DNA of 64,000 nt, taken from the NCBI GenBank assembly GCA_946699065.1, contig CAMPDV010002156.1, forward strand, positions 1 through 64,000, read 5' to 3'. The notes under the pieces are model-generated. The model did no database searches. It had not been told where the DNA came from and saw only the letters and a program-made list of their open reading frames with translations. Positions 1-64,000 of this stretch are shown in pieces; position 1 is the first letter of the stretch; the number at the start of each line of letters is the position of its first letter. This DNA is from Loxodes magnus (Eukaryota > Ciliophora > Karyorelictea > Loxodida > Loxodidae). The position numbers and the translations under genes are program-made.

Positions 1-27
1 GATATTCTTTTTCTTACTTTACTTCTT

Positions 28-107
28 CACTTTTCTAAATACTTATTACTTCTCAAAGCATAGTACTTAAAACTGAAATTCTATCTTCTTTTCTTACTTT
101 ACTTCTT
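28..107. repeat. Monomer class A (first example)
   Basis: An 80-bp monomer read from the conserved CACTTTTCTA head to the TTTACTTCTT tail. Its diagnostic is GCATAGTACT where B and C monomers have GCATACTCCT, followed by an AAATTCTATC tail. A is normally the first monomer of 403- and 483-bp units, directly after the module. Its tail (CTATCTTCTTTTCTTAC) is shared with the block subfamily at 19141-23060, so A may be the HOR class closest to the block monomers; that relation is inferred. Confidence 0.93.
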
Positions 108-187
108 CACTTTTCTAAATACTTATTACTTCTCAAAGCATACTCCTTAAAACTGAAATTCTACCTTCTCTTATTACTTTACTTCTT
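108..187. repeat. Monomer class B (first example)
   Basis: An 80-bp monomer with GCATACTCCT, then AAAACTGAAATTCTACC and the diagnostic tail TTCTCTTATTAC in place of TTCTTTTCTTAC. B occupies the middle position in A-B-C units and the first position in B-C units. A variant with T instead of C at 25301 (TTCTTTTATTAC) is the only class-B point variant I noticed. Confidence 0.93.
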
Positions 188-267
188 CACTTTTCTAAAT
201 ACTTATTACTTCTCAAAGCATACTCCTTTAAACCGAAACTCTACCTTCTTTTCTTACTTTACTTCTT
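188..267. repeat. Monomer class C2 (first example)
   Basis: An 80-bp monomer with ACTCCTTTAAACCGAAACTC followed by TACCTTCTTTTCTTAC. It is a terminal monomer, normally lying immediately before the 163-bp module. It differs from C1 by several substitutions and carries one of the few CpG sites of the array. It ends most 403-bp units and the Sb form of the 323-bp unit. Confidence 0.92.
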
Positions 268-349
268 CACTTTTCATTAGGCTAACTTTCATCTACAAGC
301 ATATCTTGACTAACCGAATACAGATTCGTAATTGTGACATTACTACTAA
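268..349. repeat. Module half alpha, diverged monomer (82 bp)
   Basis: This half starts with CACTTTTC like a monomer. Its ACAAGCATATCTTGACTAAC lines up with the monomer's CAAAGCATACTACTTATAAC, and its end, ATTACTACTAACATTTT, lines up with the monomer tail and next head (CTTACTTTACTTCTTCACTTTT). The chimeric monomer at 28211-28288 carries this core in exact monomer register, which supports the alignment. Inferred to be an ancient, diverged 80-bp monomer. Confidence 0.7.
315..328. other. Short dyad in the module
   Basis: The arms CGAAT and ATTCG are perfect reverse complements separated by the four bases ACAG. The dyad is repeated in every module (160 copies) and contains two of the array's rare CpG sites. 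It could be a protein-binding site or a weak hairpin; no known motif matches it. Five-base arms are short enough to arise by chance once, and copy number only reflects repeat amplification. Confidence 0.5.
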
Positions 350-430
350 CATTTTGGATATTCTAACTTATATTTTAGTGCTTGCTAAGCAAACTTATCA
401 TTAGATATTCTTTTTCTTACTTTACTTCTT
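350..430. repeat. Module half beta, diverged monomer (81 bp)
   Basis: Read from CATTTTGG, the second half is 81 bp long and ends with the unaltered monomer tail. The segment AGCAAACTTATCATTAGATA corresponds to the monomer's AGCATACTACTTATAACTGA with small indels. The decayed monomer at 27657-27734 has CTTATCATTAAATTATATC, an intermediate-looking form. With the alpha half, this makes each HOR unit 3, 4, 5 or 6 monomer equivalents long. Confidence 0.62.
382..392. other. Second short dyad in the module
   Basis: TTGCT and AGCAA are reverse complements around a single A. The element sits in module half beta, in one of the most G-containing stretches of the unit, and is present in every module. 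Function is unknown and the short arms limit what can be said. Confidence 0.4.
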
Positions 431-510
431 CACTTTTCTAAATACTTATTACTTCTCAAAGCATACTCCTTAAAACTGAAATTCTACCTTCTCTTATTAC
501 TTTACTTCTT

Positions 511-590
511 CACTTTTCTAAATACTTATTACTTCTCAAAGCATACTCCTTAAAACTGAAACTCTATCTTCTTTTCTTACTTTACTTCTT
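511..590. repeat. Monomer class C1 (first example)
   Basis: An 80-bp monomer with ACTCCTTAAAACTGAAACTC followed by TATCTTCTTTTCTTAC. It is the other terminal class, ending most 323-bp units. C1 looks like a mosaic: its first part matches B and its tail matches A, with the AAACTC motif shared with C2. A mosaic origin by recombination or conversion between monomers is an inference. Confidence 0.9.
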
Positions 591-1129
591 CACTTTTCAT
601 TAGGCTAACTTTCATCTACAAGCATATCTTGACTAACCGAATACAGATTCGTAATTGTGACATTACTACTAACATTTTGGATATTCTAACTTATATTTTA
701 GTGCTTGCTAAGCAAACTTATCATTAGATATTCTTTTTCTTACTTTACTTCTTCACTTTTCTAAATACTTATTACTTCTCAAAGCATAGTACTTAAAACT
801 GAAATTCTATCTTCTTTTCTTACTTTACTTCTTCACTTTTCTAAATACTTATTACTTCTCAAAGCATACTCCTTAAAACTGAAATTCTACCTTCTCTTAT
901 TACTTTACTTCTTCACTTTTCTAAATACTTATTACTTCTCAAAGCATACTCCTTTAAACCGAAACTCTACCTTCTTTTCTTACTTTACTTCTTCACTTTT
1001 CATTAGGCTAACTTTCATCTACAAGCATATCTTGACTAACCGAATACAGATTCGTAATTGTGACATTACTACTAACATTTTGGATATTCTAACTTATATT
1101 TTAGTGCTTGCTAAGCAAACTTATCATTA

Positions 1130-1612
1130 GATATTCTTTTTCTTACTTTACTTCTTCACTTTTCTAAATACTTATTACTTCTCAAAGCATAGTACTTAAA
1201 ACTGAAATTCTATCTTCTTTTCTTACTTTACTTCTTCACTTTTCTAAATACTTATTACTTCTCAAAGCATACTCCTTAAAACTGAAATTCTACCTTCTCT
1301 TATTACTTTACTTCTTCACTTTTCTAAATACTTATTACTTCTCAAAGCATACTCCTTAAAACTGAAATTCTACCTTCTCTTATTACTTTACTTCTTCACT
1401 TTTCTAAATACTTATTACTTCTCAAAGCATACTCCTTAAAACTGAAACTCTATCTTCTTTTCTTACTTTACTTCTTCACTTTTCATTAGGCTAACTTTCA
1501 TCTACAAGCATATCTTGACTAACCGAATACAGATTCGTAATTGTGACATTACTACTAACATTTTGGATATTCTAACTTATATTTTAGTGCTTGCTAAGCA
1601 AACTTATCATTA
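1130..1612. repeat. 483-bp unit A-B-B-C1-module
   Basis: A six-subunit unit in which the B monomer is present twice. It is explained by gain of one 80-bp B monomer through slippage or unequal exchange inside an A-B-C unit. The same composition recurs at 11780-12262. Confidence 0.9.
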
Positions 1613-4600
1613 GATATTCTTTTTCTTACTTTACTTCTTCACTTTTCTAAATACTTATTACTTCTCAAAGCATACTCCTTAAAACTGAAATTCTACCTTC
1701 TCTTATTACTTTACTTCTTCACTTTTCTAAATACTTATTACTTCTCAAAGCATACTCCTTAAAACTGAAACTCTATCTTCTTTTCTTACTTTACTTCTTC
1801 ACTTTTCATTAGGCTAACTTTCATCTACAAGCATATCTTGACTAACCGAATACAGATTCGTAATTGTGACATTACTACTAACATTTTGGATATTCTAACT
1901 TATATTTTAGTGCTTGCTAAGCAAACTTATCATTAGATATTCTTTTTCTTACTTTACTTCTTCACTTTTCTAAATACTTATTACTTCTCAAAGCATACTC
2001 CTTAAAACTGAAATTCTACCTTCTCTTATTACTTTACTTCTTCACTTTTCTAAATACTTATTACTTCTCAAAGCATACTCCTTAAAACTGAAACTCTATC
2101 TTCTTTTCTTACTTTACTTCTTCACTTTTCATTAGGCTAACTTTCATCTACAAGCATATCTTGACTAACCGAATACAGATTCGTAATTGTGACATTACTA
2201 CTAACATTTTGGATATTCTAACTTATATTTTAGTGCTTGCTAAGCAAACTTATCATTAGATATTCTTTTTCTTACTTTACTTCTTCACTTTTCTAAATAC
2301 TTATTACTTCTCAAAGCATAGTACTTAAAACTGAAATTCTATCTTCTTTTCTTACTTTACTTCTTCACTTTTCTAAATACTTATTACTTCTCAAAGCATA
2401 CTCCTTAAAACTGAAATTCTACCTTCTCTTATTACTTTACTTCTTCACTTTTCTAAATACTTATTACTTCTCAAAGCATACTCCTTTAAACCGAAACTCT
2501 ACCTTCTTTTCTTACTTTACTTCTTCACTTTTCATTAGGCTAACTTTCATCTACAAGCATATCTTGACTAACCGAATACAGATTCGTAATTGTGACATTA
2601 CTACTAACATTTTGGATATTCTAACTTATATTTTAGTGCTTGCTAAGCAAACTTATCATTAGATATTCTTTTTCTTACTTTACTTCTTCACTTTTCTAAA
2701 TACTTATTACTTCTCAAAGCATACTCCTTAAAACTGAAATTCTACCTTCTCTTATTACTTTACTTCTTCACTTTTCTAAATACTTATTACTTCTCAAAGC
2801 ATACTCCTTAAAACTGAAACTCTATCTTCTTTTCTTACTTTACTTCTTCACTTTTCATTAGGCTAACTTTCATCTACAAGCATATCTTGACTAACCGAAT
2901 ACAGATTCGTAATTGTGACATTACTACTAACATTTTGGATATTCTAACTTATATTTTAGTGCTTGCTAAGCAAACTTATCATTAGATATTCTTTTTCTTA
3001 CTTTACTTCTTCACTTTTCTAAATACTTATTACTTCTCAAAGCATAGTACTTAAAACTGAAATTCTATCTTCTTTTCTTACTTTACTTCTTCACTTTTCT
3101 AAATACTTATTACTTCTCAAAGCATACTCCTTAAAACTGAAATTCTACCTTCTCTTATTACTTTACTTCTTCACTTTTCTAAATACTTATTACTTCTCAA
3201 AGCATACTCCTTTAAACCGAAACTCTACCTTCTTTTCTTACTTTACTTCTTCACTTTTCATTAGGCTAACTTTCATCTACAAGCATATCTTGACTAACCG
3301 AATACAGATTCGTAATTGTGACATTACTACTAACATTTTGGATATTCTAACTTATATTTTAGTGCTTGCTAAGCAAACTTATCATTAGATATTCTTTTTC
3401 TTACTTTACTTCTTCACTTTTCTAAATACTTATTACTTCTCAAAGCATACTCCTTAAAACTGAAATTCTACCTTCTCTTATTACTTTACTTCTTCACTTT
3501 TCTAAATACTTATTACTTCTCAAAGCATACTCCTTAAAACTGAAACTCTATCTTCTTTTCTTACTTTACTTCTTCACTTTTCATTAGGCTAACTTTCATC
3601 TACAAGCATATCTTGACTAACCGAATACAGATTCGTAATTGTGACATTACTACTAACATTTTGGATATTCTAACTTATATTTTAGTGCTTGCTAAGCAAA
3701 CTTATCATTAGATATTCTTTTTCTTACTTTACTTCTTCACTTTTCTAAATACTTATTACTTCTCAAAGCATAGTACTTAAAACTGAAATTCTATCTTCTT
3801 TTCTTACTTTACTTCTTCACTTTTCTAAATACTTATTACTTCTCAAAGCATACTCCTTAAAACTGAAATTCTACCTTCTCTTATTACTTTACTTCTTCAC
3901 TTTTCTAAATACTTATTACTTCTCAAAGCATACTCCTTTAAACCGAAACTCTACCTTCTTTTCTTACTTTACTTCTTCACTTTTCATTAGGCTAACTTTC
4001 ATCTACAAGCATATCTTGACTAACCGAATACAGATTCGTAATTGTGACATTACTACTAACATTTTGGATATTCTAACTTATATTTTAGTGCTTGCTAAGC
4101 AAACTTATCATTAGATATTCTTTTTCTTACTTTACTTCTTCACTTTTCTAAATACTTATTACTTCTCAAAGCATACTCCTTAAAACTGAAATTCTACCTT
4201 CTCTTATTACTTTACTTCTTCACTTTTCTAAATACTTATTACTTCTCAAAGCATACTCCTTAAAACTGAAACTCTATCTTCTTTTCTTACTTTACTTCTT
4301 CACTTTTCATTAGGCTAACTTTCATCTACAAGCATATCTTGACTAACCGAATACAGATTCGTAATTGTGACATTACTACTAACATTTTGGATATTCTAAC
4401 TTATATTTTAGTGCTTGCTAAGCAAACTTATCATTAGATATTCTTTTTCTTACTTTACTTCTTCACTTTTCTAAATACTTATTACTTCTCAAAGCATACT
4501 CCTTAAAACTGAAATTCTACCTTCTCTTATTACTTTACTTCTTCACTTTTCTAAATACTTATTACTTCTCAAAGCATACTCCTTAAAACTGAAACTCTAT

Positions 4601-5082
4601 CTTCTTTTCTTACTTTACTTCTTCACTTTTCATTAGGCTAACTTTCATCTACAAGCATATCTTGACTAACCGAATACAGATTCGTAATTGTGACATTACT
4701 ACTAACATTTTGGATATTCTAACTTATATTTTAGTGCTTGCTAAGCAAACTTATCATTAGATATTCTTTTTCTTACTTTACTTCTTCACTTTTCTAAATA
4801 CTTATTACTTCTCAAAGCATACTCCTTAAAACTGAAATTCTACCTTCTCTTATTACTTTACTTCTTCACTTTTCTAAATACTTATTACTTCTCAAAGCAT
4901 ACTCCTTAAAACTGAAACTCTATCTTCTTTTCTTACTTTACTTCTTCACTTTTCATTAGGCTAACTTTCATCTACAAGCATATCTTGACTAACCGAATAC
5001 AGATTCGTAATTGTGACATTACTACTAACATTTTGGATATTCTAACTTATATTTTAGTGCTTGCTAAGCAAACTTATCATTA

Positions 5083-8000
5083 GATATTCTTTTTCTTACT
5101 TTACTTCTTCACTTTTCTAAATACTTATTACTTCTCAAAGCATAGTACTTAAAACTGAAATTCTATCTTCTTTTCTTACTTTACTTCTTCACTTTTCTAA
5201 ATACTTATTACTTCTCAAAGCATACTCCTTAAAACTGAAATTCTACCTTCTCTTATTACTTTACTTCTTCACTTTTCTAAATACTTATTACTTCTCAAAG
5301 CATACTCCTTAAAACTGAAACTCTATCTTCTTTTCTTACTTTACTTCTTCACTTTTCATTAGGCTAACTTTCATCTACAAGCATATCTTGACTAACCGAA
5401 TACAGATTCGTAATTGTGACATTACTACTAACATTTTGGATATTCTAACTTATATTTTAGTGCTTGCTAAGCAAACTTATCATTAGATATTCTTTTTCTT
5501 ACTTTACTTCTTCACTTTTCTAAATACTTATTACTTCTCAAAGCATACTCCTTAAAACTGAAATTCTACCTTCTCTTATTACTTTACTTCTTCACTTTTC
5601 TAAATACTTATTACTTCTCAAAGCATACTCCTTAAAACTGAAACTCTATCTTCTTTTCTTACTTTACTTCTTCACTTTTCATTAGGCTAACTTTCATCTA
5701 CAAGCATATCTTGACTAACCGAATACAGATTCGTAATTGTGACATTACTACTAACATTTTGGATATTCTAACTTATATTTTAGTGCTTGCTAAGCAAACT
5801 TATCATTAGATATTCTTTTTCTTACTTTACTTCTTCACTTTTCTAAATACTTATTACTTCTCAAAGCATAGTACTTAAAACTGAAATTCTATCTTCTTTT
5901 CTTACTTTACTTCTTCACTTTTCTAAATACTTATTACTTCTCAAAGCATACTCCTTAAAACTGAAATTCTACCTTCTCTTATTACTTTACTTCTTCACTT
6001 TTCTAAATACTTATTACTTCTCAAAGCATACTCCTTTAAACCGAAACTCTACCTTCTTTTCTTACTTTACTTCTTCACTTTTCATTAGGCTAACTTTCAT
6101 CTACAAGCATATCTTGACTAACCGAATACAGATTCGTAATTGTGACATTACTACTAACATTTTGGATATTCTAACTTATATTTTAGTGCTTGCTAAGCAA
6201 ACTTATCATTAGATATTCTTTTTCTTACTTTACTTCTTCACTTTTCTAAATACTTATTACTTCTCAAAGCATACTCCTTAAAACTGAAATTCTACCTTCT
6301 CTTATTACTTTACTTCTTCACTTTTCTAAATACTTATTACTTCTCAAAGCATACTCCTTTAAACCGAAACTCTACCTTCTTTTCTTACTTTACTTCTTCA
6401 CTTTTCATTAGGCTAACTTTCATCTACAAGCATATCTTGACTAACCGAATACAGATTCGTAATTGTGACATTACTACTAACATTTTGGATATTCTAACTT
6501 ATATTTTAGTGCTTGCTAAGCAAACTTATCATTAGATATTCTTTTTCTTACTTTACTTCTTCACTTTTCTAAATACTTATTACTTCTCAAAGCATACTCC
6601 TTAAAACTGAAATTCTACCTTCTCTTATTACTTTACTTCTTCACTTTTCTAAATACTTATTACTTCTCAAAGCATACTCCTTAAAACTGAAACTCTATCT
6701 TCTTTTCTTACTTTACTTCTTCACTTTTCATTAGGCTAACTTTCATCTACAAGCATATCTTGACTAACCGAATACAGATTCGTAATTGTGACATTACTAC
6801 TAACATTTTGGATATTCTAACTTATATTTTAGTGCTTGCTAAGCAAACTTATCATTAGATATTCTTTTTCTTACTTTACTTCTTCACTTTTCTAAATACT
6901 TATTACTTCTCAAAGCATACTCCTTAAAACTGAAATTCTACCTTCTCTTATTACTTTACTTCTTCACTTTTCTAAATACTTATTACTTCTCAAAGCATAC
7001 TCCTTAAAACTGAAACTCTATCTTCTTTTCTTACTTTACTTCTTCACTTTTCATTAGGCTAACTTTCATCTACAAGCATATCTTGACTAACCGAATACAG
7101 ATTCGTAATTGTGACATTACTACTAACATTTTGGATATTCTAACTTATATTTTAGTGCTTGCTAAGCAAACTTATCATTAGATATTCTTTTTCTTACTTT
7201 ACTTCTTCACTTTTCTAAATACTTATTACTTCTCAAAGCATAGTACTTAAAACTGAAATTCTATCTTCTTTTCTTACTTTACTTCTTCACTTTTCTAAAT
7301 ACTTATTACTTCTCAAAGCATACTCCTTAAAACTGAAATTCTACCTTCTCTTATTACTTTACTTCTTCACTTTTCTAAATACTTATTACTTCTCAAAGCA
7401 TACTCCTTAAAACTGAAACTCTATCTTCTTTTCTTACTTTACTTCTTCACTTTTCATTAGGCTAACTTTCATCTACAAGCATATCTTGACTAACCGAATA
7501 CAGATTCGTAATTGTGACATTACTACTAACATTTTGGATATTCTAACTTATATTTTAGTGCTTGCTAAGCAAACTTATCATTAGATATTCTTTTTCTTAC
7601 TTTACTTCTTCACTTTTCTAAATACTTATTACTTCTCAAAGCATACTCCTTAAAACTGAAATTCTACCTTCTCTTATTACTTTACTTCTTCACTTTTCTA
7701 AATACTTATTACTTCTCAAAGCATACTCCTTAAAACTGAAACTCTATCTTCTTTTCTTACTTTACTTCTTCACTTTTCATTAGGCTAACTTTCATCTACA
7801 AGCATATCTTGACTAACCGAATACAGATTCGTAATTGTGACATTACTACTAACATTTTGGATATTCTAACTTATATTTTAGTGCTTGCTAAGCAAACTTA
7901 TCATTAGATATTCTTTTTCTTACTTTACTTCTTCACTTTTCTAAATACTTATTACTTCTCAAAGCATAGTACTTAAAACTGAAATTCTATCTTCTTTTCT

Positions 8001-9278
8001 TACTTTACTTCTTCACTTTTCTAAATACTTATTACTTCTCAAAGCATACTCCTTAAAACTGAAATTCTACCTTCTCTTATTACTTTACTTCTTCACTTTT
8101 CTAAATACTTATTACTTCTCAAAGCATACTCCTTTAAACCGAAACTCTACCTTCTTTTCTTACTTTACTTCTTCACTTTTCATTAGGCTAACTTTCATCT
8201 ACAAGCATATCTTGACTAACCGAATACAGATTCGTAATTGTGACATTACTACTAACATTTTGGATATTCTAACTTATATTTTAGTGCTTGCTAAGCAAAC
8301 TTATCATTAGATATTCTTTTTCTTACTTTACTTCTTCACTTTTCTAAATACTTATTACTTCTCAAAGCATACTCCTTAAAACTGAAATTCTACCTTCTCT
8401 TATTACTTTACTTCTTCACTTTTCTAAATACTTATTACTTCTCAAAGCATACTCCTTTAAACCGAAACTCTACCTTCTTTTCTTACTTTACTTCTTCACT
8501 TTTCATTAGGCTAACTTTCATCTACAAGCATATCTTGACTAACCGAATACAGATTCGTAATTGTGACATTACTACTAACATTTTGGATATTCTAACTTAT
8601 ATTTTAGTGCTTGCTAAGCAAACTTATCATTAGATATTCTTTTTCTTACTTTACTTCTTCACTTTTCTAAATACTTATTACTTCTCAAAGCATACTCCTT
8701 AAAACTGAAATTCTACCTTCTCTTATTACTTTACTTCTTCACTTTTCTAAATACTTATTACTTCTCAAAGCATACTCCTTAAAACTGAAACTCTATCTTC
8801 TTTTCTTACTTTACTTCTTCACTTTTCATTAGGCTAACTTTCATCTACAAGCATATCTTGACTAACCGAATACAGATTCGTAATTGTGACATTACTACTA
8901 ACATTTTGGATATTCTAACTTATATTTTAGTGCTTGCTAAGCAAACTTATCATTAGATATTCTTTTTCTTACTTTACTTCTTCACTTTTCTAAATACTTA
9001 TTACTTCTCAAAGCATACTCCTTAAAACTGAAATTCTACCTTCTCTTATTACTTTACTTCTTCACTTTTCTAAATACTTATTACTTCTCAAAGCATACTC
9101 CTTAAAACTGAAACTCTATCTTCTTTTCTTACTTTACTTCTTCACTTTTCATTAGGCTAACTTTCATCTACAAGCATATCTTGACTAACCGAATACAGAT
9201 TCGTAATTGTGACATTACTACTAACATTTTGGATATTCTAACTTATATTTTAGTGCTTGCTAAGCAAACTTATCATTA
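5083..9278. repeat. Tandem duplication of a 2098-bp six-unit string
   Basis: The string La S L Sb S S occupies 5083-7180 and again 7181-9278. La (A-B-C1) and Sb (B-C2) are minority forms, so their recurrence at the same places in both copies marks a 2098-bp duplication of whole HOR units rather than a chance match. The next string starts with L instead of La, ending the match. Confidence 0.85.
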
Positions 9279-11779
9279 GATATTCTTTTTCTTACTTTAC
9301 TTCTTCACTTTTCTAAATACTTATTACTTCTCAAAGCATAGTACTTAAAACTGAAATTCTATCTTCTTTTCTTACTTTACTTCTTCACTTTTCTAAATAC
9401 TTATTACTTCTCAAAGCATACTCCTTAAAACTGAAATTCTACCTTCTCTTATTACTTTACTTCTTCACTTTTCTAAATACTTATTACTTCTCAAAGCATA
9501 CTCCTTTAAACCGAAACTCTACCTTCTTTTCTTACTTTACTTCTTCACTTTTCATTAGGCTAACTTTCATCTACAAGCATATCTTGACTAACCGAATACA
9601 GATTCGTAATTGTGACATTACTACTAACATTTTGGATATTCTAACTTATATTTTAGTGCTTGCTAAGCAAACTTATCATTAGATATTCTTTTTCTTACTT
9701 TACTTCTTCACTTTTCTAAATACTTATTACTTCTCAAAGCATACTCCTTAAAACTGAAATTCTACCTTCTCTTATTACTTTACTTCTTCACTTTTCTAAA
9801 TACTTATTACTTCTCAAAGCATACTCCTTAAAACTGAAACTCTATCTTCTTTTCTTACTTTACTTCTTCACTTTTCATTAGGCTAACTTTCATCTACAAG
9901 CATATCTTGACTAACCGAATACAGATTCGTAATTGTGACATTACTACTAACATTTTGGATATTCTAACTTATATTTTAGTGCTTGCTAAGCAAACTTATC
10001 ATTAGATATTCTTTTTCTTACTTTACTTCTTCACTTTTCTAAATACTTATTACTTCTCAAAGCATACTCCTTAAAACTGAAATTCTACCTTCTCTTATTA
10101 CTTTACTTCTTCACTTTTCTAAATACTTATTACTTCTCAAAGCATACTCCTTAAAACTGAAACTCTATCTTCTTTTCTTACTTTACTTCTTCACTTTTCA
10201 TTAGGCTAACTTTCATCTACAAGCATATCTTGACTAACCGAATACAGATTCGTAATTGTGACATTACTACTAACATTTTGGATATTCTAACTTATATTTT
10301 AGTGCTTGCTAAGCAAACTTATCATTAGATATTCTTTTTCTTACTTTACTTCTTCACTTTTCTAAATACTTATTACTTCTCAAAGCATAGTACTTAAAAC
10401 TGAAATTCTATCTTCTTTTCTTACTTTACTTCTTCACTTTTCTAAATACTTATTACTTCTCAAAGCATACTCCTTAAAACTGAAATTCTACCTTCTCTTA
10501 TTACTTTACTTCTTCACTTTTCTAAATACTTATTACTTCTCAAAGCATACTCCTTAAAACTGAAACTCTATCTTCTTTTCTTACTTTACTTCTTCACTTT
10601 TCATTAGGCTAACTTTCATCTACAAGCATATCTTGACTAACCGAATACAGATTCGTAATTGTGACATTACTACTAACATTTTGGATATTCTAACTTATAT
10701 TTTAGTGCTTGCTAAGCAAACTTATCATTAGATATTCTTTTTCTTACTTTACTTCTTCACTTTTCTAAATACTTATTACTTCTCAAAGCATAGTACTTAA
10801 AACTGAAATTCTATCTTCTTTTCTTACTTTACTTCTTCACTTTTCTAAATACTTATTACTTCTCAAAGCATACTCCTTAAAACTGAAATTCTACCTTCTC
10901 TTATTACTTTACTTCTTCACTTTTCTAAATACTTATTACTTCTCAAAGCATACTCCTTTAAACCGAAACTCTACCTTCTTTTCTTACTTTACTTCTTCAC
11001 TTTTCATTAGGCTAACTTTCATCTACAAGCATATCTTGACTAACCGAATACAGATTCGTAATTGTGACATTACTACTAACATTTTGGATATTCTAACTTA
11101 TATTTTAGTGCTTGCTAAGCAAACTTATCATTAGATATTCTTTTTCTTACTTTACTTCTTCACTTTTCTAAATACTTATTACTTCTCAAAGCATACTCCT
11201 TAAAACTGAAATTCTACCTTCTCTTATTACTTTACTTCTTCACTTTTCTAAATACTTATTACTTCTCAAAGCATACTCCTTAAAACTGAAACTCTATCTT
11301 CTTTTCTTACTTTACTTCTTCACTTTTCATTAGGCTAACTTTCATCTACAAGCATATCTTGACTAACCGAATACAGATTCGTAATTGTGACATTACTACT
11401 AACATTTTGGATATTCTAACTTATATTTTAGTGCTTGCTAAGCAAACTTATCATTAGATATTCTTTTTCTTACTTTACTTCTTCACTTTTCTAAATACTT
11501 ATTACTTCTCAAAGCATACTCCTTAAAACTGAAATTCTACCTTCTCTTATTACTTTACTTCTTCACTTTTCTAAATACTTATTACTTCTCAAAGCATACT
11601 CCTTAAAACTGAAACTCTATCTTCTTTTCTTACTTTACTTCTTCACTTTTCATTAGGCTAACTTTCATCTACAAGCATATCTTGACTAACCGAATACAGA
11701 TTCGTAATTGTGACATTACTACTAACATTTTGGATATTCTAACTTATATTTTAGTGCTTGCTAAGCAAACTTATCATTA

Positions 11780-12262
11780 GATATTCTTTTTCTTACTTTA
11801 CTTCTTCACTTTTCTAAATACTTATTACTTCTCAAAGCATAGTACTTAAAACTGAAATTCTATCTTCTTTTCTTACTTTACTTCTTCACTTTTCTAAATA
11901 CTTATTACTTCTCAAAGCATACTCCTTAAAACTGAAATTCTACCTTCTCTTATTACTTTACTTCTTCACTTTTCTAAATACTTATTACTTCTCAAAGCAT
12001 ACTCCTTAAAACTGAAATTCTACCTTCTCTTATTACTTTACTTCTTCACTTTTCTAAATACTTATTACTTCTCAAAGCATACTCCTTAAAACTGAAACTC
12101 TATCTTCTTTTCTTACTTTACTTCTTCACTTTTCATTAGGCTAACTTTCATCTACAAGCATATCTTGACTAACCGAATACAGATTCGTAATTGTGACATT
12201 ACTACTAACATTTTGGATATTCTAACTTATATTTTAGTGCTTGCTAAGCAAACTTATCATTA
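11780..12262. repeat. 483-bp unit A-B-B-C1-module, second copy
   Basis: This has the same composition as 1130-1612. It is followed by L and then at 12666-13068 by a 403-bp unit of composition B-B-C1, which has the same doubled B but lacks A. The neighbourhood therefore has an unusual density of B duplications. Confidence 0.88.
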
Positions 12263-13471
12263 GATATTCTTTTTCTTACTTTACTTCTTCACTTTTCTAA
12301 ATACTTATTACTTCTCAAAGCATAGTACTTAAAACTGAAATTCTATCTTCTTTTCTTACTTTACTTCTTCACTTTTCTAAATACTTATTACTTCTCAAAG
12401 CATACTCCTTAAAACTGAAATTCTACCTTCTCTTATTACTTTACTTCTTCACTTTTCTAAATACTTATTACTTCTCAAAGCATACTCCTTTAAACCGAAA
12501 CTCTACCTTCTTTTCTTACTTTACTTCTTCACTTTTCATTAGGCTAACTTTCATCTACAAGCATATCTTGACTAACCGAATACAGATTCGTAATTGTGAC
12601 ATTACTACTAACATTTTGGATATTCTAACTTATATTTTAGTGCTTGCTAAGCAAACTTATCATTAGATATTCTTTTTCTTACTTTACTTCTTCACTTTTC
12701 TAAATACTTATTACTTCTCAAAGCATACTCCTTAAAACTGAAATTCTACCTTCTCTTATTACTTTACTTCTTCACTTTTCTAAATACTTATTACTTCTCA
12801 AAGCATACTCCTTAAAACTGAAATTCTACCTTCTCTTATTACTTTACTTCTTCACTTTTCTAAATACTTATTACTTCTCAAAGCATACTCCTTAAAACTG
12901 AAACTCTATCTTCTTTTCTTACTTTACTTCTTCACTTTTCATTAGGCTAACTTTCATCTACAAGCATATCTTGACTAACCGAATACAGATTCGTAATTGT
13001 GACATTACTACTAACATTTTGGATATTCTAACTTATATTTTAGTGCTTGCTAAGCAAACTTATCATTAGATATTCTTTTTCTTACTTTACTTCTTCACTT
13101 TTCTAAATACTTATTACTTCTCAAAGCATAGTACTTAAAACTGAAATTCTATCTTCTTTTCTTACTTTACTTCTTCACTTTTCTAAATACTTATTACTTC
13201 TCAAAGCATACTCCTTAAAACTGAAATTCTACCTTCTCTTATTACTTTACTTCTTCACTTTTCTAAATACTTATTACTTCTCAAAGCATACTCCTTTAAA
13301 CCGAAACTCTACCTTCTTTTCTTACTTTACTTCTTCACTTTTCATTAGGCTAACTTTCATCTACAAGCATATCTTGACTAACCGAATACAGATTCGTAAT
13401 TGTGACATTACTACTAACATTTTGGATATTCTAACTTATATTTTAGTGCTTGCTAAGCAAACTTATCATTA

Positions 13472-15726
13472 GATATTCTTTTTCTTACTTTACTTCTTCA
13501 CTTTTCTAAATACTTATTACTTCTCAAAGCATACTCCTTAAAACTGAAATTCTACCTTCTCTTATTACTTTACTTCTTCACTTTTCTAAATACTTATTAC
13601 TTCTCAAAGCATAGTACTTAAAACTGAAATTCTATCTTCTTTTCTTACTTTACTTCTTCACTTTTCTAAATACTTATTACTTCTCAAAGCATACTCCTTA
13701 AAACTGAAATTCTACCTTCTCTTATTACTTTACTTCTTCACTTTTCTAAATACTTATTACTTCTCAAAGCATACTCCTTTAAACCGAAACTCTACCTTCT
13801 TTTCTTACTTTACTTCTTCACTTTTCATTAGGCTAACTTTCATCTACAAGCATATCTTGACTAACCGAATACAGATTCGTAATTGTGACATTACTACTAA
13901 CATTTTGGATATTCTAACTTATATTTTAGTGCTTGCTAAGCAAACTTATCATTAGATATTCTTTTTCTTACTTTACTTCTTCACTTTTCTAAATACTTAT
14001 TACTTCTCAAAGCATACTCCTTAAAACTGAAATTCTACCTTCTCTTATTACTTTACTTCTTCACTTTTCTAAATACTTATTACTTCTCAAAGCATACTCC
14101 TTAAAACTGAAATTCTACCTTCTCTTATTACTTTACTTCTTCACTTTTCTAAATACTTATTACTTCTCAAAGCATAGTACTTAAAACTGAAATTCTATCT
14201 TCTTTTCTTACTTTACTTCTTCACTTTTCATTAGGCTAACTTTCATCTACAAGCATATCTTGACTAACCGAATACAGATTCGTAATTGTGACATTACTAC
14301 TAACATTTTGGATATTCTAACTTATATTTTAGTGCTTGCTAAGCAAACTTATCATTAGATATTCTTTTTCTTACTTTACTTCTTCACTTTTCTAAATACT
14401 TATTACTTCTCAAAGCATAGTACTTAAAACTGAAATTCTATCTTCTTTTCTTACTTTACTTCTTCACTTTTCTAAATACTTATTACTTCTCAAAGCATAC
14501 TCCTTAAAACTGAAATTCTACCTTCTCTTATTACTTTACTTCTTCACTTTTCTAAATACTTATTACTTCTCAAAGCATACTCCTTTAAACCGAAACTCTA
14601 CCTTCTTTTCTTACTTTACTTCTTCACTTTTCATTAGGCTAACTTTCATCTACAAGCATATCTTGACTAACCGAATACAGATTCGTAATTGTGACATTAC
14701 TACTAACATTTTGGATATTCTAACTTATATTTTAGTGCTTGCTAAGCAAACTTATCATTAGATATTCTTTTTCTTACTTTACTTCTTCACTTTTCTAAAT
14801 ACTTATTACTTCTCAAAGCATACTCCTTAAAACTGAAATTCTACCTTCTCTTATTACTTTACTTCTTCACTTTTCTAAATACTTATTACTTCTCAAAGCA
14901 TAGTACTTAAAACTGAAATTCTATCTTCTTTTCTTACTTTACTTCTTCACTTTTCTAAATACTTATTACTTCTCAAAGCATACTCCTTAAAACTGAAATT
15001 CTACCTTCTCTTATTACTTTACTTCTTCACTTTTCTAAATACTTATTACTTCTCAAAGCATACTCCTTTAAACCGAAACTCTACCTTCTTTTCTTACTTT
15101 ACTTCTTCACTTTTCATTAGGCTAACTTTCATCTACAAGCATATCTTGACTAACCGAATACAGATTCGTAATTGTGACATTACTACTAACATTTTGGATA
15201 TTCTAACTTATATTTTAGTGCTTGCTAAGCAAACTTATCATTAGATATTCTTTTTCTTACTTTACTTCTTCACTTTTCTAAATACTTATTACTTCTCAAA
15301 GCATACTCCTTAAAACTGAAATTCTACCTTCTCTTATTACTTTACTTCTTCACTTTTCTAAATACTTATTACTTCTCAAAGCATAGTACTTAAAACTGAA
15401 ATTCTATCTTCTTTTCTTACTTTACTTCTTCACTTTTCTAAATACTTATTACTTCTCAAAGCATACTCCTTAAAACTGAAATTCTACCTTCTCTTATTAC
15501 TTTACTTCTTCACTTTTCTAAATACTTATTACTTCTCAAAGCATACTCCTTTAAACCGAAACTCTACCTTCTTTTCTTACTTTACTTCTTCACTTTTCAT
15601 TAGGCTAACTTTCATCTACAAGCATATCTTGACTAACCGAATACAGATTCGTAATTGTGACATTACTACTAACATTTTGGATATTCTAACTTATATTTTA
15701 GTGCTTGCTAAGCAAACTTATCATTA
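13472..15726. repeat. Cluster of rearranged units with B before A
   Basis: Units at 13472-13954, 14761-15243 and 15244-15726 have the composition B-A-B-C2-module (483 bp). In them a B monomer precedes A without an intervening module. Length fits an S unit (323) joined to an L unit (403) with loss of 243 bp, that is one C1 plus one module. The last two copies are adjacent. The order breaks the usual rule that A follows a module and indicates exchange between the B of one unit and the neighbourhood of A in another. Confidence 0.88.
13955..14357. repeat. 403-bp unit B-B-A-module
   Basis: This is the only unit I saw in which an unmodified A monomer directly precedes the 163-bp module; nearly all others end with C1 or C2. 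It lies inside the cluster of rearranged units and is the reciprocal kind of product expected from exchange between A and C monomers. Confidence 0.85.
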
Positions 15727-18700
15727 GATATTCTTTTTCTTACTTTACTTCTTCACTTTTCTAAATACTTATTACTTCTCAAAGCATACTCCTTAAAACT
15801 GAAATTCTACCTTCTCTTATTACTTTACTTCTTCACTTTTCTAAATACTTATTACTTCTCAAAGCATACTCCTTAAAACTGAAACTCTATCTTCTTTTCT
15901 TACTTTACTTCTTCACTTTTCATTAGGCTAACTTTCATCTACAAGCATATCTTGACTAACCGAATACAGATTCGTAATTGTGACATTACTACTAACATTT
16001 TGGATATTCTAACTTATATTTTAGTGCTTGCTAAGCAAACTTATCATTAGATATTCTTTTTCTTACTTTACTTCTTCACTTTTCTAAATACTTATTACTT
16101 CTCAAAGCATAGTACTTAAAACTGAAATTCTATCTTCTTTTCTTACTTTACTTCTTCACTTTTCTAAATACTTATTACTTCTCAAAGCATACTCCTTAAA
16201 ACTGAAATTCTACCTTCTCTTATTACTTTACTTCTTCACTTTTCTAAATACTTATTACTTCTCAAAGCATACTCCTTTAAACCGAAACTCTACCTTCTTT
16301 TCTTACTTTACTTCTTCACTTTTCATTAGGCTAACTTTCATCTACAAGCATATCTTGACTAACCGAATACAGATTCGTAATTGTGACATTACTACTAACA
16401 TTTTGGATATTCTAACTTATATTTTAGTGCTTGCTAAGCAAACTTATCATTAGATATTCTTTTTCTTACTTTACTTCTTCACTTTTCTAAATACTTATTA
16501 CTTCTCAAAGCATACTCCTTAAAACTGAAATTCTACCTTCTCTTATTACTTTACTTCTTCACTTTTCTAAATACTTATTACTTCTCAAAGCATACTCCTT
16601 AAAACTGAAACTCTATCTTCTTTTCTTACTTTACTTCTTCACTTTTCATTAGGCTAACTTTCATCTACAAGCATATCTTGACTAACCGAATACAGATTCG
16701 TAATTGTGACATTACTACTAACATTTTGGATATTCTAACTTATATTTTAGTGCTTGCTAAGCAAACTTATCATTAGATATTCTTTTTCTTACTTTACTTC
16801 TTCACTTTTCTAAATACTTATTACTTCTCAAAGCATAGTACTTAAAACTGAAATTCTATCTTCTTTTCTTACTTTACTTCTTCACTTTTCTAAATACTTA
16901 TTACTTCTCAAAGCATACTCCTTAAAACTGAAATTCTACCTTCTCTTATTACTTTACTTCTTCACTTTTCTAAATACTTATTACTTCTCAAAGCATACTC
17001 CTTTAAACCGAAACTCTACCTTCTTTTCTTACTTTACTTCTTCACTTTTCATTAGGCTAACTTTCATCTACAAGCATATCTTGACTAACCGAATACAGAT
17101 TCGTAATTGTGACATTACTACTAACATTTTGGATATTCTAACTTATATTTTAGTGCTTGCTAAGCAAACTTATCATTAGATATTCTTTTTCTTACTTTAC
17201 TTCTTCACTTTTCTAAATACTTATTACTTCTCAAAGCATACTCCTTAAAACTGAAATTCTACCTTCTCTTATTACTTTACTTCTTCACTTTTCTAAATAC
17301 TTATTACTTCTCAAAGCATACTCCTTAAAACTGAAACTCTATCTTCTTTTCTTACTTTACTTCTTCACTTTTCATTAGGCTAACTTTCATCTACAAGCAT
17401 ATCTTGACTAACCGAATACAGATTCGTAATTGTGACATTACTACTAACATTTTGGATATTCTAACTTATATTTTAGTGCTTGCTAAGCAAACTTATCATT
17501 AGATATTCTTTTTCTTACTTTACTTCTTCACTTTTCTAAATACTTATTACTTCTCAAAGCATAGTACTTAAAACTGAAATTCTATCTTCTTTTCTTACTT
17601 TACTTCTTCACTTTTCTAAATACTTATTACTTCTCAAAGCATACTCCTTAAAACTGAAATTCTACCTTCTCTTATTACTTTACTTCTTCACTTTTCTAAA
17701 TACTTATTACTTCTCAAAGCATACTCCTTTAAACCGAAACTCTACCTTCTTTTCTTACTTTACTTCTTCACTTTTCATTAGGCTAACTTTCATCTACAAG
17801 CATATCTTGACTAACCGAATACAGATTCGTAATTGTGACATTACTACTAACATTTTGGATATTCTAACTTATATTTTAGTGCTTGCTAAGCAAACTTATC
17901 ATTAGATATTCTTTTTCTTACTTTACTTCTTCACTTTTCTAAATACTTATTACTTCTCAAAGCATACTCCTTAAAACTGAAATTCTACCTTCTCTTATTA
18001 CTTTACTTCTTCACTTTTCTAAATACTTATTACTTCTCAAAGCATACTCCTTAAAACTGAAACTCTATCTTCTTTTCTTACTTTACTTCTTCACTTTTCA
18101 TTAGGCTAACTTTCATCTACAAGCATATCTTGACTAACCGAATACAGATTCGTAATTGTGACATTACTACTAACATTTTGGATATTCTAACTTATATTTT
18201 AGTGCTTGCTAAGCAAACTTATCATTAGATATTCTTTTTCTTACTTTACTTCTTCACTTTTCTAAATACTTATTACTTCTCAAAGCATAGTACTTAAAAC
18301 TGAAATTCTATCTTCTTTTCTTACTTTACTTCTTCACTTTTCTAAATACTTATTACTTCTCAAAGCATACTCCTTAAAACTGAAATTCTACCTTCTCTTA
18401 TTACTTTACTTCTTCACTTTTCTAAATACTTATTACTTCTCAAAGCATACTCCTTTAAACCGAAACTCTACCTTCTTTTCTTACTTTACTTCTTCACTTT
18501 TCATTAGGCTAACTTTCATCTACAAGCATATCTTGACTAACCGAATACAGATTCGTAATTGTGACATTACTACTAACATTTTGGATATTCTAACTTATAT
18601 TTTAGTGCTTGCTAAGCAAACTTATCATTAGATATTCTTTTTCTTACTTTACTTCTTCACTTTTCTAAATACTTATTACTTCTCAAAGCATACTCCTTAA

Positions 18701-18953
18701 AACTGAAATTCTACCTTCTCTTATTACTTTACTTCTTCACTTTTCTAAATACTTATTACTTCTCAAAGCATACTCCTTAAAACTGAAACTCTATCTTCTT
18801 TTCTTACTTTACTTCTTCACTTTTCATTAGGCTAACTTTCATCTACAAGCATATCTTGACTAACCGAATACAGATTCGTAATTGTGACATTACTACTAAC
18901 ATTTTGGATATTCTAACTTATATTTTAGTGCTTGCTAAGCAAACTTATCATTA

Positions 18954-19140
18954 GATATTCTTTTTCTTACTTTACTTCTTCACTTTTCTAAATACTTATT
19001 ACTTCTCAAAGCATACTCCTTAAAACTGAAATTCTACCTTCTCTTATTACTTTACTTCTTCACTTTTCTAAATACTTATTACTTCTCAAAGCATACTCCT
19101 TTAAACCGAAACTCTACCTTCTTTTCTTACTTTACTTCTT
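18954..19140. repeat. Truncated HOR unit at the left edge of block 1
   Basis: After the module end, one B (18981-19060) and one C2 (19061-19140) follow, and then the sequence switches at 19141 to CACTTTCCTA block monomers with no module. The switch keeps the 80-bp register exactly, so it was made by homologous exchange within the conserved tail or head rather than by insertion. Confidence 0.9.
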
Positions 19141-22100
19141 CACTTTCCTAAATACTTAATACTTCTCAAAGCATACTTTTTATAATAGAAATTCTATCTT
19201 CTTTTCTTACTTTACTTCTTCACTTTCCTAAATACTTAATACTTCTCAAAGCATACTTTTTATAATAGAAATTCTATCTTCTTTTCTTACTTTACTTCTT
19301 CACTTTCCTAAATACTTAATACTTCTCAAAGCATACTTTTTATAATAGAAATTCTATCTTCTTTTCTTACTTTACTTCTTCACTTTCCTAAATACTTAAT
19401 ACTTCTCAAAGCATACGATTTATAACTGAAATTCTATCTTCTTTTCTTACTTTACTTCTTCACTTTCCTAAATACTTAATACTTCTAAAAACATACTACT
19501 TATAATAGAAATTCTATCTTCTTTTCTTACTTTACTTCTTCACTTTCCTAAATACTTAATACTTCTCAAAGCATACTATTTATAACTGAAATTCTATCTT
19601 CTTTTCTTACTTTACTTCTTCACTTTCCTAAATACTTATTACTTCTAAAAGCATACTTTTTATAACTGAAATTCTATCTTCTTTTCTTACTTTACTTCTT
19701 CACTTTCCTAAATACTTAATACTTCTAAAAACATACTACTTATAACTTAAATTCTATCTTCTTTTCTTACTTTACTTCTTCACTTTCCTAAATACTTATT
19801 ACTTCTAAAAACATACTACTTATAACTGAAATTCTATCTTCTTTTCTTACTTTACTTCTTCACTTTCCTAAATACTTAATACTTCTCAAAGCATACGATT
19901 TATAACTGAAATTCTATCTTCTTTTCTTACTTTACTTCTTCACTTTCCTAAATACTTAATACTTCTCAAAGCATACTTTTTATAACTGAAATTCTATCTT
20001 CTTTTCTTACTTTACTTCTTCACTTTCCTAAATACTTAATACTTCTAAAAACATACTACTTAAAACTGAAATTCTATCTTCTTTTCTTACTTTACTTCTT
20101 CACTTTCCTAAATACTTAATACTTCTCAAAGCATACTACTTAAAACTGAAATTCTATCTTCTTTTCTTACTTTACTTCTTCACTTTCCTAAATACTTATT
20201 ACTTCTCAAAGCATACTACATAAAACTGAAATTCTATCTTCTTTTCTTACTTTACTTCTTCACTTTCCTAAATACTTAATACTTCTCAAAGCATACGATT
20301 TATAACTGAAATTCTATCTTCTTTTCTTACTTTACTTCTTCACTTTCCTAAATACTTAATACTTCTCAAAGCATACTACTTAAAACTGAAATTCTATCTT
20401 CTTTTCTTACTTTACTTCTTCACTTTCCTAAATACTTAATACTTCTCAAAGCATACTTTTTATAATAGAAATTCTATCTTCTTTTCTTACTTTACTTCTT
20501 CACTTTCCTAAATACTTAATACTTCTCAAAGCATACTACTTAAAACTGAAATTCTATCTTCTTTTCTTACTTTACTTCTTCACTTTCCTAAATACTTAAT
20601 ACTTCAAAAAGCATACTTTTTATAACTGAAATTCTATCTTCTTTTCTTACTTTACTTCTTCACTTTCCTAAATACTTAATACTTCTCAAAACATACTACT
20701 TATAACTGAAATTCTATCTTCTTTTCTTACTTTACTTCTTCACTTTCCTAAATACTTAATACTTCTCAAAGCATACTACTTAAAACTGAAATTCTATCTT
20801 CTTTTCTTACTTTAATTCTTCACTTTCCTAAATACTTAATACTTCTCAAAGCATACTTTTTATAATAGAAATTCTATCTTCTTTTCTTACTTTAATTCTT
20901 CACTTTCCTAAATACTTAATACTTCTCAAAGCATACTATTTATAATAGAAATTCTATCTTCTTTTCTTACTTTACTTCTTCACTTTCCTAAATACTTAAT
21001 ACTTCTCAAAGCATACTATTTATAATAGAAATTCTATCTTCTTTTCTTACTTTACTTCTTCACTTTCCTAAATACTTAATACTTCTCAAAGCATACTTTT
21101 TATAATAGAAATTCTATCTTCTTTTCTTACTTTACTTCTTCACTTTCCTAAATACTTATTACTTCTCAAAACATACTACTTATAACTGAAATTCTATCTT
21201 CTTTTCTTACTTTACTTCTTCACTTTCCTAAATACTTAATACTTCTAAAAACATACTACTTATAACTGAAATTCTATCTTCTTTTCTTACTTTACTTCTT
21301 CACTTTCCTAAATACTTAATACTTCTCAAAGCATACTTTTTATAACTGAAATTCTATCTTCTTTTCTTACTTTACTTCTTCACTTTCCTAAATACTTAAT
21401 ACTTCTCAAAGCATACTACTTATAACTGAAATTCTATCTTCTTTTCTTACTTTACTTCTTCACTTTCCTAAATACTTAATACTTCTCAAAGCATACTACT
21501 TAAAACTGAAATTCTATCTTCTTTTCTTACTTTAATTCTTCACTTTCCTAAATACTTAATACTTCTCAAAGCATACTTTTTATAATAGAAATTCTATCTT
21601 CTTTTCTTACTTTAATTCTTCACTTTCCTAAATACTTAATACTTCTCAAAGCATACTATTTATAATAGAAATTCTATCTTCTTTTCTTACTTTACTTCTT
21701 CACTTTCCTAAATACTTAATACTTCTCAAAGCATACTATTTATAATAGAAATTCTATCTTCTTTTCTTACTTTACTTCTTCACTTTCCTAAATACTTAAT
21801 ACTTCTCAAAGCATACTTTTTATAATAGAAATTCTATCTTCTTTTCTTACTTTACTTCTTCACTTTCCTAAATACTTATTACTTCTCAAAACATACTACT
21901 TATAACTGAAATTCTATCTTCTTTTCTTACTTTACTTCTTCACTTTCCTAAATACTTAATACTTCTAAAAACATACTACTTATAACTGAAATTCTATCTT
22001 CTTTTCTTACTTTACTTCTTCACTTTCCTAAATACTTAATACTTCTCAAAGCATAGTTTTTATAACTGAAATTCTATCTTCTTTTCTTACTTTACTTCTT

Positions 22101-23060
22101 CACTTTCCTAAATACTTAATACTTCTCAAAGCATACTACTTATAACTGAAATTCTATCTTCTTTTCTTACTTTACTTCTTCACTTTCCTAAATACTTAAT
22201 ACTTCTCAAAGCATACTACTTAAAACTGAAATTCTATCTTCTTTTCTTACTTTAATTCTTCACTTTCCTAAATACTTAATACTTCTCAAAGCATACGATT
22301 TATAACTGAAATTCTATCTTCTTTTCTTACTTTACTTCTTCACTTTCCTAAATACTTAATACTTCTCAAAGCATACTACTTAAAACTGAAATTCTATCTT
22401 CTTTTCTTACTTTACTTCTTCACTTTCCTAAATACTTAATACTTCTCAAAGCATACTTTTTATAATAGAAATTCTATCTTCTTTTCTTACTTTACTTCTT
22501 CACTTTCCTAAATACTTAATACTTCTCAAAGCATACTATTTATAATAGAAATTCTATCTTCTTTTCTTACTTTACTTCTTCACTTTCCTAAATACTTAAT
22601 ACTTCTCAAAGCATACTATTTATAATAGAAATTCTATCTTCTTTTCTTACTTTACTTCTTCACTTTCCTAAATACTTAATACTTCTCAAAGCATACTTTT
22701 TATAATAGAAATTCTATCTTCTTTTCTTACTTTACTTCTTCACTTTCCTAAATACTTAATACTTCTCAAAACATACGATTTATAACTGAAATTCTATCTT
22801 CTTTTCTTACTTTACTTCTTCACTTTCCTAAATACTTAATACTTCTCAAAGCATACTACTTAAAACTGAAATTCTATCTTCTTTTCTTACTTTAATTCTT
22901 CACTTTCCTAAATACTTAATACTTCTCAAAGCATACTATTTATAATAGAAATTCTATCTTCTTTTCTTACTTTACTTCTTCACTTTCCTAAATACTTAAT
23001 ACTTCTAAAAACATACTACTTATAACTGAAATTCTATCTTCTTTTCTTACTTTACTTCTT
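19141..23060. repeat. Block 1: 49 plain 80-bp monomers
   Basis: This block of 3920 bp is exactly 49 x 80, with no indel and no 163-bp module. Its monomers differ from HOR monomers by CACTTTCCTA (not TTTTCTA) and mostly AATACTTAAT (not ACTTATT). They vary at a core of about 25 bp: ACTTTTTATAATAG, ACTATTTATAATAG, ACGATTTATAACTG, ACTACTTATAACTG, ACTACTTAAAACTG and others, some with CTAAAAACAT for CTCAAAGCAT. Five monomers (starting 20741, 20821, 21461, 21541 and 22181) plus 22821 have TTTAATTCTT at their tail. Diversity between neighbours is far higher than in the HOR domains, which marks this as an older or less homogenised part. Confidence 0.95.
20741..22180. repeat. 720-bp nine-monomer duplication in block 1
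   Basis: Nine monomers at 20741-21460 recur in the same order at 21461-22180. The one difference I see is C at 21336 against G at 22056 (GCATACTTTT to GCATAGTTTT). A partial third run follows: the monomer at 22181 repeats the first member, and 22341-22740 repeats members 1 to 5 without the TTTAATTCTT tails. So the block had begun to form its own nine-monomer HOR. Confidence 0.9.
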
Positions 23061-26000
23061 CACTTTTCTAAATACTTATTACTTCTCAAAGCATACTCCT
23101 TAAAACTGAAATTCTACCTTCTCTTATTACTTTACTTCTTCACTTTTCTAAATACTTATTACTTCTCAAAGCATACTCCTTAAAACTGAAACTCTATCTT
23201 CTTTTCTTACTTTACTTCTTCACTTTTCATTAGGCTAACTTTCATCTACAAGCATATCTTGACTAACCGAATACAGATTCGTAATTGTGACATTACTACT
23301 AACATTTTGGATATTCTAACTTATATTTTAGTGCTTGCTAAGCAAACTTATCATTAGATATTCTTTTTCTTACTTTACTTCTTCACTTTTCTAAATACTT
23401 ATTACTTCTCAAAGCATAGTACTTAAAACTGAAATTCTATCTTCTTTTCTTACTTTACTTCTTCACTTTTCTAAATACTTATTACTTCTCAAAGCATACT
23501 CCTTAAAACTGAAATTCTACCTTCTCTTATTACTTTACTTCTTCACTTTTCTAAATACTTATTACTTCTCAAAGCATACTCCTTTAAACCGAAACTCTAC
23601 CTTCTTTTCTTACTTTACTTCTTCACTTTTCATTAGGCTAACTTTCATCTACAAGCATATCTTGACTAACCGAATACAGATTCGTAATTGTGACATTACT
23701 ACTAACATTTTGGATATTCTAACTTATATTTTAGTGCTTGCTAAGCAAACTTATCATTAGATATTCTTTTTCTTACTTTACTTCTTCACTTTTCTAAATA
23801 CTTATTACTTCTCAAAGCATACTCCTTAAAACTGAAATTCTACCTTCTCTTATTACTTTACTTCTTCACTTTTCTAAATACTTATTACTTCTCAAAGCAT
23901 ACTCCTTAAAACTGAAACTCTATCTTCTTTTCTTACTTTACTTCTTCACTTTTCATTAGGCTAACTTTCATCTACAAGCATATCTTGACTAACCGAATAC
24001 AGATTCGTAATTGTGACATTACTACTAACATTTTGGATATTCTAACTTATATTTTAGTGCTTGCTAAGCAAACTTATCATTAGATATTCTTTTTCTTACT
24101 TTACTTCTTCACTTTTCTAAATACTTATTACTTCTCAAAGCATAGTACTTAAAACTGAAATTCTATCTTCTTTTCTTACTTTACTTCTTCACTTTTCTAA
24201 ATACTTATTACTTCTCAAAGCATACTCCTTAAAACTGAAATTCTACCTTCTCTTATTACTTTACTTCTTCACTTTTCTAAATACTTATTACTTCTCAAAG
24301 CATACTCCTTTAAACCGAAACTCTACCTTCTTTTCTTACTTTACTTCTTCACTTTTCATTAGGCTAACTTTCATCTACAAGCATATCTTGACTAACCGAA
24401 TACAGATTCGTAATTGTGACATTACTACTAACATTTTGGATATTCTAACTTATATTTTAGTGCTTGCTAAGCAAACTTATCATTAGATATTCTTTTTCTT
24501 ACTTTACTTCTTCACTTTTCTAAATACTTATTACTTCTCAAAGCATACTCCTTAAAACTGAAATTCTACCTTCTCTTATTACTTTACTTCTTCACTTTTC
24601 TAAATACTTATTACTTCTCAAAGCATACTCCTTAAAACTGAAACTCTATCTTCTTTTCTTACTTTACTTCTTCACTTTTCATTAGGCTAACTTTCATCTA
24701 CAAGCATATCTTGACTAACCGAATACAGATTCGTAATTGTGACATTACTACTAACATTTTGGATATTCTAACTTATATTTTAGTGCTTGCTAAGCAAACT
24801 TATCATTAGATATTCTTTTTCTTACTTTACTTCTTCACTTTTCTAAATACTTATTACTTCTCAAAGCATAGTACTTAAAACTGAAATTCTATCTTCTTTT
24901 CTTACTTTACTTCTTCACTTTTCTAAATACTTATTACTTCTCAAAGCATACTCCTTAAAACTGAAATTCTATCTTCTTTTCTTACTTTACTTCTTCACTT
25001 TTCATTAGGCTAACTTTCATCTACAAGCATATCTTGACTAACCGAATACAGATTCGTAATTGTGACATTACTACTAACATTTTGGATATTCTAACTTATA
25101 TTTTAGTGCTTGCTAAGCAAACTTATCATTAGATATTCTTTTTCTTACTTTACTTCTTCACTTTTCTAAATACTTATTACTTCTCAAAGCATAGTACTTA
25201 AAACTGAAATTCTATCTTCTTTTCTTACTTTACTTCTTCACTTTTCTAAATACTTATTACTTCTCAAAGCATACTCCTTAAAACTGAAATTCTACCTTCT
25301 TTTATTACTTTACTTCTTCACTTTTCTAAATACTTATTACTTCTCAAAGCATACTCCTTTAAACCGAAACTCTACCTTCTTTTCTTACTTTACTTCTTCA
25401 CTTTTCATTAGGCTAACTTTCATCTACAAGCATATCTTGACTAACCGAATACAGATTCGTAATTGTGACATTACTACTAACATTTTGGATATTCTAACTT
25501 ATATTTTAGTGCTTGCTAAGCAAACTTATCATTAGATATTCTTTTTCTTACTTTACTTCTTCACTTTTCTAAATACTTATTACTTCTCAAAGCATACTCC
25601 TTAAAACTGAAATTCTACCTTCTCTTATTACTTTACTTCTTCACTTTTCTAAATACTTATTACTTCTCAAAGCATACTCCTTAAAACTGAAACTCTATCT
25701 TCTTTTCTTACTTTACTTCTTCACTTTTCATTAGGCTAACTTTCATCTACAAGCATATCTTGACTAACCGAATACAGATTCGTAATTGTGACATTACTAC
25801 TAACATTTTGGATATTCTAACTTATATTTTAGTGCTTGCTAAGCAAACTTATCATTAGATATTCTTTTTCTTACTTTACTTCTTCACTTTTCTAAATACT
25901 TATTACTTCTCAAAGCATAGTACTTAAAACTGAAATTCTATCTTCTTTTCTTACTTTACTTCTTCACTTTTCTAAATACTTATTACTTCTCAAAGCATAC

Positions 26001-27336
26001 TCCTTAAAACTGAAATTCTACCTTCTCTTATTACTTTACTTCTTCACTTTTCTAAATACTTATTACTTCTCAAAGCATACTCCTTTAAACCGAAACTCTA
26101 CCTTCTTTTCTTACTTTACTTCTTCACTTTTCATTAGGCTAACTTTCATCTACAAGCATATCTTGACTAACCGAATACAGATTCGTAATTGTGACATTAC
26201 TACTAACATTTTGGATATTCTAACTTATATTTTAGTGCTTGCTAAGCAAACTTATCATTAGATATTCTTTTTCTTACTTTACTTCTTCACTTTTCTAAAT
26301 ACTTATTACTTCTCAAAGCATACTCCTTAAAACTGAAATTCTACCTTCTCTTATTACTTTACTTCTTCACTTTTCTAAATACTTATTACTTCTCAAAGCA
26401 TACTCCTTAAAACTGAAACTCTATCTTCTTTTCTTACTTTACTTCTTCACTTTTCATTAGGCTAACTTTCATCTACAAGCATATCTTGACTAACCGAATA
26501 CAGATTCGTAATTGTGACATTACTACTAACATTTTGGATATTCTAACTTATATTTTAGTGCTTGCTAAGCAAACTTATCATTAGATATTCTTTTTCTTAC
26601 TTTACTTCTTCACTTTTCTAAATACTTATTACTTCTCAAAGCATAGTACTTAAAACTGAAATTCTATCTTCTTTTCTTACTTTACTTCTTCACTTTTCTA
26701 AATACTTATTACTTCTCAAAGCATACTCCTTAAAACTGAAATTCTACCTTCTCTTATTACTTTACTTCTTCACTTTTCTAAATACTTATTACTTCTCAAA
26801 GCATACTCCTTTAAACCGAAACTCTACCTTCTTTTCTTACTTTACTTCTTCACTTTTCATTAGGCTAACTTTCATCTACAAGCATATCTTGACTAACCGA
26901 ATACAGATTCGTAATTGTGACATTACTACTAACATTTTGGATATTCTAACTTATATTTTAGTGCTTGCTAAGCAAACTTATCATTAGATATTCTTTTTCT
27001 TACTTTACTTCTTCACTTTTCTAAATACTTATTACTTCTCAAAGCATACTCCTTAAAACTGAAATTCTACCTTCTCTTATTACTTTACTTCTTCACTTTT
27101 CTAAATACTTATTACTTCTCAAAGCATACTCCTTAAAACTGAAACTCTATCTTCTTTTCTTACTTTACTTCTTCACTTTTCATTAGGCTAACTTTCATCT
27201 ACAAGCATATCTTGACTAACCGAATACAGATTCGTAATTGTGACATTACTACTAACATTTTGGATATTCTAACTTATATTTTAGTGCTTGCTAAGCAAAC
27301 TTATCATTAGATATTCTTTTTCTTACTTTACTTCTT
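23061..27336. repeat. Higher-order repeat domain 2
   Basis: The domain begins with B and C1 monomers joined in register to the last block monomer, then a module, and then from 23357 the units L S L S, a hybrid unit, L S L S L S. Five 403-bp and six 323-bp units sum to 3953 bp, ending at 27309; the module tail then runs to 27336 and meets block 2. The L at 25132 holds the C to T variant at 25301. The order is reproduced in domain 3 from 31304 to 34933. Confidence 0.94.
24809..25131. repeat. 323-bp hybrid unit A-(B/A)-module
   Basis: The first monomer is class A. The second starts as B or C1 (ACTCCTTAAAACTG) but continues as AAATTCTATCTTCTTTTC, the A-type tail, before the module. This mosaic monomer appears only here and at 32756-33078, exactly 7947 bp downstream, and so is a good marker of the large duplication. 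Confidence 0.88.
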
Positions 27337-27576
27337 CACTTTCCTAAATACTTAATACTTCTCAAAGCATACGATTTATAACTGAAATTCTATCTTCTTT
27401 TCTTACTTTACTTCTTCACTTTCCTAAATACTTAATACTTCTAAAAACATACTACTTATAATAGAAATTCTATCTTCTTTTCTTACTTTACTTCTTCACT
27501 TTCCTAAATACTTAATACTTCTCAAAGCATACTATTTATAACTGAAATTCTATCTTCTTTTCTTACTTTACTTCTT

Positions 27577-28367
27577 CACTTTCCTCAATACTTACTTACT
27601 TCTAAAAGCATATTTTTATAACTGAATTCTATCTTCGTTTTCTTACTTTACATTTTCATATTCCTAAATACTTAATACTTCTAAAAACATACTACTTATC
27701 ATTAAATTATATCTTTTTTCTTACTTTACTTCTTCACTTTCCTAAATACTTATTACTTCTCAAAACATACTACTTAAAACTGAAATTCTATCTTCTTTTC
27801 TTACTTTACTTCTTCACTTTCCTAAATACTTAATACTTCTCAAAGCATACGATTTATAACTGAAACTCTATCTTCTTTTCTTACTTTACTTCTTCACTTT
27901 CCTAAATACTTAATACTTCTCAAAGCATATTTTTATAACTGAAATTCTATCTTCTTTTCTTACTTTACTTCTTCATATTCCTAAATACTTAATATTCTAA
28001 AAACATACTACAAACTTAAATTCTATATTCTTTTTCTTACTTTACTTCTTCACTTTTCTAAATACTTAATACTTCTCAAAGCATACTACTTAAAACTGAA
28101 ATTCTATCTTCTTTTCTTACTTTACTTCTTCACTTTCCTAAATACTTATTACTTCTCAAAGCATACTACATAAAACTGAAATTCTATCTTCTTTTCTTAC
28201 TTTACTTCTTCACTTTCCTAAATACTTAATTTCATCTAAAGCATACTTGACTAACTGAATTCAGATTCGTTTTCTTACTTTACTTCTTCATTTCCTAAAT
28301 ACTTAATACTTCTCAAAGCATACTACTTAAAACTGAAATTCTATCTTCTTTTCTTACTTTACTTCTT
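27577..28367. repeat. Decayed island within block 2
   Basis: About ten monomers starting at 27577, 27657, 27735, 27815, 27895, 27974, 28051, 28131, 28211 and 28289 have lengths of 80, 78, 80, 80, 79, 77, 80, 80, 78 and 79. They carry scattered substitutions and small deletions: CCTCAATACTTACTTACT, CTTCGTTTTC, ACATTTTCATATTCC, AATATTCTAAAAACAT and CTACAAACTTAAATTC. The aligned monomers of block 1 are all exactly 80 bp. Several changes resemble the 163-bp module. This is the only stretch in the window with evident decay, so it may preserve older states, or have received conversion from another array. Confidence 0.88.
28211..28288. repeat. Chimeric monomer with the module core
   Basis: The head CACTTTCCTAAATACTTAAT is a block monomer and the tail TTTCTTACTTTACTTCTT is standard. 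Between them, about 40 bases (28231-28270) match the core of module half alpha: TTCATCTA, AAGCATA, CTTGACTAAC, GAAT, CAGATTCGT. Against the module there are two single-base deletions and two substitutions over 42 aligned bases. The swapped piece replaces the monomer core in register, and the unit is 78 bp. The corresponding monomer of block 1 (20261-20340) is ordinary. It is either a transitional form or a conversion product. Confidence 0.9.
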
Positions 28368-31300
28368 CACTTTCCTAAATACTTAATACTTCTCAAAGCA
28401 TACTTTTTATAATAGAAATTCTATCTTCTTTTCTTACTTTACTTCTTCACTTTCCTAAATACTTAATACTTCTCAAAGCATACTACTTAAAACTGAAATT
28501 CTATCTTCTTTTCTTACTTTACTTCTTCACTTTCCTAAATACTTAATACTTCAAAAAGCATACTTTTTATAACTGAAATTCTATCTTCTTTTCTTACTTT
28601 ACTTCTTCACTTTCCTAAATACTTAATACTTCTCAAAACATACTACTTATAACTGAAATTCTATCTTCTTTTCTTACTTTACTTCTTCACTTTCCTAAAT
28701 ACTTAATACTTCTCAAAGCATACTACTTAAAACTGAAATTCTATCTTCTTTTCTTACTTTAATTCTTCACTTTCCTAAATACTTAATACTTCTCAAAGCA
28801 TACTTTTTATAATAGAAATTCTATCTTCTTTTCTTACTTTAATTCTTCACTTTCCTAAATACTTAATACTTCTCAAAGCATACTATTTATAATAGAAATT
28901 CTATCTTCTTTTCTTACTTTACTTCTTCACTTTCCTAAATACTTAATACTTCTCAAAGCATACTATTTATAATAGAAATTCTATCTTCTTTTCTTACTTT
29001 ACTTCTTCACTTTCCTAAATACTTAATACTTCTCAAAGCATACTTTTTATAATAGAAATTCTATCTTCTTTTCTTACTTTACTTCTTCACTTTCCTAAAT
29101 ACTTATTACTTCTCAAAACATACTACTTATAACTGAAATTCTATCTTCTTTTCTTACTTTACTTCTTCACTTTCCTAAATACTTAATACTTCTAAAAACA
29201 TACTACTTATAACTGAAATTCTATCTTCTTTTCTTACTTTACTTCTTCACTTTCCTAAATACTTAATACTTCTCAAAGCATACTTTTTATAACTGAAATT
29301 CTATCTTCTTTTCTTACTTTACTTCTTCACTTTCCTAAATACTTAATACTTCTCAAAGCATACTACTTATAACTGAAATTCTATCTTCTTTTCTTACTTT
29401 ACTTCTTCACTTTCCTAAATACTTAATACTTCTCAAAGCATACTACTTAAAACTGAAATTCTATCTTCTTTTCTTACTTTAATTCTTCACTTTCCTAAAT
29501 ACTTAATACTTCTCAAAGCATACTTTTTATAATAGAAATTCTATCTTCTTTTCTTACTTTAATTCTTCACTTTCCTAAATACTTAATACTTCTCAAAGCA
29601 TACTATTTATAATAGAAATTCTATCTTCTTTTCTTACTTTACTTCTTCACTTTCCTAAATACTTAATACTTCTCAAAGCATACTATTTATAATAGAAATT
29701 CTATCTTCTTTTCTTACTTTACTTCTTCACTTTCCTAAATACTTAATACTTCTCAAAGCATACTTTTTATAATAGAAATTCTATCTTCTTTTCTTACTTT
29801 ACTTCTTCACTTTCCTAAATACTTATTACTTCTCAAAACATACTACTTATAACTGAAATTCTATCTTCTTTTCTTACTTTACTTCTTCACTTTCCTAAAT
29901 ACTTAATACTTCTAAAAACATACTACTTATAACTGAAATTCTATCTTCTTTTCTTACTTTACTTCTTCACTTTCCTAAATACTTAATACTTCTCAAAGCA
30001 TAGTTTTTATAACTGAAATTCTATCTTCTTTTCTTACTTTACTTCTTCACTTTCCTAAATACTTAATACTTCTCAAAGCATACTACTTATAACTGAAATT
30101 CTATCTTCTTTTCTTACTTTACTTCTTCACTTTCCTAAATACTTAATACTTCTCAAAGCATACTACTTAAAACTGAAATTCTATCTTCTTTTCTTACTTT
30201 AATTCTTCACTTTCCTAAATACTTAATACTTCTCAAAGCATACGATTTATAACTGAAATTCTATCTTCTTTTCTTACTTTACTTCTTCACTTTCCTAAAT
30301 ACTTAATACTTCTCAAAGCATACTACTTAAAACTGAAATTCTATCTTCTTTTCTTACTTTACTTCTTCACTTTCCTAAATACTTAATACTTCTCAAAGCA
30401 TACTTTTTATAATAGAAATTCTATCTTCTTTTCTTACTTTACTTCTTCACTTTCCTAAATACTTAATACTTCTCAAAGCATACTATTTATAATAGAAATT
30501 CTATCTTCTTTTCTTACTTTACTTCTTCACTTTCCTAAATACTTAATACTTCTCAAAGCATACTATTTATAATAGAAATTCTATCTTCTTTTCTTACTTT
30601 ACTTCTTCACTTTCCTAAATACTTAATACTTCTCAAAGCATACTTTTTATAATAGAAATTCTATCTTCTTTTCTTACTTTACTTCTTCACTTTCCTAAAT
30701 ACTTAATACTTCTCAAAACATACGATTTATAACTGAAATTCTATCTTCTTTTCTTACTTTACTTCTTCACTTTCCTAAATACTTAATACTTCTCAAAGCA
30801 TACTACTTAAAACTGAAATTCTATCTTCTTTTCTTACTTTAATTCTTCACTTTCCTAAATACTTAATACTTCTCAAAGCATACTATTTATAATAGAAATT
30901 CTATCTTCTTTTCTTACTTTACTTCTTCACTTTCCTAAATACTTAATACTTCTAAAAACATACTACTTATAACTGAAATTCTATCTTCTTTTCTTACTTT
31001 ACTTCTTCACTTTTCTAAATACTTATTACTTCTCAAAGCATACTCCTTAAAACTGAAATTCTACCTTCTCTTATTACTTTACTTCTTCACTTTTCTAAAT
31101 ACTTATTACTTCTCAAAGCATACTCCTTAAAACTGAAACTCTATCTTCTTTTCTTACTTTACTTCTTCACTTTTCATTAGGCTAACTTTCATCTACAAGC
31201 ATATCTTGACTAACCGAATACAGATTCGTAATTGTGACATTACTACTAACATTTTGGATATTCTAACTTATATTTTAGTGCTTGCTAAGCAAACTTATCA

Positions 31301-34300
31301 TTAGATATTCTTTTTCTTACTTTACTTCTTCACTTTTCTAAATACTTATTACTTCTCAAAGCATAGTACTTAAAACTGAAATTCTATCTTCTTTTCTTAC
31401 TTTACTTCTTCACTTTTCTAAATACTTATTACTTCTCAAAGCATACTCCTTAAAACTGAAATTCTACCTTCTCTTATTACTTTACTTCTTCACTTTTCTA
31501 AATACTTATTACTTCTCAAAGCATACTCCTTTAAACCGAAACTCTACCTTCTTTTCTTACTTTACTTCTTCACTTTTCATTAGGCTAACTTTCATCTACA
31601 AGCATATCTTGACTAACCGAATACAGATTCGTAATTGTGACATTACTACTAACATTTTGGATATTCTAACTTATATTTTAGTGCTTGCTAAGCAAACTTA
31701 TCATTAGATATTCTTTTTCTTACTTTACTTCTTCACTTTTCTAAATACTTATTACTTCTCAAAGCATACTCCTTAAAACTGAAATTCTACCTTCTCTTAT
31801 TACTTTACTTCTTCACTTTTCTAAATACTTATTACTTCTCAAAGCATACTCCTTAAAACTGAAACTCTATCTTCTTTTCTTACTTTACTTCTTCACTTTT
31901 CATTAGGCTAACTTTCATCTACAAGCATATCTTGACTAACCGAATACAGATTCGTAATTGTGACATTACTACTAACATTTTGGATATTCTAACTTATATT
32001 TTAGTGCTTGCTAAGCAAACTTATCATTAGATATTCTTTTTCTTACTTTACTTCTTCACTTTTCTAAATACTTATTACTTCTCAAAGCATAGTACTTAAA
32101 ACTGAAATTCTATCTTCTTTTCTTACTTTACTTCTTCACTTTTCTAAATACTTATTACTTCTCAAAGCATACTCCTTAAAACTGAAATTCTACCTTCTCT
32201 TATTACTTTACTTCTTCACTTTTCTAAATACTTATTACTTCTCAAAGCATACTCCTTTAAACCGAAACTCTACCTTCTTTTCTTACTTTACTTCTTCACT
32301 TTTCATTAGGCTAACTTTCATCTACAAGCATATCTTGACTAACCGAATACAGATTCGTAATTGTGACATTACTACTAACATTTTGGATATTCTAACTTAT
32401 ATTTTAGTGCTTGCTAAGCAAACTTATCATTAGATATTCTTTTTCTTACTTTACTTCTTCACTTTTCTAAATACTTATTACTTCTCAAAGCATACTCCTT
32501 AAAACTGAAATTCTACCTTCTCTTATTACTTTACTTCTTCACTTTTCTAAATACTTATTACTTCTCAAAGCATACTCCTTAAAACTGAAACTCTATCTTC
32601 TTTTCTTACTTTACTTCTTCACTTTTCATTAGGCTAACTTTCATCTACAAGCATATCTTGACTAACCGAATACAGATTCGTAATTGTGACATTACTACTA
32701 ACATTTTGGATATTCTAACTTATATTTTAGTGCTTGCTAAGCAAACTTATCATTAGATATTCTTTTTCTTACTTTACTTCTTCACTTTTCTAAATACTTA
32801 TTACTTCTCAAAGCATAGTACTTAAAACTGAAATTCTATCTTCTTTTCTTACTTTACTTCTTCACTTTTCTAAATACTTATTACTTCTCAAAGCATACTC
32901 CTTAAAACTGAAATTCTATCTTCTTTTCTTACTTTACTTCTTCACTTTTCATTAGGCTAACTTTCATCTACAAGCATATCTTGACTAACCGAATACAGAT
33001 TCGTAATTGTGACATTACTACTAACATTTTGGATATTCTAACTTATATTTTAGTGCTTGCTAAGCAAACTTATCATTAGATATTCTTTTTCTTACTTTAC
33101 TTCTTCACTTTTCTAAATACTTATTACTTCTCAAAGCATAGTACTTAAAACTGAAATTCTATCTTCTTTTCTTACTTTACTTCTTCACTTTTCTAAATAC
33201 TTATTACTTCTCAAAGCATACTCCTTAAAACTGAAATTCTACCTTCTCTTATTACTTTACTTCTTCACTTTTCTAAATACTTATTACTTCTCAAAGCATA
33301 CTCCTTTAAACCGAAACTCTACCTTCTTTTCTTACTTTACTTCTTCACTTTTCATTAGGCTAACTTTCATCTACAAGCATATCTTGACTAACCGAATACA
33401 GATTCGTAATTGTGACATTACTACTAACATTTTGGATATTCTAACTTATATTTTAGTGCTTGCTAAGCAAACTTATCATTAGATATTCTTTTTCTTACTT
33501 TACTTCTTCACTTTTCTAAATACTTATTACTTCTCAAAGCATACTCCTTAAAACTGAAATTCTACCTTCTCTTATTACTTTACTTCTTCACTTTTCTAAA
33601 TACTTATTACTTCTCAAAGCATACTCCTTAAAACTGAAACTCTATCTTCTTTTCTTACTTTACTTCTTCACTTTTCATTAGGCTAACTTTCATCTACAAG
33701 CATATCTTGACTAACCGAATACAGATTCGTAATTGTGACATTACTACTAACATTTTGGATATTCTAACTTATATTTTAGTGCTTGCTAAGCAAACTTATC
33801 ATTAGATATTCTTTTTCTTACTTTACTTCTTCACTTTTCTAAATACTTATTACTTCTCAAAGCATAGTACTTAAAACTGAAATTCTATCTTCTTTTCTTA
33901 CTTTACTTCTTCACTTTTCTAAATACTTATTACTTCTCAAAGCATACTCCTTAAAACTGAAATTCTACCTTCTCTTATTACTTTACTTCTTCACTTTTCT
34001 AAATACTTATTACTTCTCAAAGCATACTCCTTTAAACCGAAACTCTACCTTCTTTTCTTACTTTACTTCTTCACTTTTCATTAGGCTAACTTTCATCTAC
34101 AAGCATATCTTGACTAACCGAATACAGATTCGTAATTGTGACATTACTACTAACATTTTGGATATTCTAACTTATATTTTAGTGCTTGCTAAGCAAACTT
34201 ATCATTAGATATTCTTTTTCTTACTTTACTTCTTCACTTTTCTAAATACTTATTACTTCTCAAAGCATACTCCTTAAAACTGAAATTCTACCTTCTCTTA

Positions 34301-36708
34301 TTACTTTACTTCTTCACTTTTCTAAATACTTATTACTTCTCAAAGCATACTCCTTAAAACTGAAACTCTATCTTCTTTTCTTACTTTACTTCTTCACTTT
34401 TCATTAGGCTAACTTTCATCTACAAGCATATCTTGACTAACCGAATACAGATTCGTAATTGTGACATTACTACTAACATTTTGGATATTCTAACTTATAT
34501 TTTAGTGCTTGCTAAGCAAACTTATCATTAGATATTCTTTTTCTTACTTTACTTCTTCACTTTTCTAAATACTTATTACTTCTCAAAGCATAGTACTTAA
34601 AACTGAAATTCTATCTTCTTTTCTTACTTTACTTCTTCACTTTTCTAAATACTTATTACTTCTCAAAGCATACTCCTTAAAACTGAAATTCTACCTTCTC
34701 TTATTACTTTACTTCTTCACTTTTCTAAATACTTATTACTTCTCAAAGCATACTCCTTTAAACCGAAACTCTACCTTCTTTTCTTACTTTACTTCTTCAC
34801 TTTTCATTAGGCTAACTTTCATCTACAAGCATATCTTGACTAACCGAATACAGATTCGTAATTGTGACATTACTACTAACATTTTGGATATTCTAACTTA
34901 TATTTTAGTGCTTGCTAAGCAAACTTATCATTAGATATTCTTTTTCTTACTTTACTTCTTCACTTTTCTAAATACTTATTACTTCTCAAAGCATAGTACT
35001 TAAAACTGAAATTCTATCTTCTTTTCTTACTTTACTTCTTCACTTTTCTAAATACTTATTACTTCTCAAAGCATACTCCTTAAAACTGAAATTCTACCTT
35101 CTCTTATTACTTTACTTCTTCACTTTTCTAAATACTTATTACTTCTCAAAGCATACTCCTTTAAACCGAAACTCTACCTTCTTTTCTTACTTTACTTCTT
35201 CACTTTTCATTAGGCTAACTTTCATCTACAAGCATATCTTGACTAACCGAATACAGATTCGTAATTGTGACATTACTACTAACATTTTGGATATTCTAAC
35301 TTATATTTTAGTGCTTGCTAAGCAAACTTATCATTAGATATTCTTTTTCTTACTTTACTTCTTCACTTTTCTAAATACTTATTACTTCTCAAAGCATACT
35401 CCTTAAAACTGAAATTCTACCTTCTCTTATTACTTTACTTCTTCACTTTTCTAAATACTTATTACTTCTCAAAGCATACTCCTTTAAACCGAAACTCTAC
35501 CTTCTTTTCTTACTTTACTTCTTCACTTTTCATTAGGCTAACTTTCATCTACAAGCATATCTTGACTAACCGAATACAGATTCGTAATTGTGACATTACT
35601 ACTAACATTTTGGATATTCTAACTTATATTTTAGTGCTTGCTAAGCAAACTTATCATTAGATATTCTTTTTCTTACTTTACTTCTTCACTTTTCTAAATA
35701 CTTATTACTTCTCAAAGCATAGTACTTAAAACTGAAATTCTATCTTCTTTTCTTACTTTACTTCTTCACTTTTCTAAATACTTATTACTTCTCAAAGCAT
35801 ACTCCTTAAAACTGAAATTCTACCTTCTCTTATTACTTTACTTCTTCACTTTTCTAAATACTTATTACTTCTCAAAGCATACTCCTTTAAACCGAAACTC
35901 TACCTTCTTTTCTTACTTTACTTCTTCACTTTTCATTAGGCTAACTTTCATCTACAAGCATATCTTGACTAACCGAATACAGATTCGTAATTGTGACATT
36001 ACTACTAACATTTTGGATATTCTAACTTATATTTTAGTGCTTGCTAAGCAAACTTATCATTAGATATTCTTTTTCTTACTTTACTTCTTCACTTTTCTAA
36101 ATACTTATTACTTCTCAAAGCATACTCCTTAAAACTGAAATTCTACCTTCTCTTATTACTTTACTTCTTCACTTTTCTAAATACTTATTACTTCTCAAAG
36201 CATACTCCTTTAAACCGAAACTCTACCTTCTTTTCTTACTTTACTTCTTCACTTTTCATTAGGCTAACTTTCATCTACAAGCATATCTTGACTAACCGAA
36301 TACAGATTCGTAATTGTGACATTACTACTAACATTTTGGATATTCTAACTTATATTTTAGTGCTTGCTAAGCAAACTTATCATTAGATATTCTTTTTCTT
36401 ACTTTACTTCTTCACTTTTCTAAATACTTATTACTTCTCAAAGCATACTCCTTAAAACTGAAATTCTACCTTCTCTTATTACTTTACTTCTTCACTTTTC
36501 TAAATACTTATTACTTCTCAAAGCATACTCCTTTAAACCGAAACTCTACCTTCTTTTCTTACTTTACTTCTTCACTTTTCATTAGGCTAACTTTCATCTA
36601 CAAGCATATCTTGACTAACCGAATACAGATTCGTAATTGTGACATTACTACTAACATTTTGGATATTCTAACTTATATTTTAGTGCTTGCTAAGCAAACT
36701 TATCATTA

Positions 36709-37031
36709 GATATTCTTTTTCTTACTTTACTTCTTCACTTTTCTAAATACTTATTACTTCTCAAAGCATAGTACTTAAAACTGAAATTCTATCTTCTTTT
36801 CTTACTTTACTTCTTCACTTTTCTAAATACTTATTACTTCTCAAAGCATACTCCTTTAAACCGAAACTCTACCTTCTTTTCTTACTTTACTTCTTCACTT
36901 TTCATTAGGCTAACTTTCATCTACAAGCATATCTTGACTAACCGAATACAGATTCGTAATTGTGACATTACTACTAACATTTTGGATATTCTAACTTATA
37001 TTTTAGTGCTTGCTAAGCAAACTTATCATTA
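36709..37031. repeat. 323-bp unit A-C2-module
   Basis: A is followed directly by C2, with no B. It is explained by loss of the 80-bp B monomer from an L unit. It sits in the 35337-42033 stretch where the Sb form (B-C2) is concentrated (35337, 36063, 36386, 37032, 37758, 39936, 40259, 41711), showing that variants spread locally. Confidence 0.88.
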
Positions 37032-40000
37032 GATATTCTTTTTCTTACTTTACTTCTTCACTTTTCTAAATACTTATTACTTCTCAAAGCATACTCCTTA
37101 AAACTGAAATTCTACCTTCTCTTATTACTTTACTTCTTCACTTTTCTAAATACTTATTACTTCTCAAAGCATACTCCTTTAAACCGAAACTCTACCTTCT
37201 TTTCTTACTTTACTTCTTCACTTTTCATTAGGCTAACTTTCATCTACAAGCATATCTTGACTAACCGAATACAGATTCGTAATTGTGACATTACTACTAA
37301 CATTTTGGATATTCTAACTTATATTTTAGTGCTTGCTAAGCAAACTTATCATTAGATATTCTTTTTCTTACTTTACTTCTTCACTTTTCTAAATACTTAT
37401 TACTTCTCAAAGCATAGTACTTAAAACTGAAATTCTATCTTCTTTTCTTACTTTACTTCTTCACTTTTCTAAATACTTATTACTTCTCAAAGCATACTCC
37501 TTAAAACTGAAATTCTACCTTCTCTTATTACTTTACTTCTTCACTTTTCTAAATACTTATTACTTCTCAAAGCATACTCCTTTAAACCGAAACTCTACCT
37601 TCTTTTCTTACTTTACTTCTTCACTTTTCATTAGGCTAACTTTCATCTACAAGCATATCTTGACTAACCGAATACAGATTCGTAATTGTGACATTACTAC
37701 TAACATTTTGGATATTCTAACTTATATTTTAGTGCTTGCTAAGCAAACTTATCATTAGATATTCTTTTTCTTACTTTACTTCTTCACTTTTCTAAATACT
37801 TATTACTTCTCAAAGCATACTCCTTAAAACTGAAATTCTACCTTCTCTTATTACTTTACTTCTTCACTTTTCTAAATACTTATTACTTCTCAAAGCATAC
37901 TCCTTTAAACCGAAACTCTACCTTCTTTTCTTACTTTACTTCTTCACTTTTCATTAGGCTAACTTTCATCTACAAGCATATCTTGACTAACCGAATACAG
38001 ATTCGTAATTGTGACATTACTACTAACATTTTGGATATTCTAACTTATATTTTAGTGCTTGCTAAGCAAACTTATCATTAGATATTCTTTTTCTTACTTT
38101 ACTTCTTCACTTTTCTAAATACTTATTACTTCTCAAAGCATACTCCTTAAAACTGAAATTCTACCTTCTCTTATTACTTTACTTCTTCACTTTTCTAAAT
38201 ACTTATTACTTCTCAAAGCATACTCCTTAAAACTGAAACTCTATCTTCTTTTCTTACTTTACTTCTTCACTTTTCATTAGGCTAACTTTCATCTACAAGC
38301 ATATCTTGACTAACCGAATACAGATTCGTAATTGTGACATTACTACTAACATTTTGGATATTCTAACTTATATTTTAGTGCTTGCTAAGCAAACTTATCA
38401 TTAGATATTCTTTTTCTTACTTTACTTCTTCACTTTTCTAAATACTTATTACTTCTCAAAGCATAGTACTTAAAACTGAAATTCTATCTTCTTTTCTTAC
38501 TTTACTTCTTCACTTTTCTAAATACTTATTACTTCTCAAAGCATACTCCTTAAAACTGAAATTCTACCTTCTCTTATTACTTTACTTCTTCACTTTTCTA
38601 AATACTTATTACTTCTCAAAGCATACTCCTTTAAACCGAAACTCTACCTTCTTTTCTTACTTTACTTCTTCACTTTTCATTAGGCTAACTTTCATCTACA
38701 AGCATATCTTGACTAACCGAATACAGATTCGTAATTGTGACATTACTACTAACATTTTGGATATTCTAACTTATATTTTAGTGCTTGCTAAGCAAACTTA
38801 TCATTAGATATTCTTTTTCTTACTTTACTTCTTCACTTTTCTAAATACTTATTACTTCTCAAAGCATACTCCTTAAAACTGAAATTCTACCTTCTCTTAT
38901 TACTTTACTTCTTCACTTTTCTAAATACTTATTACTTCTCAAAGCATACTCCTTAAAACTGAAACTCTATCTTCTTTTCTTACTTTACTTCTTCACTTTT
39001 CATTAGGCTAACTTTCATCAACAAGCATATCTTGACTAACCGAATACAGATTCGTAATTGTGACATTACTACTAACATTTTGGATATTCTAACTTATATT
39101 TTAGTGCTTGCTAAGCAAACTTATCATTAGATATTCTTTTTCTTACTTTACTTCTTCACTTTTCTAAATACTTATTACTTCTCAAAGCATAGTACTTAAA
39201 ACTGAAATTCTATCTTCTTTTCTTACTTTACTTCTTCACTTTTCTAAATACTTATTACTTCTCAAAGCATACTCCTTAAAACTGAAATTCTACCTTCTCT
39301 TATTACTTTACTTCTTCACTTTTCTAAATACTTATTACTTCTCAAAGCATACTCCTTTAAACCGAAACTCTACCTTCTTTTCTTACTTTACTTCTTCACT
39401 TTTCATTAGGCTAACTTTCATCTACAAGCATATCTTGACTAACCGAATACAGATTCGTAATTGTGACATTACTACTAACATTTTGGATATTCTAACTTAT
39501 ATTTTAGTGCTTGCTAAGCAAACTTATCATTAGATATTCTTTTTCTTACTTTACTTCTTCACTTTTCTAAATACTTATTACTTCTCAAAGCATAGTACTT
39601 AAAACTGAAATTCTATCTTCTTTTCTTACTTTACTTCTTCACTTTTCTAAATACTTATTACTTCTCAAAGCATACTCCTTAAAACTGAAATTCTACCTTC
39701 TCTTATTACTTTACTTCTTCACTTTTCTAAATACTTATTACTTCTCAAAGCATACTCCTTTAAACCGAAACTCTACCTTCTTTTCTTACTTTACTTCTTC
39801 ACTTTTCATTAGGCTAACTTTCATCTACAAGCATATCTTGACTAACCGAATACAGATTCGTAATTGTGACATTACTACTAACATTTTGGATATTCTAACT
39901 TATATTTTAGTGCTTGCTAAGCAAACTTATCATTAGATATTCTTTTTCTTACTTTACTTCTTCACTTTTCTAAATACTTATTACTTCTCAAAGCATACTC

Positions 40001-43000
40001 CTTAAAACTGAAATTCTACCTTCTCTTATTACTTTACTTCTTCACTTTTCTAAATACTTATTACTTCTCAAAGCATACTCCTTTAAACCGAAACTCTACC
40101 TTCTTTTCTTACTTTACTTCTTCACTTTTCATTAGGCTAACTTTCATCTACAAGCATATCTTGACTAACCGAATACAGATTCGTAATTGTGACATTACTA
40201 CTAACATTTTGGATATTCTAACTTATATTTTAGTGCTTGCTAAGCAAACTTATCATTAGATATTCTTTTTCTTACTTTACTTCTTCACTTTTCTAAATAC
40301 TTATTACTTCTCAAAGCATACTCCTTAAAACTGAAATTCTACCTTCTCTTATTACTTTACTTCTTCACTTTTCTAAATACTTATTACTTCTCAAAGCATA
40401 CTCCTTTAAACCGAAACTCTACCTTCTTTTCTTACTTTACTTCTTCACTTTTCATTAGGCTAACTTTCATCTACAAGCATATCTTGACTAACCGAATACA
40501 GATTCGTAATTGTGACATTACTACTAACATTTTGGATATTCTAACTTATATTTTAGTGCTTGCTAAGCAAACTTATCATTAGATATTCTTTTTCTTACTT
40601 TACTTCTTCACTTTTCTAAATACTTATTACTTCTCAAAGCATAGTACTTAAAACTGAAATTCTATCTTCTTTTCTTACTTTACTTCTTCACTTTTCTAAA
40701 TACTTATTACTTCTCAAAGCATACTCCTTAAAACTGAAATTCTACCTTCTCTTATTACTTTACTTCTTCACTTTTCTAAATACTTATTACTTCTCAAAGC
40801 ATACTCCTTTAAACCGAAACTCTACCTTCTTTTCTTACTTTACTTCTTCACTTTTCATTAGGCTAACTTTCATCTACAAGCATATCTTGACTAACCGAAT
40901 ACAGATTCGTAATTGTGACATTACTACTAACATTTTGGATATTCTAACTTATATTTTAGTGCTTGCTAAGCAAACTTATCATTAGATATTCTTTTTCTTA
41001 CTTTACTTCTTCACTTTTCTAAATACTTATTACTTCTCAAAGCATACTCCTTAAAACTGAAATTCTACCTTCTCTTATTACTTTACTTCTTCACTTTTCT
41101 AAATACTTATTACTTCTCAAAGCATACTCCTTAAAACTGAAACTCTATCTTCTTTTCTTACTTTACTTCTTCACTTTTCATTAGGCTAACTTTCATCTAC
41201 AAGCATATCTTGACTAACCGAATACAGATTCGTAATTGTGACATTACTACTAACATTTTGGATATTCTAACTTATATTTTAGTGCTTGCTAAGCAAACTT
41301 ATCATTAGATATTCTTTTTCTTACTTTACTTCTTCACTTTTCTAAATACTTATTACTTCTCAAAGCATAGTACTTAAAACTGAAATTCTATCTTCTTTTC
41401 TTACTTTACTTCTTCACTTTTCTAAATACTTATTACTTCTCAAAGCATACTCCTTAAAACTGAAATTCTACCTTCTCTTATTACTTTACTTCTTCACTTT
41501 TCTAAATACTTATTACTTCTCAAAGCATACTCCTTTAAACCGAAACTCTACCTTCTTTTCTTACTTTACTTCTTCACTTTTCATTAGGCTAACTTTCATC
41601 TACAAGCATATCTTGACTAACCGAATACAGATTCGTAATTGTGACATTACTACTAACATTTTGGATATTCTAACTTATATTTTAGTGCTTGCTAAGCAAA
41701 CTTATCATTAGATATTCTTTTTCTTACTTTACTTCTTCACTTTTCTAAATACTTATTACTTCTCAAAGCATACTCCTTAAAACTGAAATTCTACCTTCTC
41801 TTATTACTTTACTTCTTCACTTTTCTAAATACTTATTACTTCTCAAAGCATACTCCTTTAAACCGAAACTCTACCTTCTTTTCTTACTTTACTTCTTCAC
41901 TTTTCATTAGGCTAACTTTCATCTACAAGCATATCTTGACTAACCGAATACAGATTCGTAATTGTGACATTACTACTAACATTTTGGATATTCTAACTTA
42001 TATTTTAGTGCTTGCTAAGCAAACTTATCATTAGATATTCTTTTTCTTACTTTACTTCTTCACTTTTCTAAATACTTATTACTTCTCAAAGCATACTCCT
42101 TAAAACTGAAATTCTACCTTCTCTTATTACTTTACTTCTTCACTTTTCTAAATACTTATTACTTCTCAAAGCATACTCCTTAAAACTGAAACTCTATCTT
42201 CTTTTCTTACTTTACTTCTTCACTTTTCATTAGGCTAACTTTCATCTACAAGCATATCTTGACTAACCGAATACAGATTCGTAATTGTGACATTACTACT
42301 AACATTTTGGATATTCTAACTTATATTTTAGTGCTTGCTAAGCAAACTTATCATTAGATATTCTTTTTCTTACTTTACTTCTTCACTTTTCTAAATACTT
42401 ATTACTTCTCAAAGCATAGTACTTAAAACTGAAATTCTATCTTCTTTTCTTACTTTACTTCTTCACTTTTCTAAATACTTATTACTTCTCAAAGCATACT
42501 CCTTAAAACTGAAATTCTACCTTCTCTTATTACTTTACTTCTTCACTTTTCTAAATACTTATTACTTCTCAAAGCATACTCCTTTAAACCGAAACTCTAC
42601 CTTCTTTTCTTACTTTACTTCTTCACTTTTCATTAGGCTAACTTTCATCTACAAGCATATCTTGACTAACCGAATACAGATTCGTAATTGTGACATTACT
42701 ACTAACATTTTGGATATTCTAACTTATATTTTAGTGCTTGCTAAGCAAACTTATCATTAGATATTCTTTTTCTTACTTTACTTCTTCACTTTTCTAAATA
42801 CTTATTACTTCTCAAAGCATACTCCTTAAAACTGAAATTCTACCTTCTCTTATTACTTTACTTCTTCACTTTTCTAAATACTTATTACTTCTCAAAGCAT
42901 ACTCCTTAAAACTGAAACTCTATCTTCTTTTCTTACTTTACTTCTTCACTTTTCATTAGGCTAACTTTCATCTACAAGCATATCTTGACTAACCGAATAC

Positions 43001-46000
43001 AGATTCGTAATTGTGACATTACTACTAACATTTTGGATATTCTAACTTATATTTTAGTGCTTGCTAAGCAAACTTATCATTAGATATTCTTTTTCTTACT
43101 TTACTTCTTCACTTTTCTAAATACTTATTACTTCTCAAAGCATAGTACTTAAAACTGAAATTCTATCTTCTTTTCTTACTTTACTTCTTCACTTTTCTAA
43201 ATACTTATTACTTCTCAAAGCATACTCCTTAAAACTGAAATTCTACCTTCTCTTATTACTTTACTTCTTCACTTTTCTAAATACTTATTACTTCTCAAAG
43301 CATACTCCTTTAAACCGAAACTCTACCTTCTTTTCTTACTTTACTTCTTCACTTTTCATTAGGCTAACTTTCATCTACAAGCATATCTTGACTAACCGAA
43401 TACAGATTCGTAATTGTGACATTACTACTAACATTTTGGATATTCTAACTTATATTTTAGTGCTTGCTAAGCAAACTTATCATTAGATATTCTTTTTCTT
43501 ACTTTACTTCTTCACTTTTCTAAATACTTATTACTTCTCAAAGCATACTCCTTAAAACTGAAATTCTACCTTCTCTTATTACTTTACTTCTTCACTTTTC
43601 TAAATACTTATTACTTCTCAAAGCATACTCCTTAAAACTGAAACTCTATCTTCTTTTCTTACTTTACTTCTTCACTTTTCATTAGGCTAACTTTCATCTA
43701 CAAGCATATCTTGACTAACCGAATACAGATTCGTAATTGTGACATTACTACTAACATTTTGGATATTCTAACTTATATTTTAGTGCTTGCTAAGCAAACT
43801 TATCATTAGATATTCTTTTTCTTACTTTACTTCTTCACTTTTCTAAATACTTATTACTTCTCAAAGCATACTCCTTAAAACTGAAATTCTACCTTCTCTT
43901 ATTACTTTACTTCTTCACTTTTCTAAATACTTATTACTTCTCAAAGCATACTCCTTAAAACTGAAACTCTATCTTCTTTTCTTACTTTACTTCTTCACTT
44001 TTCATTAGGCTAACTTTCATCTACAAGCATATCTTGACTAACCGAATACAGATTCGTAATTGTGACATTACTACTAACATTTTGGATATTCTAACTTATA
44101 TTTTAGTGCTTGCTAAGCAAACTTATCATTAGATATTCTTTTTCTTACTTTACTTCTTCACTTTTCTAAATACTTATTACTTCTCAAAGCATAGTACTTA
44201 AAACTGAAATTCTATCTTCTTTTCTTACTTTACTTCTTCACTTTTCTAAATACTTATTACTTCTCAAAGCATACTCCTTAAAACTGAAATTCTACCTTCT
44301 CTTATTACTTTACTTCTTCACTTTTCTAAATACTTATTACTTCTCAAAGCATACTCCTTTAAACCGAAACTCTACCTTCTTTTCTTACTTTACTTCTTCA
44401 CTTTTCATTAGGCTAACTTTCATCTACAAGCATATCTTGACTAACCGAATACAGATTCGTAATTGTGACATTACTACTAACATTTTGGATATTCTAACTT
44501 ATATTTTAGTGCTTGCTAAGCAAACTTATCATTAGATATTCTTTTTCTTACTTTACTTCTTCACTTTTCTAAATACTTATTACTTCTCAAAGCATACTCC
44601 TTAAAACTGAAATTCTACCTTCTCTTATTACTTTACTTCTTCACTTTTCTAAATACTTATTACTTCTCAAAGCATACTCCTTAAAACTGAAACTCTATCT
44701 TCTTTTCTTACTTTACTTCTTCACTTTTCATTAGGCTAACTTTCATCTACAAGCATATCTTGACTAACCGAATACAGATTCGTAATTGTGACATTACTAC
44801 TAACATTTTGGATATTCTAACTTATATTTTAGTGCTTGCTAAGCAAACTTATCATTAGATATTCTTTTTCTTACTTTACTTCTTCACTTTTCTAAATACT
44901 TATTACTTCTCAAAGCATACTCCTTAAAACTGAAATTCTACCTTCTCTTATTACTTTACTTCTTCACTTTTCTAAATACTTATTACTTCTCAAAGCATAC
45001 TCCTTAAAACTGAAACTCTATCTTCTTTTCTTACTTTACTTCTTCACTTTTCATTAGGCTAACTTTCATCTACAAGCATATCTTGACTAACCGAATACAG
45101 ATTCGTAATTGTGACATTACTACTAACATTTTGGATATTCTAACTTATATTTTAGTGCTTGCTAAGCAAACTTATCATTAGATATTCTTTTTCTTACTTT
45201 ACTTCTTCACTTTTCTAAATACTTATTACTTCTCAAAGCATAGTACTTAAAACTGAAATTCTATCTTCTTTTCTTACTTTACTTCTTCACTTTTCTAAAT
45301 ACTTATTACTTCTCAAAGCATACTCCTTAAAACTGAAATTCTACCTTCTCTTATTACTTTACTTCTTCACTTTTCTAAATACTTATTACTTCTCAAAGCA
45401 TACTCCTTTAAACCGAAACTCTACCTTCTTTTCTTACTTTACTTCTTCACTTTTCATTAGGCTAACTTTCATCTACAAGCATATCTTGACTAACCGAATA
45501 CAGATTCGTAATTGTGACATTACTACTAACATTTTGGATATTCTAACTTATATTTTAGTGCTTGCTAAGCAAACTTATCATTAGATATTCTTTTTCTTAC
45601 TTTACTTCTTCACTTTTCTAAATACTTATTACTTCTCAAAGCATACTCCTTAAAACTGAAATTCTACCTTCTCTTATTACTTTACTTCTTCACTTTTCTA
45701 AATACTTATTACTTCTCAAAGCATACTCCTTAAAACTGAAACTCTATCTTCTTTTCTTACTTTACTTCTTCACTTTTCATTAGGCTAACTTTCATCTACA
45801 AGCATATCTTGACTAACCGAATACAGATTCGTAATTGTGACATTACTACTAACATTTTGGATATTCTAACTTATATTTTAGTGCTTGCTAAGCAAACTTA
45901 TCATTAGATATTCTTTTTCTTACTTTACTTCTTCACTTTTCTAAATACTTATTACTTCTCAAAGCATAGTACTTAAAACTGAAATTCTATCTTCTTTTCT

Positions 46001-47681
46001 TACTTTACTTCTTCACTTTTCTAAATACTTATTACTTCTCAAAGCATACTCCTTAAAACTGAAATTCTACCTTCTCTTATTACTTTACTTCTTCACTTTT
46101 CTAAATACTTATTACTTCTCAAAGCATACTCCTTTAAACCGAAACTCTACCTTCTTTTCTTACTTTACTTCTTCACTTTTCATTAGGCTAACTTTCATCT
46201 ACAAGCATATCTTGACTAACCGAATACAGATTCGTAATTGTGACATTACTACTAACATTTTGGATATTCTAACTTATATTTTAGTGCTTGCTAAGCAAAC
46301 TTATCATTAGATATTCTTTTTCTTACTTTACTTCTTCACTTTTCTAAATACTTATTACTTCTCAAAGCATACTCCTTAAAACTGAAATTCTACCTTCTCT
46401 TATTACTTTACTTCTTCACTTTTCTAAATACTTATTACTTCTCAAAGCATACTCCTTAAAACTGAAACTCTATCTTCTTTTCTTACTTTACTTCTTCACT
46501 TTTCATTAGGCTAACTTTCATCTACAAGCATATCTTGACTAACCGAATACAGATTCGTAATTGTGACATTACTACTAACATTTTGGATATTCTAACTTAT
46601 ATTTTAGTGCTTGCTAAGCAAACTTATCATTAGATATTCTTTTTCTTACTTTACTTCTTCACTTTTCTAAATACTTATTACTTCTCAAAGCATAGTACTT
46701 AAAACTGAAATTCTATCTTCTTTTCTTACTTTACTTCTTCACTTTTCTAAATACTTATTACTTCTCAAAGCATACTCCTTAAAACTGAAATTCTACCTTC
46801 TCTTATTACTTTACTTCTTCACTTTTCTAAATACTTATTACTTCTCAAAGCATACTCCTTTAAACCGAAACTCTACCTTCTTTTCTTACTTTACTTCTTC
46901 ACTTTTCATTAGGCTAACTTTCATCTACAAGCATATCTTGACTAACCGAATACAGATTCGTAATTGTGACATTACTACTAACATTTTGGATATTCTAACT
47001 TATATTTTAGTGCTTGCTAAGCAAACTTATCATTAGATATTCTTTTTCTTACTTTACTTCTTCACTTTTCTAAATACTTATTACTTCTCAAAGCATACTC
47101 CTTAAAACTGAAATTCTACCTTCTCTTATTACTTTACTTCTTCACTTTTCTAAATACTTATTACTTCTCAAAGCATACTCCTTAAAACTGAAACTCTATC
47201 TTCTTTTCTTACTTTACTTCTTCACTTTTCATTAGGCTAACTTTCATCTACAAGCATATCTTGACTAACCGAATACAGATTCGTAATTGTGACATTACTA
47301 CTAACATTTTGGATATTCTAACTTATATTTTAGTGCTTGCTAAGCAAACTTATCATTAGATATTCTTTTTCTTACTTTACTTCTTCACTTTTCTAAATAC
47401 TTATTACTTCTCAAAGCATACTCCTTAAAACTGAAATTCTACCTTCTCTTATTACTTTACTTCTTCACTTTTCTAAATACTTATTACTTCTCAAAGCATA
47501 CTCCTTAAAACTGAAACTCTATCTTCTTTTCTTACTTTACTTCTTCACTTTTCATTAGGCTAACTTTCATCTACAAGCATATCTTGACTAACCGAATACA
47601 GATTCGTAATTGTGACATTACTACTAACATTTTGGATATTCTAACTTATATTTTAGTGCTTGCTAAGCAAACTTATCATTA

Positions 47682-50425
47682 GATATTCTTTTTCTTACTT
47701 TACTTCTTCACTTTTCTAAATACTTATTACTTCTCAAAGCATAGTACTTAAAACTGAAATTCTATCTTCTTTTCTTACTTTACTTCTTCACTTTTCTAAA
47801 TACTTATTACTTCTCAAAGCATACTCCTTAAAACTGAAATTCTACCTTCTCTTATTACTTTACTTCTTCACTTTTCTAAATACTTATTACTTCTCAAAGC
47901 ATACTCCTTTAAACCGAAACTCTACCTTCTTTTCTTACTTTACTTCTTCACTTTTCATTAGGCTAACTTTCATCTACAAGCATATCTTGACTAACCGAAT
48001 ACAGATTCGTAATTGTGACATTACTACTAACATTTTGGATATTCTAACTTATATTTTAGTGCTTGCTAAGCAAACTTATCATTAGATATTCTTTTTCTTA
48101 CTTTACTTCTTCACTTTTCTAAATACTTATTACTTCTCAAAGCATACTCCTTAAAACTGAAATTCTACCTTCTCTTATTACTTTACTTCTTCACTTTTCT
48201 AAATACTTATTACTTCTCAAAGCATACTCCTTAAAACTGAAACTCTATCTTCTTTTCTTACTTTACTTCTTCACTTTTCATTAGGCTAACTTTCATCTAC
48301 AAGCATATCTTGACTAACCGAATACAGATTCGTAATTGTGACATTACTACTAACATTTTGGATATTCTAACTTATATTTTAGTGCTTGCTAAGCAAACTT
48401 ATCATTAGATATTCTTTTTCTTACTTTACTTCTTCACTTTTCTAAATACTTATTACTTCTCAAAGCATACTCCTTAAAACTGAAATTCTACCTTCTCTTA
48501 TTACTTTACTTCTTCACTTTTCTAAATACTTATTACTTCTCAAAGCATACTCCTTAAAACTGAAACTCTATCTTCTTTTCTTACTTTACTTCTTCACTTT
48601 TCATTAGGCTAACTTTCATCTACAAGCATATCTTGACTAACCGAATACAGATTCGTAATTGTGACATTACTACTAACATTTTGGATATTCTAACTTATAT
48701 TTTAGTGCTTGCTAAGCAAACTTATCATTAGATATTCTTTTTCTTACTTTACTTCTTCACTTTTCTAAATACTTATTACTTCTCAAAGCATAGTACTTAA
48801 AACTGAAATTCTATCTTCTTTTCTTACTTTACTTCTTCACTTTTCTAAATACTTATTACTTCTCAAAGCATACTCCTTAAAACTGAAACTCTATCTTCTT
48901 TTCTTACTTTACTTCTTCACTTTTCATTAGGCTAACTTTCATCTACAAGCATATCTTGACTAACCGAATACAGATTCGTAATTGTGACATTACTACTAAC
49001 ATTTTGGATATTCTAACTTATATTTTAGTGCTTGCTAAGCAAACTTATCATTAGATATTCTTTTTCTTACTTTACTTCTTCACTTTTCTAAATACTTATT
49101 ACTTCTCAAAGCATAGTACTTAAAACTGAAATTCTATCTTCTTTTCTTACTTTACTTCTTCACTTTTCTAAATACTTATTACTTCTCAAAGCATACTCCT
49201 TAAAACTGAAATTCTACCTTCTCTTATTACTTTACTTCTTCACTTTTCTAAATACTTATTACTTCTCAAAGCATACTCCTTTAAACCGAAACTCTACCTT
49301 CTTTTCTTACTTTACTTCTTCACTTTTCATTAGGCTAACTTTCATCTACAAGCATATCTTGACTAACCGAATACAGATTCGTAATTGTGACATTACTACT
49401 AACATTTTGGATATTCTAACTTATATTTTAGTGCTTGCTAAGCAAACTTATCATTAGATATTCTTTTTCTTACTTTACTTCTTCACTTTTCTAAATACTT
49501 ATTACTTCTCAAAGCATACTCCTTAAAACTGAAATTCTACCTTCTCTTATTACTTTACTTCTTCACTTTTCTAAATACTTATTACTTCTCAAAGCATACT
49601 CCTTAAAACTGAAACTCTATCTTCTTTTCTTACTTTACTTCTTCACTTTTCATTAGGCTAACTTTCATCTACAAGCATATCTTGACTAACCGAATACAGA
49701 TTCGTAATTGTGACATTACTACTAACATTTTGGATATTCTAACTTATATTTTAGTGCTTGCTAAGCAAACTTATCATTAGATATTCTTTTTCTTACTTTA
49801 CTTCTTCACTTTTCTAAATACTTATTACTTCTCAAAGCATACTCCTTAAAACTGAAATTCTACCTTCTCTTATTACTTTACTTCTTCACTTTTCTAAATA
49901 CTTATTACTTCTCAAAGCATACTCCTTAAAACTGAAACTCTATCTTCTTTTCTTACTTTACTTCTTCACTTTTCATTAGGCTAACTTTCATCTACAAGCA
50001 TATCTTGACTAACCGAATACAGATTCGTAATTGTGACATTACTACTAACATTTTGGATATTCTAACTTATATTTTAGTGCTTGCTAAGCAAACTTATCAT
50101 TAGATATTCTTTTTCTTACTTTACTTCTTCACTTTTCTAAATACTTATTACTTCTCAAAGCATAGTACTTAAAACTGAAATTCTATCTTCTTTTCTTACT
50201 TTACTTCTTCACTTTTCTAAATACTTATTACTTCTCAAAGCATACTCCTTAAAACTGAAACTCTATCTTCTTTTCTTACTTTACTTCTTCACTTTTCATT
50301 AGGCTAACTTTCATCTACAAGCATATCTTGACTAACCGAATACAGATTCGTAATTGTGACATTACTACTAACATTTTGGATATTCTAACTTATATTTTAG
50401 TGCTTGCTAAGCAAACTTATCATTA
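47682..50425. repeat. Tandem duplication of a 1372-bp four-unit string
   Basis: The string L S S AC1 occupies 47682-49053 and again 49054-50425. AC1 (A-C1-module, at 48731 and 50103) is seen nowhere else in the window, so the two copies come from one duplication. The following L S S continues the pattern without AC1. Confidence 0.88.
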
Positions 50426-53400
50426 GATATTCTTTTTCTTACTTTACTTCTTCACTTTTCTAAATACTTATTACTTCTCAAAGCATAGTACTTAAAACTG
50501 AAATTCTATCTTCTTTTCTTACTTTACTTCTTCACTTTTCTAAATACTTATTACTTCTCAAAGCATACTCCTTAAAACTGAAATTCTACCTTCTCTTATT
50601 ACTTTACTTCTTCACTTTTCTAAATACTTATTACTTCTCAAAGCATACTCCTTTAAACCGAAACTCTACCTTCTTTTCTTACTTTACTTCTTCACTTTTC
50701 ATTAGGCTAACTTTCATCTACAAGCATATCTTGACTAACCGAATACAGATTCGTAATTGTGACATTACTACTAACATTTTGGATATTCTAACTTATATTT
50801 TAGTGCTTGCTAAGCAAACTTATCATTAGATATTCTTTTTCTTACTTTACTTCTTCACTTTTCTAAATACTTATTACTTCTCAAAGCATACTCCTTAAAA
50901 CTGAAATTCTACCTTCTCTTATTACTTTACTTCTTCACTTTTCTAAATACTTATTACTTCTCAAAGCATACTCCTTAAAACTGAAACTCTATCTTCTTTT
51001 CTTACTTTACTTCTTCACTTTTCATTAGGCTAACTTTCATCTACAAGCATATCTTGACTAACCGAATACAGATTCGTAATTGTGACATTACTACTAACAT
51101 TTTGGATATTCTAACTTATATTTTAGTGCTTGCTAAGCAAACTTATCATTAGATATTCTTTTTCTTACTTTACTTCTTCACTTTTCTAAATACTTATTAC
51201 TTCTCAAAGCATACTCCTTAAAACTGAAATTCTACCTTCTCTTATTACTTTACTTCTTCACTTTTCTAAATACTTATTACTTCTCAAAGCATACTCCTTA
51301 AAACTGAAACTCTATCTTCTTTTCTTACTTTACTTCTTCACTTTTCATTAGGCTAACTTTCATCTACAAGCATATCTTGACTAACCGAATACAGATTCGT
51401 AATTGTGACATTACTACTAACATTTTGGATATTCTAACTTATATTTTAGTGCTTGCTAAGCAAACTTATCATTAGATATTCTTTTTCTTACTTTACTTCT
51501 TCACTTTTCTAAATACTTATTACTTCTCAAAGCATAGTACTTAAAACTGAAATTCTATCTTCTTTTCTTACTTTACTTCTTCACTTTTCTAAATACTTAT
51601 TACTTCTCAAAGCATACTCCTTAAAACTGAAATTCTACCTTCTCTTATTACTTTACTTCTTCACTTTTCTAAATACTTATTACTTCTCAAAGCATACTCC
51701 TTTAAACCGAAACTCTACCTTCTTTTCTTACTTTACTTCTTCACTTTTCATTAGGCTAACTTTCATCTACAAGCATATCTTGACTAACCGAATACAGATT
51801 CGTAATTGTGACATTACTACTAACATTTTGGATATTCTAACTTATATTTTAGTGCTTGCTAAGCAAACTTATCATTAGATATTCTTTTTCTTACTTTACT
51901 TCTTCACTTTTCTAAATACTTATTACTTCTCAAAGCATACTCCTTAAAACTGAAATTCTACCTTCTCTTATTACTTTACTTCTTCACTTTTCTAAATACT
52001 TATTACTTCTCAAAGCATACTCCTTAAAACTGAAACTCTATCTTCTTTTCTTACTTTACTTCTTCACTTTTCATTAGGCTAACTTTCATCTACAAGCATA
52101 TCTTGACTAACCGAATACAGATTCGTAATTGTGACATTACTACTAACATTTTGGATATTCTAACTTATATTTTAGTGCTTGCTAAGCAAACTTATCATTA
52201 GATATTCTTTTTCTTACTTTACTTCTTCACTTTTCTAAATACTTATTACTTCTCAAAGCATAGTACTTAAAACTGAAATTCTATCTTCTTTTCTTACTTT
52301 ACTTCTTCACTTTTCTAAATACTTATTACTTCTCAAAGCATACTCCTTAAAACTGAAATTCTACCTTCTCTTATTACTTTACTTCTTCACTTTTCTAAAT
52401 ACTTATTACTTCTCAAAGCATACTCCTTTAAACCGAAACTCTACCTTCTTTTCTTACTTTACTTCTTCACTTTTCATTAGGCTAACTTTCATCTACAAGC
52501 ATATCTTGACTAACCGAATACAGATTCGTAATTGTGACATTACTACTAACATTTTGGATATTCTAACTTATATTTTAGTGCTTGCTAAGCAAACTTATCA
52601 TTAGATATTCTTTTTCTTACTTTACTTCTTCACTTTTCTAAATACTTATTACTTCTCAAAGCATACTCCTTAAAACTGAAATTCTACCTTCTCTTATTAC
52701 TTTACTTCTTCACTTTTCTAAATACTTATTACTTCTCAAAGCATACTCCTTAAAACTGAAACTCTATCTTCTTTTCTTACTTTACTTCTTCACTTTTCAT
52801 TAGGCTAACTTTCATCTACAAGCATATCTTGACTAACCGAATACAGATTCGTAATTGTGACATTACTACTAACATTTTGGATATTCTAACTTATATTTTA
52901 GTGCTTGCTAAGCAAACTTATCATTAGATATTCTTTTTCTTACTTTACTTCTTCACTTTTCTAAATACTTATTACTTCTCAAAGCATAGTACTTAAAACT
53001 GAAATTCTATCTTCTTTTCTTACTTTACTTCTTCACTTTTCTAAATACTTATTACTTCTCAAAGCATACTCCTTAAAACTGAAATTCTACCTTCTCTTAT
53101 TACTTTACTTCTTCACTTTTCTAAATACTTATTACTTCTCAAAGCATACTCCTTTAAACCGAAACTCTACCTTCTTTTCTTACTTTACTTCTTCACTTTT
53201 CATTAGGCTAACTTTCATCTACAAGCATATCTTGACTAACCGAATACAGATTCGTAATTGTGACATTACTACTAACATTTTGGATATTCTAACTTATATT
53301 TTAGTGCTTGCTAAGCAAACTTATCATTAGATATTCTTTTTCTTACTTTACTTCTTCACTTTTCTAAATACTTATTACTTCTCAAAGCATACTCCTTAAA

Positions 53401-56400
53401 ACTGAAATTCTACCTTCTCTTATTACTTTACTTCTTCACTTTTCTAAATACTTATTACTTCTCAAAGCATACTCCTTAAAACTGAAACTCTATCTTCTTT
53501 TCTTACTTTACTTCTTCACTTTTCATTAGGCTAACTTTCATCTACAAGCATATCTTGACTAACCGAATACAGATTCGTAATTGTGACATTACTACTAACA
53601 TTTTGGATATTCTAACTTATATTTTAGTGCTTGCTAAGCAAACTTATCATTAGATATTCTTTTTCTTACTTTACTTCTTCACTTTTCTAAATACTTATTA
53701 CTTCTCAAAGCATACTCCTTAAAACTGAAATTCTACCTTCTCTTATTACTTTACTTCTTCACTTTTCTAAATACTTATTACTTCTCAAAGCATACTCCTT
53801 AAAACTGAAACTCTATCTTCTTTTCTTACTTTACTTCTTCACTTTTCATTAGGCTAACTTTCATCTACAAGCATATCTTGACTAACCGAATACAGATTCG
53901 TAATTGTGACATTACTACTAACATTTTGGATATTCTAACTTATATTTTAGTGCTTGCTAAGCAAACTTATCATTAGATATTCTTTTTCTTACTTTACTTC
54001 TTCACTTTTCTAAATACTTATTACTTCTCAAAGCATAGTACTTAAAACTGAAATTCTATCTTCTTTTCTTACTTTACTTCTTCACTTTTCTAAATACTTA
54101 TTACTTCTCAAAGCATACTCCTTAAAACTGAAATTCTACCTTCTCTTATTACTTTACTTCTTCACTTTTCTAAATACTTATTACTTCTCAAAGCATACTC
54201 CTTTAAACCGAAACTCTACCTTCTTTTCTTACTTTACTTCTTCACTTTTCATTAGGCTAACTTTCATCTACAAGCATATCTTGACTAACCGAATACAGAT
54301 TCGTAATTGTGACATTACTACTAACATTTTGGATATTCTAACTTATATTTTAGTGCTTGCTAAGCAAACTTATCATTAGATATTCTTTTTCTTACTTTAC
54401 TTCTTCACTTTTCTAAATACTTATTACTTCTCAAAGCATACTCCTTAAAACTGAAATTCTACCTTCTCTTATTACTTTACTTCTTCACTTTTCTAAATAC
54501 TTATTACTTCTCAAAGCATACTCCTTAAAACTGAAACTCTATCTTCTTTTCTTACTTTACTTCTTCACTTTTCATTAGGCTAACTTTCATCTACAAGCAT
54601 ATCTTGACTAACCGAATACAGATTCGTAATTGTGACATTACTACTAACATTTTGGATATTCTAACTTATATTTTAGTGCTTGCTAAGCAAACTTATCATT
54701 AGATATTCTTTTTCTTACTTTACTTCTTCACTTTTCTAAATACTTATTACTTCTCAAAGCATACTCCTTAAAACTGAAATTCTACCTTCTCTTATTACTT
54801 TACTTCTTCACTTTTCTAAATACTTATTACTTCTCAAAGCATACTCCTTAAAACTGAAACTCTATCTTCTTTTCTTACTTTACTTCTTCACTTTTCATTA
54901 GGCTAACTTTCATCTACAAGCATATCTTGACTAACCGAATACAGATTCGTAATTGTGACATTACTACTAACATTTTGGATATTCTAACTTATATTTTAGT
55001 GCTTGCTAAGCAAACTTATCATTAGATATTCTTTTTCTTACTTTACTTCTTCACTTTTCTAAATACTTATTACTTCTCAAAGCATAGTACTTAAAACTGA
55101 AATTCTATCTTCTTTTCTTACTTTACTTCTTCACTTTTCTAAATACTTATTACTTCTCAAAGCATACTCCTTAAAACTGAAATTCTACCTTCTCTTATTA
55201 CTTTACTTCTTCACTTTTCTAAATACTTATTACTTCTCAAAGCATACTCCTTTAAACCGAAACTCTACCTTCTTTTCTTACTTTACTTCTTCACTTTTCA
55301 TTAGGCTAACTTTCATCTACAAGCATATCTTGACTAACCGAATACAGATTCGTAATTGTGACATTACTACTAACATTTTGGATATTCTAACTTATATTTT
55401 AGTGCTTGCTAAGCAAACTTATCATTAGATATTCTTTTTCTTACTTTACTTCTTCACTTTTCTAAATACTTATTACTTCTCAAAGCATACTCCTTAAAAC
55501 TGAAATTCTACCTTCTCTTATTACTTTACTTCTTCACTTTTCTAAATACTTATTACTTCTCAAAGCATACTCCTTAAAACTGAAACTCTATCTTCTTTTC
55601 TTACTTTACTTCTTCACTTTTCATTAGGCTAACTTTCATCTACAAGCATATCTTGACTAACCGAATACAGATTCGTAATTGTGACATTACTACTAACATT
55701 TTGGATATTCTAACTTATATTTTAGTGCTTGCTAAGCAAACTTATCATTAGATATTCTTTTTCTTACTTTACTTCTTCACTTTTCTAAATACTTATTACT
55801 TCTCAAAGCATACTCCTTAAAACTGAAATTCTACCTTCTCTTATTACTTTACTTCTTCACTTTTCTAAATACTTATTACTTCTCAAAGCATACTCCTTAA
55901 AACTGAAACTCTATCTTCTTTTCTTACTTTACTTCTTCACTTTTCATTAGGCTAACTTTCATCTACAAGCATATCTTGACTAACCGAATACAGATTCGTA
56001 ATTGTGACATTACTACTAACATTTTGGATATTCTAACTTATATTTTAGTGCTTGCTAAGCAAACTTATCATTAGATATTCTTTTTCTTACTTTACTTCTT
56101 CACTTTTCTAAATACTTATTACTTCTCAAAGCATAGTACTTAAAACTGAAATTCTATCTTCTTTTCTTACTTTACTTCTTCACTTTTCTAAATACTTATT
56201 ACTTCTCAAAGCATACTCCTTAAAACTGAAATTCTACCTTCTCTTATTACTTTACTTCTTCACTTTTCTAAATACTTATTACTTCTCAAAGCATACTCCT
56301 TTAAACCGAAACTCTACCTTCTTTTCTTACTTTACTTCTTCACTTTTCATTAGGCTAACTTTCATCTACAAGCATATCTTGACTAACCGAATACAGATTC

Positions 56401-58251
56401 GTAATTGTGACATTACTACTAACATTTTGGATATTCTAACTTATATTTTAGTGCTTGCTAAGCAAACTTATCATTAGATATTCTTTTTCTTACTTTACTT
56501 CTTCACTTTTCTAAATACTTATTACTTCTCAAAGCATACTCCTTAAAACTGAAATTCTACCTTCTCTTATTACTTTACTTCTTCACTTTTCTAAATACTT
56601 ATTACTTCTCAAAGCATACTCCTTAAAACTGAAACTCTATCTTCTTTTCTTACTTTACTTCTTCACTTTTCATTAGGCTAACTTTCATCTACAAGCATAT
56701 CTTGACTAACCGAATACAGATTCGTAATTGTGACATTACTACTAACATTTTGGATATTCTAACTTATATTTTAGTGCTTGCTAAGCAAACTTATCATTAG
56801 ATATTCTTTTTCTTACTTTACTTCTTCACTTTTCTAAATACTTATTACTTCTCAAAGCATAGTACTTAAAACTGAAATTCTATCTTCTTTTCTTACTTTA
56901 CTTCTTCACTTTTCTAAATACTTATTACTTCTCAAAGCATACTCCTTAAAACTGAAATTCTACCTTCTCTTATTACTTTACTTCTTCACTTTTCTAAATA
57001 CTTATTACTTCTCAAAGCATACTCCTTTAAACCGAAACTCTACCTTCTTTTCTTACTTTACTTCTTCACTTTTCATTAGGCTAACTTTCATCTACAAGCA
57101 TATCTTGACTAACCGAATACAGATTCGTAATTGTGACATTACTACTAACATTTTGGATATTCTAACTTATATTTTAGTGCTTGCTAAGCAAACTTATCAT
57201 TAGATATTCTTTTTCTTACTTTACTTCTTCACTTTTCTAAATACTTATTACTTCTCAAAGCATACTCCTTAAAACTGAAATTCTACCTTCTCTTATTACT
57301 TTACTTCTTCACTTTTCTAAATACTTATTACTTCTCAAAGCATACTCCTTAAAACTGAAACTCTATCTTCTTTTCTTACTTTACTTCTTCACTTTTCATT
57401 AGGCTAACTTTCATCTACAAGCATATCTTGACTAACCGAATACAGATTCGTAATTGTGACATTACTACTAACATTTTGGATATTCTAACTTATATTTTAG
57501 TGCTTGCTAAGCAAACTTATCATTAGATATTCTTTTTCTTACTTTACTTCTTCACTTTTCTAAATACTTATTACTTCTCAAAGCATAGTACTTAAAACTG
57601 AAATTCTATCTTCTTTTCTTACTTTACTTCTTCACTTTTCTAAATACTTATTACTTCTCAAAGCATACTCCTTAAAACTGAAATTCTACCTTCTCTTATT
57701 ACTTTACTTCTTCACTTTTCTAAATACTTATTACTTCTCAAAGCATACTCCTTTAAACCGAAACTCTACCTTCTTTTCTTACTTTACTTCTTCACTTTTC
57801 ATTAGGCTAACTTTCATCTACAAGCATATCTTGACTAACCGAATACAGATTCGTAATTGTGACATTACTACTAACATTTTGGATATTCTAACTTATATTT
57901 TAGTGCTTGCTAAGCAAACTTATCATTAGATATTCTTTTTCTTACTTTACTTCTTCACTTTTCTAAATACTTATTACTTCTCAAAGCATACTCCTTAAAA
58001 CTGAAATTCTACCTTCTCTTATTACTTTACTTCTTCACTTTTCTAAATACTTATTACTTCTCAAAGCATACTCCTTAAAACTGAAACTCTATCTTCTTTT
58101 CTTACTTTACTTCTTCACTTTTCATTAGGCTAACTTTCATCTACAAGCATATCTTGACTAACCGAATACAGATTCGTAATTGTGACATTACTACTAACAT
58201 TTTGGATATTCTAACTTATATTTTAGTGCTTGCTAAGCAAACTTATCATTA

Positions 58252-61200
58252 GATATTCTTTTTCTTACTTTACTTCTTCACTTTTCTAAATACTTATTAC
58301 TTCTCAAAGCATACTCCTTAAAACTGAAACTCTATCTTCTTTTCTTACTTTACTTCTTCACTTTTCATTAGGCTAACTTTCATCTACAAGCATATCTTGA
58401 CTAACCGAATACAGATTCGTAATTGTGACATTACTACTAACATTTTGGATATTCTAACTTATATTTTAGTGCTTGCTAAGCAAACTTATCATTAGATATT
58501 CTTTTTCTTACTTTACTTCTTCACTTTTCTAAATACTTATTACTTCTCAAAGCATACTCCTTTAAACCGAAACTCTACCTTCTTTTCTTACTTTACTTCT
58601 TCACTTTTCATTAGGCTAACTTTCATCTACAAGCATATCTTGACTAACCGAATACAGATTCGTAATTGTGACATTACTACTAACATTTTGGATATTCTAA
58701 CTTATATTTTAGTGCTTGCTAAGCAAACTTATCATTAGATATTCTTTTTCTTACTTTACTTCTTCACTTTTCTAAATACTTATTACTTCTCAAAGCATAC
58801 TCCTTTAAACCGAAACTCTACCTTCTTTTCTTACTTTACTTCTTCACTTTTCATTAGGCTAACTTTCATCTACAAGCATATCTTGACTAACCGAATACAG
58901 ATTCGTAATTGTGACATTACTACTAACATTTTGGATATTCTAACTTATATTTTAGTGCTTGCTAAGCAAACTTATCATTAGATATTCTTTTTCTTACTTT
59001 ACTTCTTCACTTTTCTAAATACTTATTACTTCTCAAAGCATACTCCTTAAAACTGAAATTCTACCTTCTCTTATTACTTTACTTCTTCACTTTTCTAAAT
59101 ACTTATTACTTCTCAAAGCATACTCCTTAAAACTGAAACTCTATCTTCTTTTCTTACTTTACTTCTTCACTTTTCATTAGGCTAACTTTCATCTACAAGC
59201 ATATCTTGACTAACCGAATACAGATTCGTAATTGTGACATTACTACTAACATTTTGGATATTCTAACTTATATTTTAGTGCTTGCTAAGCAAACTTATCA
59301 TTAGATATTCTTTTTCTTACTTTACTTCTTCACTTTTCTAAATACTTATTACTTCTCAAAGCATACTCCTTAAAACTGAAACTCTATCTTCTTTTCTTAC
59401 TTTACTTCTTCACTTTTCATTAGGCTAACTTTCATCTACAAGCATATCTTGACTAACCGAATACAGATTCGTAATTGCGACATTACTACTAACATTTTGG
59501 ATATTCTAACTTATATTTTAGTGCTTGCTAAGCAAACTTATCATTAGATATTCTTTTTCTTACTTTACTTCTTCACTTTTCTAAATACTTATTACTTCTC
59601 AAAGCATACTCCTTTAAACCGAAACTCTACCTTCTTTTCTTACTTTACTTCTTCACTTTTCATTAGGCTAACTTTCATCTACAAGCATATCTTGACTAAC
59701 CGAATACAGATTCGTAATTGTGACATTACTACTAACATTTTGGATATTCTAACTTATATTTTAGTGCTTGCTAAGCAAACTTATCATTAGATATTCTTTT
59801 TCTTACTTTACTTCTTCACTTTTCTAAATACTTATTACTTCTCAAAGCATACTCCTTAAAACTGAAACTCTATCTTCTTTTCTTACTTTACTTCTTCACT
59901 TTTCATTAGGCTAACTTTCATCTACAAGCATATCTTGACTAACCGAATACAGATTCGTAATTGTGACATTACTACTAACATTTTGGATATTCTAACTTAT
60001 ATTTTAGTGCTTGCTAAGCAAACTTATCATTAGATATTCTTTTTCTTACTTTACTTCTTCACTTTTCTAAATACTTATTACTTCTCAAAGCATACTCCTT
60101 TAAACCGAAACTCTACCTTCTTTTCTTACTTTACTTCTTCACTTTTCATTAGGCTAACTTTCATCTACAAGCATATCTTGACTAACCGAATACAGATTCG
60201 TAATTGTGACATTACTACTAACATTTTGGATATTCTAACTTATATTTTAGTGCTTGCTAAGCAAACTTATCATTAGATATTCTTTTTCTTACTTTACTTC
60301 TTCACTTTTCTAAATACTTATTACTTCTCAAAGCATACTCCTTTAAACCGAAACTCTACCTTCTTTTCTTACTTTACTTCTTCACTTTTCATTAGGCTAA
60401 CTTTCATCTACAAGCATATCTTGACTAACCGAATACAGATTCGTAATTGTGACATTACTACTAACATTTTGGATATTCTAACTTATATTTTAGTGCTTGC
60501 TAAGCAAACTTATCATTAGATATTCTTTTTCTTACTTTACTTCTTCACTTTTCTAAATACTTATTACTTCTCAAAGCATACTCCTTAAAACTGAAATTCT
60601 ACCTTCTCTTATTACTTTACTTCTTCACTTTTCTAAATACTTATTACTTCTCAAAGCATACTCCTTAAAACTGAAACTCTATCTTCTTTTCTTACTTTAC
60701 TTCTTCACTTTTCATTAGGCTAACTTTCATCTACAAGCATATCTTGACTAACCGAATACAGATTCGTAATTGTGACATTACTACTAACATTTTGGATATT
60801 CTAACTTATATTTTAGTGCTTGCTAAGCAAACTTATCATTAGATATTCTTTTTCTTACTTTACTTCTTCACTTTTCTAAATACTTATTACTTCTCAAAGC
60901 ATACTCCTTAAAACTGAAACTCTATCTTCTTTTCTTACTTTACTTCTTCACTTTTCATTAGGCTAACTTTCATCTACAAGCATATCTTGACTAACCGAAT
61001 ACAGATTCGTAATTGCGACATTACTACTAACATTTTGGATATTCTAACTTATATTTTAGTGCTTGCTAAGCAAACTTATCATTAGATATTCTTTTTCTTA
61101 CTTTACTTCTTCACTTTTCTAAATACTTATTACTTCTCAAAGCATACTCCTTTAAACCGAAACTCTACCTTCTTTTCTTACTTTACTTCTTCACTTTTCA

Positions 61201-61327
61201 TTAGGCTAACTTTCATCTACAAGCATATCTTGACTAACCGAATACAGATTCGTAATTGTGACATTACTACTAACATTTTGGATATTCTAACTTATATTTT
61301 AGTGCTTGCTAAGCAAACTTATCATTA
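58252..61327. repeat. 1538-bp duplication marked by a point variant
   Basis: The string a b b S a b occupies 58252-59789 and 59790-61327. The a unit in fifth position of each copy has T to C in the module (AATTGCGACA instead of AATTGTGACA) at 59478 and 61016, which are exactly 1538 bp apart. No other module I read has this change. The variant therefore arose before the duplication. Confidence 0.92.
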
Positions 61328-61570
61328 GATATTCTTTTTCTTACTTTACTTCTTCACTTTTCTAAATACTTATTACTTCTCAAAGCATACTCCTTTAAAC
61401 CGAAACTCTACCTTCTTTTCTTACTTTACTTCTTCACTTTTCATTAGGCTAACTTTCATCTACAAGCATATCTTGACTAACCGAATACAGATTCGTAATT
61501 GTGACATTACTACTAACATTTTGGATATTCTAACTTATATTTTAGTGCTTGCTAAGCAAACTTATCATTA
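58252..61570. repeat. Cluster of minimal 243-bp units
   Basis: Eleven units hold a single C monomer plus the module: C1 type (a) at 58252, 59304, 59790 and 60842; C2 type (b) at 58495, 58738, 59547, 60033, 60276, 61085 and 61328. S units lie between them at 58981 and 60519. Because the module is denser here (243-bp spacing), this is the region of the window with the most modules per kilobase. The only other 243-bp unit is at 63346-63588. Confidence 0.92.
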
Positions 61571-63345
61571 GATATTCTTTTTCTTACTTTACTTCTTCAC
61601 TTTTCTAAATACTTATTACTTCTCAAAGCATACTCCTTAAAACTGAAATTCTACCTTCTCTTATTACTTTACTTCTTCACTTTTCTAAATACTTATTACT
61701 TCTCAAAGCATACTCCTTAAAACTGAAACTCTATCTTCTTTTCTTACTTTACTTCTTCACTTTTCATTAGGCTAACTTTCATCTACAAGCATATCTTGAC
61801 TAACCGAATACAGATTCGTAATTGTGACATTACTACTAACATTTTGGATATTCTAACTTATATTTTAGTGCTTGCTAAGCAAACTTATCATTAGATATTC
61901 TTTTTCTTACTTTACTTCTTCACTTTTCTAAATACTTATTACTTCTCAAAGCATAGTACTTAAAACTGAAATTCTATCTTCTTTTCTTACTTTACTTCTT
62001 CACTTTTCTAAATACTTATTACTTCTCAAAGCATACTCCTTAAAACTGAAATTCTACCTTCTCTTATTACTTTACTTCTTCACTTTTCTAAATACTTATT
62101 ACTTCTCAAAGCATACTCCTTTAAACCGAAACTCTACCTTCTTTTCTTACTTTACTTCTTCACTTTTCATTAGGCTAACTTTCATCTACAAGCATATCTT
62201 GACTAACCGAATACAGATTCGTAATTGTGACATTACTACTAACATTTTGGATATTCTAACTTATATTTTAGTGCTTGCTAAGCAAACTTATCATTAGATA
62301 TTCTTTTTCTTACTTTACTTCTTCACTTTTCTAAATACTTATTACTTCTCAAAGCATACTCCTTAAAACTGAAATTCTACCTTCTCTTATTACTTTACTT
62401 CTTCACTTTTCTAAATACTTATTACTTCTCAAAGCATACTCCTTAAAACTGAAACTCTATCTTCTTTTCTTACTTTACTTCTTCACTTTTCATTAGGCTA
62501 ACTTTCATCTACAAGCATATCTTGACTAACCGAATACAGATTCGTAATTGTGACATTACTACTAACATTTTGGATATTCTAACTTATATTTTAGTGCTTG
62601 CTAAGCAAACTTATCATTAGATATTCTTTTTCTTACTTTACTTCTTCACTTTTCTAAATACTTATTACTTCTCAAAGCATAGTACTTAAAACTGAAATTC
62701 TATCTTCTTTTCTTACTTTACTTCTTCACTTTTCTAAATACTTATTACTTCTCAAAGCATACTCCTTAAAACTGAAATTCTACCTTCTCTTATTACTTTA
62801 CTTCTTCACTTTTCTAAATACTTATTACTTCTCAAAGCATACTCCTTTAAACCGAAACTCTACCTTCTTTTCTTACTTTACTTCTTCACTTTTCATTAGG
62901 CTAACTTTCATCTACAAGCATATCTTGACTAACCGAATACAGATTCGTAATTGTGACATTACTACTAACATTTTGGATATTCTAACTTATATTTTAGTGC
63001 TTGCTAAGCAAACTTATCATTAGATATTCTTTTTCTTACTTTACTTCTTCACTTTTCTAAATACTTATTACTTCTCAAAGCATACTCCTTAAAACTGAAA
63101 TTCTACCTTCTCTTATTACTTTACTTCTTCACTTTTCTAAATACTTATTACTTCTCAAAGCATACTCCTTAAAACTGAAACTCTATCTTCTTTTCTTACT
63201 TTACTTCTTCACTTTTCATTAGGCTAACTTTCATCTACAAGCATATCTTGACTAACCGAATACAGATTCGTAATTGTGACATTACTACTAACATTTTGGA
63301 TATTCTAACTTATATTTTAGTGCTTGCTAAGCAAACTTATCATTA

Positions 63346-63588
63346 GATATTCTTTTTCTTACTTTACTTCTTCACTTTTCTAAATACTTATTACTTCTCA
63401 AAGCATACTCCTTTAAACCGAAACTCTACCTTCTTTTCTTACTTTACTTCTTCACTTTTCATTAGGCTAACTTTCATCTACAAGCATATCTTGACTAACC
63501 GAATACAGATTCGTAATTGTGACATTACTACTAACATTTTGGATATTCTAACTTATATTTTAGTGCTTGCTAAGCAAACTTATCATTA
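63346..63588. repeat. Isolated 243-bp C2-module unit
   Basis: A single minimal unit between two S units, 1.8 kb beyond the cluster at 58252-61570. It may mark another duplication of the same type beyond the window edge, or an independent loss of the B monomer from an Sb unit. Confidence 0.85.
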
Positions 63589-64000
63589 GATATTCTTTTT
63601 CTTACTTTACTTCTTCACTTTTCTAAATACTTATTACTTCTCAAAGCATACTCCTTAAAACTGAAATTCTACCTTCTCTTATTACTTTACTTCTTCACTT
63701 TTCTAAATACTTATTACTTCTCAAAGCATACTCCTTAAAACTGAAACTCTATCTTCTTTTCTTACTTTACTTCTTCACTTTTCATTAGGCTAACTTTCAT
63801 CTACAAGCATATCTTGACTAACCGAATACAGATTCGTAATTGTGACATTACTACTAACATTTTGGATATTCTAACTTATATTTTAGTGCTTGCTAAGCAA
63901 ACTTATCATTAGATATTCTTTTTCTTACTTTACTTCTTCACTTTTCTAAATACTTATTACTTCTCAAAGCATAGTACTTAAAACTGAAATTCTATCTTCT

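Follow-up and report, generated by a model that had tools for sequence, protein, structure and literature searches.

The 78 bp hybrid unit u41 (positions 28196–28273), a satellite monomer with a module-like core, lies in a disturbed patch of ten units at 27562–28352. The patch consists of three ghost modules with two monomers between successive ghosts, and is an in-register mixture of two known neighbours, a block of monomers and the adjoining module array. It has a two-parent make-up, a single phase, three footprints and a fine texture. Judged on its sequence, the patch is best explained as a consensus artefact of assembly, and on balance this is probably what it represents.

Satellite DNA of the window

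The window analyzed is the first 64,000 bases of the 72,693-base contig C2156 of assembly GCA_946699065.1. All coordinates are forward-strand positions in the window unless another contig is named. The whole window is satellite DNA. The unit map has 633 complete units, i.e., 468 monomers of 80 bp, 160 modules of 163 bp (reference copy at 3963–4125) and five units of other lengths. The modules are identical to one another in 157 of the 160 copies. Successive modules (159 intervals) are separated by two monomers in 83 cases, three in 57, one in 12 and four in 5, and the dominant module spacings give repeats of 323 and 403 bp. A search with the common-head pattern gave no matches in the prokaryote collections or in the viral collections. 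None of five satellite strings was found in the text of papers, and no satellite fitting these unit lengths is present among the literature matches listed.

The array is interrupted by two module-free monomer blocks, which are located by the unit map. Block 1 is at 18966–23205 and has ordinary units at the places equivalent to the patch (19606–20405). Block 2 is at 27322–31152 and consists of block-type monomers followed by two array monomers at its right end. The last true module to the left of block 2 is at 27159–27321. Within the blocks, nine successive monomer types form a 720-bp stretch that recurs in tandem almost without change, with a difference in one type.

Blocks 1 and 2 are parts of one tandem duplication of about 7.9 kb. 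On the basis of sequence identity, the left copy is at 19362–27048 and the right copy at about 27318–34995. The copies are identical over 19362–19605, the 244 bases to the left of the patch (offset 7956). To the right of the patch (20406–27048, offset 7947) one of 6,643 bases differs, at position 25301. This base change is in the unit at 25224–25303 and is the sole copy difference found to the right of the patch.

The hybrid unit

The sequence-only reading described a monomer with a block-type head, a core similar to that of the alpha half of the module, and an ordinary tail, and such a unit is present. Cut at the common head it is at 28196–28273; positions 28211–28288 represent the identical unit with a different cut. 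In ghost module 3 it takes the alpha position. Aligned locally with the alpha core, it has 39 identities in 43 columns (the first count was 38 of 42), with two mismatches and two one-base gaps. The module-like core is at 28230–28270 and includes short pieces that match block monomers and not the module. The alignment score of the hybrid against the alpha core is 66 and 1,000 dinucleotide shuffles of its sequence reach 30 at most, which rules out a chance resemblance. The 40 other short unit types score at most 40 (u34, itself a patch unit), and at most 30 if patch units are excluded.

With up to three mismatches allowed, the 40-base hybrid core has a single occurrence in the window. A search of the assembly gave this core as the only 100% match among the 40 scored of 665 candidates, and the remaining matches shown were 86–90%, partial or full length. 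The block 1 counterpart at 20246–20325 (unit map and block comparison) is ordinary, as had been reported, and is of a type with four copies in the window.

The hybrid core is in the monomer register and is a mixture of module and monomer, in agreement with the earlier description. The further proposal, an isolated fossil from the transition between monomer and module, is not supported: the hybrid is one of three module-like footprints with a spacing like that of the modern 323-bp repeat. The sequence under the three footprints is otherwise the same as in block 1. A recent conversion had been expected to place the hybrid within the modern module clade, with a sharp breakpoint at each side. The hybrid does pair with alpha (88/81, based on few columns), but the breakpoints are not clean. 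A clean conversion with two breakpoints is ruled out by the stretches of block-monomer sequence within the hybrid core. A hybrid monomer made by a single switch would keep the monomer length; the hybrid has several switches and is 78 bp instead of 80. The tree of 43 short units plus module halves (80 columns) has 26 of 40 inner branches open, and patch or module rows do not cluster in this tree except for the hybrid-alpha pairing. The two substitutions of the hybrid relative to the window module are each found in module types of other contigs, one in C4380 and C2031 and the other in C2162 and C7662.

Phase and texture of the patch

Block comparison and the unit map show that the patch is 791 bp in length, compared with 800 bp in block 1. 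Block 2 differs from block 1 in 41 pairwise columns, from 27586 to 28290, and the flanks are identical. Nine of the ten units in the patch are unique, compared with six of 623 elsewhere in the window, and four of these six are the block 1 counterparts of patch units. Of the 633 units, the five with lengths other than 80 or 163 bp are all located here.

The patch is in a single phase with the array. With an array that starts with a module as the donor (two donors), 36 of the 57 columns in which the two blocks differ carry the array letter. With three donors whose start is u4, and which come into phase via a gap, 32 columns match the array; the other 13 of the 18 donors have 2–5. The hybrid alone could set the phase, and it was therefore left out, together with u42, in a repeat of this test. 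All 11 module-starting donors then match 11–15 of 34–35 columns, and the other 30 donors match 2–7. Patch-specific 8-mers are present in the 323-bp unit in 24 of 165 cases, all within a phase span of 17 bases; for 7-mers, 30 of 35 are within the phase span. A mosaic model with fixed alignment was rejected, as it separated the donors poorly (best cost 32, worst 41, single block parent 41).

Given the single array phase, the units pair as (u34 u35) u36 u37 (u38 u39) u40 u21 (u41 u42). Ghost module 1 (u34 and u35, 158 bp, positions 27562–27719) is the weakest of the three, with 8 of 200 shuffled modules as good. Ghost module 2 (u38 and u39, 156 bp, 27880–28035) and ghost module 3 (the hybrid u41 and u42, 157 bp, 28196–28352) were each matched by none of 200 shuffled modules, and by none of 30 at a higher switch cost. 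At 156–158 bp, each ghost falls short of both parental lengths (160 and 163 bp). A zero-edit mosaic of block 1 and the module has 19, 9 and 10 switches for ghosts 1, 2 and 3, respectively. A long-switch mosaic model (switch cost 1) recovers ghosts 2 and 3 and gives no gain for ghost 1 or for the in-between monomer pairs. Ghost 1 begins three monomers past the last true module (27159), where the next module would start. Agreement in phase with the left array is by itself of little weight, as modules are usually two or three monomers apart.

The monomers between the ghosts have four differences from block 1, and all four are toward the array. Columns that match neither parent (17) and columns that go against both parents (5) are confined to the ghosts, where the parents align poorly. 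Among 45 module types compared, five have a slightly better fit to the three ghosts than the type of the window itself (19.2–19.34 compared with 19.84). Ghost 2 fits the window's module type best of the 45 and ghost 3 does not; no single donor type could be named from this comparison.

Modules and monomers in other contigs

The sequence-only reading also proposed that the module can be read as two old monomers. The window's module alone does not bear this out, with 21 and 58 of 200 shuffles as good as its two halves in likeness to monomers, but two of six common module types are monomer-like in both halves. These two types, from C2162/C7662, have 1 and 2, and 4 and 0, of 200 shuffles as good. 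A module type from C5128 has 0 (alpha) and 12 (beta) of 200, and another from C2162 has 3 and 16. In the hybrid module type of C4380, alpha is monomer-like by make-up and beta has 100 of 200 shuffles as good. There is moderate support for reading the module as two old monomers, which is independent of the hybrid, and a shared register of monomer and module is likely.

The array in C4380 consists of nearly all modules, 105 copies with a monomer-type first part and 77 with an ordinary alpha. The recombinant is of monomer type up to the shared AAGCATA and then module, with a single switch, and its first copies are 323 bp apart. It is a clean, amplified monomer-module recombinant and displays how a real recombinant looks. 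Human alpha satellite hybrid monomers are described in PMC9549924 as parts of two units of a higher-order repeat that are joined with the monomer length kept; the C4380 recombinant, with its 105 copies, is a clean case of this kind. Unlike those alpha satellite hybrids, where part of one monomer is fused to part of another, the patch is unique, and its alternating pieces are mostly between one base and a dozen bases long.

C2034 has an 80-kb array of nearly all monomers. Here 16 monomer-size units have at least two module-specific 6-mers, mostly toward the right end where unique units rise (32 in the first 40 kb and 106 in the rest). At positions 74001–80284 of C2034, inspection by eye reveals module-like monomer pairs about 400 bp apart, and there are two modules with monomer-like bits. 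This pattern resembles the decay of an array toward its edge more than a consensus error confined to one place; it may represent the same mixing as in the patch, or a true edge of decay.

Possible origins of the patch

A consensus artefact would result if two sequences were averaged into one at 27562–28352. One would be the block as present in block 1, and the other the adjoining module array. The array repeat of one module plus two monomers (323 bp) is close to the length of four monomers (320 bp), and the two sequences would line up. At disagreements the consensus would take the base of one parent, that of the other, or neither. The outcome would be three faint modules at the array spacing, with the hybrid the most complete. 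The mixing would have taken place in assembly and not in the cell. In the patch the parents alternate over very short distances, bases foreign to both are present where the alignment is unsure, and there is a net loss of length. In PMC7545148, long-read assemblies with collapsed alleles or repeats are described as giving a mosaic consensus, in which pieces of two real sequences alternate and the result matches neither. The patch is similar in that simulated mixed reads give a patch-like texture; unlike that case, the parents would not be alleles but a block and its adjoining array, which are about two thirds alike over the module.

Two origins were compared by simulation, with 240 runs each. 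In one, noisy reads of block and array were mixed and a consensus was taken, and the 96 runs with 15–90 array-like columns were kept; in the other, a heteroduplex was repaired in patches of about 30 nt, and 188 runs were kept. The simulations are a simple pile-up with chosen error rates and mixing shares, and a real assembler, read type and coverage may differ. In the consensus simulation all eight texture measures of the patch are within the 5–95% range, where the number of array-like columns (34 observed) is counted among the eight and was also used for run selection. Simulated repair missed seven of the eight. The patch length of 791 bp is within the consensus range of 768.5–794, and patch repair gave 799–806. 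Columns that match neither parent number 16 (consensus 4–22, repair 0–2), and those against agreeing parents number 7 (0–15.25 and 0–1). The share of discordant neighbours is 0.11 (consensus 0.07–0.20, repair 0.02–0.07). There are 13 array-like runs (10–25 and 3–10), seven of them of a single site (4–13 and 0–3), and the longest run is 7 sites (3–20.5 and 11–31). Simpler earlier simulations agree on the shortening and are less clear otherwise; in the earlier consensus simulation the observed 791 bp is at the upper 95% point of kept runs (median 780).

That the duplication copies to the right of the patch otherwise differ at only one of 6,643 bases counts for an artefact. The assembly has 7,843 contigs with a total of 705.7 Mb. 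Sizes sampled from 20 of the 7,843 contigs (first and largest 2.9 Mb, thousandth 148 kb, last 12 kb) are those of a fragmented assembly, which fits noisy reads but does not prove them. Counting against an artefact, the window is otherwise very clean, and highly accurate reads would make such mixing hard to explain. The substitutions of the hybrid are found in real module variants elsewhere, and five of 45 module types fit the ghosts slightly better than the window's. Seven of 13 patch-only strings were never produced in 184 kept consensus runs; the consensus model gave six of the 13 at 2–15%, and a column-mosaic model was about as good or as bad. These strings were set aside as a discriminator, since each model gives some and misses others. 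If the patch is an artefact, it calls for caution with 'intermediate' satellite units in assemblies: two repeats in register, merged into a consensus, would produce convincing missing links, with phase and net shortening as the telltale properties.

A possible but less probable origin is real gene conversion on a fine scale, which would have accompanied the unequal exchange behind the 7.9-kb duplication. Array and block DNA would have paired in register over about 700 bp, with mismatches repaired in small patches in either direction. This would give the two-parent make-up and the single phase, and block 2, whose left junction is at 27322, shows its first difference 264 bp further in (27586). 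The patch span of 705 bp is close to the mean heteroduplex tracts of 710 and 773 bp given for Drosophila in PMC4154643, where short-patch repair yields patchy tracts; conversion and restoration alternate within about 700 bp, as in the patch. The C4380 sequence shows that real in-register recombinants of monomer and module are present. However, nearby markers are nearly always co-repaired in these Drosophila data (sites less than 21 bp apart agree in 40 of 42 pairs, PMC4154643), whereas in the patch 189–193 of 215–219 such pairs agree (four alignments) and there are many one-base switches, new bases and a loss of length. Eight of 14 array-like runs are one base in length (alignment A1), and column-wise mosaics are 791 bp or shorter in 0–11% of runs. 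Short-patch repair would be expected to repair near sites together and to leave a length between those of the parents, and the patch has neither property. Nor is it a continuous tract with few breakpoints, as there are 12–15 array-like runs (four alignments) and 38 switches over the three ghosts.

It is unlikely that the patch is real DNA with three half-made or half-erased modules in one copy of a fresh duplication, similar to the zone at the edge of the C2034 array. If this were true, a module would be forming from, or dissolving into, monomer pairs by tiny in-register exchanges. Such exchange, on a scale of a few bases, would be a finer process than known conversion.

The fossil explanation was the one favoured at first; extended to three pairs, it appears quite improbable. 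According to it the patch keeps intermediates from a time when the module was a monomer pair in a four-monomer repeat, and ordinary monomers later overwrote block 1. The three pairs are at four-unit spacing and have bases of neither parent, the module-like monomers of C2034 are about 400 bp apart (by eye at 79172, 79573 and about 79970), and some module types in other contigs are monomer-like in both halves, all of which are consistent with a fossil. The three alpha ghosts, however, have differing subsets of module sites and display no common intermediate state. Patch units other than the hybrid group with their block 1 counterpart types, or are in the same poorly resolved group, and none of the four changes between the ghosts is private. 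The best fit of ghost 2 to the window's own module type, which ghost 3 does not share, is a further hint against a fossil. An overwritten block 1 would also require a donor carrying the unit variants that are unique to this block, and block-type monomers were not found in the six others of the seven contigs or contig parts examined. Conversion from a further block copy at an unseen place in the genome, with such units already present, is very improbable: the satellite was sampled in seven contigs or contig parts only, which leaves room for such a copy, but the question shifts to the donor, and the other six contigs examined have no block-type monomer.

Additional features of the array

Positions 58101–61742 and 63195–63437 have one monomer after each module, which produces repeats of 243 bp. 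The modules at 59396 and 60934 have an identical base change and are 1,538 bp apart. A strong strand bias is present across 1–64000, with a GC skew of -0.51 to -0.82 and an AT skew of about -0.21 (2-kb steps).
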